A stretch of DNA of 64,000 nt from Anadara kagoshimensis (Eukaryota > Mollusca > Bivalvia > Arcoida > Arcidae): contig CM037871.1 of the NCBI GenBank assembly GCA_021292105.1, forward strand, positions 19,091,460 through 19,155,459, written 5' to 3'. Of the stretch, positions 1 to 64,000 are shown one piece after another. The notes under the pieces are model-generated. The model did not search any database. It was not told the origin of the DNA and saw only the letters and a program-made list of their open reading frames with translations. Every line of letters starts with the position of its first letter. Positions within the stretch are counted from its first letter, which is position 1. Position numbers and translations under genes: made by a program.

Positions 1-300
1 GGTCTATATGGTTGAGGTCTCCAGTAGAACTACAAGCACAACAATGGTCATTCGCTTCTTTTACATACACTGTATTATTATTGTCTTTTTTGCATTGTCT
101 TGGCTGTTTTATCATGTATAGTTTCGGATTTGCGGATGCAATGGCTACTTTTTCGTCGTCTGCTTTTGAAAACCTAATCATCCCAATTACTTGTAGTTTT
201 GCAAACAAATCTCTCGTGAAAATAATATTTGTTCTTTCACCAAGCTCTTAGTATTTAAAATGAAAGTAACGGATCCTTGGAAAGAGAGATTTTAAAAGTT

Positions 301-500
301 ATGCCCCATTTCACGATAGGCGTTGCACTCCTTGCTGTATATTACACTGCTAAGCGCGCTGCAAAGGTTTTTGCAACTTCACATATAACGGGTGACTTAA
401 ACATTATGCCCCATTTCACTATACACGTTGCACTCTAAAACCCTTGCTGTATATTACATTACTAAGCGAGCTGCAACTCACCTATCGGGTGACTTCACGA
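301..500. repeat. Two-copy tandem duplication, 105-bp period
   Basis: A segment beginning ATGCCCCATTTCAC at 301 recurs at 406. The two share the downstream text on a ring of cell-like bases (TGCTGTATATTACA, then GCTGCAA and a GGTGACTT block), with small insertions. It lies just upstream of the BTB-like exon. Confidence 0.6.
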
Positions 501-601
501 AACAAGCGTTATATTCTTGACTATTTTCGACTTGGCCATGAAACTCCATTCAATCAATTTTCAAAAATATGGTTCTTCAATTCATTATATTTCAATTTCA
601 G

Positions 602-759
602 GTTTATTATGCGGTGCGTCACAGTTTGAGCTACCGGATTTGGAGGAGGCTTGTTGGGACTACATATACCGTTGTCTAGGGTATGGATGTTACAGGACAC
701 TGATCAGATCGACACATAAATACATACACCATAAAGTGGCGGTGAAGATACTATCAAAG
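602..759 (+). CDS. Possible internal exon of a BTB/BACK-like protein
   Basis: A 158-nt open segment lies between a plausible acceptor (pyrimidine-rich tract ending TTTCAG at 601) and a good donor (AAG|GTAATG at 760). It enters with two bases of a split codon and leaves at a codon boundary. The peptide contains ASQFELPDLEEACWDYI followed by IRSTHKYIHHKVAVKILS. The first part resembles the last helices of a BTB/POZ domain and the second could begin a BACK-type helical region. I do not recognise the specific gene. Earlier exons would lie left of the window; I found no convincing next exon to the right. It may be a true exon or a decayed fragment. Confidence 0.4.
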
Positions 760-829
760 GTAATGCAAGTCGTCTGTAAAAAAAATCATTTCAACCCACT
801 TGTTTTTAAATCACAATATTAAGCGTCTG

Positions 830-1072
830 TGTCCATGATTTCCCTGGATACATTTGACGTCTCATACCGTTCTCTCTCCGTTCTCTCTCTCTCTCAATTT
901 TGATTACTCGCTTGGCGGTTGTAGCTAGCTAAACGGGAGGTGCTTACCCTTCCGGAACACCCGGCCTCACTTCTCTTGTGGAAGTTCACCTGTTTTATCT
1001 AATGTGTTACTTTCAAAGTTTTAACTTTGCTTTGGATTGTGATTTGGACATAGATAGGTATTTTTGTTTTCA
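830..1072 (+). repeat. R1 dispersed repeat, copy 1
   Basis: This carries the R1 core: the block AGGTGCTTACCCTTCCGG, a CACCCGGCCTCACTTC block, a GTGGAAGTTCAC block, a CAAAGTTTT block and a GTGATTTGGACATAGAT block, in that order. The upstream part (TTTGACGTCTCAT) matches the longer R1 copies at 44.5 and 47.4 kb. Confidence 0.7.
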
Positions 1073-1339
1073 TAAAGTACGTTGTATCCTCGTGCATCTG
1101 AAAAGAATCACAGTTATAATTAACTAATCCAAAAACAAACACGTCAATACATTAAGACAATAGGTAACTTCACTTCAATCGTTTGATTGTATTCATATAT
1201 TCTCCATTTTCAGATAAATCATTATTTAGAAGGAACAAGACCAAACCGTTATAAACATATACAGGAAACTGCAGTCTGACCTTTGTTAGGTTGTGAACAG
1301 AGTTTATCCAAACACTGAATGCATCGTGAACTGGGTAAC

Positions 1340-1830
1340 TCAGATGCATTTCAAAGATATAGCAAGCATTTCTATTGTACGTACACGTACATCCAAATAA
1401 ACACAAACAGTTTGACTTGTGTAACAATCGGTGTAGGCTTTGGACCGATAATATATTAAACACTGCTTTAACGCAAGTAGTGCAATGACACTGGAAATGC
1501 ATTTCAAAGATATAGCAAGCATTTCTTGTGCATACAAGTACAAACAGTTTGACTTATGTCATATATCGTGGTGATTTTGAACCGTATACAGTGAATACTG
1601 GTTTAACGCAAGGAATGCAGTAACAATGGGTATGCATCCTTAAGATATACGTAGTAAGCATTATAATGAATTCAATTACATTTACATCCAGTAAACAATG
1701 GAACAGTTTTAGACATGTCTCGATAGAGACGTAGGTTTAGTGTACAAGGAATGCGACGAAACTGTATGTGCATTTCAAAAATATGTTAAGCATATCATTT
1801 GGAGAACCACAGTATATACACGTGCATGCA
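1340..1830. repeat. Degenerate ~135-155-bp tandem repeat, 3-4 units
   Basis: The phrase ATGCATTTCAAAGATATAGC begins at about 1343 and 1498, with weaker versions near 1632 and 1770. Each is followed by a CAAACAGTTT-like block and a TTTAACGCAAG-like block. Open frames on the minus strand across it (1170-1543) are products of the repetition and are not annotated as genes. Confidence 0.6.
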
Positions 1831-2264
1831 AATGTACACAGAAAATATTTGTAATGGATTAAACTATAACAGCAGCATAGCACATGATACTTTTTACTTC
1901 AAAAGGAGCATAGTCTGAGAACTATAGTTGTTAAAAACGTCATAGGTATGCCGAATTGTGAACAAATAAAAGAAAGATGTGTCACATTAAAGGCAAATAA
2001 TATAATGTTGCGCAGAATTATATCTGGTTAATAGTGCCAATTCCCTATGGATTAGATGCAGCTATTTGTACCTCAGAAAACTAACCCATTGATGTCTCAA
2101 AATTCAAAAATGCGTTGTTCCCTAAACAGCACCACATGTCGGCAAGACTGACCCGGAGAATCCGTAAAACGGCGACAATGCCGCGATTTTCAAACTTTGA
2201 ACAAAATATATCCCCTTGACATACGTGTACTTAACTAAAACTAAATAAGAAATTGATTTAATTA

Positions 2265-2530
2265 AATGAAGTTTTAGTCCCAATCAAGAGTATTTCACTT
2301 ATATCGAGACGTCACCAGCTATAGGTGAAATGGGAGAAATTTTGTCCTTTTCAGTGAGTTAAAGGCAATGTAAAGGGAGGGTTCTTTGACGTTTTAAGGT
2401 CTCTTCTGGATAATAACGTGACTTTCATTTCCAAATGGCCAGGGTTTTGGTAAAAGAACATCCACTTCCTATTTTCAAGTCTTGATCAGATCGACCTTCT
2501 GGAGAACCCGACGTCACTTACCTATACCTG
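2265..2530 (-). mobile_element. SINE family S1, strongly diverged copy
   Basis: Reading on the plus strand, the S1 tail signature (CAATCAAGAGTATTTCACTT, ATATCGAGACGTC, CAGCTATAGG) is followed by decayed equivalents of the body, including GGGTTCTTTGACG and CTTTCAAGTCTTG-like text. The tRNA-like head has decayed beyond recognition. Confidence 0.6.
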
Positions 2531-3737
2531 GTGAAAGTTAATGGGTTTGACTTAATTATAAATAAACTAAATAGTTTTATAGAAGTTTTTGTTTTGGTTT
2601 TATTTTTGTGATCTAGACATCTTTAACTATAGGCAAAGCTGCTTCAATTTCCATTTTACAATATTTTACTTGTAAAATGAGCAATGAGCAATAACAGCAC
2701 TATTCGCGCCCTTTCTACAATGACACCCTGAGTGATTCATGAAAGTACAGTCAGTATCCATTTTATGTCTCAGATTGACATTTTCAGGTACCAGGTAACT
2801 AGCATGCTTTCAACCAGATGAGCTACAGTTTTTCATTATGGACAACAAACAAAAAACGATTACAACAGCTAACAATTAATAAGGTCTGATTCTTCAAATA
2901 TCAAATAACTTAACAAGTTGGTCAGTGAAAGTATTTCGTGTATTGGGAAACATTTTGAATGTTCTGTTCCAAAGTAAATGGATAAAATTGCTATTATCAA
3001 ATTTAAGTTACTTTAGCCAAATTGTAAAGTGGGTGGTAGGTACCTGTCTCTAGGAAAATCCACTAGAAAGGCACTTTCGCAGGTAGACAACATAGAAGCC
3101 ATTACTGTCATTGGCAATATTTTCATTAAAATTTTCACCAACCATTTGGTTAAACTAACAACGAGACAGAGGGCCAGTTCCTTGAATCTTTATTAGTTTA
3201 ATCATATTTTGGTTATTGCATGAACTAGTTGTTTGTAGCTTGATTACTTTACTTAATTGATTAGTCAAAAAATATGATTTTTGTATCAATTTAAAATATG
3301 AGATGAAATTTAAGTTTAAAATGTCAAAAATGAGTAGAATCTCATCAAACTAATTAACAATGTAGCAATATTATCAATGACACGTTCTTTTACTGATGTA
3401 ATGATTTTATGTTAATTATTTATTCAACTATCAAACTTCTAACAAATGGTTCCAGGTGATAGATGTATGCTTTTTGTCAAAGATTTTTGTCATTTGATCG
3501 CAATACAAGGGACAAAACTCTTATAAATTGCATAGAGTTGCCTCTTCTTCTGGAACACACAATGCCATATCCTGGTTATCATGGCTAAGTTTATTACAAA
3601 TATCTTTAACAGTGTTGAAGGAGTAGGCCAGGCAACTTTTATGGACTGACAACAACCTCTTGTCCCAATATCTCCTAATTCCAGAAACAAGCAATTAAAA
3701 ACAAGACATTTACTTTTAAAAAAATAAATATTTATTA
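2531..3737. other. AT-rich sequence downstream of JTB, no gene seen
   Basis: No supported exon, RNA or full repeat was found. It should contain the JTB 3' untranslated region at its right end (minus direction). An AATAAA on the minus strand at 3731-3736 lies too close to the stop codon to be the working poly(A) signal, so the true signal is probably further left, for example the minus-strand AATAAA near 3419-3424. Confidence 0.4.
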
Positions 3738-6700
3738 TCATATTCCTGCTGCTATCTGTCTATTAATTTTTTCAATTAAAACTTTGTCCAATTTCTTTTG
3801 TCTCACGTGAACAATGCCATAGGATGCTATGCCAATTATAAACATCATTGCTTCAAATATCCAGAAATTTTTCTCATCCATATATGGAGAAATATCACAG
3901 CTGAAAATTCAACAAAAAGTAAAAAATTACTCTACTGGAATAGTTGAATCAATTTTAAAAAAAAAACTTAAGTTTTTGCTTTTAGTTTCAACATATACTA
4001 GTATTCAATAATGTACAATACTTCTGATAGAGTGGAGTAATGGAGCAGGTGTTTTATGTCCTAAGTCAAGATTTTTCACTTATATGGAGGTGGTCAGCGT
4101 AGCGATGGTAGAGGAAATCTGAGAGATTGTAGAAAGTCATCATGCTGCAGCAAGCAAGTGACAAACTTTTCTCACACTAGGATCTGTCCCTAGTGGAATT
4201 CAAGATGAGGAACTGTGATTCATGATGCAATTTACTAAGACCACTTGGCCATAGAACACCCTCTACTACTAGTTAATTTTAGCATCCTTACTCTGTAAAT
4301 CTGACAGATGAAAACTTCTCTTAACTGGAGACAAATACTGGTGTTGTACATATTCTTGGTTTGTACATGTATCATATGATGATCAATATCAACAAAAATG
4401 GTCGCAGGTCCATGGCCAAGGTTGGAGTAGTCAATGACACATAGATTAAACTGGTTGTAAATAAATGATAATCAAACCCAAACACTTGAAACAAAAACTT
4501 GTAAACATTTTTTGTTTATCAAGTAAATTTATACCAAACACTATCTTTAACTGTGGATGTTTATACCAAGGATATGAAATAACCTCTTCTGCATGCAATC
4601 CATACAGTTGAGCTAGAAACTAATACTAGTATCTAAGCAAAGATTATTGTAAATAAAATATGATGCTTTGAAGCTGAAACAATATATTAATGGTTTCAAC
4701 ATAAATGTACAATTTTAGAGAAGTTTAGACCTCATCAACAATGAGTGAAAAAGAGTAATGGCAACTGAATAATCCTACAGTCATTTTTCGTTCTTGTGAC
4801 GGTGAATAAAAATAAGGGCAATGAGAAAACAGCAATCTAACTGACAAACTTTCTTACACTAAGGTGTGCCTAGTGAGGGACGCTGTGATCCATAAGATGG
4901 GAATTTAGGCCACCAGGGTGATTGCATTCACAATCATGCAACAATGGGGAGTTTGCAAGCAAGAACCTACCCCTAATTTGGGTTCCAAACAAGGCTCTGA
5001 GATACACTGGCATCTAAAATCCAATGCTTCAGACCAACGGCCTGTCAGAAATACAAAATTTATAGTAATATTTACCTTCTTGTATACTTTTTATTGTCAT
5101 CACAAAGAATAACTTCTTTATAGCCAGTATCCTGACAGTACCAAATTAATGCTCTCTGTAAAAGGTAAAATACACTGTTTTGATTCCAGCATGGAAAAAA
5201 AAAACAATTTAGTTAAAAAATATTCAACTGGCATACATCATGTTTGGGATGTAAGGCAAAACTAGGGTACCAAAAGAACCATCCATATTCCACTGTACCC
5301 AAAGAAAACCTATACTTATACTACAAGCCAACTGATAAACTTTTACTCAAGTGGCGTTAGAGTAATGATGTTTTATGTCCTAATCTCTTTGACTTATTTT
5401 GAAGTGTTTAGTTCTGGGGTAGTGCATGAAATAAGATATATTTACCCATTACCAGTTAGCAAACTGACAAATGATCTTACTCTTTAAGATCTGCCAGAGT
5501 TGGATTCTAACCTTAGTGGTGAAAGGCACTGTGATCCCTGAAGTACTGGTATGTGTTTCTGATCACTGCACCACAAAGTGTTATACTGGGAGAAAACCAG
5601 AGTGTTGTACTGGGAGAAAACCAAAAGTGCTGTACTGGGAGAAAACCAAGTGTTGTACTGGGAGAAAACCAAGTGTTGTACTGGGAGAAAACCAAAAGTG
5701 TTATACTGGGAGAAAACCAAAAGTGTTGTACTGGGAGAAAACCAAAATTGTTATACTGGGAGAAAACCAAAAGTGTTGTACTGGGAGAAAACCAAAAGTG
5801 TTGTACTGGGAGAAAACCAAAAGTGTTGTACTGGGAGAAAACCAAAAGTGTTGTACTGGGAGAAAACCAAGTGTTGTACTGGGAGAAAACCAAAAGTGTT
5901 ATACTGGGAGAAAACCACCAAACATTCAGCAAGCAAAATGACTAATTTGCTAACACAAGGATCTGCTCAAGTGGGATTGGAACCTAGGGAGTAATAGGTA
6001 CTGGCCCCGGTTTCACAATCATTCCTTAGCTAAGATTTTCCTTAACTTAAATCTTGCAAAATTTCAAATCTTCTTAATTTTGTTAATTTTCAAGATTTTC
6101 AGGAATTTAATGTGTTATTTTTAAGATCACCTCAAGATTAAAACATTTGCATTCAGTTTTGACAAAAATATTCATCAATAGTTCTAAAAAGAGAGTACCA
6201 AAATTCGCTAAATTTAAGTTAAGGGAAATCTTAGCTAAGGAATGATTGTGAAACGGGGCCCTGTGAGTATATGATTTAAACCAATTGGCCATCAAAATCC
6301 TTCTCCCCGTCTGAAGAGGATTTGTACATGAAATTTAATTTTGGAATTAACTTTTCAAGGTCTGCCTTACTTACCAGTTCAGGCTTTGTACATCTTTTAC
6401 AATCTTCTAAAATGGAAAACTTTCTTGATTTACATGTTTTATTCTCACCTACGAAAAAAGAAAAAAAAATACATTTCAATTAAGTAACTTAGTATTTGTT
6501 TCCTGGTACATCAGATAGCTTAAATATGTCAAATGGGCCTTAAAGATTTTAACAAGAGGCCCATGGGCCTTAACGCTCACCTGAGGAAGAGTACATATCT
6601 TATGCAGAGGTTCATGGTCAATGACATTAATAAAAGAGAATATCAAAATTTTCAGCAGTAAGGGCCAATAATATGCAAGTATTTTTGCAAATTAATTATA

Positions 6701-9700
6701 ATAATTATTATATAAGTATGCTATATAACATATTTAAGTCTAGCTACAATATATTATTTATAAACAGCTAAAACATCTGTATATTAAAATGTGCATTAGG
6801 CCAATACCTACAATATTCCAATATATGCCTATACAAAAAGTTTATAGTTTTTGAGATAATTAACCATTTAAGTATTCGTTTGCATCAATGACCTTGACCT
6901 TTGAACTTATGACCTTCATTCATATATCAAAATGATTGATGCGCAAATGCCTACAATATTCCAATATACATGCCTATACAAAATGTTTATAGTTTTTGAG
7001 ATAATTAACCATTTAAGTATTCATTTGCATCAATGACCTTGACCTTTAAACCTACGACCTTCATTCATATATCAAAATGATCATTAGGCCAATACCTACA
7101 ATATTCTAATATACATGCCTATACAAAAAGTTTATAGTTTCTGAGATAATTAACCATTTAAGTATTAGTTTGCATCTATGAACTTGACCTTTGAACCTAT
7201 GAACTTCATTCATATATCAAAATGATTGTTGTGCAAATGCCTACAATATTCTAATATACATGCCTATACAAAAAGTTTATAGTTTTTGAGATAATTAACC
7301 ATTTAAATATTCGTTCGCAGCTATGACCTTGACCTCTGAACCTATGACCTTCATTCATATACCAAAATGACCGTTAGGCCAATACCTACAATATTCCATT
7401 ATACATGCCTATACAAAAAGTTTATAGTTTTTGAGATAATTAACCATTTAAGTATTCGTTCAAGTCTATGACCTTGACCTTTGAACCTATAACCTTCATT
7501 CATATATCAAAATGATTGTTAGGCCAATACCTACAATATTCCAATATACATGCCTATACAAAAAGTTTATAGTTTTTGAGATAATTAACCATTTAAGTAT
7601 CTGTGAGCGTCTATGACCTTGACCTTTGAACCTATGACCTTCATTCATATATCAAAATGATCATTAGGCCAATACCTACAATATTCTAATATACATGCCT
7701 ATACAAAAAGTTTATAGTTTCTGAGATAATTAACCATTTAAGTATTAGTTTGCATCTATGACCTTGACCTTTGAACCTATGAACTTCATTCATATATCAA
7801 AATGATCGTTAGGCCAATACCTACAATATTCCAATATACATGCCTATACAAAAAGTTGATAGTTTTTTGAGATAATTAACCATTTCAGTATTTGTTTACA
7901 TCTGTGACCTTGACCTTTGAACTCATGACCTTTATTCATATATCAAATGACCATTGTGCCATTACCTACAATATTCTGATATACATGCCTATACAAAAAA
8001 TTCATAGTTTTGCAGATAATTAACTATTTTGGTATTCTTGGACATCTGTGACCTTGACCTTTGAACCCATGACCCTGATCTATGTATCAAAATGATCGTC
8101 TTGTCAATACCTACAAATAACTGAAAATCCTATGCCATTATCACAAGAAATGTTTAAAAAATAGCATTTTTTATCAAAGGTCAAAAACTGGGACATGACC
8201 TTGACCTTCGACCTTGACATCAATTGGAAGAAAATTGCAAGACAAGATCAACAGTGAAAACTCCATACAATTACCTTCAGCCGTTATGAAGTTATAACAA
8301 TAAATGACTCATTTTAAAAATTATGTAATTTTATGCAAAAACGTGTAACCTATTTTTCGTCTAATTTTCATGAAAAACACAATTTTAATGTTCCCAGGTA
8401 TGCTGAATCCAAATATCCAATCAAAATTTGCCTGCACCTTTTGGTTTCAGAGAAGAAGATTTTTTTGTGTTTTTGCTATTTTTAGTAACAGCGACCATCT
8501 TGTTGGGCGTGGCCAAACCCCGAACACAATTTTGAAATGCTGTTACCCAGGCATGATAATCACCAAGTTTCATCAAATATGGCCCAGTAGTTTTGGAGGA
8601 GAAGATTAAAATGTAAAGTTTACGCACGACGCACGACGGACAACGGACGGTGATAGATTGCAATAGCTCATCTGAGCCTTTGGCTCAGGTGAGCTAAAAA
8701 TCACATAAAATCTATCTTAGCAAGTTAAAGTCTCACATTTTCAGACTATCATTCAGGAAAATGAGATCATATAATCAAATTATAATTGGTTATTTGGTTG
8801 ATTGCTGTTTCATGTCACATCAGCAAGTTTTCAGTTATTCACAAAAAACTAATTAGTTGTTATCATTAATCTCAAGGATCTCTTTAATACAAGTTCCTGT
8901 GGTGTGTGATATTTTGCAAGTATTTCTGATATACCTTCTTTGTACTAGTGTGTGTTTATGGTGACCAAGGAAAAACTTTTCTCACTTGCGGTCAATTGGG
9001 GTTCACAGTGGTACTTTCGTAACACACCTTGGTTTTTGTAGGCTACAAACTAACCATTTGGCTTCCAGGGCCCCACAAACGCTGACAAGGTCATTCGGCG
9101 GTAAAGATCACGAAAAAAAAGCCCCCAAAATATAGGTATAAACTAACATACACATGATAGTGGTGGATTCAATATGCATAACGTAGCCTATAAAGGGCAC
9201 CAGGTTATATCCTTGGGTAGTCCGACTAATCAGCCCACTAAACCCCTATTTTGATTAAACCCCCAACAAGTAAAAAATCAAAACAGGATTTAGTGGGCTG
9301 ACTAGATGGACTAATCCTCGGGCAGTGTCAACACACTCAGACATTACACAGATTTACCTGCCGATAATAGGATTCGCCGCCGTACCACGTGATCAATACC
9401 TCTTAACGTTTGTGCAGAACATTTTGATAAACGTCAACGTTACAAATTCCCGGAATAATGTCGGTTTTACGGGAAAGCGTCATATTGTGTGATTCCATGT
9501 CCATTGGAAACAAGCGTTTCACACACACGTTAGAAGGTATCACGTGGTACAGCAGCAAACCCCATTAGACGGTCTTACATTTACACCTAGGACAATGATC
9601 TTAATCAACTCTGTATTTAATACCAGTTTTTAACTACTTGTTTATTCAGCGACACTTGTCGATCTGTCACTGGCACTTGTTAATTACAGGTGACCAAGCT

Positions 9701-11624
9701 ACCAGTGGACATTGAGGAAACAGTCTCACCAAAATAATTGCTGAGAGCCAATTTTTATCGCCAGTTAAAGAAAAAAAGGCAACTGGCAACATTGGCGATG
9801 CCCAGCGCTAACCCTGAAATTATAATTGCACTTTAGGAAGATTGAGTTACCTGCTTCTACTAAAGCTTCTTTGACTTTCTTCTGAGTGGGCCAAACACTT
9901 TCTAATATCAACATGAAAACTGAAAGACTACAAAAAACAAAGGTAAATGATTAAATACTTCTCATTTTTGTATTCAATGTTACTTAGGTGAAAATAGTAA
10001 AATTAACCGAAATGTAATATTAAATGTAAAATGAAACTGAGAAATTTATTCACCTGTTTCAAGCAGAAGAACTGCTGAAAATGCAGACAACATGAAAGAG
10101 AAACAAATTATGGGACATTCAGTCTGGTAAAGCAGTATCTTTTACCAGATCGAATGACATTTTACCAGACGGAATATTTCAGGCACATATTGTAGACAAA
10201 ACATGCCTCTAATCTCTCTTCAGATTGTTTATCCGGAAATGATAAAAGTATAGTAATACTCGAACTGAAGACGGATAATACCGGACACTCGGTCCAGATC
10301 GTACATATTTTTTAGCAGATCGACGTCAATTTTACAGGACATGTCTATCAGACTGGTGCTTTTCGCATTGTCAGAATACGAACCTAGTGTAGAGTAGAGT
10401 AATGACTAAACCAGTTTTACACCCCAGACAAGATTTTTTCACTTATATCAAGGTGGTCATTTCATGGATGATGAAGGAAAACCCAGAAAAACACGAACCT
10501 TCAGCAAGCAAACTGACAAACTCTCACACAATTGGATACATATGGCGGGAAACAGTATCAGGACCGCTTCGTGTCTGCGGGGCAGTGAATTGCCACAGAC
10601 TGTTCACATTTCATTGTTGATTACATCACTGATAACACCAATCAAAAGATGTATTTAGATCTTATAATTTTAATCTTAAATTATAAGATCTAAATAAATT
10701 TACTGTTTACGGATGAATTTTTAAGAAATATGCTTCCCGGAAAACCGAAGACATTGTGACGTAAATGGTGTTATCAGTGACGTAATCAACATAGAAATGT
10801 GAACAGTGTGTGGTAATTCACTGTCCTGCCTACACGATGCGGTCCTGATACTGTTTCCCGCCAAATGTATCCCATTGGAACTGTCCTGAGTGGGATTCAA
10901 ATTGGGCAGAGAAATGCACTGTGATCCATAAAAACACCATTAATAAGACCATCAGTCATTGAGGCCTCCATTCCTTGTTCAAGATAAATTTGCCATTTTT
11001 ATCCAAGAAATATGAAAACTATTCCAAACTAGAAACTAACAATGCAGTTGTAGTACTTAATAATACTGAAACAAATGAGATAGAGTAATGACTGATGGCG
11101 TTTTACGCCCAAGAAGTTATATCGAGGTGGCCAGTTCATGGATGGACCTTCGGCAATAAAATAACAATCAGTAGGTCAGTAGGATCTGCCCAGAGTGATA
11201 TTTGAGGTGATCTGTATGACTGTAGAACTCGTGTTGAGTTAAAAGTTTTGAACAATGCGTTGGACGTCATCTTTACCTATGCAATGTTTATAATACTTGA
11301 TAACACACTAACATGGTAAGTTAAACCCCCTCCCACATTCATGTGCAGGGATGAAACTTAGCAGGGGCCAATATCCCATGGCTCCTAAAAATCAGTCTGG
11401 GTCCCTGTTAGCTATGAATTACTGTTAAAACTTCTTCAGTTCTTTTCTGAATTGAGTTGGTCCCCTAAGGATAACTCAAAATAGTTAAGCTTCATCCCTA
11501 AATGTACGTTTTCAAGTAAATACATAAATATTTTAAGACTGCTGTTATTGTTATCCTGCATAACGTTGAATCACCGAACAAGATCAGAACATCACCTGAT
11601 TAAAAGCAAGATGCCAAAAGCCAT
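3738..11624 (-). CDS. JTB: JTB protein homologue, 5 coding exons
   Basis: Coding exons on the minus strand: 11624-11596, 9927-9851, 6448-6375, 5155-5076, 3900-3738 (29, 77, 74, 80, 163 nt; total 423 = 140 aa plus stop). Every junction has GT/AG ends and matching phase. The protein has a hydrophobic signal peptide (residues 1-24), an ectodomain with cysteines at about 41, 52, 55, 67, 78 and 88, the JTB hallmark CQDTGYKEVILC (67-78), a membrane helix (about 101-118) and a basic tail resembling the vertebrate JTB end (RQKKLDKVLIEKINRQI). Human JTB has 146 residues, so the length fits. JTB is a small single-pass membrane protein linked in vertebrates to cytokinesis, mitochondria and growth control; its molecular activity is poorly defined. 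Exons 2-5 are secure. The first exon is chosen because it completes the signal peptide in phase. Confidence 0.9.
4025..4262 (-). mobile_element. SINE family S2 copy (JTB intron 4)
   Basis: On the minus strand it begins with TGGCCAAGTGGTCT, which fits a pol III A box of a Leu/Ser-type tRNA. It continues through a block on CATGATGAATCACAGTTCC and ends in a tail on CACTTATATGGAGG / AGTCAAGATTTTTCACTT (plus-strand view). The tail resembles that of family S1, so the two families seem to share a 3' region. Confidence 0.65.
4800..4960 (-). mobile_element. S2 SINE fragment
   Basis: Matches S2 head-proximal text (AACTGACAAACTTTCTTACAC, a CTAGTGAGGGACGCTGTGATCCAT block, GGCCACC). The tail part is missing. 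Confidence 0.5.
5350..6000 (-). mobile_element. S2 SINE copy split by an internal minisatellite
   Basis: S2 tail text (AGAGTAATGATGTTTTATGTCC) occurs near 5365 and the S2 segment CAGCAAGCAAAATGACTAAT with GATCTGCTCAAGTGGGATTG at 5926-5990. A second piece of S2 (ATCTGCCAGAGTTGGATTC) is at 5490. The tandem array 5577-5920 separates them, so the S2 body has been both duplicated and expanded internally. Located in JTB intron 3. Confidence 0.55.
5577..5920. repeat. Minisatellite, 14 units of 25 or 23 bp
   Basis: The unit is TACTGGGAGAAAACCA followed by an (A)AAGTGTTG linker; 14 unit starts run from about 5584 to 5901. Spacing alternates between 25 bp (four A) and 23 bp (two A). The units differ at only a few sites, including ATACTGGG versus GTACTGGG. 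Because the unit has no stop codon in most frames, long open frames appear on both strands; these are side effects, not genes. Confidence 0.9.
6003..6260. mobile_element. MITE family A, copy 1 (258 bp)
   Basis: Terminal inverted repeats of about 50 bp begin GGCCCCGGTTTCACAATCAT on the left and are matched in reverse on the right, with the shared inner text CCTTAGCTAAGATTT and CCTTAACTTAAAT. No coding capacity. Copies 2 and 3 of the family are at 28028 and 63561. Confidence 0.85.
6553..8697 (+). mobile_element. Helitron-like non-autonomous element with tandem-repeat core
   Basis: The left end contains the palindrome GGCCCATGGGCC followed by GCTCACCTGAGG. The right end has the hairpin TGAGCC-TTT-GGCTCA, then GGTGAGCTAA. 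GCTCACCTGAG and CTCAGGTGAGC form inverted repeats near the two ends. The core is a nine-unit 145-bp array and the right part carries ACGACGCACGACGGACAAC. A terminal hairpin before CTRR, subterminal inverted repeats and a tandem core are features described for Helitron/Helentron-derived non-autonomous elements. No Rep/helicase frame is present. It sits in JTB intron 2. A decayed relative lies at 13960-14380. Exact termini are uncertain by several bases. Confidence 0.7.
6800..8110 (+). repeat. Tandem array, nine units of 145 bp
   Basis: The phrase ATGCCTATACAAAA starts at 6825, 6970, 7115, 7260, 7405, 7550, 7695, 7840 and 7985: exactly 145 bp each time. Each unit also carries TGACCTTGACCTTTGAAC, which reads TCAAGGTCA on the minus strand. 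Divergence rises in the last two units. Confidence 0.95.
9207..9325. mobile_element. Short palindromic MITE-like element (JTB intron 2)
   Basis: Two arms of about 50 bp in inverted orientation share CAGCCCACTAAA, TTTTGATT and a GTAGTCCGACTAAT-type end. The centre is AT/AC-rich. Confidence 0.7.
9372..9561. mobile_element. Inverted-repeat element around GTACCACGTGAT
   Basis: The left end GCCGCCGTACCACGTGAT and right end ATCACGTGGTACAGCAGC are inverted, followed inward by CTCTTAACGT / ACGTTAGAAGG. This is a MITE-like or foldback fragment inside JTB intron 2. Confidence 0.6.
9655..9820 (-). repeat. Dispersed repeat with 'CACTGGC' hairpin arms, copy 1
   Basis: On the minus strand it starts CAGGGTTAGCGCTGG and includes GCCAGTTGCC and CCACTGGTAGC. 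The repeat at 21826-22022 starts in a similar way (CAGGGTTCGGATTTGG, GCACTGG, TGCCAGTGG). The family is not recognised. Confidence 0.4.
10385..10960 (-). mobile_element. S2 SINE interrupted by a foldback element
   Basis: The S2 tail (GAGTAGAGTAATGACT, TTCACTTATATCAAGGTGGT) and mid body (CAGCAAGCAAACTGACAAAC) run from 10388 to about 10528. The head side resumes near 10878 with CTGTCCTGAGTGGGATTC and GAAATGCACTGTGATCCAT. The block between is a separate inverted-repeat element. Confidence 0.65.
10529..10877. mobile_element. Foldback/MITE element with ~110-bp inverted arms
   Basis: The left arm (GGCGGGAAACAGTATCAGGA, CAGTGAATTGCCACA, TGATTACATCACTGATAACA) is matched in reverse by the right arm (TGTTATCAGTGACGTAATCA, TCCTGATACTGTTTCCCGCC). 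A second, smaller AT palindrome (TTTAGATCTTATAATTT and its inverse) lies at the centre, 10654-10696. It is inserted into an S2 SINE, so it is younger than that copy. Confidence 0.85.
11072..11235 (-). mobile_element. S2 SINE copy, shortened
   Basis: Begins AGATAGAGTAATGACTGATG with GTTTTACGCCC, TTATATCGAGGTGGCCAG and TTCATGGATGG, then degraded body text with GGATCTGCCCAGAGTG. It is in JTB intron 1 near its 5' end. Confidence 0.6.
11596..11624 (-). CDS. JTB: JTB first coding exon (start and signal peptide)
   Basis: ATG at 11624-11622 opens MAFGILLLI, ending with two bases AG before a GTGATG donor. Joined to exon 2 it gives a continuous hydrophobic stretch (MAFGILLLISLSVFMLILES), which is a convincing signal peptide. 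The sequence around 11826-11836 carries CCGGAAGT, an ETS-type site common at housekeeping promoters, about 200 bp upstream. A competing exon at 11944-11910 was judged weaker. Confidence 0.65.
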
Positions 11625-11819
11625 CCGTTTCTTTGTACAAAATTCTATCATCTTGAAATGACACGTATTCAACCAATAAGTTACAAATATACAAGTCTAT
11701 ATGTGCTTTTCACATAAACACAACAAAAATTATTAAATTTAACACTGTAAAATGTTTAAAGTAATCATTTCAGATCAAGAAAATCACATTATTTATGATT
11801 CAACATTTTCACAAGTTGT

Positions 11820-11885
11820 CAAAATTGACCGGAAGTAATAACAAATCCGTCTCGTCTAAACGCTTTCGTTGGTTCTTTTGTATCT
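11820..11885 (-). promoter_or_regulatory. Candidate JTB promoter region
   Basis: A small patch relatively rich in CpG in otherwise AT-rich sequence contains CCGGAAGT (ETS-family consensus) and several TCGT/ACGC dinucleotide steps. It lies 200-260 bp upstream of the proposed JTB start. No TATA box is obvious. Assignment as a promoter is inference from position and composition. Confidence 0.35.
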
Positions 11886-11944
11886 TCCCCCTTTTTATTT
11901 TAGGGGCACCTCCTCATCCAAGATCCTGCTCTCAATTTCACCAT

Positions 11945-12648
11945 AGTTTCGCTTTCATTTACTAGTATGGTGGAGACTTTTTAAATTGATATCACATTTA
12001 GAATGAACAAATCTCCGTTAAGTTAAAATATACAGGAAAGACTGAAAAATAATAAGGACAAATATTAACATTTTTGAGTGAAACCGTGCTACAAACTGCA
12101 TTAACTCGGGAAGTTAATCAGTGTCTTATTCCCCCTTGAATTATAAATTCAAAAGAGGAAATTTTCATTTAAAAACCTTTTCAATTGTAATGAAGACGTG
12201 TCTTCAATCATTCAATTCAACAAGCATTAATGATGTTTTTTAAACATCTCATCTATTTGAAAAGCATTAATTCTGTGGGTCACTCACTACCTATGGTGAG
12301 TCAAAAACATGTTTTCGTTAACAATTCTGCTGTAATAACAAGAATAGAAATTCTTCATGGTAATATTTGTTTTAAAGGTCTCATATTTGATCAGTGATTT
12401 TTAAACTGACTTGACCAAATCGTTAGCGTATCACACATGAGCCTCGAAATAGCCGGGTATGACCTGGCTTGAAACTTGCCCGAAAATACCCCCAAAATAC
12501 CCGAAAATACAATATAATCACTCGAAAACGCTACAAAACATATAAATTAGCATGTCTGTGACCAAATTATCACAGGTATATCTTACCACGATCGTTGCTA
12601 AAAATTCGAACTTAGTTTCAGGCCCCTCTAGATCTATCACCGAAAGCC
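11945..12648. other. Intergenic sequence, no gene seen
   Basis: AT-rich sequence upstream of JTB with no exon, RNA or repeat that I can support. A short duplicated phrase (CCCGAAAATAC / CCCAAAATACCCGAAAATAC) occurs near 12480. Confidence 0.4.
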
Positions 12649-12768
12649 GGGAAACCGGTCTCACTTTTCTGGCTGAAGTTCACGTGTTTAATATTAACCT
12701 CATTTGTCACTTTTAAAGTTTTTATTTTGCTCTGGGATGTGATTTAGACATAGATTGGTATGCTCACT
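12649..12768 (+). repeat. R1 dispersed repeat, copy 2 (core only)
   Basis: Matches the right two-thirds of R1: GGTCTCACTTTTCTGGC, GAAGTTCACGTGTTTAA, AAAGTTTTTATTTTGCT and GTGATTTAGACATAGATTGG. Confidence 0.6.
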
Positions 12769-13311
12769 AATTGCCATGACAATGCTAATCATCGATTTAT
12801 GATCTAGTTTACACGATATTTTCATTAGAAGAGTTTATTTCAATTTATAGAACACCTACAACTGTACAATATTTTTCGCTGGGAAGCTAGATGGCCATGG
12901 TTAGTCGGCTTTGGGACCTTATAAGAGCTCCGTGCTCTGAGGACATACAGTTTCAATATCTTCTAGTTTTATACCACGTGTTTAAAATTTTAACTACTTC
13001 AGGCTCATTAATTGATCTTTGATGGTTTTAAAAAGCCATTGACCAGCTTTAAACAGAAGCTTATTACAATTCTTTACACTGATTAAATTTGAAGTTTCAA
13101 ACTTAAAGACTTGTCAGATCATGTCAAGTAGCTTAAGATGCTTAAGGTTTTACTGTTTTAAATCATGGGGGGGTCTTGTATTCAGGTCAAGGCCAGTCAT
13201 CTCAGGGTTAAAAACTTGAAAGGGTCCAGTTTAAGGATGGACAAATTTTATGGCCGTCTGTAAGGATATTATCTACGAAAGCTTGTTAGTGCCATTTTTC
13301 AAAGTAAAAAA

Positions 13312-13552
13312 AAATAATAAATCGTACAAATGATTTTTAAATTGTACAAACGATTTTTAAAATCGTACAAATGATTTTTTAAATCGTTCAAACGATTCTT
13401 TTAATCGTTCAAACGATTTTTTTAATCGTACAAACGATTTTTTAAATCGTTCAAACGATTTTTTTAAATCGTACTAACGATTTTTTAAATTGTTAAAACG
13501 ATTTTTAAAATCGTACAAACGATTTTTTAAAATCGTACTAACGATTTTTTTA
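13312..13552. repeat. Left terminal array of AATCGT-ACGATT palindromes
   Basis: About eleven units of 19-23 bp, each an imperfect palindrome of AAATCGT, a 3-4-base centre (ACAA, TCAA, ACTA) and ACGATTTT. The array forms most of the left inverted repeat of the 3.18-kb element. There are no unique spacers, so it is not a CRISPR array. Confidence 0.9.
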
Positions 13553-13959
13553 TACTCTGAACTAAATCCACAAATTGGAAAGGAACGTTTGCAGTCATTG
13601 TATATATATATATATGGCTTGCTATACGCGGTATCGGCTGTTACAGATTCAAAATTCAATGGAGTTTGTACAACTTTCTTTCATAATGTCGTTAATTGTT
13701 GTACAGTGGACCGTAATAGTGACTTTAATTTTGGCGTAATGGATTTAAATTAAACTGAAGATCGAACCAAACAGTGTGATGTAGTGTACAATAAAAGTGA
13801 TTGATTACTTTTAGTGCTTGGTTGTTTTTATTTGTTTAATTGTGAAACTGGTTATTATGAATTTTTAATTTAAACATTATTTTTCATGATTATGGACTTT
13901 AACGTGCCTTAAATTAGTGCTTGAGGACTAAATATTTGATTGAACATGTTAAACGTTCA

Positions 13960-14380
13960 TGAAAACAAGAGGGTCATGAGGCCCAGGCGCTCACCTGAGA
14001 ATAAATTGAGTTCTGCACATTTTCCAAATAATGTAATGAATAGGGGGTTAACAGAGTTCTTTATTAGTTTATACGAACTTGACCTAGCTTTTGTTATGAA
14101 CATCGTTCTGGACAAATTATATGACGATTGGACAAAAAATATGGACTCTAGAGTGTTAACAAGGTTTTTCTATGATTTGACATAGTAACCTACTTATTGA
14201 TCCAGCATGACCCATAAACGAACTTGACCTTGCTTTTGTGTTGAATATCATTCTGGACAAGTTTGATGAAGATATAACTAAGACAGTGGCCTCTAGAGTG
14301 TTAACAATGATAAGTTGACGCACGACACACGACGCACGACGGACAGAGACTGATCACAAACCCTTACTTGAGCACAATAA
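13960..14380 (+). mobile_element. Helitron-like element fragment, decayed
   Basis: Starts ACAAGAGGGTCATGAGGCCC then GGCGCTCACCTGAGA, the left-end signature of the 6.5-8.7-kb element. It ends in GACGCACGACACACGACGC and GACGGACAGAGACTG, its right-end signature. The core 145-bp array is absent and the terminal hairpin is eroded. The open frame at 13940-14185 spans this fragment and is not a gene. Confidence 0.6.
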
Positions 14381-14469
14381 TAACCATTTGCTTATTGTGT
14401 ATATATTAACTGTAATAGAAATTAATTTAGATTTTGCGTTTCTTTCCAATATTCGTCTACGGAAAGAAT

Positions 14470-14570
14470 GAAATTGAGTATGGTGTTTTACACCCAAGTC
14501 AAGATTCTTTATCTTTATATCAAGGCCATGAGTGAAATGATAGAGGGAACCGGAATACTGAAAAAAAAAC
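14470..14570 (-). mobile_element. S2 SINE tail fragment
   Basis: Shows GAGTATGGTGTTTTACACCC, AAGTCAAGATTCTTTATC and TTATATCAAGGCCATGAG, the S2 tail. The head is missing. Confidence 0.5.
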
Positions 14571-14671
14571 CTCATGATTACTGATTATTTACATGTGCAG
14601 CACTTGTACTTGTTATTCTTGAGTAACTGACGAAACATGCATAAAATACAGTACATGTGTACATGTATATA

Positions 14672-15926
14672 CAGGTCCGTTCAAAAAGTAACGTCACCCC
14701 TAAATTTCCAAAAAGAAACGCCACACCTTGTATAGAATCTAAAATCATTTGTTTCATTATTTTAATGCAGTAGGTGTTACAAATTAAGATTAGCCTTTTA
14801 ATTTGATTTGACACTGAACTCCGTATACACAATGTTTTATTCACGTTTTGACAAAAGCATCATGGTGTCAAGTGATTCTTAAATGCTGTTTTATTGCAAA
14901 TTCAAATCCATGAAAGTAAAACATTTTCCTCAAGCAGTTAAACACATGGAATCAAATAAACATGCATATTTCGAAATTCATAGGTTAATATCTTAGAAAT
15001 AGTTGATCTAGATCTATTATACAAATTTTATATATATAAAAAAACCGTTGTTTTGGAGTTTGGTTTTTAAATAATACTGACAACTGCAATAGTTTCACAA
15101 ATTCAAGTTTTTCGTTTGAGGAGTTCTGAAAAAGAATTCTTCAACATTAAACGTTGAGCGATGTCAAAACGTTATCTTAAACGATTTGAAAATGCAAGCT
15201 GATCGTCTCGTATTTTCTGACAAACATTACATATCTCAAAAGAATCTACAAAGCCAAGTGAACATAATTGTTTGAGAGTATGCCAAGATTGAATAATGGC
15301 CGTCATCAAAGCAAGAGGATCATCAACTAAATACTAACTCTTATTTATGTATTTTCGCATGAATAAAAAAGCCGTTTTTCATAAAATATTTACAATTCCA
15401 TTATTTCAAATTCGATAACACTTTAATTGTCATTATATGTTATCAGCCGATAACAACAATAGAAAGTATTTCCGGCTTTGTTGACAATCTGAGTGTCAAC
15501 AGGTTTCTAGATCCCCATTTTGACGCTGCGCGTAACGTTGAAAACGGGGAAACCCAAAGATATTTACACTACGCCAAATAACTTCAGTCAGGTATACTCA
15601 CAAATTTTATGTTTTCAAATTGCACGTTCATTTTTAACATGAGAATGTAAACCAATTTGTAATTATTCAATAAAAATCATAAAGAAGAAAAAAGTCTGAA
15701 TTATTTTTTCACGTTGACAGTATCATCAGCGTTTCCATCCGCCATTAACACAGTGGAGTTCCATCGACATAACATTGTATATGTTTGTTAAAGTTACCAT
15801 GGAAAATATTACAAATATAAGAAATAAAGACAATTGTATTGTTAGTTATCGTGGTTTAACTAAGAATGGCCTTTCGCAAATTGAATGAAATGTTTATTCC
15901 TTAGTTCTTCTTTAATACAGAAACGG

Positions 15927-15958
<32 letters not shown>

Positions 15959-16011
15959 CTGATGTTTCTTTTGAGAAATTTGGGGGTGACATTACTTTTT
16001 GAACGGACCTG
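14672..16011 (+). mobile_element. Tc1/mariner-type transposon relic, 1.34 kb
   Basis: Inverted ends begin CAGGTCCGTTCAAAAAGTAA and continue with a GTCACCCC block and an AAATTTC block; the right end is the inverse with one transition. Both are flanked by TA (14670-14671 and 16012-16013), the expected target duplication. The size equals that of an intact mariner. It contains a broken transposase remnant and a GA microsatellite (15929-15958). Confidence 0.85.
15265..15337 (+). pseudogene. Degenerate Tc1-like transposase C-terminus
   Basis: Plus-strand codons give LFESMPRL and, after a one-base frameshift near 15298, AVIKARGSSTKY followed by TAA at 15335-15337. This matches the typical end of Tc1-like transposases (a SMPRR..AVI.A.GG.T.Y pattern). 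Text further upstream has many stops and no readable catalytic D-D-E motif. The gene is dead. Confidence 0.65.
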
Positions 16012-16225
16012 TATGTTTATAAATTACAAAGACAGCGCTTAATATTCCATATTTCATGATCATTAAACATTTCCACAAATTGTCTTAAATATATTTAATT
16101 TTTAAAGTTTTTGTATAATGTATAAATCAAGATGCCACATCATGCTAAATTCATTAAAACAACAACGTTGGATATCCGTGACGGATATGGTCGTTATAAA
16201 GATTGTTGACTGTACATGTATACAT

Positions 16226-16420
16226 ATATCTACAAAAATCGTTTGTACGATTTTTAAAATCGTTTGTACGATTTTTAAAATCGTTTGAACGCGGATTTAA
16301 AAAATCGTTTGTACGATTTTAAAAATCGTTTGTACGATTTTAAAAATCGTTTAAACGATTAAAAAATCGTTAGTACGAATAATTAAAAAAATCGTTTGTA
16401 CGATTTATTTATTTATTTTT
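16226..16420. repeat. Right terminal array of AATCGT-ACGATT palindromes
   Basis: About seven or eight units of AAATCGTTTGTACGATTTT-like palindromes in the inverse order of the left array, ending in ATTTATTTATTTATTTTTTAC before the outer terminus. Confidence 0.9.
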
Positions 16421-16772
16421 TACTTTGAAAAATTGCACTAACAAGCTTTCGTAATTATCGGTAAAAGTAGCCTTGTTTGCATTTAAACACAACTTGCAAT
16501 ATATTTCCCCACTATAACAACTATTTGTTGCAATGCCAGTGGTGCCTGGTGACCTTAGACCACGGTAAAATGGGTCTCCATAACGTGACACCATGATGTC
16601 CTACCTGTCGTGACATTCGTCTTTTGGCCTGTGCCAGCAAAGTTTTTATTTTTTGAATTAATTTAGTAGCATTCTACAGACAGTAAGGGCGGTGTAGCCT
16701 GAGTCTGAATGATATTTAACCGTCACAGTAAATATTCATTTACTATTGTCAAGATTTAATGGGATGGTAGAG

Positions 16773-17116
16773 TTGAGTTAAGTAATGGTGTTTAACGTCC
16801 CAGTCAAGAATATTTCACTTATATCGAGACGTCGCCAGCTATAGGCGAAAGTGCAGAAATTTTGCCTGTGCGTTGCGCTTATGGCATTATACAGCAGGGT
16901 TCTTTAGCGTGACAAGCCCACCGTGACACGGGACCTCGTTTTATTTTAAGTTCCCATCCGAAAGAACCGTGACTTTCTGTTCGTAATGCCGAGTGCTTGG
17001 CGAAAGAACAGTCACTACCCACTTTCAAGTCTTGGGTCAGACCCGGTCGGGGTTCGAACCCACGACCTCCTACTTACGGAGCGAGCACTCTACTTACTGA
17101 GCTACCACAGTGGTTA
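16773..17116 (-). mobile_element. SINE family S1, full-length copy with 15-bp target duplication
   Basis: The 15-bp sequence AATGGGATGGTAGAG flanks it at 16758-16772 and 17117-17131. On the minus strand the head reads as a tRNA-like unit with an A box (GTAGCTCAGTAAG) and B box (GGTTCGAAC), then CCCGACCGGGTCTGACCC, a conserved body and the tail CTCGATATAAGTGAAATATT. The intact duplication shows a target-primed retroposition event. The open frame at 16997-17269 overlaps this SINE and is not a gene. Confidence 0.9.
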
Positions 17117-17131
17117 AATGGGATGGTAGAG

Positions 17132-17770
17132 GAAAATGAAGTACGTATTAATGTAGGGCACAGTTTGTTTGTTTTTATTTTTTTAATTCCGAATATTATT
17201 GCGAACAAGGTGAGAATGACATCCCATGCCATTTATATATTCAAGAGCATTACTTCTGGACACCAATGAAATTCCTGGAAATTTGAACATATGGTCTGGA
17301 TCCGCTGATCTAAGTTTTTTCTCATGATTGAATCGGCAACACTTGGCCGAATGTCAAGGGATGGACTCTTGATTAGCAGGAGCCCAGTAGAAAATCAGTA
17401 TACGGACTCCTTAAGCTTAACGTTTACACATTTTAGCTATTTATTACTATTAAAACTTCTTTTCTAAAAAAAACTCAAATGATAGTTAAACCGAAATTTA
17501 CCATTGATGTCGCAGAATTCAATCATGAAAAATAGGATATTTGATTAAGTCAAGTTCAAAAAGTATTAAAAAAATACTATAAAATCCCCTACGTTTCGGC
17601 GACACAGCCACTATTTTCAAGGGTTTGCTTACTTGTATCGTGTAGCCAGGTAATGAGTATGAATCCGAGTTTGGTTACGTTTTATTAGAGAAAATGCCAA
17701 TTTAAAAATGTCACCGATTTTACCCAGAATTCTAGAAAAAATTGGCATATATTTATGCATGCATTGAAAT
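17132..17770. other. Intergenic sequence, no gene seen
   Basis: AT-rich sequence between the S1 insertion and the tandem repeat upstream of OSTF1. No supported coding exon or RNA was found. Confidence 0.4.
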
Positions 17771-17774
17771 GTAA

Positions 17775-18020
17775 CTTCTGGAATATCAACCGGGTTTTCC
17801 CGATTTAAAGAAAATATTATCAAATTAAAGGTTTCAACATTTTGGAATTCAAGATTTTCCTAATTTAAAGAAAATGTAATAAATGAAAGGTTTCAAGTTT
17901 CTGGAATTCCCGGATTTTCTTAAATTTAAGAACACCTGTATGCATAATAAATTAAAGGTTTCTTGAAAGTTTAGAACTGGAATTCCCGGATTTCGTCATA
18001 TCCATGAAAATGTCCCTGAA
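17775..18020. repeat. Degenerate ~60-75-bp tandem repeat, 3-4 units
   Basis: Units share a TTTTCCCGATTTAAAGAAAAT block, an AAATTAAAGGTTTC block and end in TGGAATTC, at about 17790, 17850 and 17910, with a partial fourth unit. Confidence 0.6.
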
Positions 18021-18104
18021 TTCTTCCTGATAGTTTATTTTTGTTAAAAATATAGATAACTCTCATGTTGAAAAAAAATTGTTGAGTTAGAATCTCTCTC
18101 TCCT

Positions 18105-18248
18105 GTGTCTGTCACGTGCGTTTGTTTACATGTAAGTGGGCGTGTACCTTTGCAGTGACAAATTGGGCGTGCGCGGGAAGCGAGAATCAACTTCCTCTTC
18201 CGCGTTTGTAGTAAGGAAATATTATTTTGACAGAACATATCTCCACAG
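18105..18248 (+). promoter_or_regulatory. OSTF1 promoter / 5' untranslated region
   Basis: This is the most GC- and CpG-rich patch of the neighbourhood (CACGTGCG, GGGCGTGCGCGGGAAGCG, CTTCCTCTTCCGCG) and directly precedes the OSTF1 start. It holds E-box (CACGTG), E2F-like (GCGCGGGA) and ETS-like (TTCCTCTTCC) text and no TATA box, as expected for a broadly expressed gene. The transcription start was not determined. Confidence 0.5.
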
Positions 18249-21200
18249 ATGTCGAAGAGACCAGTCCGTCCACCACCACCTGTACCCAAACCAGGTATAC
18301 ATATAATGATAAGCTAAAAAATCACAAAAATGTGCAACTTAACCGAATCCAAGATCTAGAAATTTTGTGGGACAGATTGCAATGACAGTCGCTGTGCCCT
18401 CTGACGACTGTCATACAAGTTGTTTACATGATAATTATTTGCATGTATTAATTATTTCATGGAATTTACAAAAGATTTAAGTGGTGAATAAAGAATTCTC
18501 CATTTAATACACGGTTCTTGCATGACATTAAGTGAAGAAAAATAAATGACACCAGACAACCACGCCTGTCCAAGCAAATTTGAGAAGCTAATAAATCATG
18601 TTTATTGACAAGTGACAAAGGTTAATGTCGGTGACATGAAATTGTATAAACAGAATATTAACAGACAAACTATTGTTTTCAGGCAGATATTGAATTATTT
18701 TCCTTTTCCTCCTAATTGCATTCTAATCCACAGAGATCTTGAATCAGGATATTTATAAAAATCTCATCATAGATGGGTGATTTCTAGTTACTTATGATGA
18801 TATTTTTTCTAGAGTGATAATTATAAATATCCTGATTCCAGACTCCAATGTTCTAACCTTGAATACTCTATATTCCAATAAGTGAGTTGACTAATGCCTA
18901 ATGGTAAATTTTGCGCCGCAGTCAAGATAGGCAGTCAGTTCATGGAATGATGGATAGTGGACAAAACCAGAGTGTCTAGAGAAAACTCAGGGTTTTTCTT
19001 GATGCAGTCTTCCTGCATATCTGATGCAAGTTTTTCTTAATGGACCTTCAGAAATATTTCAGATTCTATGAATGGACCTCCAGAATTATTTCTGTGCATC
19101 CCATAGAACACAAAAATTAAATACATGTACATGCTGGGCTATAAATATTTTTTCAGTCTGAACAGATCTATATCGGCAGTAATATTTGAATGCTATTTAT
19201 AGTTGACAAAACGCTTGTTTGACTCGAATTATCTTTTTGTTTTAGCAAAGCGCAAATATGAAGTGGTTTTTTTTTGTGACTGTGCATCGTTTGCATGGCA
19301 TCGCAACAGAAAATTTTCCCCTTTTTTGGCAAACCTGTTATTAATAATCCCACCAATCATGACTATTTACAATGATAGTGGTTACATGTTTCCTGTTTAC
19401 AAAATCAATTGTAACATTTATCTTTACAAAGTCAATTGTAAACAAAACTTGAGCCAGCTTTAAGAGAATGTGACATCAAGTCAAATTCAACATGTTGATG
19501 GCTAAAGGTATATGGAAAATTAAAGATTTCATTGTCTCTTTTATTTCAGGTACTGTGAAGGTGGTGAAAGCACTGTATAATTATGATGCACAGCAGGTAA
19601 TATACTAAGTCTTATAATATTAACACACACCCATACACGCCCACACAGGCTAATGTCAGGGTGTTGAAAGCTCTGTAATTATGATGCACAAGTATCAATT
19701 GATATTTTTACAACATAGTCAATAGTATTATAGGGTTATTGAACTGATATTGTGAAATATTGTCCCGGGTTGACTCGACATTTGCACGAGCTTGTTCAAT
19801 AACCTTTTTATTATATAGTAAAAATAAATTTTGTTTACTTCCCACTAGTATTTCATCTCAAAATACCATTTTTTCTTGCAATACATAAATATTGCACTAG
19901 TTCTTGTAAAGGGATATAAGAACTAGTGCAGTATGACAACAACACAATCATGACATCATCAACCATGTAACAACAAACGTATGATGTCATAAATGACAGT
20001 GTCATGTGACAAAGCATGCAATATGAAAAATTGATTCTGGAAACCTCGGACTGCAACAAAGATTGTGTGCAAATATCGATATATATTGCACGCTAACACC
20101 TCAGGATTTATCCTTTAATTTCTATGTGATGCATATATTGCTATATAATAATTAATTATATAAGGGCTATCATTACAGTTATGGTGGAGTAAACTTGAGT
20201 GCCAGAAGAAACCAACTGACCTTCAGCAAACTAACTCTTCTCATACTACCACTGCGGTAGCTCAGTTGGTAGAGTGCTCGCTCCGTATGTGGGAGGTCGT
20301 GGGTTTGTGGGTCTGACCCAAGACTTGAAAGTGGGTAGTGACTGTTCTTTCGTCAAGCACTCGGCATTATGAAATGAAAGTCGCGGTTCTTTGGGATGGG
20401 AACTTAAAATAAACGAGGTCCCGTGTCACGGTGGGCTTGGCACGTTAAAGAACCCTGCTGTTTAATGCCATCAGTGCACACACAGGCAAAATTTCTGCAC
20501 CTTCGCCTATAGCTGGCGACATCTCGATATAAGTGAAATATTCTTGACTGGGACATTAAACATCATTACTCAACTCTCAACTCTTCTCATACTGAGATAT
20601 GCCCAAATGAAATTTGAATCTATACAGTGAGAGGCTCTCTGAGTTGAGTTGAGTAATGGTGTCTAACATCCTAGTCAAGAATAATTTACATATATCAAGA
20701 CTTCACCAGTTATATGCGAAGGTGCAGAAATTTTGCCTTTGTGTTGTGCTGATGGTATTATACAGCAGGGTTCTTTATCATGCCATGCCTACCCTGACAC
20801 GGGACCTTGTTTATTTTATGTTTCAATCTGAAAGATTAGAACTGTGGCTTTCATTTCGTAATGCAAAGTGCTTGGTGAAAGAACAGTCACTACCCACTTT
20901 CAACTCTTCGGTCAGACCCACGAACTCTCACTTACGGAGTGAGCACTCTACCAACTGAGCTACCACAGTATTCGTAATTATAGCTACAGAAGACACATTC
21001 AGTCCATGGGTGACATATACACAGACTGAACATAATACATGTATAATAAATTATGATAATTTTGTCTTTATCAGTATTCATGGTATTGTTGTAAATAAGT
21101 TGTGACAGTAACTCAATTTTCTTTTTCAGGAGGATGAGTTGTCATTCAAAGAAGATGACACATTGTATATCCTTGATATGGTCAGCAGTAAAGATTGGTG

Positions 21201-24200
21201 GAAAGCCAGGTGTGGAAAAAGAGAAGGGCTAATACCTAGTAACTATGGTGAGTAGAAACCACTCTTTGGGTATTTGCATGATTTCAATGGTGGCTTGAAT
21301 GAATGTCCCTCTGTCTGTCTATGTAAAATTGTGTCGGAGCCATATCTCATAGCTGCATTGGACAATTGCCATAAAACTTCACATTAATAATCTTCATGGT
21401 CCAACGGTGTGTCTTGACCTTGAACCAAGGTCATTTCATAAAGGTCAAGGTCGTGGGAACAGTATGTTTGAAAAACGTGTTCAATTATCATATCGGAAAG
21501 GTCATTAGGTCGTAGGAAAACATTAAATGTTGGGGGACAGGACATTTTGCTCTCAAGCTACAATTCTAGTTTGAATTCGGATTAGGTGTGTTGCTTCCTT
21601 CTACTAAGTTTACATTTTGTGAATATGTTTTTACAGTGAATGTTACCCCATACTTGCTGCCTACTTTAAGAAATTTGTCTTCTGCTGTTAAATTTACTGT
21701 TATAAGGGCTGCTTATTGGATGGTGAAAGAACTTAGCAACTGTTCAAGATAACATCAAAGTAATATAAAAATCGCTTCTTAACTGAGACTTTGATCTTTT
21801 GTTATTTCATATACCAGTGCATCAGGGTTCGGATTTGGCACTGGTTAAATGCCAGTGGTTTTCACAAAGTACCAGTTGAAAATATACGTACAAACAAAAA
21901 AAGTGAGTGCAAAACATGTGTGAAAAAAATAAAATTGCCAGTTGAAAATTAAGAATGCTGGTAGAAAAACTTTGTACTGGCAAACCTTTGCCAGAGGGGA
22001 GAAAAATTAAATTCTACCCCTGTGCATTTTATTTTTTCAATTGCAGTTCAAGAAAACACAGAATCTATAGATTTTCCACTTCATGAAGCAGCTAAGCGAG
22101 GAAACATTACATTTTTAGCTGAATGCATTAATAATCAGGTAAGACTGTAATTACCTACGCCATTGGTATAGTCCATCTCAGACAGAAACAAAATCTGATT
22201 CGACCCATTTTAGGTTTCTTTGTGACTTGATTACTGTAAACATATTTAATTTTGTGTGTATTTTTTTTTTTTTTTTTTTTTTTTTGCTGTATAGGAAAAT
22301 TAGACATATCCGTGTAGTTAAATTTTCGCGTTTTGAAATATGCACTATAGCACAATAAGCATAATATGATTTTCGCTCAGAATTAATTTATTGATTTGCT
22401 CGCAAAACAAATGGCAGCAAAAAAAGTGAAAATTAATTAATACATTGCGAAAATAAATGCGTTTACAGTAAATCGATTTTACCCGTTTTCTATGATCTTG
22501 ATTTCATTCATTCCAGGTTATTATGTGAGGTTGATTTTGTCCAAACTCCATTTCAGATTTTTTCTATGACATCTCTCAACTGTGGGAACTCAAATCCAAA
22601 AACTGCAGAGTGGCAACGAAATGTTATTTAAAATAAACTTATAATGTTACAATAAATAAACTTAGGTTTTATAATGTTACAATTCTAGACCTCCGACAGT
22701 GTTCATTCCAGAACGGGGCAATATGATCCTTTATTTTCTTAAGTAGCCCCATTGTTAAAGCCTTAGAAAGCCATTTTAAACCTTACATGAATGCAAAAAT
22801 ATTGATGTTTTTGTGTTTTACTGGAATTTCATATTGAAAATGGCCCCTTTCTGAAAAATCCTAAAATAAACACTGCTTAGGTATACATGTGCAATTACTT
22901 TATTACTATCCTTACAATAATTATACCCCCCGCAAACGAAGTTTGGGGGGGGGGGTATATAGGAATCACCTTGTCCGTCTGTCTGTCTGTCTGCCCGTCT
23001 GTCCGTCTGTCCCGCTTTGTGTCCGGAACAGAACTTTTGAACCGTAGCACCTAGGATTATCAAACTTGGTGTGTGGATGCATCATGGGAAGGCGATGTGT
23101 CATGTACCAAATTTAGGTCACTGTAACCTTGACTTTGACCTTTAACCTCATTGATAGTAAAACCTTGTGCATCTTCGTGTCCGGAACAGAACTTTTAAAC
23201 CGTAGCACCTAGGATTATCAAACTTGGTATGTGGATGCATCATGGGAAGGCGATGTATCATGTACCAAATTAAGGTCACTATGACCTTGACTTTGACCTT
23301 TGACATCTATGAAAGTAAAACCTTGTGCATCTTTGTGTCCGGAACAGAATTTTTGTACCGTAGCACCTAGGATTATAAAACTTGGTATGTGGATGCATAA
23401 TTGGAAGGCAATGTGTCATGTACCAAATTTAGGTCACTGTGACCTTGACTTTGACCTTTGACCTCTATGATAGTAAAACCTTGTGCATCTTCGTGTCCGG
23501 AACAGAACTTTTGTACTGTAGCACCTAGGATTATAAAACTTGGTATGTGGATGCATAATTGGAAGGCGATGTGTCATGTACCAAATTTAGGTCACTGTAA
23601 CCTTGACTTTGACCTTTGACCTATGATATGAGGGGTACCCATTTTGTGTAATCAACTCCTCTTACAGCTTTTAACCAAGAAGTCTGAAACTTTGCAGGAT
23701 GTTTCCATATACATTGAACATGTGCACCTCCTATTTTTGTTGGATTATATTATTTTGTTCATATTTTATGGGTAGATTAACTTAGTCATTTTTCAACAAT
23801 ATTCCATATGAGGGGTACTCATTTTGTGTAATCAACTCCTCTTACAGCTTTTAACAAACAAGTCTGAAACTTTACAGGATGTTTCTATATACATTGAACA
23901 TGTGCACCTCCTTTTTTGGCTGGGTTATATAGTTACTTAATTATATATGATCCAATTTTTTTAAAACTATGCATAAATATTGAGCATCATAAGAACATGT
24001 GCACCTGCCATTATCGGTTTCATCACATGTATTTTGTCGAATTATTAACATTTTCATACACAGAATTTTTCACATTACAATTTGGCCATACATACAATTT
24101 GTCCCCAGATCAAAAGTTGGGAACAGGGGTATTAGCCTCTTTCAGAGACAGTTCCAGTTTGAATTTAATCTGACCAATTCTTAGCTGTTGTGTCTAAAAA

Positions 24201-27200
24201 GGGATAACTCTGTCTTTATTTTATGAAAAGCTATTGGAATAAATGTACTGAAAGAGATTATGTCCTTCAAGTGAGAGTGAAAAGGTACTTGGGGCAATTG
24301 TTATCTTTGTGTTATCTAATATATTTATAGTTCACCTGCATCATGTAAATTAAGGGGCCCATATGGATGTATCTTTCAGGTCTGTAGATAGGTTTTAAGA
24401 TTGTTGCCTCTTCAGCAAGACTGTCAAATTGTCCCTGAAACCAATTTACCTCCCCTTGCGGGAAATATATCCGACACCAGCACAAATGAAAGATTCTTTT
24501 AATCTTGCTTTATAGGTGTTGGTAAATCCCTTTTTCTAAATAATCATCCCATTTGGTATATCTCTATGCAACATCAATTATCAATATACACAGCATCACA
24601 AAAGATTGTTTTAATTCTGTTTTATAGGTGTCAGTAAATGGCCTAGACAAAGCGGGATCTACACCATTACACTGGGCATCACATGGCGGACATCTTGATT
24701 GTTTAGAAGCTTTATTAGAGAAAAACTGTGAAGTCAATGCACAGGTAAGTTTATAAATTTAGTAATTAGACAAGGCCCCTGTCCCCTCCCTAAGCTATGT
24801 TCTCAATTGAAACCAATCTTAATGTAAAAACATTTGTCAGCTGGCTTCCCCATGTTAGGCATTTTTCATTGAGATCTCGGTTGTAGTTGAGTTTCTATGG
24901 AATTTCAGGTTTTCTCCATAATGTAAAAATTCCATGTTGCATAAAATGTTGTTCCAACTACTATTTATGTTATAACACAAGTTGATTTGTTCATCAAATG
25001 TTTAGAACTGTCAATATTCACCAGTGCAGCCTAGTTTTAAGTCCCAAAATTGTTGTGCAATTTGGAATTGGGAGTTATCTGATCAACATGCAGTGTTTCA
25101 CTCATGCTTAAAATAACTGAATAAAGAAGTTTCTCTTTTTTTTATTTTTTGTTTTCAAATTTCACTACCAGAATTGATAAAAAAAAACTGACCTTTAGAT
25201 TTTGCTATTGATACAATATTTCTTTTTATTTTAGAACAAACTGGGTGATACTCCTTTACATTCAGCAGCATGGAGAGGTCATGCTGATGTAGTCAAAATA
25301 TTATTAGATAAAGGTAGGTGTTAAAGTTGTCATCATTTCTTGCACCCCAGATTGAAAAATCTGTATAAAGAAAGGTGAAGGATATTTCCATGCTGCAAGC
25401 ATCCATCTCGGCAAACCTGGTTCTGGACCAAATGCATTAGAACTCTGGGTTGAGATTTTGTAGTGATAGATTCTATTCATCTTAAAACATAATAATTTGG
25501 AAATTTTGCATCACAAATTAATTTTCACCAGAAGTGACATTTCACATATTTTTGTGTATAAATGACTTTTAGCACAAATATCAAGTTAAATACATTAAAA
25601 TTCAATATTCACAAAATCTTGTTACTATTTTGCAATTTTACGCAAATAATAATATGAATGAAAGAATTTCCTGATTTACATAAGTACAGTTGGAGGCAGT
25701 GCTAGATTTCTGACTAGGTCATACCTGAAAGAGAAATCTCTTTTAAGGACAGTTTGCAAACTTATACTACTGTAAAGGGGATTATTTTCGTGAAATGAAA
25801 ATTTCACGATTTCTGAATCTGGCATTTCAGGTGGGTGTAACTTTCGAGTAACCAATATAAGTGGGTGTATATTCTATATAATATGATATATTAGCCTGTA
25901 TTGTAGACATTTTTCTTTTGGGCAATATTTTCGTGGTATTTCTTTAGCGCAAAATAAGATAGCATTTTACCCATGTGAAAATTTCACCCTTTACACTACT
26001 TGATTTTAAAAACTTCAATTACAGAAGAGATCCATAATCTTTATCAAGGTATGACCTTGTATGTGTAAATATTGTTTATGCATTTTACCAAAATTAAATA
26101 CCAGAGCTGAAGCGTATCAAGAGTGAACTACTAATATTTCATTAAGACATGCCAATTATATTGTTTGGGAAATTTTTGTAAATTTGCTCATGTAAGCTGA
26201 TAACATGTTCATTGTCATAAAAATGCTTCTATAACAGTTGTCTTGTAAATGCATTCAATTGTTACATTAAAATAGATAGGTGAAGTAAGAAGATGAACAC
26301 CAACATCTAAACAATAGCAGTTTATTATAAGTAGTGATATTGGTCTAGCTTTCGGCTTTCATCGGGTCCTGATGAAGGCTACCCCAAGCCGAGAGCTAGA
26401 CCAGTATCACTACTTATAATAAATTGCTATTGTTTACATGTTGGTGTTCATCTTCTAACTTCTCCAATTGTATTGCCACCGCACCGGTATCCACAAGGAT
26501 CCATCTACTCAATAGTCAGAGACTAACTAATATACAACCCGCCGGACGTTGAAACCACCCACTGCCAAACCTAGATTAAAATACTTAGATAGGTATAATG
26601 AAAATGGCAAGATCAAATTAAATGCATTCTTGATTTTGATTATAATTGATCTTTTAGTGTCCGATTTAGAAATGTAGCTTGCGAGACCATCCTGGTCATA
26701 AGGTCAAAGAAATAAAAAGCGAGAAAGAGGTAGAACTGGATTTATTCAAAACTCAACTAAGACTAAAATGATTGACCCATATTGGTCCACAGGGACAAAA
26801 TTATTTTTGGGCCAGTGGCTGAAGGTCCCCTTCTAGATTGAACACTGTCATTTACTCAGCACTATATTTAAGTATGCTCAAGTAGATCTTGGGAAACAAC
26901 ATCTTTATGTTATAAAAATTGTAAAGTTTTATTTATAATGGATTACTGGTAAATGTCATAATGTGATTGCTGTTTTCTTGTACATGTTGTAGGAGCTGTG
27001 CCATCAATTAGAAATAATGAGAAAAGATTGCCATTAGATTTAGCTAAAGACAACCAGGTCAAAGCCTCTCTAAAATTAGCAAGTATGTACAGATTTATAT
27101 TTTAGATGTTAAACTACTGGAAAACCTCGTTATAATGCCCCTTGATAACTTTGCCACCTTGGTTATCGCCACACTATTTTGAAGTCCCAAAATCCATTTT

Positions 27201-27877
27201 GTTTAGGTTTTCTTTATCCGCCTCCCCAATTTATTCCCTTTATAACGGCAAAATTTGACAGAACAAATGGTGCGGATGAATCTTTATATATTTATTTTCA
27301 CAGTGCTAATTTTTCGCTTATTTCATGGTCATTTGTATTGCGCAAAAGTAAATACCAAGCAAAAATTATATTATGCTTATGATGTTTTAGTGCATCTTAA
27401 AAAAATGTGAACATTTAACTACGCGGATATGTCTAAATTTCCTTTACCGCGAAAATAAAAACACACATGAAATTAAATACTTTCACAGTAAATAAAAGTT
27501 GTTACGACCATTTTAAGGCTTTTTTTTGTACCCCTTGTAAACAAATTGTAGAAAGGTACTTAATTTCCACAATTTCAAAACTATAAGAAGCTAAATTTCC
27601 AAAATTTGTGAAAATATGTCCTTCCTGAAGTGGCCTATTTATTTTTTTTTATTTTTACAAATTTGTTAAAATATATTACTTTTTTAAAAAAAAAATCTAA
27701 ACAATTTGGAACCATTAACAATCTTGGCTACCTGGAATAGAAACAGTAGATATGGTACACTATTCTTGTGACGGGTCCTAAATGATTATCATACTTTTAT
27801 TAATATTGTATATTTCAGTGTCATCAAGAGCTAGTTTTTCACAACAAGATTATGGAGATGAAGAAGACTCAGACTAA
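18249..27877 (+). CDS. OSTF1: Osteoclast-stimulating factor 1 homologue, 8 coding exons
   Basis: Coding exons: 18249-18294, 19550-19596, 21130-21247, 22047-22138, 24628-24744, 25235-25313, 26993-27082, 27819-27877; 648 nt, 215 aa plus stop, all with GT/AG ends and matching phase. The protein starts with a proline-rich tip ([12 protein letters not shown]), then an SH3 domain (about 17-72: ALYNYDA, the WW pair at 54-55, PSNYV). Ankyrin repeats follow ([10 protein letters not shown] 81-90, [31 protein letters not shown]) and an acidic end, EEDSD. Human OSTF1 has 214 aa with the same order and end. Family knowledge: a cytoplasmic SH3-ankyrin adaptor that binds proline-rich partners, found in signalling and motility complexes; the name comes from an effect on bone resorption that cannot apply literally here. 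The AATAAA at 27937-27942 is a likely poly(A) signal. Confidence 0.97.
18737..18842. mobile_element. Small inverted-repeat element (OSTF1 intron 1)
   Basis: The ends GAATCAGGATATTTATA and TATAAATATCCTGATTC are perfect inverses around a ~65-bp centre with weaker inverted text (ATCATCAT / ATGATGAT). Confidence 0.7.
18885..19100 (-). mobile_element. S2-like SINE fragment (OSTF1 intron 1)
   Basis: Contains GAGTTGACTAATGCCTAATG, GCAGTCAAGATAGG and CAGTTCATGGAATGATGGA, followed by ACAAAACCAGAGTGTC, which resembles the S2 region that became the minisatellite at 5.6 kb. Diverged. Confidence 0.45.
19726..20165. repeat. Nested inverted repeats (OSTF1 intron 2)
   Basis: GGTTATTGAAC near 19734 is inverted as GTTCAATAACC near 19794. 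A tighter hairpin at 19890-19933 pairs TTGCACTAGTTCTT with AAGAACTAGTGCA. Outer text TTATATAGTA and CTATATAATAATT is also roughly inverted. This is probably a composite of decayed MITEs. Confidence 0.45.
20180..20640 (-). mobile_element. S2 SINE split by an S1 insertion (OSTF1 intron 2)
   Basis: S2 body text (AACCAACTGACCTTCAGCAA) lies left of 20248 and S2 head-side text (AGATATGCCCAAATG, AAATTTGAATC) right of 20593. The S1 copy 20248-20578 separates them and duplicated 15 bp of S2. Confidence 0.6.
20248..20578 (+). mobile_element. SINE family S1, full-length copy with 15-bp target duplication
   Basis: AACTCTTCTCATACT occurs at 20233-20247 and 20579-20593 as the target duplication. The head is tRNA-like (GCGGTAGCTCAGTTGGTAGA gives an intact A box). 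The B box is damaged by a small deletion (GTGGGTTTGTGGGTC in place of GGTTCGAACCC). Body and tail are close to consensus. Confidence 0.9.
20642..20968 (-). mobile_element. SINE family S1, diverged full-length copy
   Basis: Tail (TTGAGTTGAGTAATGGTGTC) at the left and tRNA-like head (GAGCACTCTACCAACTGAGC) at the right. It lies 64 bp from the preceding S1 copy in opposite orientation, so transcripts through OSTF1 intron 2 could fold into a long hairpin. Confidence 0.8.
21285..21575 (+). repeat. Fragment of a Helitron-like tandem-core element (OSTF1 intron 3)
   Basis: Contains CCCTCTGTCTGTCTATG, GTGTCGGAGCCATATCTCAT, a TGACCTTG-AAC-CAAGGTCA inverted repeat at about 21416, and an end on GGGGGACAGGACATTTTGCT. 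It resembles the element at 22.9 kb in style but not in unit sequence. No intact ends. Confidence 0.4.
21826..22022 (+). repeat. Dispersed repeat with 'CACTGGC' arms, copy 2 (OSTF1 intron 3)
   Basis: Starts CAGGGTTCGGATTTGGCACT, includes TGCCAGTGG, ACCAGTTGAAAAT, GCCAGTTGAAAAT and TACTGGCAAACC, and ends just before exon 4. Related to the copy at 9655-9820. Confidence 0.4.
22233..22475 (+). mobile_element. MITE family B, copy 1 (OSTF1 intron 4)
   Basis: Starts TTACTGTAAACATATTTAAT and ends with the inverse AAATAAATGCGTTTACAGTAA. Internal text includes AAATTAGACATATCCGTGTA and ATAAGCATAATATGATTTT. A T-run (22261-22286) lies near the left end. Confidence 0.75.
23019..23650 (+). repeat. Tandem array, four units of 158 bp with ERE-like palindromes
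   Basis: GTGTCCGGAACAGA begins at 23019, 23177, 23335 and 23493, exactly 158 bp apart. Each unit has an inverted hexamer pair at 23115, 23273, 23431 and 23589; units 2 and 3 are perfect (AGGTCA-n3-TGACCT), units 1 and 4 have one mismatch. TGACTTTGACCTTTGAC direct-repeat half-sites follow in each unit. Confidence 0.95.
23626..23985 (+). repeat. Two-unit 180-bp tandem repeat
   Basis: ATATGAGGGGTAC starts at 23626 and 23806, followed in both by TTTTGTGTAATCAACTCCTC, CTTTTAAC and ACATTGAACATGTGCACCTC. It directly follows the 158-bp array. Confidence 0.85.
25766..26001. mobile_element. MITE-like element (OSTF1 intron 6)
   Basis: The left end TACTACTGTAAAGGG and right end CCCTTTACACTACTTG are inverted, with GTGAAATGAAAATTTCAC and GTGAAAATTTCAC inside the ends. 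Confidence 0.65.
26278..26466. mobile_element. Near-perfect palindromic element, ~85-bp arms (OSTF1 intron 6)
   Basis: The left arm (AAGATGAACACCAACATCTA, TTATTATAAGTAGTGATATT, GGTCTAGCTTTCGGC) is repeated inverted on the right. The centre reads GTCCTGATGAAGGCT, a spacer and AGCCGAGAGCTAGACC; the other arm gives the same core with GAAA instead of GAGA. It has hammerhead-like spacing, discussed in the findings. Confidence 0.85.
27262..27492 (-). mobile_element. MITE family B, copy 2 (OSTF1 intron 7)
   Basis: Reverse orientation relative to copy 1, sharing ACGCGGATATGTCTAAATTT and ATTATGCTTATGATG (plus-strand view) and ending at TTTCACAGTAA. The opposite terminus has eroded. The open frame at 27179-27382 overlaps it and is not a gene. 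Confidence 0.65.
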
Positions 27878-27936
27878 CAAATATTTATTTTCATTTATTT
27901 GTTTATTGTTTTTATTAATATATTTGTAAAAATATA

Positions 27937-27942
27937 AATAAA
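27937..27942 (+). terminator. OSTF1 poly(A) signal
   Basis: AATAAA 60 bp past the stop codon, in an AT-rich 3' untranslated region. A longer alternative 3' end cannot be excluded because the following 3 kb is T-rich and has further AATAAA motifs. Confidence 0.6.
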
Positions 27943-28027
27943 ATACTATGCAATGTTCTTATCTAAATGTTACTGTTAGATCAACCATCTGTTACAAATT
28001 GTCCAAATCCTTTATTCTGTATGCCAT

Positions 28028-28285
28028 ACCCTAGTTTCACAGTCATTTCTTAACTAATATTTACCTTAACTTCAAGTGAACAAATTTTGACAAGCTTGGT
28101 TGGGAACCGAAAAATCATATATTTGTATTCATATCAAGTACAGAAGTCTTAGCTTAATGAAATCTTTAAATGAAAAAAAGGTCTTACATTTCTGAGAATC
28201 TTAATTTTTAATAAATTATGAAGATTACAAATTTGTAAAATTTTAGGAAAAGCTAAGTTAAGGAATGATTGTGAAACTGGAGCCT
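28028..28285. mobile_element. MITE family A, copy 2 (diverged)
   Basis: Left end CTAGTTTCACAGTCATTTCT and right end AAGGAATGATTGTGAAACTG are inverted repeats of the family A type. The interior is more diverged than in copies 1 and 3. It lies about 90 bp beyond the OSTF1 poly(A) signal. Confidence 0.75.
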
Positions 28286-28289
28286 GGTG

Positions 28290-31200
28290 TGAAAATATTT
28301 CACACATAGTTCTGACAATTAATTTTATTATCAGAGGACAAATGTTGCCATTGGTTATGTCATATTATCACTAAAGGTGCAAGTCATGAACAAATATTCA
28401 AAATATTCTTGTATAGGCAAACAGCAGTGATCCGTCTTCTTGAAATTTCATATAGAAGGATCCACCTAATGCGCGGGTATTGTTAAAATTCACAGCCAAT
28501 ACACACATTATGAACATGTTTACTCTTTTGTAATGTCATTTTCAATCATGTAGATCAAATAATCACTTATGTTTCCTATAGATAAATGTGCCCATTCATG
28601 GAACATGTTAACATAATAGGTTAAGTAAACAGAACAGTGTTGTTCTATACACAGAAATAAAATCACATGATAGTCACATGATGAGACTCGCAGACCCTTA
28701 TATTTGAATACGTGTATTTATATTAAATTTTTCCTTCCCTCATATGTAGTAACTGGTACAATTTATTCTCTGTTTTGGAGTGTGAATTTTATCATATGCC
28801 TTGCGTTGAAATTCAGGTAAAGCTTAATCAACCTTTTGTCAAAACAAGAAATAAATGCATCAAATTTGTTGACCTAATGAGAACTCTGTACTCTACATAC
28901 ATGACTGACATTTTTTGTCCAGACTAGTACAGAATTTGTCTTGTTTTTGAATCTCTATTGTACATGAGGCTTTTGTAGCAGAGAGTCTAAATTCCACACT
29001 TACCGATCACAGTGCCTTTTTACCTAGGTTCAATTCCAGATCTGGGCACATCCTATTGCTAGAAAATTTGTCAGTTTGGTTGGAAATTGTTGTCAGATTT
29101 CTCTGGCATTCCGGTATTCTCTGCCATCCCTGAAGTAATTGCCCAAAGTAAGTTCCAAAGTAAGTTCAAGTCTTCACTAAGGCTAAAAACACAATTTCTC
29201 AGTTTCTTTTGTACATAAATAAAAATAAACTTAACCACAGAAGGCAATATCTCCCTAATAAAGTGGGGGTATCCATTTGTTCCACCAACATTTTGTCTGC
29301 CAATTTTCAAAAAAAAAAAAAAAAAAAACCAGCTTTTTATGAAACTTCACAAGAACAATCTGTGGTTGCAATAGATATGCCATTAACAATGCATGTTTTG
29401 ATCATGAACATGGTTAGATAGGTGTCTGCAGGTTTTATAGAGTGATTAGCCAAGAAATCTTTTATTTTATAATGTCAGCAATTACTTCTAGTATTTGTAG
29501 AAATCAATATTTTTTGTAAAATTATTATTTTTGTAATTTAAAGGATGACATAATTATAAATGGATGAAGATGTTTTATTTCATAAATTGATATTTAAATA
29601 GGACAGGGCATTGTATCGTAATATCTTTCTTAGAACATTTCAAACATGCATAACTAAAATGTTATTCAGTCAATTTTTATAACTATCATAACTCATTTAT
29701 TTTTGTCATATCATTACCTTGTATATGCAGTATTGTTTTTTGCTCTGCCTATTCATAGATGCATAAATAAACTTTTTTCTCTCAGTTCCATAACTCTTGA
29801 ACGGTGTGAATGATTTCAATGGAACATTTTTAATTTGTGTCATATTCAGATGAATGAAAAAACCTCAGCTTTACTTGTCTGATTACTACCTCTCAAGTAT
29901 TTTACTGAAACTTGCCATGCTTATAAATTTTAGAAGATCTACACAGCATAATGCATAATAATAGTAATAATATGATGATGATGATGAAGTCACTGAGAGC
30001 CAATTCATTTTTGAGAAAAGATCTGATCAAAATGCTTGAGACAAATGCCAATTTTAATTTTTGAACATAACATAAAACGTAATTAACGTATCGTCTTGCC
30101 CAGTTTTTTTTCTTTCATTAATTTTGAGTATAAAAAGATTTTTACACTAGTGCTATTGTCATACAATATTTTTATATATACATGTAATCATTTCTTGACT
30201 TTTCTCGACAATTGACCTTTCTCATATATAATTTGTATTTTACTCATCAATTTTGTATATATGTATTTAAGCATTCATGTATTTCTTGTATTTTGTATTA
30301 TAAATACCTTGAAGTATTATATAAAGTGATTTATTAGCTCATCTGCAGGAATTACAGACAAGCTTATATTTTTACCCCAGCACGGATGTCAGTGCCTGAA
30401 TGAATGTTGATGGTATCGGGGATCGGGCAATAATGGTTTTGTTAAAAAATTCTTTTATTTTTTGTACATAGCTCAAATGCAAGTAATATCTAAGATCTTT
30501 CTTTATGTATTAAATGATAATGTTTTGTTAATTTCTGTAGTGCTAAATGAGTTATTTTGACAATATTTTTGATCTTTCATTTAAATATTTTAATTATGTT
30601 TTCAAATTTGGACCTGTAATTTATTATTTGGACTATGCTACCAAATGCTTCACCCAGATTTTCAAAAAAAGTTATTTAATTACTTACAGAAAATTGTGGA
30701 ACAATACGCAACAATTGTATATATATTCTTGTCTTAAATCTTATTTATTCATTCTGTCGATTTTTACTGTTACCTTGCTGCTTTGATTTAGAACTGAAAT
30801 AGATTGCTCCTATTCACAGTTTGCAAGCAATAAGGACCAGAATGTTTGGCGCTTGATAAGTTCAATTAAATCAATTTTGTTGAAAAACATTGATAAAAAC
30901 AACAGTCCATTATGAGATTTTTATAACAATTTGCTTCAGTTTGATGCAATTCAATTTACGTTCAACATTTATAACAAAAAAATTTGTAAGGAATTTGGAT
31001 AAGACTTCCTCTATTCTGAGTTATTAATTTCTATGTAATATTTTTGAAGAATTGTTTTTCACAGAAATGTTTAAAATGGCTTACTTTTATGATTTTGAGG
31101 CTTTGTTTGGTTAAAATTAAAATTTTAGTGGAACATACTAATGGAAGTTTTTCCAGAATTTGAATGATTTACTAAGCTTGTCGCTTTGATTGAACTAATC

Positions 31201-31384
31201 AAATTACAAACACTGGTCTAAAATGTTATATATTTTAACTAAATAAATTGACTTTTTGGTGCATGAATTGAATCTATATAATATATATATGTATTATACA
31301 TTCCAGTAAATAAATTCTCAGAAAATTAAAAAAGCAAATTGTTTTCATTGTTATTTCCGATTTATGCAAATCAGTTGGCGGGTG
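28290..31384. other. AT-rich intergenic region, no gene seen
   Basis: T-rich sequence between OSTF1 and the C1q gene, including an A-run at 29310-29328. It might contain an extended OSTF1 3' untranslated region, since several AATAAA motifs occur up to 31310. Open frames at 29071-29421 and 30547-30786 lack splice sites or recognisable domains and are not annotated. Confidence 0.4.
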
Positions 31385-31541
31385 TAATAAGTTAAACAGA
31401 AGGTGCTTTACTTTCCAGAGCACCCGACCTCAATAGTCTGGTGAAAGTTCACGTTTTTAAACTGATCTCTGCCCTCTCCAAAGTTTTTACTTTGCATTTA
31501 AATTGCTGTTTGGAGATGAATTGGTATGTTTGTTTATGATT
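31385..31541 (+). repeat. R1 dispersed repeat, copy 3
   Basis: AGAAGGTGCTTTACTTTCCA, AGCACCCGACCTCA, CTGGTGAAAGTTCACG, AAGTTTTTACTTTGCA and ATGAATTGGTATGTTTG follow R1 order. Confidence 0.65.
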
Positions 31542-31589
31542 AAGCCAAGGTTCATTTCTCAATTGATCAAGACCCAGCTGGATACTTTT

Positions 31590-31638
31590 CACAACACTGA
31601 CCGGCCGTTTCGGAATACAATTTCTCATCAAAGGTGTG
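31590..31638 (-). ncRNA. Decayed hammerhead-ribozyme-like motif 1
   Basis: On the minus strand: stem-I text CACACCT, core TTGATGA (consensus CTGATGA, one change), a degraded stem II, an intact CGAAAC, then GGCC-GGTC and a stem-I partner AGTGTTGTG. Shares the flank GGACCAAAAT with the motifs at 51.7 and 57.1 kb. Probably inactive. Confidence 0.45.
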
Positions 31639-31786
31639 AAACCAATTGTTTTCAAAGGGATGACAAATTATCCTAAGGACCAAAATATATTCTTATATTA
31701 TTATCCTTTTAACTAAAATTTGAATATTTTCTTAAACGGTATAGGCAAAACGTCAGGATATTTACATGTTGCCGACCATAAGTGGA

Positions 31787-31960
31787 TTGTTGAAGGATTG
31801 AATAGGGTTTTACGTCCCAATCAAGAACATGCCGAGAGACGCAACCAACTATAGGCAAAATGGCAGAAATATTTACCTTTGCAAAGTTGAGGTACCTGTG
31901 AAGGGTGGCTCTTTAACGTGCCACACCTGACGCCACACATGGCTTGTTTTTTAGGTCTCT
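31787..31960 (-). mobile_element. SINE family S1, diverged partial copy
   Basis: Plus-strand view: GGTTTTACGTCCCAATCAAG, AACTATAGGCAAAATGGCAG and GGTGGCTCTTTAACGTGCCA match S1 tail and body. The head is lost. Confidence 0.6.
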
Positions 31961-32103
31961 TATTGTTGGATTAAGTTAAGCAGGTTGAACCAGGACACTA
32001 CGTACCGGTATGTTTAAGTTTCATACTAGCATTTATTATTTCACAATGAAATTATCCCACTACATATTACAACTCGGTATATAATAAATTATTATTAAAT
32101 ATA

Positions 32104-32109
32104 TTTATT
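32104..32109 (-). terminator. Candidate poly(A) signal of the C1q gene
   Basis: Minus-strand AATAAA 19 bp past the stop codon. Further minus-strand AATAAA motifs lie within 100 bp, so the 3' end is not fixed. Confidence 0.4.
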
Positions 32110-32127
32110 TAGGAGTGTAATTTTACA

Positions 32128-35100
32128 TTAGTCTGCTGCAAGAAGAGCTCCCGAAAAATAAGTCTCGGATCGGTAACTGTAACTTCTGTCCTGGCTTCTA
32201 ACTGATATTCTATCGCCAACAAAAAGGTGCAACACAACAGTTGTCGAGCCTCTATCATCAGCCGAGGGACCAGTGCTGGCGTATGCAACAATGTGATTGT
32301 TTTTCAATAGCTCTACCCATGCTCCTTGCGATGACCCCTTTATCGAAGCTATTGATAAAGAGAACATATAAAGTCCAGGTCTAGTACATGTGAATATCCC
32401 ATTTTTCAGGTTATTTCTGATGTCGTTGTCCGAACTGTAGATACTATAGTTAAAATGCAATGATGACATAGAAGAAACTGCACTGTGTAAAGAAACTGTG
32501 AATCCAATTCTTGGCGCTGAAAATTTAGATGAAACGAATATGAGTCCAAGGCGTCATAGATAATTCAAATTTTATGAACTAAGCCTCAAGCAGCACCCAC
32601 CTATACATGCTATAGTGCAGGAGGTTCCAGGTTCAGTCAAAGGTTCAATCTCCATCCTGACCCTGTATTTTTTCTCCTTCCTGTTACAGTAATGGTGTTT
32701 TACACCCCAGCTGAGAGGAGATAGTTTAATGGGTTTTTTTTTCAAATTTGGATCTATGGTTATAGTGTTTTTGATGTAACAAACTGAGCATATGTTTTAT
32801 CCCTATAAATAAGTGAAAAAGTCTGTCATGTAAAGGGGGCATTTCTTTATTACCCGACTAAAGCCGTCACATGCCAATTTTACATAACCAGTTAACACTC
32901 TACATGAGAATCAAGTAAAAAGTGAAAAGTGTAACTCAAATGTAGAACGTATACTCCCTCCCAAAACCTTAAAAGATACACAGACGACGAAAAAACATTG
33001 AACAATGTTTATTTGTAGTTAAGATGTGAAATTAATAAGTTAGTAGCTACTTATAAAGAATTTTTTTCTGCCATAGCTATGTTCAGCAAGATACACCAGA
33101 AGAAACATTGGAACAAATCAGACACTATCAATTATTTTTAGAAAAATAAATCAAGGACGAAAGTTTTTGTATACTGTCGCTGATGCGGCAAAATTTACAA
33201 CACTTGAGATATAGATGACACAAATGACAAAATGCATGATCCGAAATAATAAAAACATGCCGGATAATGTTCATTAGTAAAAGAAAAAATCTGCCAGAGA
33301 GAATGATTGTTTAAATAACATATTTGTCTGACTGACTAGACGAAACTTTCCTTTCTCGACATTTTATCAAACGATAAAATAGGGGGGGGGGTGTTTTTCG
33401 AACTTCACCATCGAAAATTGTTTTTTTCAATGACAACTTTCTTGCTATTACCACTTTTTTAGAGGTAAATGTCATTTATCGGTGTGTGATGGACATGTAT
33501 AAAATATCCATAAAGAAACCTAAAGAACAAGGTACTATGCCAATATTCAAAGTTTATAAAAAATCACCACAATATGAGCAACAACGAAATGCGCGCATGA
33601 AGCCATATTATACAAAATTAGGTCAATAGGACAATAGCCATAATTTTTTAGCCGATCAGAATGCGTGAAATGCAATGAAAGGGTCTTGGTAAAAACAGGA
33701 CTACGAGGAAAAAACTCTAAACATTTAAGCCAATCAGAATGCTTAAAGATGGTAAAATTAATTATTGCATCCTGGGCTAACGAAATCCTCACAGGATAAT
33801 TAGTCCACCAGCAAAAATACCATATAGGAAATAATGGCAATATATTTTGTCTTTGCTTAGAAACTTGCCTCAAAATATTTGTATCACTTACCATCTGTAG
33901 ACGAACATTGGGAATTATTGGTACTTGGCGATGGTGCACTTGTAGTTCCTCCATTCAAAGTTTGGTGATTTAAATTTTGTAAAGCAACTTTAAGGTCACT
34001 GTTTTCTTTACGCATTTCCTTTAATTCTGAAACGATTTATGATTATAACACTGACGATATCTTATACATGTACAACCAAAAAACTAAATATTTTTCTTAA
34101 TGTTTCATTTTCCAAATTCGGACGTGTTATAATGATGACCCGATAAGACTCAACTCAAAAATCTGCATATTATATTTTCACCAGTACGATGAAACTTTTC
34201 TATTTATTTAAATGGTGACATACCAACAGGTATAGAAATGCCAATGTTTTTTTAACAAATCGCCAAAGACGGATATTGACTTAAAAACAATTTTAGCGTA
34301 TATTTCAGAAATGTGTGGTGTGGCATAAGTTACCATTCGCCGATGGTTAAATGTATAAAGCCAAAACTTGAATTTAGATTTCATATTTCGAATAATTTGA
34401 TATTTATATGTCATCGTTGAACATTTTAGTGTTGCATTTAGTTCGTGTCGGACAGAACTAATGATTTTACTACGTCACGGTTTATGCTTTGACTGATTAT
34501 GAATGTTATTGGTCTTCAGTATTAAAATAAAAAATACACATACTAATCCATTTCCGAATCACAATTCAGAAGCAAACTAAAAACTTTGGAATCGACAAGT
34601 TAGACACGTGAACTTCCACCAGGGAAGTGAGGCCAGGTGCTCCGGAAGGTAAAGCACCTTCTGTTAAACTAGCTACACCCGCCACGTGTTTAATCAAAAC
34701 CATGTGAAAGGAACATGGAACTATGGGTTGGAAGTTAGGTCGGGTGTTCCGGATGAAAACAGATGAAAAACGTATAAATTTGCATAAACAAATTTTGCAG
34801 CATGGTTGACTAAAAAGGTTAAATAAATAAATACACTACTAGCGTTGCAGATATGAGTCATGTGAAATCTTGCCCAGTCGTCATTTGCATAGATAATACC
34901 ACAGGAACATTCCACTCCTTTTTGAAACACCCTATACTTATAACGTACATTTGCTCACAAAAAGTGATGGTAGAGGAATTTTGATTTACATAAAACAGTA
35001 ATACCAAAAACGTCACAATAGTGCTACGTCTTGTGTTCAGACGAAAAAATATATAATAATAAGAATAATATTTTCCTATATTACACTAGCTACCATTTTC

Positions 35101-35304
35101 ATATACAGTCTGGTTTTGCTTGACCTCGTCCAATTCGTGTTTGAGTTGAGTCACGGCTTCCTCCAATTGGTGCCGCAGATTCTTCTCGTCGACCATCAAA
35201 TCGAGTACATCCCTCAAAACATCATTACTAGGTTTGTTGGAACCATCGGTCAAGAAGCCTTTGGTGAGTGAAAAAATATAAATGAAACACAATATTTTGT
35301 ACAT
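32128..35304 (-). CDS. Secreted coiled-coil C1q-domain protein, 3 coding exons
   Basis: Coding exons on the minus strand: 35304-35094, 34026-33892, 32516-32128 (211, 135, 389 nt; 735 nt = 244 aa plus stop). Splice ends are GT/AG with matching phase. Residues 1-18 form a signal peptide (MYKILCFIYIFSLTKGF). Residues about 28-93 are heptad-like and rich in L, E and K (VDEKNLRHQLEEAVTQLKHE, then LKEMRKENSDLKVALQNL), predicting a coiled coil. A Ser/Thr/Asn/Pro linker with one cysteine follows, then a C1q globular domain (about 117-244) with HFNYSIYSSDNDI, NGIFTCTRPGLYMFSLSI and a YFSGALL end. There is no collagen Gly-X-Y region. Such proteins form trimers and act as pattern-recognition lectins in bivalves, where the family is greatly expanded; ligand and tissue are unknown here. 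Confidence 0.93.
34553..34720 (-). repeat. R1 dispersed repeat, copy 4 (C1q intron 1)
   Basis: Plus-strand view: ATACTAATCCATTTCCGAATC, ACACGTGAACTTCCACCAGG, AAGTGAGGCCAGGTGCTCCG, AGCACCTTCTGTTAAACTAG, then GCCACGTGTTTAATC. Close to the consensus. Confidence 0.75.
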
Positions 35305-36354
35305 TCTGAATGATTAAATTCACATGGAAGCTAACTTATAATTTGACACCTATATAAAGATAATGTTCCATCTTAAGGTCAGGTGAATGAACTGATAAGC
35401 TTTTCATTATAATAATACAGTGTCACTTTTGATATAGACTAAACGAAAAGTTTTGACTCATTTATAAGGGATGTGACAAGACAGGGACTTTTTAAGCAAC
35501 CGCTAATAAATAAAAGAAAATCATTAGCATTTTATTAGTTTCCATTTGAAAATTTGGGTTGTTTTGGTAAATTATCAACCGAACCTGTGAAAGAAGAAAC
35601 ATAAGGACGTATGTTTTTATATATAAAATCATTTTGTAATGTAAAAATCAGCTATTTGTAACAAAATATGTACATATACTTAGTATGAAAATCAGTCATC
35701 ACTAAACTATCGTAAAAGTTGACTAATGTATTTACCATAGCAATGACCTCTAGGAACATCAACATCCGGTTAAGGAACAAATTTAAACCCAAAATTATAA
35801 CTTTTACACAATTTTTACTTTTATTGATATTTTTCATTGTAAGAAACAGAGCAAGGAAAGAAACAAGTGTTTCACAGTAAAAAATCTATAAACGCACAAA
35901 CAATTAAAATAACTTTTGAAAACAATAAGTCAATAACCTATTCATTTATATGACATTCATAAAAATGTACATAACTTAATTATTTACTTCGATTTCTTTT
36001 TCTATTTGCAGATGTTATTTTTGAAACCATAGTAGTATCGATGTAATTTATCAAGGTGTTTATTTTTTTGTATATTCTAAACACCATGCGATGATTTGTG
36101 AAATTAATGACAATTTGTTGAATTAGCCGAGTTTCATAAACATTACAGTCATTTCATTTGATCGTTTGTTTCAATTAATTTTTTCGTCCAAGTAAATAAA
36201 ACCAGTAAAGTTTTCCCGTTATTTCCTTTCATCACTGTTTCTGTACATATAATTCAATCAGCCGTGTAATTGTTAGGGAAATAACGAATCTTGTATAAAC
36301 ACAACACTACAAATGATGAACAAAATAGATATTGCTTAGTGTGAATTCCTATGA
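35305..36354. other. C1q upstream region, no gene seen
   Basis: AT-rich sequence with no further supported exon. A non-coding first exon of the C1q gene may lie here but cannot be recognised. The minus strand has a weak TATA-like TTATATAGG about 45 bp upstream of the start. Confidence 0.35.
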
Positions 36355-36830
36355 ATCAAAACCAAACATACTATCATGTGTTCAAACCCCAAAGCAAAAT
36401 GAAAACTTTGAAACTGGCAAATTAAGTAACATTAACTACCAACATGGAAGCAAGGCCGGTGCTACAGATAGGCAAGGACCTTATCTAAGTCAATGTGTAA
36501 AATTAACACTGGATGAAAGAAACAACAACTTTCCTTATCTGTACATTAAGCGTAGGTGTTATGTTTTCGAACCGTGTCCAAATCACAGTACCTCCGTATA
36601 TCTACCTACACCCTCCATGTGTAATATCAAAATTGAGAATAAATGGAAAAGTTAAATATATATATAAGGTAATTTTGAATAAACACAAAATACTAATCAA
36701 CAACATGAAACTGACGGTCATGAAACGTATTGAGGGCCTTCATAAGTCTAGGCTTACAATATATATAAGTCAACAATTTATTGAAGCATCTACTTCGTGG
36801 ACTGACGTTTCCGTATTCTAAACAAGTCCT
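36355..36830 (-). repeat. R1 dispersed repeat, copy 5, with internal insertion
   Basis: The R1 right part (ACCAAACATACTATCATG, AACTTTGAAACTGGCAAATT) is at 36359-36460 and the R1 left part (GACGGTCATGAAACG, TTGAGGGCCTTCATAAG, CTAGGCTTACAATAT) at 36712-36790, with about 240 bp of other sequence between. Confidence 0.6.
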
Positions 36831-38329
36831 TACTACGAAACAATTGCACCATAAGGAGACGAACAGTCAAATTGCTGCACAGAAATTGACAATTGACAAC
36901 AAAAAATTAAAGTAATCACGGTTGGCACAGGCTTCAATTGTAGTCTTTAGTGGTTGTTATCTCTAAATATGAAGCAGAACTTAAGGAATCAGTTATTTCG
37001 TTTATATAACTAGGATAGATGGCATTCACATTGCCTCCATATTTAGGATTATTGAGCGTTAGAATGTTATCCTCAGAAACTCGAAAGTTTGGAGCACCCA
37101 ATAAGTTTTAACAATTTCTTACATGTTTCTTGAATGATTTGTTTAATAGTTACTTACAATAGACATGCCACTAGACAAAACTGATGTAAATTTGACGCAA
37201 TAGAATGACAGGCGACAATTATTTCCACATATACATTTCAGCCACAAAACTGCTGTCGTTTGGCGTAAATGTTTTCAGAGATTGAGAACAAAGCAAAAAT
37301 ATAGTTCTTTTTCTACGTCAAGTGATATTACGAAACCTGTATATGTTGGATGATTTAACAAGTCTTTTCTCTAGACTAAGGGTTTACAAAAATTCTGCTT
37401 CATATTAATAAAGAAAGAAGACCACATTTTAAGAATTTTGACTGTGGTTACTAACTTCAACTTTACTTTCTATTGTTTTTAAGATAGCCGAGAAGCTAAA
37501 ACAAAACAAACAATATCACGCAATTGTTTTATCAGCTGTATGTTCATAATGGAAATAGAACAATTCTCCTGTGAGCACTCCATAGGCATCAATAATTTAA
37601 ATTCAAGGGCTAATTTTAGTCCTGGATTGCATGTATATCTTTACTTTTACTCATGCAATTGGAATTATTGCCTTCAGAGAGAAATTACTTCAGAAATGAA
37701 ATTGAAGCATGGATTCGATTTGGGCAATTGTTGTTGTGAACATCCTTATTTTCGTTTTATTTTAACAAACAACATACAAAGTAAGTACAAATATATTATT
37801 ACGAAAACAGAAAAGTGTATACCAGCTACGTATCTTGTTCAAGATACATGCGTAAAATAGTAAAAATATGTGTATTTTCGCATTTCAATACAACTTACCC
37901 GATAAAACAATCATTTCCGCATAACAAACGTGACTTTCCACCTTGTCTGTTTATTAATTTGTTCAGTTGGTTAGATTTTAATTTGATGTCGATTGCTTAC
38001 CATTTATTTAACACACGATAGTGTTTGTATGCAGATTCTCTGGCTAGTCTCCGAAATTTTGAAATTAATGTCTAACATTAAAGTAATTAGTAGTTGTTTT
38101 TTTCTTATAAGCAGATAAAATTTCAAAAAATGTACACTATCTGACCTATGCAAGTACAGAATTGTGATTGTGGAATTGAAAAATATGACGTTGCTCTGTG
38201 AAAAAATTTCGGAAATGCAATACGCCCAGAAAAAATTGATTTGGCGAATGCAGCCAAAACATGAAACATTAGTGAAAAAACGAAACTATTGTACTTGATT
38301 ATATTTTAACATAGATTACAAACCTAGGA
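36831..38329. other. AT-rich sequence, no gene seen
   Basis: No exon, RNA or repeat was recognised. The open frames at 37540-38021 have no domain, splice structure or codon signal that I can support. Confidence 0.4.
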
Positions 38330-38612
38330 TAATCAAGGTCCTAAACTAGTTTAGGTATACGTTACCACAATATTGCTGATAAGTATGATGTCGCAGTTTC
38401 GAGAATTTTCTTGGACATATATGGCGTTGCAAAGTTACATGTTACTTTGATTCTCAACTTTACATGAGGAGTGTATCTAGCTAGACGGGATGTGCACTTT
38501 GTCTCACTTCCCTGGTGGTAGTTTATGCATACTTTTTATTTGTAGTTTGACTTTGCTTTTGGGATTGTGATTTTATTATGGACCTGTTTGTTTATGGCAG
38601 GTATTTAAACTG
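38330..38612 (+). repeat. R1 dispersed repeat, copy 6, nearly full length
   Basis: Starts with ATCAAGGTCCTAAACTAG and CACAATATTGCTGATAAGTA, then TCTAGCTAGACGGGATGTGC, CTCACTTCCCTGGTGG and TGGGATTGTGATTTTATTAT. Confidence 0.6.
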
Positions 38613-40050
38613 ACCTTAAGTACTACGGTTGGCACCATAAACAAAATCAGTAGTATATTTTTTCTGTTGTTTAAAATCTTTTATGATCTTGTGTTGTTTA
38701 TCTATATATGATTACTCCATTCCAGTTCTGCTGCATTTTTGCAAGATTGAGTTAACTCCCTTTCTCCAACACCAAATAACTCATTTGTTACTCTCTTTCA
38801 CAAAATAGCTTCTTTCAAATACGTTTTATTTGCGATAGTGCGTGCTGGCAAAGTTTTTATTACTGGTAATAATCGCAACGATAACATAATCTTTACACAT
38901 GGATACTATATTTGCCCATATATGTACGCGTGAATACAGGTAATTCTGAGTTTTATACAATACTTTTGCCTTTTATAGGACTAATTAAGAATTGAAATGT
39001 TCAATAATAAAGTTCATGCGGGCAATTGCTGATAAAGTGACACATTAATGCATTTTGTATTAGAATATTAATTGATATAACCTCTGCAGGATGTTTTATC
39101 ATGGTCCGCAAGGTTGAATCCGTTCATAAGCAGAGGATCACTGGGCATATATATGTAGACACAATCAAGTTAAACTAACATTGTAAGTAAATCATATATT
39201 TTGTAAGTTGACAAAAATATTTGAATATAGATTCTGTGCGATATGTCATAATTTATATTTGCAAAATATATATCAACATTGTGGGACAAGTGTTCTCAGA
39301 AACAGGCCAGAAAGATAATGCATCATTTAAAAAAAATAAAAAGTATCAACGTATTCTAATTTTTCGTAATTTTTTCAGTTTTATAACAATGTCGATTTTT
39401 GTAAAAGATTTGTTATTAATAGAAACTTTCGTTTAATAAATTGAAATGCGTTTCCGAGTATAAGGTCAACGGCCGGTATAACTAGGCTGTACTGTTATGC
39501 TCAAATACCTTACCCCTTTGAAGTCTGTCTTTAAAATTGCAAGAGCTTGGTCTAATTATCTGGAATAATGTCTTGGGCAATTTGGAAAATATTTTTATTT
39601 AAAGAATAATTGGAAAAAAGGATTTTAAGAACAAATTGCCGTATTGTATATTCAGTACGTCAATGGATGCTGAAAACCTATGAATTATTAATCGTACGAA
39701 CATAATTCAAACATTTTCTCGAGTGCTGTGATTTTTTAAATGGACCCAATAAGTTCCGATTGTTTCTCATTATTCTTAATTCGTTTATTTTAAAAGATCA
39801 GCACTTATGTTCGAATATTTGATTCACATAAACTGTAATATTTTAGCAGGGATGACGGTCCAAGCAGGAAAATGTTATTGGGACTTATAATTGCACGTGT
39901 ATTATAGATATTATCATTTTTGTTAACCTAGAAAACGTTCTTGGCCTATTGATCACAAAATAATAATTTTGTCGCAAAAAATATCGTCCAACGGTCAAAC
40001 TCGGACAATCTCACTTGATTTTTGAACTTTTGAGTGAAATCCTATTCCAA
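38613..40050. other. AT-rich sequence, no gene seen
   Basis: No supported feature. The open frame at 39221-39436 is low-complexity and has no recognisable domain. Confidence 0.4.
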
Positions 40051-40051
40051 T

Positions 40052-40190
40052 CAGGAGCTACTTTTACTTCCAGAGCACTCGACCACACTTCTCTGGTAAA
40101 AGCTCATGTGTTTTACCTAATTTTGTTCGTTTCAAAGTTTTTTATTTTGCTTTAGGATTGTGATTTGGACATGGATTAGTATATATATGT
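40052..40190 (+). repeat. R1 dispersed repeat, copy 7
   Basis: TACTTCCAGAGCACTCGACC, ACTTCTCTGGTAAAAGCTCA, CAAAGTTTTTTATTTTGC and GTGATTTGGACATGGATTAG follow R1 order. It forms an inverted pair with copy 8, about 110 bp away. Confidence 0.65.
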
Positions 40191-40304
40191 ATTTATTCTA
40201 TCTTCCCCATTTTTACTTGACCAGTATTACATTTAATGTTGCCACAAGATGTACAAGGATAACACCACCAACTGCTGGTGAGACTACTATAAAAACGAAC
40301 AATT

Positions 40305-40440
40305 TAATTCATGTCCAAAGCAACGTAAAACGTTGAAATGGACAAATTAGGTTAACACGTCAATCTTCACCAGGGATATGAGGACGGGTGCTCTGAAAGG
40401 GTAAGCACCTCATGTTTATCTCACTACACCCGCTATTAAT
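40305..40440 (-). repeat. R1 dispersed repeat, copy 8
   Basis: Plus-strand view: CATGTCCAAAGCAACG, GACAAATTAGGTTAACACGT, CACCAGGGATATGAGGACGG and GGGTAAGCACCTCATGTT. Confidence 0.65.
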
Positions 40441-41225
40441 ATGTATATTTTGAAATTGTTGAGGCTTTATGCCCTTGAAGTGGCGTATTATTCATCATGC
40501 AAACGATAATTTATAATACATGAGTAAATCTATACTATATTGTTTTGTTAGTTGTTTGTTTATCTGATTGTAGTTTATAAAAATGAAACGTTCTAGAATA
40601 CGGAGAAGAATACAGGTAAACATAACTGGTAAAGGGTTCAAATTACCTGTTAACATGGTGACGGTTGATAGGTAGAGTAAATAATACATGCTTTTATTTG
40701 TATTGTATCAGACATAGTTTTGTTTCAGGAAAATGTAGAACTTTGATTGGTTGGATTTCTAGTTAGCTCGTGGCTTAAGTGTACTTATTTTGATCGACTG
40801 TACCTGGAAAATATTTTTCAGGTCCTAAAATTTATTTAATACTTTGATTAGTTCCCAATGTTGTATGAGATATGACTAGTTGTTTGCAATCTAACTTAAG
40901 ATATGACCATCATCTCGCTATAATAAAAAAAACTGCGAATATCATAACACGTATATATTATATAGAAACGGAAGGGTAAGAGCTGTGTCACACTGAAGAC
41001 TCAACTGTGCCTTAATAATCAAAAAGTTAATTTTGTAATACTATTTACAGGCGATGTCATTACAAGGTATGCTTACTCCCAGATCCTCAAAATACAACGA
41101 ACAAGCATTAAAGTATCACAAATTTCTTTGGTATAGGCGGAAAGTTGTGGATTTTGGCATATCTAACCTTTAAATTTTTTCTTGTTGTCAGTAAAGTTGA
41201 AGATGTTAATCGAACACAAATATAC

Positions 41226-41372
41226 CAATCCATGTTCAAATCATAATTCCAAATAGCATAGTAAAACTGACAAATAATTTAATTAAATCACGTGAACTTT
41301 TTATGGGAAGTGAGACCGGGTGTTCCTAAAGACCAATCACCTCCTGTAAATATAGCTAGCTACATCCACTGC
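41226..41372 (-). repeat. R1 dispersed repeat, copy 9
   Basis: Plus-strand view: CAATCCATGTTCAAATCATA, CACGTGAACTTTTTATGGG, AAGTGAGACCGGGTGTTCC and ATCACCTCCTGTAAATATAG. Confidence 0.6.
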
Positions 41373-41522
41373 AATACATTTTACACATCTTAACGCCTAT
41401 TTTGATGCATTCACAATTGCATGACAATCAAGTCATCGTTTCCTGATAGCATATGAACTTACTTAGCACTTGTTTATTTCAGTTCTTGATATTTATTTAA
41501 CAAAGCAATGCAAAAAAATGAA

Positions 41523-41684
41523 TTGCGGTTGTAGCTAACTAAAACTGTGCTTATCCTTCCGGAGCAGCCAGTCTCACTTACCTAGTGGAATTTCACATGT
41601 TCATGTTGCCAGTTTTCAATTTTAATTGTGCTTTCCTTTATTGATTGTGATTTGAACTAAGACTCGTACTTTTGTTTTTGATTG
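41523..41684 (+). repeat. R1 dispersed repeat, copy 10
   Basis: GCGGTTGTAGCTAACTAAAA, GTGCTTATCCTTCCGGAGCA, GTCTCACTTACCTAGTGG and GATTGTGATTTGAACTAAGA. Inverted relative to copy 9. Confidence 0.65.
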
Positions 41685-42490
41685 ATATTGATCAGCACTT
41701 GATCAAACGATTTTAATACCCAAGTAAACTGATACTTCATTTGATAAATATGAATAAAGAACATGTGATTGTCGCATGAAGATGAACTTTTGATATTTGT
41801 TTTTAAAAAGTACAAGGTTAAACGCTGTTATTTGTTGAAATTTGAGATGCATAGAGCTACAATCTACCTGTAATAATTAAAATGCATACCTTTACACTGT
41901 AACTTGCTAGTGGCAGACATTGGTATTCTTTTAATTAAAATCATTTTAACTTGTTATAGATATAGGCAACATGTGATTTATCATTATAATACATTGAATA
42001 TTTAACATTAAAATTGTTTTATTTTTTATATTCAATTCACAACTCTAGTCAGTGACAAAGTTGTCTTTTGCACGCGCTTAAGGGTCACATCTTCTTTCAT
42101 CGCTTATGTTTGAATCTCACTCGAACATCTTGTTATTATTGGTTGGCTTGTAAAGACCAGCGGTTGTCCGAGCGTACTGGTTTCTTCAAACATGCAATTA
42201 CGTCTAAATGCAACATAAAAGGCGTAGTGGTAGTCTTTGTGGACGAGTGTCAAAACGAACGCTTATGGAGATAACAGTGGTCCTCTCGCATAATACGCAT
42301 ATCTTTTTCAGGCAAATTCTGAAGAAATTATGTCTTTCGATTGTCCGAGACAGTACTCTGGTTTCCTGAATACCTGCCTCTATTTAAGTAAAATAGTCTA
42401 AACAGTTGCTGCGTAAATAACACGGGAGTATTTTACTACATCGTTTTAAAACAAATTCAACCTTAAGCTTATCACATCCAGTCTTATTTC
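41685..42490. other. AT-rich sequence, no gene seen
   Basis: No supported exon or repeat. The open frame at 42068-42274 has no recognisable domain. Confidence 0.35.
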
Positions 42491-42492
42491 AG

Positions 42493-42666
42493 AGTTGATT
42501 TGAGTAGTAGTTTTTTACGTTTCAGTCAAGAATATTTCACTTATATCGAGACGTCGCCGGATATAGGCGAAGGTGCAGATATTTTGCCTGTGCGTTGTCA
42601 CTACCCACTCTCAAGTCTTGGGTCAGACCCGGTCGAGGTTCGAACCCAAGCCCTCCTACTTACGAC
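42493..42666 (-). mobile_element. SINE family S1 with internal deletion
   Basis: The tail (GTCAAGAATATTTCACTTAT, CGAGACGTCGCC) and the head side (GGGTCAGACCCGGTCGAGGT, TTCGAACCC) are present. The text jumps from CCTGTGCGTTG straight to TCACTACCCAC, so about 150 bp of the body is missing. Confidence 0.8.
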
Positions 42667-44190
42667 AGTCTGAATTTTACTTAACCGGTTTTTATGGATT
42701 CTCAAATACACAAATGTTCATTCTATGGCAAGATTAGATGCAAGTTGAATGCTAATAAGCGAAGAATAAAAATGAATATTTAAACTATCAACGAATTATC
42801 AATATCATGCAATACAAGGTGTTTACTAGAGCTAGAGATCGTGCAATTAAAATCAGAATTATTGATTTCTGTCCAACACGTAATACGTTCGGTTCTATTT
42901 CAGATGTTAGCTAATGGAAAAATTTGCATTAAAAGTATTTACTTAACAATATTAAAAAGCTTTCTTATTTATTTTCCCTTCATTTATACGACTGCTTTTA
43001 GTATTATTGCCGTGCACTTTTGTTATAAAATTTTCCTGGTCGTCGCATAAATGCAAGAAACATTATGTGCTGCTGTATCGATGGCTTTCTCAGGTGGGCA
43101 CGATTCAGAAACAGTAAATAATGTATTCATTTCATATTAAAATAGGTCAATGTTCAAATATTAAGAGAAAAATAGAGTTTGGGTATTGCTCTCTGCCGCG
43201 TGCCCTTGTATTGTTTTCCTTATATCGATGTTCTCGGTGTTCATTTGTGCATTTGTGAACAGATGATGTGTCATGAAACACGTCGAATTATGTATTGCAA
43301 AGGTCAAGGCCACGCTGTAAAAATTATAAAATAATTTTGCAAAATAGTTCCCGTTGTTAGTTTCTTAATGATTTTAGAGATTTTGGTACAAATGTACTCT
43401 AGCATAAGATAATGTGACACTAATCATTTCATTATTGGTTTAAAGTCAATGTCACAGACTTCAACGTTTTGTGTATGTCTCGATCTCGAAATCATTAAGA
43501 TAAAGTTTACATACATATACGTTACATATTATGTGTCACGTTTTCATTGATTTTTCTGTTTTACTTTTTCAATCACTCCATATTGCCAGCTGTACTATTA
43601 CCTGTTGCTTGAGTACTTATAGTAATTCGTATTGGTAGTTGTATCAGAACAATAATGTTTATTTGACCTCCACCTTTGCAGCTTTGACAATACTATAGTG
43701 TACGAGCGTGTCCACAGCATGTGTATATGTTCATTTATTTTGTTTCATTGGTTCGTTCATTTTGGTTCTTGTTCTTGATGCATTTTTCTACAAAAATCAG
43801 CTTTTCAGCTTGAAGTTTATATATTGTTTTCTTCATTTGTCCAAATACAAAAGGTTCTTATTCTTGGTTGTATTAATTACATACATCGCTTTTTTGCAGA
43901 TACAAACATATTTATTTTTCATCTCCATGTGTCCAAATACAAAAGAATATTCATAACAAAATTCTCCAAAGGGCAAAAATAAAGATATCATACTCAAGAA
44001 ATGCAACACCGATTAAAATGATTCCGATTGAAACAATATGTATTAGCATTTCACAGTTAAAAACTGTTGTCATGACGAATCTTAATTAGTTGCCACAAAC
44101 AATCAAGGCTAAAGCTAAAAGAGCTTGTAAGGTAACATATGATATTTACCTGTATGTTTTAAAGGTTACACTTCAATATCTGCTAGATCA
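42667..44190. other. AT-rich sequence, no gene seen
   Basis: No supported feature. Open frames at 42841-43050 and 43708-43956 are hydrophobic by composition (T-rich DNA) and have no supporting splice or domain evidence. Confidence 0.35.
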
Positions 44191-44194
44191 AAAT

Positions 44195-44300
44195 GTATTA
44201 CTTTGTGTATTGTCAAAAATATGCAAATTAACATTAAAGCCATTAATGTAGTACTCTGTGTATTGTAAAAAAATATGCAAATTAACATTAAAGCCACATA
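44195..44300. repeat. Two-copy ~57-bp tandem duplication
   Basis: TGTGTATTGTCAAAAATATGC and TGTGTATTGTAAAAAAATATG are each followed by CAAATTAACATTAAAGCCA. It is a recent local duplication. Confidence 0.7.
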
Positions 44301-44439
44301 TGCAGCAATTTACCTGCCTACCCTGCTTATAGTGTATTTGCTTCAGAATTAATAGGCTACGGTAGAATTTGTCCCATTATATAATTACGGTAATTTTATA
44401 CAACGAAGCAAGCTGCTTACAAGTAAATTTTTAATCTAG

Positions 44440-44745
44440 GAACATTGCAAGTCTAGTTTTATCAGACCCTCAAAAATTTTATGGCCGTCATTACAATATT
44501 ATGGATAAGTATGAAGTATCTGTGTCCAAGAATACCATGCATGTATTTGACGTCTCATTTTTCCTTGTTCCTTTCACTCTCAACTTTTACTTCACATGTT
44601 GAGAGTGCAGCTAGCTAAACAGTAGGTGGTTATGCTTCTGGAAAACCTGACCACCCACTGCCCTGGCGGAAGTTTAAATGTTTAACCTAATTTGTCAGTT
44701 TCAAAGTTTTTGTGATTTGAACATAGATTTTTTGTTTATTTTCGA
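44440..44745 (+). repeat. R1 dispersed repeat, copy 11, nearly full length
   Basis: Includes the left part (TATCAGACCCTCAAAAATTT, TATGGCCGTCATTACAATAT, CTGTGTCCAAGAATACC, TTTGACGTCTCATTTTTC) and the right part (GCTAGCTAAACAGTAGGTGG, GTTTCAAAGTTTTTGTG). Confidence 0.7.
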
Positions 44746-45266
44746 GTGTTGATTTCAAGTTTTACATGTTTTAAGCGATATTGTACAAATTTGAAATATA
44801 GATATTATATAGCAGGATTTATTGGATATTACAGGGGCTTTTCTAATAATTACGTTATTTATCTTATTTAAATGAGTTTTTCCGAAAAAGATGAATTTTT
44901 ATCAATTCTTCAGTAATCTGTAAAACTGCTACCCATTATACCTCCATTATTTCATAGATTTAAGATGGAATTTGCTAGCTATTAATGAAATGCATTAATT
45001 TAGTGTTAGTTGCAATTGATTGTTACAGAACCCTCATGTTTTTTATGTTTATCACGACTACGTTCGATCGGCCGTCTTTCTTGTTGATGTGACATATTTC
45101 ATTGCGTCAACCGTTGCTACGTTACATCAGATATTGTCACACTTTGATGTACGACTTTCTTCTTATTTATGTTGTAATCACGGGGTGACAGTTTAAAATA
45201 GTTATTAACTAATCGAGTTTTAAGCATTTAAGAAAAAAGTATAATAAAGAATAATGCTGTATATTA

Positions 45267-45470
45267 CGGCGGCACATAAGTGACAAGAAAAAAAAAACAT
45301 TATATTGTATGCTCGCACGAAAGGCTTTGTGTGCTCACGCGAATGTTACCTTCATCTTGATACATTCAAATTAGCACGCAAAATTATTTTCATCTTAGCA
45401 CGTAAAACTTTCACTATTCCTTATTGAGCACACGATATAAAATATTTTTTTCATGTCGCCTCTGTACCGC
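45267..45470. mobile_element. MITE-like element, ~204 bp
   Basis: The left end CGGCGGCACATAAGTGACAA, running into an A-run, and the right end TTTTTTTCATGTCGCCTCTG then TACCGC are approximate inverses. The interior has inverted GCTCGCAC / GAGCACAC motifs. Confidence 0.55.
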
Positions 45471-46195
45471 TGCATCACGACCTACTGAGAGCTTGTTTGA
45501 ATTTAAGCTTGGAACCAGGTGGTAGACTAAATTGTCCGTTGTGTTAAATGACGGAGACTATGTGGCGAGTTAATTTCACTCTATTTTCGCTTAAAAGGTC
45601 GCGATAATTCCACAATTATATGAACTAGATCAGAAGCACTTGTACAAGGTCATGCAATGCATGGAAATGTTTTGAGATAATTCTTTTGGATTACAAAGAA
45701 AACATTGCTTTATCGTAAAATAACCGCTGAACCGACAAAAACAGCAATATCAAATCAATCTATTCATCCATATAATGAAATGCTAAGGTTGATATTCGTA
45801 TATTTATAACTTGCAATTTTGCATGTTGCATGATGAAGTTTGATAAAAGACAAATCCTATATTCAGATATTTACTCTAATTCTTAGAAGTTTTGTCTGTT
45901 CTGTTGAAAAATCGTGATAACATCTGGTGCCAACTAGATATTCCAGGCGGTTTATATGTGCATATAAGACCACATATTTGCAATATTAAGAGAAAACCAT
46001 TAATCTATCATTGTTTGTGTTGTTAAACCCTGCTAATCAACAAGAAACATAATATCAACCCATGCTAAAATTACAATACCAAAAAAGTAAAATCTTTGAA
46101 AAATGCCTATTTACTCAAAACGGTGAACTTCTACCAGGAAATGGAAACCGTGTGGTAATGAAGGGTACGTACCTTTTGCCTAGCCAGATACAAAC
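45471..46195. other. AT-rich sequence, no gene seen
   Basis: No supported exon, RNA or repeat. Confidence 0.35.
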
Positions 46196-46521
46196 GCCAC
46201 TTGTGACATATATTATTTATTATTATTATACCTTTTGTAAATTTCTCGAAATTTGATTGGTTAATAAGCGTTTGCGTAAATTTAATGTCGCCCTCGGATT
46301 TCAGAAAATCTGACATCACAGGGTGACATTACGTGAGCGGTTGACATTACGAAAAATGTCACATGCGCAGAAAAACTGGTAAAAATCCGGTTCTAACGCA
46401 TTCGTCTTCTAAATCAGTAAAACGCTTTTCTAAAGTAATCTTACAAATTGCTTATCATGATTTTCAATCCAGTATACTTTGGTTTCACAGTATAATAATC
46501 ACGAACAATCGGTGTAATAAA

Positions 46522-46664
46522 ATAAATACTACATTTCTGATAGGGTGACGGTCCATATTGTCACCCCTCGAAATTCTTTGTTAACCTCGGCTTCGCGTCG
46601 TTTGACAATGAAATTTCTCGGGTGACAATATGGACTGTCACCCTATCAGAAATGTAATATTTAT
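46522..46664. mobile_element. Foldback hairpin element, ~60-bp arms
   Basis: The left arm (ACATTTCTGATAGGGTGACG, GTCCATATTGTCACCC) is repeated inverted on the right (GGGTGACAATATGGACTGTC, ACCCTATCAGAAATGTAA) around a short centre holding GGCTTCGCGTCG. Only a few mismatches separate the arms. Confidence 0.85.
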
Positions 46665-46665
46665 A

Positions 46666-46963
46666 TATTATTAGATGGCCAATGATTTTACCCTTTTCTG
46701 ATTGGTTGAGAAGGCGTTTAGCGAGCCTGATATATCGTTATATTACCCGCGCAATAACAAACGCGACGTTGTTATGACGCCACAAAGGGCAATGTTCTCA
46801 ACGCAAAGACGCACACGACGTTATGTGACGTAACAATGGGTAATGTTCACCGCACAAAAGCGCACGCGACATTATGGGATGTAACATTGAAAAAAGAAAA
46901 GGACGCGTTTACGTTTTGTACTATAAACATAATATGGTGATAAAAATCATTGGTCATATAATA
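46666..46963. mobile_element. MITE with CpG-rich interior, ~298 bp
   Basis: The ends TATTAGATGGCCAATGATTT and AAAATCATTGGTCATATAAT are inverted. The interior is unusually CpG-rich for this window, with repeated GCGACGTTGTTATGACG, ACGACGTTATGTGACGTAAC and GCGACATTATGGGATGTAAC blocks, that is three versions of a TGACGTAAC-like motif. Confidence 0.7.
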
Positions 46964-46967
46964 AATC

Positions 46968-47039
46968 AATTATTGACTTTCGATTCGGTAAACATAAGGA
47001 TTTAATCCTTATGTTTACCTCATCAAAAGTCAATAATTG
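46968..47039. repeat. 72-bp hairpin
   Basis: CAATTATTGACTTT then GGTAAACATAAGGATT pairs with AATCCTTATGTTTACC then AAAGTCAATAATTG. It is almost a perfect palindrome and directly abuts the preceding MITE. Confidence 0.9.
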
Positions 47040-47214
47040 TATATTATTTATTATTATTATTATTTTAAATAAAATTAGGTAGTAGTTTAATGTTGATAGC
47101 ATCATAAATAAAAGCAGGTGATATTACTGTCTTTCTCAGCAAAGCCATTAACGTCGTTATAATTTCGTGACTTACGTAAGTCATATATGACTAAGTGAAT
47201 AAACGATCTGTAAT

Positions 47215-47580
47215 CAAAAACAAACATACTAATCCATGTCTGAATCACAATCCAGAAGCAAAGTACTTTGGAACTGACAAGTTCGGTTAGACACGTAAAC
47301 TTCCACCAGGGAAGTGAGGCCGGGTGCTCCGGAAGGGTAAGCACCTCCTGTTTAGCTAACTACACCGGCCACGTGTTAAATCAAAATTGTGTGATAGGAA
47401 CATGGAACTATGAGACGTCAAATATATCCAGGGCAATCCTGGACACAGAAACATCAAACGTATCAACAATACTGTGATGACGGCCATAAAACTTTTTGAG
47501 GGCCTTGATAAGCCTTGGCTTGCAATATCCAAGCAATATTTAACAACAATTTATTTGCAAGCAGCCTACTTCGTTGTACT
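47215..47580 (-). repeat. R1 dispersed repeat, copy 12, best full-length copy
   Basis: Plus-strand view: AAACATACTAATCCATGTCT, ACACGTAAACTTCCACCAGG, GAAGTGAGGCCGGGTGCTCC, AAGCACCTCCTGTTTAGCTA, GGCCACGTGTTAAATC, GAGACGTCAAATATATCCAG, CACAGAAACATCAAACG, TGTGATGACGGCCATAAAAC, TTTTTGAGGGCCTTGATAAG, GCTTGCAATATCCAAG. It defines the ~365-400-bp length of R1. Confidence 0.8.
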
Positions 47581-48660
47581 TAGTTTTTTGTAACTTAGTT
47601 TCAAAAACAACTTATGCTTACCATGATCTAGGCCATCACGTCCTATTTAAATTATCAACGTCAGTGATACATTTTGATGATAGGGAAATAAAGTAAATTG
47701 ATGTTAAAATGTTAAATTTGTTTTATTGATTCCATTGTACAAAAAATAATTTTTTTTTCTCGAAAGATATATTTTTATGCATTTTCATTATTAAAAATAT
47801 AGTTTTATATTTGAAATGTGACAATTTTATATTCAATTTGCGTTAACATATTGTTTTGGTTTTCCAATTCTACAATAAAATTTCTTAGAATATGAGTAGC
47901 CATAGTGATAAATTAAATATGGTCCATAAAAAAGGTTGTAAAAGGAATTCATTACAAATATTAACTAAAAAAGTATTTTAAATTGGTAATATTTGCCATA
48001 ATGATCTAATTCATTGTTACTCAAACAATGATGACAAACCATAATTGCCAATTGCTGACAAACTTGTAGCCAGGGAGTGCGATATTTCAAAACACTTAAC
48101 ATTTGGAAAACAAATGCATTTGCAGCGCAAAATAAATTTGATACCCAGAAATGATCTCTACCGACGTCACTCGTGTCATGAACTGTTTTTGTATTTAAAT
48201 ATGAGAATTTCAAGATTCTTAGATTTAAATATCATGTATAACACGCTTGCGACTACAAACAGTATGTATATAACATAGGTGGAAGCATATGGCTTACTAT
48301 ACAAATGAAGTTATTTGTCTTTGTGTTATGGAAGCACATTATTATGTTACGTGTGCAATGTCCAATTCTTTCATACTTCCATACCAAAAAGAAAAATTAA
48401 CTTCATTTCTTTAATTGATTCAATTTAAAGAACTTTTTCGACAACAAATCAACAATTTAAAAAACAATATTGCCGTAGCATGTAAAAAAAGCATCGCTAT
48501 GACATAGGTATTTAAATGGCTCTGTGTGTCATCCATAAGAAGATGACATCACTGATGGCCAATCCATTCATGCAAACGTTGCAGAAAAAATGACCAATCA
48601 AAATGCTTGAAACAAACCAGAATTAAATTATTGGAACAATGACATATTTGTGGAAGCAAT
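47581..48660. other. AT-rich sequence, no gene seen
   Basis: No supported exon or repeat. The two overlapping opposite open frames at 47965-48278 have no recognisable domain. Confidence 0.35.
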
Positions 48661-48700
48661 ACTACAGTACAACTTTTGTGAAAACATATATAGCTTATGA

Positions 48701-48703
<3 letters not shown>

Positions 48704-48789
<86 letters not shown>

Positions 48790-48794
48790 ATATA
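48704..48794. repeat. (TA)n microsatellite
   Basis: About 45 TA dinucleotides with one interruption (ATTATA near 48779). Confidence 0.95.
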
Positions 48795-49265
48795 ACATTT
48801 GTAACTACATTATTATATGATATTTGTAACTACACGTATTACGTTTGTGCTTTGTAGTTTTAAACCATTTTCATGAAACTACATATATAACCATTTTAAC
48901 TACATATATAATATTTGTAACTACATAATATTTAACATTTGTATTCCATATATAGCATTTGTATTCCATATGTAATATTTAAACTATACGTATACATAAT
49001 TATATGATATTTGTAACTACACGTATAACATGTGTACCGTGTAGTTAAATAACATTTACATAAACTACATATGCATGTATAACAGTTTTAACTGCCTATA
49101 TAACATTTTTAACTACACAATATATTACCTTTATTCAATATATAACATTTGTACTTCATATATAACATTTGTACTCCATATATAACATTTGTATTCCATA
49201 TATAACATTTGTATTCCATGTATAACATTTAAAACTATACGTATACTATCTTTACTTTATGCTTA
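48795..49265. repeat. Degenerate ~20-bp array with ~188-bp higher-order repeat
   Basis: The basic unit is ATATAACATTTGTATTCC or ATAACATTTGTAACTACA; five tidy units of 20-21 bp occupy 49136-49230. A longer block starting TTATATGATATTTGTAAC recurs at 48812 and 49000, 188 bp apart, each followed by CACGTAT and GTGTAGTT-like text. Confidence 0.75.
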
Positions 49266-49369
49266 TCATTTGTAACTTGTCGGTTGTTCAATTAAGAGTC
49301 CATATCACCCGTACTTTAAACCGAGACCACCTTGATACTATTTCGAAATATTAAGATGTGCTATTCATA

Positions 49370-49520
49370 AACAAATAGGCCAACCTAATTTCAAACCACA
49401 ATCGCAGAGTAAAGTGGAATCTTTGAAAGTGGCACATGAATTCGAAGTTAAGCACGTGAATTTCTACCAAAGGTGTGGGAGCGGATGTTTAGGAAGGACA
49501 GGCACCTGCTGTTTAACTAC
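49370..49520 (-). repeat. R1 dispersed repeat, copy 13
   Basis: Plus-strand view: AATAGGCCAACCTAATTTCA, AAGCACGTGAATTTCTACCA, GGAGCGGATGTTTAGG and GACAGGCACCTGCTGTTTAA. Confidence 0.6.
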
Positions 49521-50480
49521 ATGTATCCTTGATTGAAAAAATCCACTTGTAATCAGCATCATTTTTTTTAATCAGAGCATAGAGCGATATTTGCATTAAA
49601 ATTTCTTATTTTGCTTGAAACTATTTTCAGGGCGTGGTTTTATTTGCGAATTGAACTAAAATAAATTTTATATTACGTGACAGGTAATCCATTCCCAGAC
49701 TAAAGCTAGCATATAATTTTAAAAATTCAATAAACAATACCAGGTAATGTCTCGTAAATATATATTTCATCAAGGAATTTAAAATTCAATTATCTTTGCA
49801 TACAAAGGAGATAAAAGCAACATTTTGCTGGGACATTGTATATCCAACGACATTATTACAAATTGTTATTGATTATCGCGTCATTTCGCATTGTTTCAAT
49901 GTGTAAATTAAGAAGTTAATTTGCTCTTAAGGTCAAGATAATACCTATTACTATGTACTTTGTAATCTTAATGACATTTCATGATTAGATCCTTGATATC
50001 ACATCATTATCTATTTGTTCAACAGAGTACATGGAGTCACTCAAAATGATAATGTGTTTTGAATTTATGATGCTGACATGTAATTTCTTTTTATGATCAA
50101 ATGATGCTTGTTTGTATCATTTGAATGCACGTTAGATCTTACCTAGTGGATGAGTGTATGTTTCTTTGATTTGCTTAAACGCAGTAAATGGTTTACCTGT
50201 GCAAGCAAAAGGCTGCGTGTGTCATTTACCTTTTCAGTCTACAGACGATAATTGTCTCGTAAGGTTGTAGAATGGATTTCAGGTAGCGAACTCTTCGATT
50301 CATAGCTGAATCCCAATGCGGTAAAAGTATTTTGAAGATAGAAAATTGATCAAATATAAATTCTAATCATTTTGTGGATATTTATTTCAAATATTTGACA
50401 CAATGTATCATCGGTGGAATATGGTCCATAAATGTCCAATTTGTAGGACTTGGCAGGTGACAGTTACAGAATTTTCAAAG
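49521..50480. other. AT-rich sequence, no gene seen
   Basis: No gene supported. A short exon-like interval ends in AAAG|GTAAGA at 50480 after an acceptor-like ATTTGTAG at 50444, but it has no coding context. Confidence 0.35.
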
Positions 50481-50489
50481 GTAAGAACA

Positions 50490-50538
<49 letters not shown>

Positions 50539-50636
50539 CACTTATAAACGCATACGTACACAGTTATTCTCCCTCTCTTTCTCTTTCCTCTCTAATTCAT
50601 TTACCTGTATTACCGTATCATAACTAGACTCCCAAA

Positions 50637-50673
<37 letters not shown>

Positions 50674-50727
50674 TTTATGTACTTATCTGTTTTTCGGTAT
50701 CATAACTAGACTTCCGAAACACACACA

Positions 50728-50765
<38 letters not shown>

Positions 50766-50935
50766 CTCTCTCTCTCTCTTCATGCACACACACACGCGCG
50801 CGATTTTATGTACTTACCTGCAATTGGGAACCATAACTAGACTTTTGAAACACACACACATTCCCAATCTATTGCAAACACACACGCGCGCTTTTATGTA
50901 CTTATTTGTATTTTGATATCATAACTAAACTTCTG

Positions 50936-50982
<47 letters not shown>

Positions 50983-51000
50983 CTATCTCTCTCTTTTATT
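50490..51000. repeat. Microsatellite cluster, (CT)n and (CA)n, in a repeated ~120-150-bp frame
   Basis: (CT)n at 50491-50535 and 50733-50780, (CA)n at 50639-50670 and 50939-50977. Between them a phrase TATCATAACTAGACTTC...AAAC recurs at about 50613, 50698, 50831 and 50918, and CGCTTTTATGTACTTA at 50670, 50803 and 50889. The microsatellites therefore sit inside a larger duplicated unit. Confidence 0.8.
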
Positions 51001-51655
51001 CTCTCTCTCATCTTGATTATTACTACTAGCTTTCCAACAGAAAAAGACTGGCTTCGGATGTGATTATACAGTCTATATTATGAGTTAACAAATTAAGCAC
51101 GCATATGATTATTGTAAATGCAACAAAATAAATATGTATGTTTTGTTATTGTAGAATCTATTAGAATATTTTTTTCTGGTGAACATTAAGATATAAAATA
51201 CCATGTTGCCATAGAAATATGCGAATATTTATCATTAACTTTTTAATTTTTTAAAGAATTTTTACCAGTCGTCAAGGAAACCTTTTTTATATCAGAATTC
51301 GCAGAGAATATAATTTGAGAGCCCACGAATAAAACCGTAAACATATAATTTGTAGAATTTCTGTTTGATAGATAATTGGAATAGTGACTCATAACTAAAA
51401 GGTGTATAAATATTATTTGTTTGTTGACAAAAGACATGACAAAAGTGTAGTAATATAGTAGAATGCATTAAATGTACAAAATACGTGCGCTATTTCAATA
51501 TAACAATAAAGACAATAGCTTTACAAGAGCAACACATACAAACAAAGTGCTCAAATGTATTGAGCTATTTGCCAATGCCACACGAATATCAAATTAAAGT
51601 CGTATTTGTACATATGGAAACATTGTAAATACTACTAAACCTGTTTGAATTCTGC

Positions 51656-51702
51656 AACAATAGACAGCTGTTTTAGAATATAATTCATCGTCAGTGGTAC
51701 TC
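51656..51702 (-). ncRNA. Decayed hammerhead-ribozyme-like motif 2
   Basis: Minus strand: GAGTACCA, core CTGACGA (the changed position is the non-conserved U7), stem II AATTATATT, then AAAAC (consensus GAAAC, one change), loop AGCT, GTC, TATTG. Stem II lost its closing G-C pair. It shares the flanking GGTCCGAGTA text with motif 3. Confidence 0.45.
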
Positions 51703-54172
51703 GGACCAAAATATGGAAATCAAAATATTTTTAAGATGTAAAATGAATAATAGAAGGACCAAATAATTGCAAAAAATTTACAAACATGACTGTATCTCTA
51801 GTTGATGAAACATGCAGAAGCAATTGTATTGCAATTCCAGTTAAAAGGCAATTGGGGTCATGACCCTAGATGTGTATCAATTTTACCGCAATATTACTTC
51901 ATGTCCCACAAAAGGGGGTCACGTGGTCATGTGAGAGACACCAATCTGGCATGGCTTAAAACCTTATCTCACATGAGCAGGTAGGGAAGAAATGGCGCCA
52001 AGAGATAAAACAAATCAAAATATTTTTTAACAGAAAAAGTTGTAAATTACAAATTCGATAAAGGACCAAGTCCTTAATTTTGAATTTGGCACTCGCCACA
52101 CTATCTTGCATTAGCCCTTGAAATGTCATAAGCAGAAATGTTATTTTTTAAATAAATATCAAATTTTCTTATCAAACTTGTGTCGTATATGAATGTTGTT
52201 ATTAATGAGTTACTCCATGACGTCATTGTGGTCGCCAATCTCTGAAACATTTCTGAAACCTATTATCATTTGACATTTTGATAAATTTTCAAGAAATTAA
52301 ATTGTATCATTTCTTTTTTTTTCATTGCGATAACAAAATTGCAATAATTCAGAAATACCCTTTTCAGTAACAATTTATGTGCACAGCTTCCCTAAAGGTT
52401 AGTCCCAGGAAATCGTCAGAAATGTAAGTTAAGTGTTTATTGAAAGTTTCTATATACGATAATATTGGTATTTTGGTAACGGGGTGGTTGAATCGCATAC
52501 CTGAAGCTTTGGTATATATTCTCTCATGCAAAATATTTCCTTATCTAAATTTGGCTAAATATATTTTGGCCCTTTGGATATTTTCAACCCCTTGAAGAAA
52601 TCTTTATTTTAAAATCTTGGTTCAAGTACAACTCATGAGGTATTGTCTTCCAAAACTAGCGTTTATAGCTGTAAAATTAACACTGGTATACTATGTAATA
52701 TCCATAAATATGTTATATGTATTTTTTAGTATGTGTTACTATAGATTTATACAGATATAATTTGAGAATCTAATAACAATAGTTACTAACATAAAAATAT
52801 GATTTGTAGAATTTCTAATTGACAGGTCTTTGAAATCAATGACCCACTGGTAAAAGGCGTATGAATATTATGTTTTAGCTGGCGTGACTTCAATGTGGTC
52901 GCTAATATTTGACATCTAAATATCATCATTTAACATTTGATAGAAACATTAAAAGAATTATATTCAAGGAATTTCAAGTCACTGAATTGTTACATTCTGT
53001 ATGACAGTTCATCTTTTTAAATTAGCGCTGCCAGAGTTGTATGAAATGAGGAATACGTTTTTCAGTTACAAAATAAGCGCCTATCCACCATAAATGATAG
53101 TCCAAGTAAAGCGTGTTAAGGTAATCAAATGTATATGTATCTGCAGTAATGTTAGTATTTTAGTAATGATGTAGCTGAATCAAACACCTTGGCGGGTATC
53201 TTAAAGCTCTCGTAAATTCATATTTATGTTTTATGTATCTCCTAAGCATGTGTTACTATAGGTTTATACGGGTATGATTTAAGTATCTAGTAACATAAAT
53301 ATACGATTTTGTAGAGTTTCTAATGACATATCTTTGGAATCAATGACTCACTGTTTTAGGCGTATAATTATTATTTCTTAGCTGTCGTAGCTTCAATGTT
53401 GTCGCCAATCTTTGACATCTATATATCATCATTTATTATTTGATAGAAACATTAAAATATGTTCAAGGAATTTTAAGTCACTGTATTTTTTATACATTCT
53501 ATATGAAAACTCATGGTTTTTTTTTTAAAATTGGCGCTATTAAAGTTGCAAGAAATCAGAAATGACAGAAATACGTTCTTTAAAAGACAATTTAAGCACC
53601 TAGCCACCATAAATGATAGTCAAAGTAACATGTAAATCGTGTTAAGGTAAATATTTATGGATCTACAAAAATCTTGGTATTTTAGTAATGATGTAGCTGA
53701 ATCGCACACCTAGGCAGGTATCTTAAAGCTCTCGTAAATTCATACTTATGTTATATGTATCTCCTAAGCATATGTATCTATAGATTTATACGGGTATAGT
53801 AACAACCAACATAAACAAGATTTTCTGATTGACAGATCATTGGAATCAATGACTCACTAATAGATACATAGTATTTGTTTGTTGACAACAGACATGTCAG
53901 AATTCTTGTTATCTAGTGACATTATTTTCTTTGCATTGTTTAAAACGTTGTACAAAGAAAAGCTATACAGGAGCAAAATATACAATGATTTCCTTTTACT
54001 GAGCAATTTAAAGAGAAAAAGATAATTTTGATATCGTGATGTATGAACGAGTGAAAATTTCAATACTACGTTCATATATAGATACATGTATAAAGGAAAT
54101 ATTTTTAGCAACATGATGACCCACCTGGTTGTAACCTATGATGAAATATGTGAAATTTTCAAAACTGCGTTC

Positions 54173-54213
<41 letters not shown>

Positions 54214-54235
54214 TATATAATATATATATATATAT
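54173..54235. repeat. (TA)n microsatellite with palindromic interruptions
   Basis: TA dinucleotide runs interrupted by AATATA units. It lies between two copies of a short GCAACATGATGACCCACCTG-like block (about 54109 and 54250). Confidence 0.85.
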
Positions 54236-54397
54236 GAATTATGTTAAGTAACATCATGCCCCCACCTGGTCGCTGACCTTTGAACACCTATGTATGACGT
54301 CTAAGAATGTCAAGGAATTTAAAGTGAACTAGTTAAACCATTCTTCAAGTTAGCATTTTTACTTGGCAATTATTATTAAACATGTTACAGCACTGAA

Positions 54398-54445
54398 TGA
54401 CTAATTCGGTATAAAATTCTTCATCCATTAAACTCGGACCAACGG
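54398..54445 (-). ncRNA. Decayed hammerhead-ribozyme-like motif 3 (most degraded)
   Basis: Minus strand: GGTCCGAGTTTAA, TGGATGA in place of CTGATGA, an AT-rich stem-II position, CGAATT in place of CGAAAC, then AGTC. Recognised mainly through its shared flank with motif 2. Confidence 0.3.
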
Positions 54446-55775
54446 TTATTGAAATCCAAAGAACCAAAATTATTTTAACCAAACTATCAGTAATACCAAA
54501 TTTTAAAACAACTAGATAATTATAAGCATTTAATTTGTTTAATTGAAATGTATACTAATTATGTTTCACACTGTATTACATTGGGCCTTTGAAATCCAAA
54601 ACCAAAAACCTGTCATAAACTGAACTAGATTTTGGTATTCAATCTTGCATGAACTCTTGTGCATTTGTACCAAAAATTAGAAAAAAAACATGACTAAAAG
54701 CAAACTTATTGTCAGTTGACAAACTTTGACCCATTTTTTCATTAACGTTTGAGGGTTTTATAAAAAATATTTCTTGGTTCAAGAATTGAAAATATGGGAA
54801 TATTAACTCGATTATTAAGAAAATGTTGTTCTTCTTTTTCGTTTTTCTTATCTTGGCTCGGCTGTATTTTTTTTCAATGTGACATTTTTCATTTGTATAC
54901 ATAAATATGTGTTTAGTGACAAGCCATTGTGTATATTTATTTTATGTCAAGTATATCATCAGTTCTAAAAGTCTGTTTAATTAAAATGTTTAAGGACACG
55001 TCTCTTCCACCGGCAACAATGTAAGAAATTAAGTATTTGAAACGCATACCTGGACATGAATATCGAATATGTTATCATTGCATAACATGGATAGAACTCG
55101 TCTGATGTTTCAGCAACCACATACCAAAACAAAGAAGAATAAATTGTTTCACCCACCTGTTAGAGGGTTTTAATTTCACTCAAGAAAATCTTGAGATACT
55201 ATAACAATTGTCGGAGCGGAGATACTAAAGTTCAGTTATTTGCATATTTTCTTTGATTTTCTTTCTAAATATGATTCCATGTAACTTACAATTTCATAAG
55301 TTCTTTATTCTCAGTTCTTGAACATCAACAATTTTCAAATATAACGATTTAGTAGTTTTCATTTAAGATTATAATCCTACTACTACCACATGCTAGAAAA
55401 TAGAGGCTACTTCCTATTAAAATTAAAATTACCAATTTTTGAACAGGAACATAATACCTACGTGCAATATTTTTCTCATTGACCAACTTTACAACTACTT
55501 AAGATCTCTTGTGCAGTCTTAACTACATTGATAATCAGTGGTCCCAATATTTTTTGTCATGTCTTGTTTCGCCTTTTCTAACTTGTATTCTATTGTGTTC
55601 TTGATCAGGTCAGGATATGTCTTTTTGTTTCAAATACCTGTTTCTACCTTGAGTAGTTTTCGTCATATCCAATGACATATAAAATGAAAGTCATTGCTTT
55701 TTAGGCAGCGAGATTGATGTGGTAATCTTTATTAATTCTCTTATTGCACTGGTTAGTTTAATTTTCTTGGTTGCG
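54446..55775. other. AT-rich sequence, no gene seen
   Basis: No supported feature. The open frame at 54639-54902 is lysine-rich because the DNA is A/T-rich. Confidence 0.35.
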
Positions 55776-55777
55776 CA

Positions 55778-55965
55778 GGTGAGGTCGTGCTATAGTTTAT
55801 AGCTTCCATAGCACCCAGCCTGACTTCCCTGGTAGAAATTCATGTGTTTAACCTAGTTTGCCTGCTTCAAAGTGTTAGCTTTACTTTTAGATTTTGGTTC
55901 GGAGATTGATTGGTATGTTTATTTTTCCTTTGTTTTTGGATTTTGGTTCGGACATGGATTGGTAT
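55778..55965 (+). repeat. R1 dispersed repeat, copy 14, with duplicated end
   Basis: TAGCTTCCATAGCACCCAGC, TGACTTCCCTGGTAGAAATT, CATGTGTTTAACCTAGTTTG. The last ~50 bp (TTTTGGTTCGGAGATTGATT, GGTATGTTTATT) is repeated in tandem with small changes. Confidence 0.65.
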
Positions 55966-56294
55966 GTTTATTATTTATTAGTTGTAGATTCTTTGTGATA
56001 AAATACTATACTCTAAAACTTTGTCTAGTCTAGATTTATAAACATATCTTATAATCAAACCATAAACATGCAAACATGTTTATCTTTTCGAGGTTCTATC
56101 AATAGCTTCAAATATATTTCAGTTTGGACAATTTCCTTACATACCAATTTTTGCGACTCGCAGAGTCAAATTTTATCATAGCTTTTTCCTTTCTATATGA
56201 TAATTTTATATTATACATGCATTTTGTCATTTTTAATTAAAACGCATCGTATGAATTTTCAAAAATATTATTTTCCTTAAATGGTTTGTTTACT

Positions 56295-56410
56295 AAAGTT
56301 GTAATCCAAAACAAACTACCAATGTCCAAACGTCAATCAAAAGCAAGGAAAAAACTTTGAAACTGGCAAATTAGTTTTAACACGTGAATTTCCAACAGGA
56401 AAGTGGGGCC
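56295..56410 (-). repeat. R1 dispersed repeat, copy 15, partial
   Basis: Plus-strand view: CTTTGAAACTGGCAAATTAG, AACACGTGAATTTCCAACAG, GAAAGTGGGGCCG. It ends abruptly. Confidence 0.55.
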
Positions 56411-57125
56411 GCATAAATGATTTCATAAAACATTATGGAGATTTATTAAATTAATATAAAGCATTTCTGACTACTTTCGTTTTGATAAAAAAAACTACAG
56501 CAGTTTCATATTGAAAATGAAAAAAATGGTAGTTTCTATTTTCCCAATTCAACGTCGTCGATATTCATTGAACTGTTATATCTAAATGATATAAATATTT
56601 TTTTATATCCGAAAAGGCGTTGTCTTAAAGCTTATTACAAGAAAACGGTTTTAATTTTTATGTGATTCAGGCTATTAATCTCGTTTTTATTTTACATTAA
56701 ATTGATTTCTCATCAAAATGAGATCATGAAACGCATAATTTCAAATTTACATCATACGAGTAAAATTGACACATTTTTTACCTGGCAACATGCTTTTTGT
56801 CAGCCAGAAAAAGGAACAATTTTGGTAAAGTGAATTGGTGAGTGAAGAGTCCAGATCATCAGTTAAAGATTGAATGTTTGAGCAATATTTATAGATTAAG
56901 CGCAAAAGGGCATCTTAATCTTGTTATGTGACCAGAGTGAATTTGTGATTTCCGTCATAAAAGGCGTTATTAAAACCGAGTTAATGACGTTACCAAGCGT
57001 TGACAATTTGAAGTAACCGACAGCAACATTGGTGGTCTGACATCACATCACGCGTGCCGGAATAGTTTTATATCTAGGTACTGAACCAACGACTACAATA
57101 ACATACTGTACTAGTTTTAATTTTA
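56411..57125. other. AT-rich sequence, no gene seen
   Basis: No supported exon, RNA or repeat. Confidence 0.35.
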
Positions 57126-57128
57126 CAT

Positions 57129-57170
57129 CACTAGACGACCGTTTCGGAATACCTTTCCTAATCAGTAGTG
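57129..57170 (-). ncRNA. Hammerhead-ribozyme-like motif 4 (best preserved)
   Basis: Minus strand, 5' to 3': stem I CACTA; core CTGATTA (consensus CTGATGA, one change at G8); stem II GGAA with loop AGGTA and TTCC; GAAAC; four-base loop GGTC; GTC; and TAGTG, which is the exact complement of the opening CACTA. Spacing and order are those of a type I hammerhead with a 2-bp stem III, as in small metazoan retroelement ribozymes. The G8 change should abolish cleavage, so this looks like a relic. Confidence 0.6.
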
Positions 57171-57639
57171 CTTGGACCAAAATTTTGAAACTAAAATGTT
57201 TTTAATATGTTGAAAAGATACCCAAAGGACACAAAAGAGAAAATCATATTTCTCCGAACTTAGTTAAGGCAATAGTTTGTATTAGGAAGTAAACCTTAGT
57301 ATTTCAGGAATTACAGGAACTAGCATCAAATTTACAAAATCGTATATTTCTGACAATAATAAACAAGTCCCGCACGATATTATTGATTTTTAATTTTATA
57401 GGGACATGCATCTGCATGTACAAAATATATACATTCATGTTAAAACCCGTATTGCATTAAAATCATGAATAAACAGAAAACCTCTCTACACTGGGCTGTT
57501 CTTTTCTTCAAATATAGAAAGGACCTTTGCGTTATTATTTCAAAAATAAAATTACAGGTACCAAAACCATATTGGACAAACTTTGTTTCATCTTTTCAAT
57601 ATCAGTTGAGCTTGTTTAGTGATTAGGAAATTTAAATCC

Positions 57640-57815
57640 AGAGGCAAAGCAAACACTTTGAAATAGACAAATTAGGTGAATCACATCCACAAAGGAAGTA
57701 CATCCTGTTTAGCTAACTTCATCCGCCACGTGTGCAATAAAAATTGAGTGACAGGAACAAAAACTATGGGACGTCAAATTTATCAAGGGCAATCCTGGAC
57801 ACAGAGCCATCAAAC
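57640..57815 (-). repeat. R1 dispersed repeat, copy 16
   Basis: Plus-strand view: CAAACACTTTGAAATAGAC, GGAAGTACATCCTGTTTAGC, CCGCCACGTGTGCAATAAA, GGGACGTCAAATTTATCAAG and CCTGGACACAGAGCCATCAA. The middle is shortened. Confidence 0.65.
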
Positions 57816-58106
57816 TGTGATAAAATCATTCCTAAGTAACCATTATTATTAGCTTGTAATATAAATCATTGATTTCCATTAATCTTCATTGTCTTAAGAT
57901 TGACTCTGAACAACAATGTAAACAAATAAATGAAGGCAGGAAGAAAAGTTCATTAGTTCAAATATTGCAATTATATGACAATTTCGTTATTATAATTGAA
58001 GTAAATGTTTATAAGTAACATGATATAGAGATTTTTAACATCATGACTGCATCATTTGTAAAGTTAAGTAGTGCGTTATAAACTATATTTATTCTTTGAG
58101 TAGTGG

Positions 58107-58258
58107 AACCACTGCGGTAGCTCAATGGTAGAGTGCTCTCGCTCCGTAATGTGGGAGGTCATGGGTTCGAACCCCGACCGGGTCTGACCAAAGACTTGAA
58201 AGTGGGTAGTGAATGTTCTTTCGCCAAGCAATTGGCATTATGAAATGAAAGTTGTGGT
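58107..58258 (+). mobile_element. SINE family S1, 5' part only
   Basis: Clear tRNA-like head (ACTGCGGTAGCTCAATGGTA, B box GGTTCGAACCC) followed by CCGACCGGGTCTGACC, stopping after GAAATGAAAGTTGTGG. Body and tail are absent. Confidence 0.85.
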
Positions 58259-58640
58259 TATTTCATTTTATCTTGGGATCTTAAAATTGAAATAAATAAT
58301 TTTCGTCCTTTTTGATTACTTTCTCTATATATACTAAAAGTATGGTGGCTTTTATGTGCTATTTCAATTTTTCGTATTCAAAGCGCCCGCAAAAGCAAAA
58401 AAGCAAAATATATGGCGCGACCAAGTGCCAAATGCTCCGCGAATTTAAAGCGACACAAATTTTAGCTTTTCGCGTCGGTGCTTGTTAGCGTTTCTGAAGG
58501 CGAAAAAGCGAACTGGCACAAATCAGCCACTATACAAAAGTAATAAAAAGTTGGTTACATAGGTATTTCAAAAAAAAAAAAAAAAAAAAAACAGTGCAGA
58601 TACTGCTCTACTTTCATAACTTTGGGAAGCCACCTTTTTA

Positions 58641-58803
58641 TTGGGTTCGAACCCCGAACGGGTCTGACCCAAGACCTTAAAGTTGAGTAGTGACTATTTT
58701 TTCGCCAAACACTCGGCGTTACGAAATGTCTATAGCTGGCCGACGTCTCGATATCAGCGAAATATTCTTGACTGGGATGTTCAACACCATTACTCAACTC
58801 AAC
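58641..58803 (+). mobile_element. SINE family S1 with internal deletion
   Basis: The B box (GGGTTCGAACCCC) and first body part are present to GCGTTACGAAATG. It then jumps to CTATAGCTGGCCGACGTCTC and the normal tail ending ATTACTCAACTC. The A-box half is missing. Confidence 0.8.
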
Positions 58804-59232
58804 TCCGCACACTGCTGAAAAGGTCAAATAAAGTTTAGCATACTGTATCTATTATACTGTTAAAGCATACATCATAAGGTTTATAGAAAAAAGAATGATC
58901 CCTGTTGTTATATCCAGTCTATTGAGATACAATATTTCAAAGGTATTAACTTCACATATGTTCAATTAATTAACCAAACAGAAAAAATGGAAAAGAAAGT
59001 GAAAGAAGAAGGTGAAATTTTATTAACAGAGAAATTGTAAATAATGACAACAGTATTTTTCACATAGATACATAGAAAAGAATTTTGCAATGTACCCATG
59101 GTTGTTATGGTCCTCAAGTTGTAATGTAAGTGAGGTGGTCTACTAATAGTCTCATTTGCTTGTGTGTGATACAATTTATTGAATTGTTTCATAATATAAT
59201 GAAAATAATAATAATAATAATAAAACTTTTAG
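58804..59232. other. AT-rich sequence, no gene seen
   Basis: No supported feature. An (AAT)n tract of about eight units is at 59200-59224. Confidence 0.4.
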
Positions 59233-59482
59233 TATAGGTAAACAACATTGACCTATCCGCTTAACCTTTGATTTAAATATTCATTATGGACGTGTAAATT
59301 TAAGTAAAAGGGATCACGCTTGTATCTTTCGTCTACCTGATGTGAACACTAATCATGGACAATGTACATATGTATTAACTGTGAATCCTTACGTTACCTA
59401 TGTATTGGGTAGACCCTCCTATATGAATATTCCTAATGAAAGGTCAAACGAACAGGTCAATGTTGTTTACCTATACATCAAT
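59233..59482. mobile_element. MITE, ~250 bp, ends GTATAGGTAAACAACATTG
   Basis: The left end AGTATAGGTAAACAACATTG and the inverse CAATGTTGTTTACCTATAC on the right are nearly identical over about 25 bp and remain similar for 35 bp. A partial second copy (GTATTGGGTGGATCC, AAGGTCAAAATTGTTTGCC) lies at 59795-59870. Confidence 0.75.
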
Positions 59483-59675
59483 AGTATTATTTTGTCATTT
59501 TATATCCAGTGTTCGTTTAAAGTTTTAAAGTTAGGAGTGTCATAATTAGTGGTGAAACATGTGTTCTATTTATTTTATTTCTTATTTTATTATACCGTTG
59601 AGGCAAAAAATGTCGGGATTGTGTTTTCTCTTTATCGTGTAAAGTAAAAAACTTTCCATAAAACAATACTGTTTA

Positions 59676-60170
59676 GTACAGGCCTGGCGAAGGTTTAACA
59701 GTACGCATGTCTGCATGGTGCGAGCACTGATCGTACACGTGTACCTTGTGTACACATTATATATAATTATTAACTGCAAATACTACTGCTACCCAGGTAT
59801 TGGGTGGATCCTTCTACATGCATATGGATAGTCCCCATTAAGGGCAAACAGAAAGGTCAAAATTGTTTGCCGCTACATATCTTATATGTGGGTGTATGAG
59901 GGAGTGAAAGACTGTAGGTGTGCTTGTGTTGTTTTTTTTTGTCACTTATATATTGTAAAATGTGAAAAATATAAATAAATACGCGCTAACTTGTGTGACT
60001 AACTACGTGGCCTCCGAGTGGCCGACATATGGATAGCAAGTGACCAAAAAGATATCTGTAGCACCTGCTGAAAAGTTAACGAGATATATAGCTAATGAGG
60101 GATCGATATGAGCTGTCGATTCAATACTAATTTATTAGCTAACTGCTAAACTTTTGACAGGTCTGTACTG
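59676..60170. mobile_element. MITE family C, copy 1 (largest, diverged)
   Basis: The left end TACAGGCCTGGCGAAGGTTTA and right end TAAACTTTTGACAGGTCTGTA are inverted copies of the family C terminus, flanked by TA. The interior is not similar to the other copies and probably contains an insertion. Confidence 0.65.
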
Positions 60171-60455
60171 AAACTCCCAACATTCGCAATTTGTCATGAA
60201 AAGATCGAACCTAATAGAAGACAAGTCTACTTAAACGTATATAATTTGATAACCTTTGACCTGAATGTTCTCAATCATTTTCATTTGTAAAAACTAGCGA
60301 CGGCTAAGGGAAGGGAAAATAAAAGAACACAATGGATTTTTATCGACCAACTGAAAATGCCGTCAAGAAGATTTATACGGTTTGTGAGACAAACCATGAT
60401 TGGACGTCGTATCTATATTTTTCATCGGGAAAAATGACTTAATGCTACATGTACA

Positions 60456-60702
60456 TTACATACCTGTCGAAAGATTAACTATAAGCTAACAAATAAAAGA
60501 AGAATCGGAAGATCAATTTCGGCCCCTTGTTGGCTAAACTTCAGCAAATTTTTCGGCAACTGGTATCCAAATTTTGGCAGATGCTGTCTGTATTTTTGGC
60601 GGCATTTCGGTAATTTGCAATCCATATTTCGACCGCTCGAAAGCTGCCGAGCTTCGACTCCGTTTCGTTAGCTCAGTGTTAAACTTTCGACAGGTATGTA
60701 AC
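60456..60702. mobile_element. MITE family C, copy 2 (247 bp)
   Basis: The ends CATACCTGTCGAAAGATTAA and TTAAACTTTCGACAGGTATG are inverted and flanked by TA. The interior is C/G-richer than its surroundings, with repeated TTTCGGC/TTCGGCAA motifs. The open frame at 60574-60801 begins inside it and is not a gene. Confidence 0.8.
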
Positions 60703-60902
60703 CGTACATATTGCTCACTGTTAATTTCTATTCAGTGCAAATGCTCTGTATCGTTATTTTATTTTTTTATGGTTTTGTTGCAGAATTTATTATGCCATTA
60801 ATTGTATTTTAATGTTTTTATAGAATTATTGTTATGCCTACTGAGTATATACATTTATCGGTTGATTGTTCAGAATGAAAGATTTTCTGATATAGAACAA
60901 AT

Positions 60903-61580
60903 ACAGTACAGACCTGTCGAAAGTTTAACACTAGGTTAACAAAATAGTGCCGAAACGAAATCACATCTTGATCCCGCGTTAGCTGTATCTCTACAGCTTT
61001 CCAATCTTCCGTCAGCTTTTCGACCACTTACTTTTTGTACAGAAATACAGCCTGCCTTAAAGGCCACCTAAATATAAGGGTCACCTGCTTATAAAGACCG
61101 TAACTCAGTTTGTAGAGTGCTCGCTCCGTATGTGGGAGGTCTTGGGTTCGAACCCCGATCGTGTCTGACCCAAGACTTAAAAGTGGGTAGTGACTGTTCT
61201 TTCGCCAAGGTTCTTTCAGATGGGAACATAAAATAAACGAGGTCCCGTGTCTTGGTAAAGAACCCTGCTGTATAATGCCATCAGCGCAACGCACAGGCAA
61301 AATTTCTGCTTCTTTATCTATAGCTGGCGACGTCTCGATTTAAGTGAAATATTCTTGACTGGGACGTAAACGCCATTATGCAACTCTTATAAAGGCCAGT
61401 AGAATTGTATCCCAATTGTTCTTTATTCATATTATTTGAATCTGTATATATAGAAGTCACCTGACCAATAAAGGCCACTTTACTGGTTCCTTCCTTTGGG
61501 TTTGGCCGTATATTATAACTTAGCCACTTGACAGTCCATCTTTGACTCCTTTTTGTTAAACTTTGGACAGGCCTGTACAG
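60903..61580. mobile_element. MITE family C, copy 3, carrying a nested S1 SINE
   Basis: The left end TACAGACCTGTCGAAAGTTT and right end AAACTTTGGACAGGCCTGTA are inverted. The S1 SINE at 61099-61386 lies inside. Confidence 0.8.
61099..61386 (+). mobile_element. SINE family S1 nested in a MITE
   Basis: tRNA-like head (GTAACTCAGTTTGTAGAGTG, B box GGGTTCGAACCCC), body and tail present with a small deletion after TTTCGCCAAG. It is flanked by CTTATAAAG followed by ACC or GCC on both sides, an approximate target duplication. The open frame at 61028-61300 spans it. Confidence 0.85.
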
Positions 61581-61813
61581 TATGTACAATCGTTGTGTAT
61601 GATTTGGATAACGAGGTATAAAATCGTCTTAGTGCTGATCGTATTAAATCTCGAATATCGATCCAGGAGAGAAAAAGCATTTGTTTGTAAAACATGCTAG
61701 ATGGATGTTATCTCAAAATGGGAAATTAGGTTACTTCCCTTTTACTGACAACATGTGCATGTCTGTTCGTAATTTATTGCCTTGCTTGAACATAGTGGAA
61801 ATGTTTCAGATAC

Positions 61814-62030
61814 AGTGCAGACCTGTCAAAAGTTTAGCACTGGGTTAAAGAAACAGACTCAAAGCTCGGCTGTTGATCGGCAAAATATTTGATAGCTAGT
61901 ATCCAAAAAAGCTGCTAAGAAATAGATAACAGATGCCCAAAAGTCGTGGAACTGTGATTAATGATGGGTCGAGATAAATGGTACTAATTGGCTACCTCAG
62001 TGTTAAACTTTTGACAGGTCTGTACTGTAT
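61814..62030. mobile_element. MITE family C, copy 4 (~217 bp)
   Basis: The ends GCAGACCTGTCAAAAGTTTA and TAAACTTTTGACAGGTCTGTA are inverted, with inner text GCACTGGGTTAAAG / CTACCTCAGTG also inverted. Confidence 0.8.
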
Positions 62031-62595
62031 GTTTATAAACGTAATAAAAAAGGCATCAATAAACTGGAGGAATATCTAAAACTGATTTTATTTTACTGGA
62101 AACATATGGACAAGGAAATAGCTAGTCTTAAATAATGCATACCAAGTATTACAAAAATTTTAATCTAGCTGTATCTCAGTACGATAAGTTTAATTCATGA
62201 TGCATCCATCCAATACTTTAAAAAATCATTAATTTTCGCTCTGAACAAGGAAATGACAGAGTAGTGCATAATGTATTATATGTCCAAAAAAACTTAAAAA
62301 TAAGTTAAAATGTTTTCTAAAACATAACTGAATTTATTATTTGTAAAACATGTTTCACCGTTGTGTACGGTTCTTCTTGTTATATGTAACAAAATTTATA
62401 TATGTAAATTTATAAATCAAAAAATTTAAAAAGAAGTTAAAATGTTTAAGAAAACATTTGAACTTATTTTTAAGTGTTTTGATATATAAATTACCTCACA
62501 CAAAGGATAAACTTTATCGACATATTTGGAATTATGTATTATATGTATATGTATACCAATTATTCGAAATCTTATTTATATATATTCAAGTTGAG
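62031..62595. other. AT-rich sequence, no gene seen
   Basis: No supported exon or RNA. A phrase AAAACTTAAAAATAAGTTAA near 62290 is repeated imperfectly at 62420 (AAAATTTAAAAAGAAGTTAA), each followed by AATGTTT and AAAACAT. Confidence 0.4.
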
Positions 62596-62596
62596 T

Positions 62597-62935
62597 AACA
62601 GTTAAGTAATGGCGTTTAAAATTCCAGTCAAGAATATTTCACTTACATCGAGACGTTGCCAGATTTAGGCGAAAATGCAGAAATTTGCCTGTGCGTTGCG
62701 CAAATGGCATCATACGGCAGGGTTTTTTATCGTACTAAGCCCAACGTGACACGGGACCTCGTTTATTTTAAGTTCCAATCCGAGAGAACCATAACTTTCA
62801 TTTGGTAATGCGGAGTGCTTAGTGAAAGTACAGTCACTACCCACTTTCAAGTCTTGGGTCAGACCCGGTCAGGGATGGAACCCACGACCTCCAACATACG
62901 GAACGAGCAATCTACCAACTGAGCTATCGCAGTGC
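62597..62935 (-). mobile_element. SINE family S1, full-length copy
   Basis: Tail (GTTAAGTAATGGCGTTTAAA, AGTCAAGAATATTTCACTTA) on the left, body, and tRNA-like head (TCTACCAACTGAGCTATCGC) on the right. The B box is slightly altered (plus-strand GATGGAACCC). An AT-rich ATATATATTC flank occurs on both sides, a possible target duplication. Confidence 0.85.
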
Positions 62936-63560
62936 ACGTGGGAAATATATATTCGATATACTAATAATGCTAATAGTGTTTAATATTATATTCAATTGAA
63001 CACTATTACAAAACTGAAAAGCTTAATTTAAGTTAGATATGTTGTCTAACTCATACAATATTTTAAATGTCTTTAGCTTCCGGGGCATCCCAATTTTTGT
63101 CGTTTTTGTTGAAACCTTAAAATCGACATTGTATATCAACGAATTATATTACAAACTACATTGAAGATTACACCGCAAATCACATCACCAATTCATCAAT
63201 CCCCGAAATTTTTTAGAACAACGAAAATTGAACACCATGATAAATAATAGATTTAAACAGAATGCATAACCGAGAAAACAATAGATTTTATATTTAAGTG
63301 TTTTGCAGCAACTCGTAATGAAGTCCAACGTCTAATAAAATCCGAACGTCATTACGCGTTGACAATTTCGACGTCTAATGGAGTCCAAAGAGTGAGGCTC
63401 CAGACGAGTAGATTTCTTGATATTACAAAATAAAATTATTACTCGTCTGTATTTTAGCTAAGTATACGAAACAGTTGTACCATTTAAATTCAATAATTAA
63501 GTGATTGATAAATTGAGAGACGGACGTGCGGAGACCTCAGCTCCTTGACGTGAGGTTTCA
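62936..63560. other. Intergenic sequence with a short internal duplication
   Basis: No gene seen. AACGTCTAATAAAATCCGAA near 63328 and GACGTCTAATGGAGTCCAAA near 63370 are local variants around CATTACGCGTTGACAATTTC. Confidence 0.4.
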
Positions 63561-63819
63561 GGCCCCGATTTCACAATCATTCCTTAGCTTAGATTTTCCT
63601 TAACTTAAATCTTGAAAAATTTCAAATCTTCATAATTTTGTTAATTTTTAAGATATTGGGAAATTTAATGTCTCATTTTTAAGATCACGTCTATATTAAA
63701 ACATTTGCATTTAGTTTTGACAAAAATATTCACCAGTAGTTTCAAAAAGAGATTACAAAAATTTGCTAAATTTAAGTTAAGGAAAATATTAGCTAAGGAA
63801 TGATTGTGAAACTGGGGCC
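63561..63819. mobile_element. MITE family A, copy 3 (259 bp)
   Basis: Ends GGCCCCGATTTCACAATCAT and, inverted, GATTGTGAAACTGGGGCC. The interior (AAATTTCAAATCTTC, AAAACATTTGCAT, TTTTGACAAAAATATTCA) is closely similar to copy 1. Confidence 0.85.
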
Positions 63820-64000
63820 AGACAACATAAAATGCTGTAGATCTTCAATGCAATACGGCCGAGGTAATGCTGTGACTGAATATCTCATTCGACCTTGACC
63901 TCATTTTCAAAAAATTTCCAGAAATTTCACCAAATATTGTATTAGGAGTTTAACTTTTCAATGTAGCCTGTCGGCAAATGCACAGACCGGAACATTGTAA

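Follow-up and report, generated by a model that had tools for sequence, protein, structure and literature searches.

The minus strand of the window, as we call the whole 64,000-nucleotide stretch of DNA analyzed here, carries a 42-nucleotide motif with the parts of a type I hammerhead ribozyme and one altered position in its core. This raises the question of whether such a motif is a chance arrangement, a fold kept for some other function, or the remnant of a mobile element, and, if the last, how elements of this kind insert. Read on the minus strand from 57170 to 57129, the motif is CACTA-CTGATTA-GGAAAGGTATTCC-GAA-AC-GGTC-GT-C-TAGTG (Table 1). Its three stems stand in the type I order, with 5 bp in stem I, 4 bp and a 5-nt loop in stem II, and 2 bp and a 4-nt loop in stem III, and they are accompanied by a GTC triplet. 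From hammerhead geometry, the cut site of this copy would lie between 57134 and 57133. The original prediction, made from the letters alone, had listed these parts and had named a change of G8 in CUGAUGA to U as the only one in the core. All of the parts are indeed present and G8 reads T, so that the motif departs from the intact core CTGANGA ... GAAA ... UH. We put at roughly 90% the probability that the motif is what decay has left of the hammerhead in an old, 5′-truncated, single copy of an abundant non-LTR retrozyme of ~339 bp, which spread by the route proposed below. The copy in the window is presumably a single, inactive relic.

Table 1. Positions of the hammerhead motif, its parts, and the family relics in the window.
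Feature	Position	Strand	Basis
Degraded type I hammerhead motif, G8 changed to T	57129..57170	-	read from sequence
Stem I 5′ strand CACTA (GCACTA in family)	57166..57170	-	sequence and family alignment
Core box CTGATTA (CTGATGA in family)	57159..57165	-	sequence and family alignment
Stem-loop II GGAA-AGGTA-TTCC (GGAAT-TGT-ATTCC in family)	57146..57158	-	sequence and family alignment
GAA-AC, core box and stem III 5′ strand	57141..57145	-	sequence and family alignment
Stem III loop GGTC, then GT and C17	57134..57140	-	sequence and family alignment
Stem I 3′ strand TAGTG	57129..57133	-	sequence
Copy A, old 5′-truncated retrozyme holding the motif	57097..57366	-	blastn E=4.4e-54; nhmmer 57362-57100, E=2.5e-56
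Relic copy B, core CTCATGA ... AAAAC	52515..52699	+	nhmmer E=8.6e-40; alignment
Relic copy C, CTGACGA ... AAAAC, stem III palindrome ACAGCTGT	51633..51763	-	nhmmer E=4.2e-21
Relic copy D, TTGATGA ... GAAAC	31587..31692	-	nhmmer E=9.9e-20
Weak fifth relic	54382..54485	-	nhmmer E=3e-6; blastn E=4.6e-5

The motif belongs to a repeat family. A profile built from 88 family copies (nhmmer) finds five relics in the window and none in the reversed window. Copy A, which holds the motif, corresponds to unit positions 74-342, the last four fifths of the ~339-bp unit, at 77% identity, and its 3′ end at 57097 lies on the common 3′ terminus of the family. A pattern with the intact core and the same spacing has 8,669 matches genome-wide and 4 for the reversed control, and some of the listed places lie 325-378 bp apart. 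At C1:310542-311928, five units of ~339 bp follow one another head to tail, are ~98% alike and carry a type I hammerhead each; GC is ~33% in this one array measured. These values lie within those of retrozymes, which are tandem repeats of ~150-450 bp with a type I hammerhead per unit and a low GC content (<50%). An exact pattern for the unit-unit junction gives 970 matches versus 0. A unit of 339 bp has no room for the reverse transcriptase (RT) and GIY-YIG coding region of an autonomous Penelope-like element, and the family fits the non-LTR retrozymes of animals, a kind already published. The original prediction had proposed a search for intact relatives and tandem copies, and both exist, the latter with units of ~339 bp. 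It had agreed to give up the idea if the Rfam covariance model gave no match here and the genome held no intact relatives: the model is indeed silent on the window copy, but intact relatives abound. The kinship with retrozymes that it had suggested is thus supported by family homology and by the intact-core matches, the motif being a degraded type I hammerhead in a retrozyme-like element.

Retrozymes of the mussel Mytilus galloprovincialis are ~350-390 bp long and are made as circles (Cervera and de la Pena 2020, PMC7229834). As far as the parts of that paper drawn on here go, the circles are argued to be retrotransposition intermediates and Penelope-like elements to be strong candidates for the mobilizer, both points being left open. 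The family here shares with the mussel retrozymes the type I hammerhead, tandem arrays, low GC, and a unit too short for an RT; its unit is ~339 bp against ~350-390 bp, and its intact-core matches number 8,669 against ~5,000 copies in the mussel (PMC7229834). The two are likened by description, and it is in the mussel that RNA circles are shown. Plant LTR retrozymes are also small, non-autonomous hammerhead retroelements, but they are described in the same source as having type III hammerheads, LTRs, a PBS, a PPT, a length of ~700 bp, and GC >55%. The kind of element found here is already described in mussels and other animals, and the present family is a further member of it.

The hammerhead of the family was characterized in an alignment of 101 motifs, of which 81 come from intact-core loci, 19 from loci with G8 changed to T, and one from the window copy. 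Left out were nine of the 90 loci with an intact core, namely L054 and the eight that overlap, and also L112, one of the 20 G8-to-T loci, whose variable bases are unrelated. The majority motif is GCACTA-CTGATGA-GGAAT-TGT-ATTCC-GAAAC-GGCC-GTC-TAGTGC. Standard pairs occupy 89.9% of the cells, compared with at most 53.2% for slid versions of the stems, so that, with the 8,669 matches against 4, the intact core and its stems recur in many copies. Covariation in the stems is slightly above that of shuffles, 16 of 500 of which attain the score; 6 pairs carry changes in both partners, against a shuffle mean of 3.7, and the two stem III pairs are invariant because the search pattern fixes them. Strong covariation is unsupported in the 101 motifs, and the case for a retrozyme therefore draws on homology, on the number of copies, and on geometry. 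The Rfam model Hammerhead_1 (RF00163) lists, at E<=1, one of the eight intact-core motifs in three loci. This motif, from a unit of locus L006, covers the model in full (positions 1-45 of 45) and scores 28.1 bits, the best value in the three loci scanned and below the gathering score of 34; the other seven motifs are unlisted at that threshold. A genome-wide search with RF00163 at E<=0.001 gave no match among the 73 of 112,716 candidates that were scored, and the control genomes were silent too. The majority 8-mer of stem III, ACGGCCGT, is a perfect palindrome, and relic copy C carries another one there. A weak helix III often blocks self-cleavage of a hammerhead monomer but not that of a dimer, according to the part of PMC7761336 used here, and the weak stem III of the family, which can pair between two molecules, fits a hammerhead that would act as a dimer.

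The way in which the copies end hints at the insertion route of such elements. Copy ends were taken from 109 copies in 82 non-overlapping loci, 108 of the copies lying away from locus edges. These loci are what remains of 90 (L004-L093) after removal of the eight overlapping ones, and the 90, comprising 30 loci and 60 further regions in the first ~12 Mb of contig C1, were drawn by the intact-hammerhead pattern from 100 places listed of the 8,669. At their 3′ ends, 90 of the 108 copies stop at unit positions 331-349, 11 at 301-330, and 7 elsewhere, and the 5′ ends are scattered over the unit. The cut is placed by hammerhead geometry at unit position 304, and the common 3′ end lies ~38 nt further on. 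Copies recovered by homology only behave in the same manner, with 19 of 28 ending at 331-349 where 5.6% would be expected of random ends. In 70 distinct 3′ junctions, retained only if a stretch resembling GGTATAATATG with <=3 mismatches lay close to the end, unit sequence runs through ATATGTAATT; 53 of 70 match at its last T, and the match drops to 32 of 70 at the following base. The 90 copies that stop at the common 3′ end measure 62 to 678, anything above 678 being invisible with a reference of two units, and 20 of them are longer than one unit, including two pieces of the L008 array. Target duplications show no clear excess over shuffled flank pairs in 88 copies: exact sharing of at least 10 nt was found in 8 of 88 copies and in 19 of 440 shuffled pairs, and two of the eight are artefacts of the L008 tandem array, and a third is a minisatellite. 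The 80 pattern-selected copies do not demonstrate an accumulation of 5′ ends at the cut site: six of them start at 303-312, and three of these six (L052-L054) have near-identical flanks and hence are not independent.

As the loci were chosen by an intact hammerhead, the spanning of the cut in 90 of 90 is built in, and tail-only counts and a tail-selected sample were made to escape this bias. The exact 37-nt stretch from the cut site to the 3′ end occurs 2,228 times in the genome, and an exact GTC directly precedes it in 1,969 cases. The tail-selected sample comprised 20 of 100 places listed, all on C1, and 19 of these copies align across the hammerhead. The twentieth, L124 (G000:C1:11977308-11977419), has upstream unit sequence before its GTC and no hammerhead, as if the latter had been deleted. 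Copying that started ~38 nt past the cut on a linear, cut monomer would run off at the cut, yet the copies cross this bond, which argues that the template had kept it; the template was probably a circle or else an uncut multimeric RNA. Because the copies cross the cut bond, insertions here and in other genomes offer a direct test of both template and enzyme.

A route consistent with these ends can be proposed. Intact family members would be transcribed, and the transcripts would self-cleave at the hammerhead; as stem III is weak and palindromic, two hammerheads would tend to pair. Circles would then be closed by a host ligase, and the RT of another element, putatively a Penelope-like one, would copy the RNA back into DNA. 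From one constant internal position ~38 nt beyond the cut, copying would extend for a variable distance, at times over more than one unit. The broader proposition is that a Penelope-like RT copies animal retrozymes from RNA that is circular or uncut, starting at a constant internal position ~38 nt beyond the hammerhead cut, and that the common 3′ end, the scattered 5′ ends, the copies of more than one unit, and the lack of a consistent target duplication are the record of this process; we give it even chances of being right. Coding pieces that lie by retrozymes, at L006:103-621, L029:393-947(-), and L108:2507-2923(-), resemble what we take to be Penelope-like RT, and a Pfam search of these three pieces gave no match.

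Internal initiation of reverse transcription is described for a Penelope-like element (PMC11167929). Elements of this kind that carry hammerheads resemble the family in having the ribozyme beside the internal start of reverse transcription, in insertions that end 3′ of the ribozyme, and in tandem arrays; the use of unprocessed RNA as a template in vitro is a result for those elements (PMC11167929). They differ in encoding their own RT and endonuclease, for which a ~339-bp unit is too short, and in the anole element the start is further from the cut than here, by the positions given in that paper. Retrozymes go unmentioned in PMC11167929. The insertion signature fits the proposal of a Penelope-like mobilizer and does not prove it, since a LINE that primes at its target and has a constant 3′ end would leave much the same picture. 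The parts of PMC7229834 used do not describe, for mussel retrozymes, 5′ truncation combined with a shared 3′ end ~38 nt beyond the cut, and literature searches on retrozyme insertion, judged by titles and the openings of abstracts, turned up no paper recognizable as reporting the 3′-end signature. The window copy is an ordinary relic, and it is the family-wide signature that may matter as a lead.

The family could instead be an ordinary satellite or SINE-like family in which the hammerhead is a passenger without a role in the spread, a reading that we consider unlikely. In the tail-selected copies, mismatches amount to 16 of 285 in the core, 11 of 304 in the stems, and 19 of 437 at other sites, and the core is intact in 9 of 19. 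The core of these copies is thus no better preserved than its surroundings, as a passenger would be, and inserted copies seem, from these counts, to decay neutrally. It is also not the cut site that sets the common 3′ end, and a Penelope-like element was found to insert in vitro without a need for cleavage (PMC11167929), both of which a passenger would accommodate. The examined array, however, has kept the core in five of five units, and comparable animal repeats in the literature arise as circles after self-cleavage (PMC7229834). The intact core outnumbers the G8-to-A and G8-to-T forms together by ~8:1, which likewise speaks against a passenger, although recent copying alone could give the same ratio.

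The changed G8 of the window copy allows another alternative, namely that hammerheads with G8 changed to U are a separate lineage, maintained for some other function such as that of an RNA fold without cleavage. The 1.115-Gb genome holds two exact copies of the 42-mer, the second at G000:C15:20269374-20269415, 1.12 Mb away on the same contig, and an exact copy 1.1 Mb away could be taken to show conservation, all the more as the 42-mer is identical in the duplicates where the surrounding 1,753-column alignment is 94% identical. The second copy, however, sits in one colinear segmental duplication (92% identity over 56863-59209, 93% over 59985-61225, and 76% over 52092-55605) and is therefore no independent relative, and by our own arithmetic a 42-mer stays unchanged at 93-94% identity with a chance of ~5-7%. 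Both duplicates carry the change, which most simply predates the duplication. The G8-to-T pattern has 309 matches genome-wide versus 8 in the control, and stems and loops are varied among the 100 of these places listed. The G8-to-A pattern, with 738 matches versus 6, is 2.4 times commoner, an excess expected from transition-biased decay. A conserved G8-to-U lineage is very improbable and was rejected on the segmental duplication, the varied stems and loops, and the G8-to-A excess; the change in the window copy looks like the ordinary decay of a retrozyme relic.

The segmental duplication itself, compared between 52092-61225 and locus L003 (G000:C15:20265000-20273000), has two levels of identity, with 76% in its left part and 92-93% in its right part, the latter looking as though it had been homogenized or duplicated later. 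A separate series of seven identical G8-to-T motifs at a spacing of ~16-18 kb lies at G000:C5:32705737-32807100 and suggests a large tandem duplication.

Several results taken by themselves would suit a chance assembly. At the gathering score Rfam gives 0 matches in the whole window, and around the site (56900-57400) it gives no hammerhead up to E=10, so that the covariance-model search suggested in the original prediction brought no match. In the fold of lowest computed energy, the window stretch retains stem II but has stem I paired in another way, and fold stability is not above that of shuffles for this stretch (z -0.73), in a second comparison (z -0.48), or for the whole unit (z -0.28). 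A scan for the hammerhead layout, which required Watson-Crick pairs in a 5-bp stem I, a 4-bp stem II, and a 2-bp stem III, together with GAAA and UH, and tolerated no more than one mismatch in CTGANGA, finds a single match in the window and none in 100 shuffles that preserve dinucleotides. That hammerhead-like parts came together by chance in AT-rich animal DNA, as the changed G8, the silence of Rfam, the lack of stem I in the minimum-energy fold, and the unexceptional stability might suggest, is scarcely credible and was rejected, given the 0 of 100 shuffles, the thousands of intact-core matches in the family, and the homology of 57362-57100 (-) to the 88-copy profile (E=2.5e-56), which makes the motif more than chance and upholds the earlier judgment that its chance assembly was unlikely.

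Other repeats and one conserved domain, a C1q domain that together with the type of retrozyme suggests a bivalve source, accompany the relics in the window. A diverged tandem array with units of ~517 bp spans 52218-53985, and relic copy B lies between parts of it. Further tandem arrays are present at 5570-5917, 6780-8116, and 23015-23622, with periods of 25, 145, and 158 bp. A dispersed, tRNA-like repeat, GGTAGCTCAATGGTAGAGTG ... GGTTCGAACCCC, which is SINE-like, occurs at 58107-58264, 16960-17115, 20248-20392, 62787-62934, and other places in the window. The repeat that follows the RT-like reading frame of L006 (L006:561-860) is very abundant: BLAST gives 138 matches across the window and the fetched loci, and in the window the repeat is found at 47211-47486, 810-1070, 34521-34725, and elsewhere. 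A reading frame at 32128-32553 (-) contains a C1q domain (Pfam PF00386, E=2e-13).
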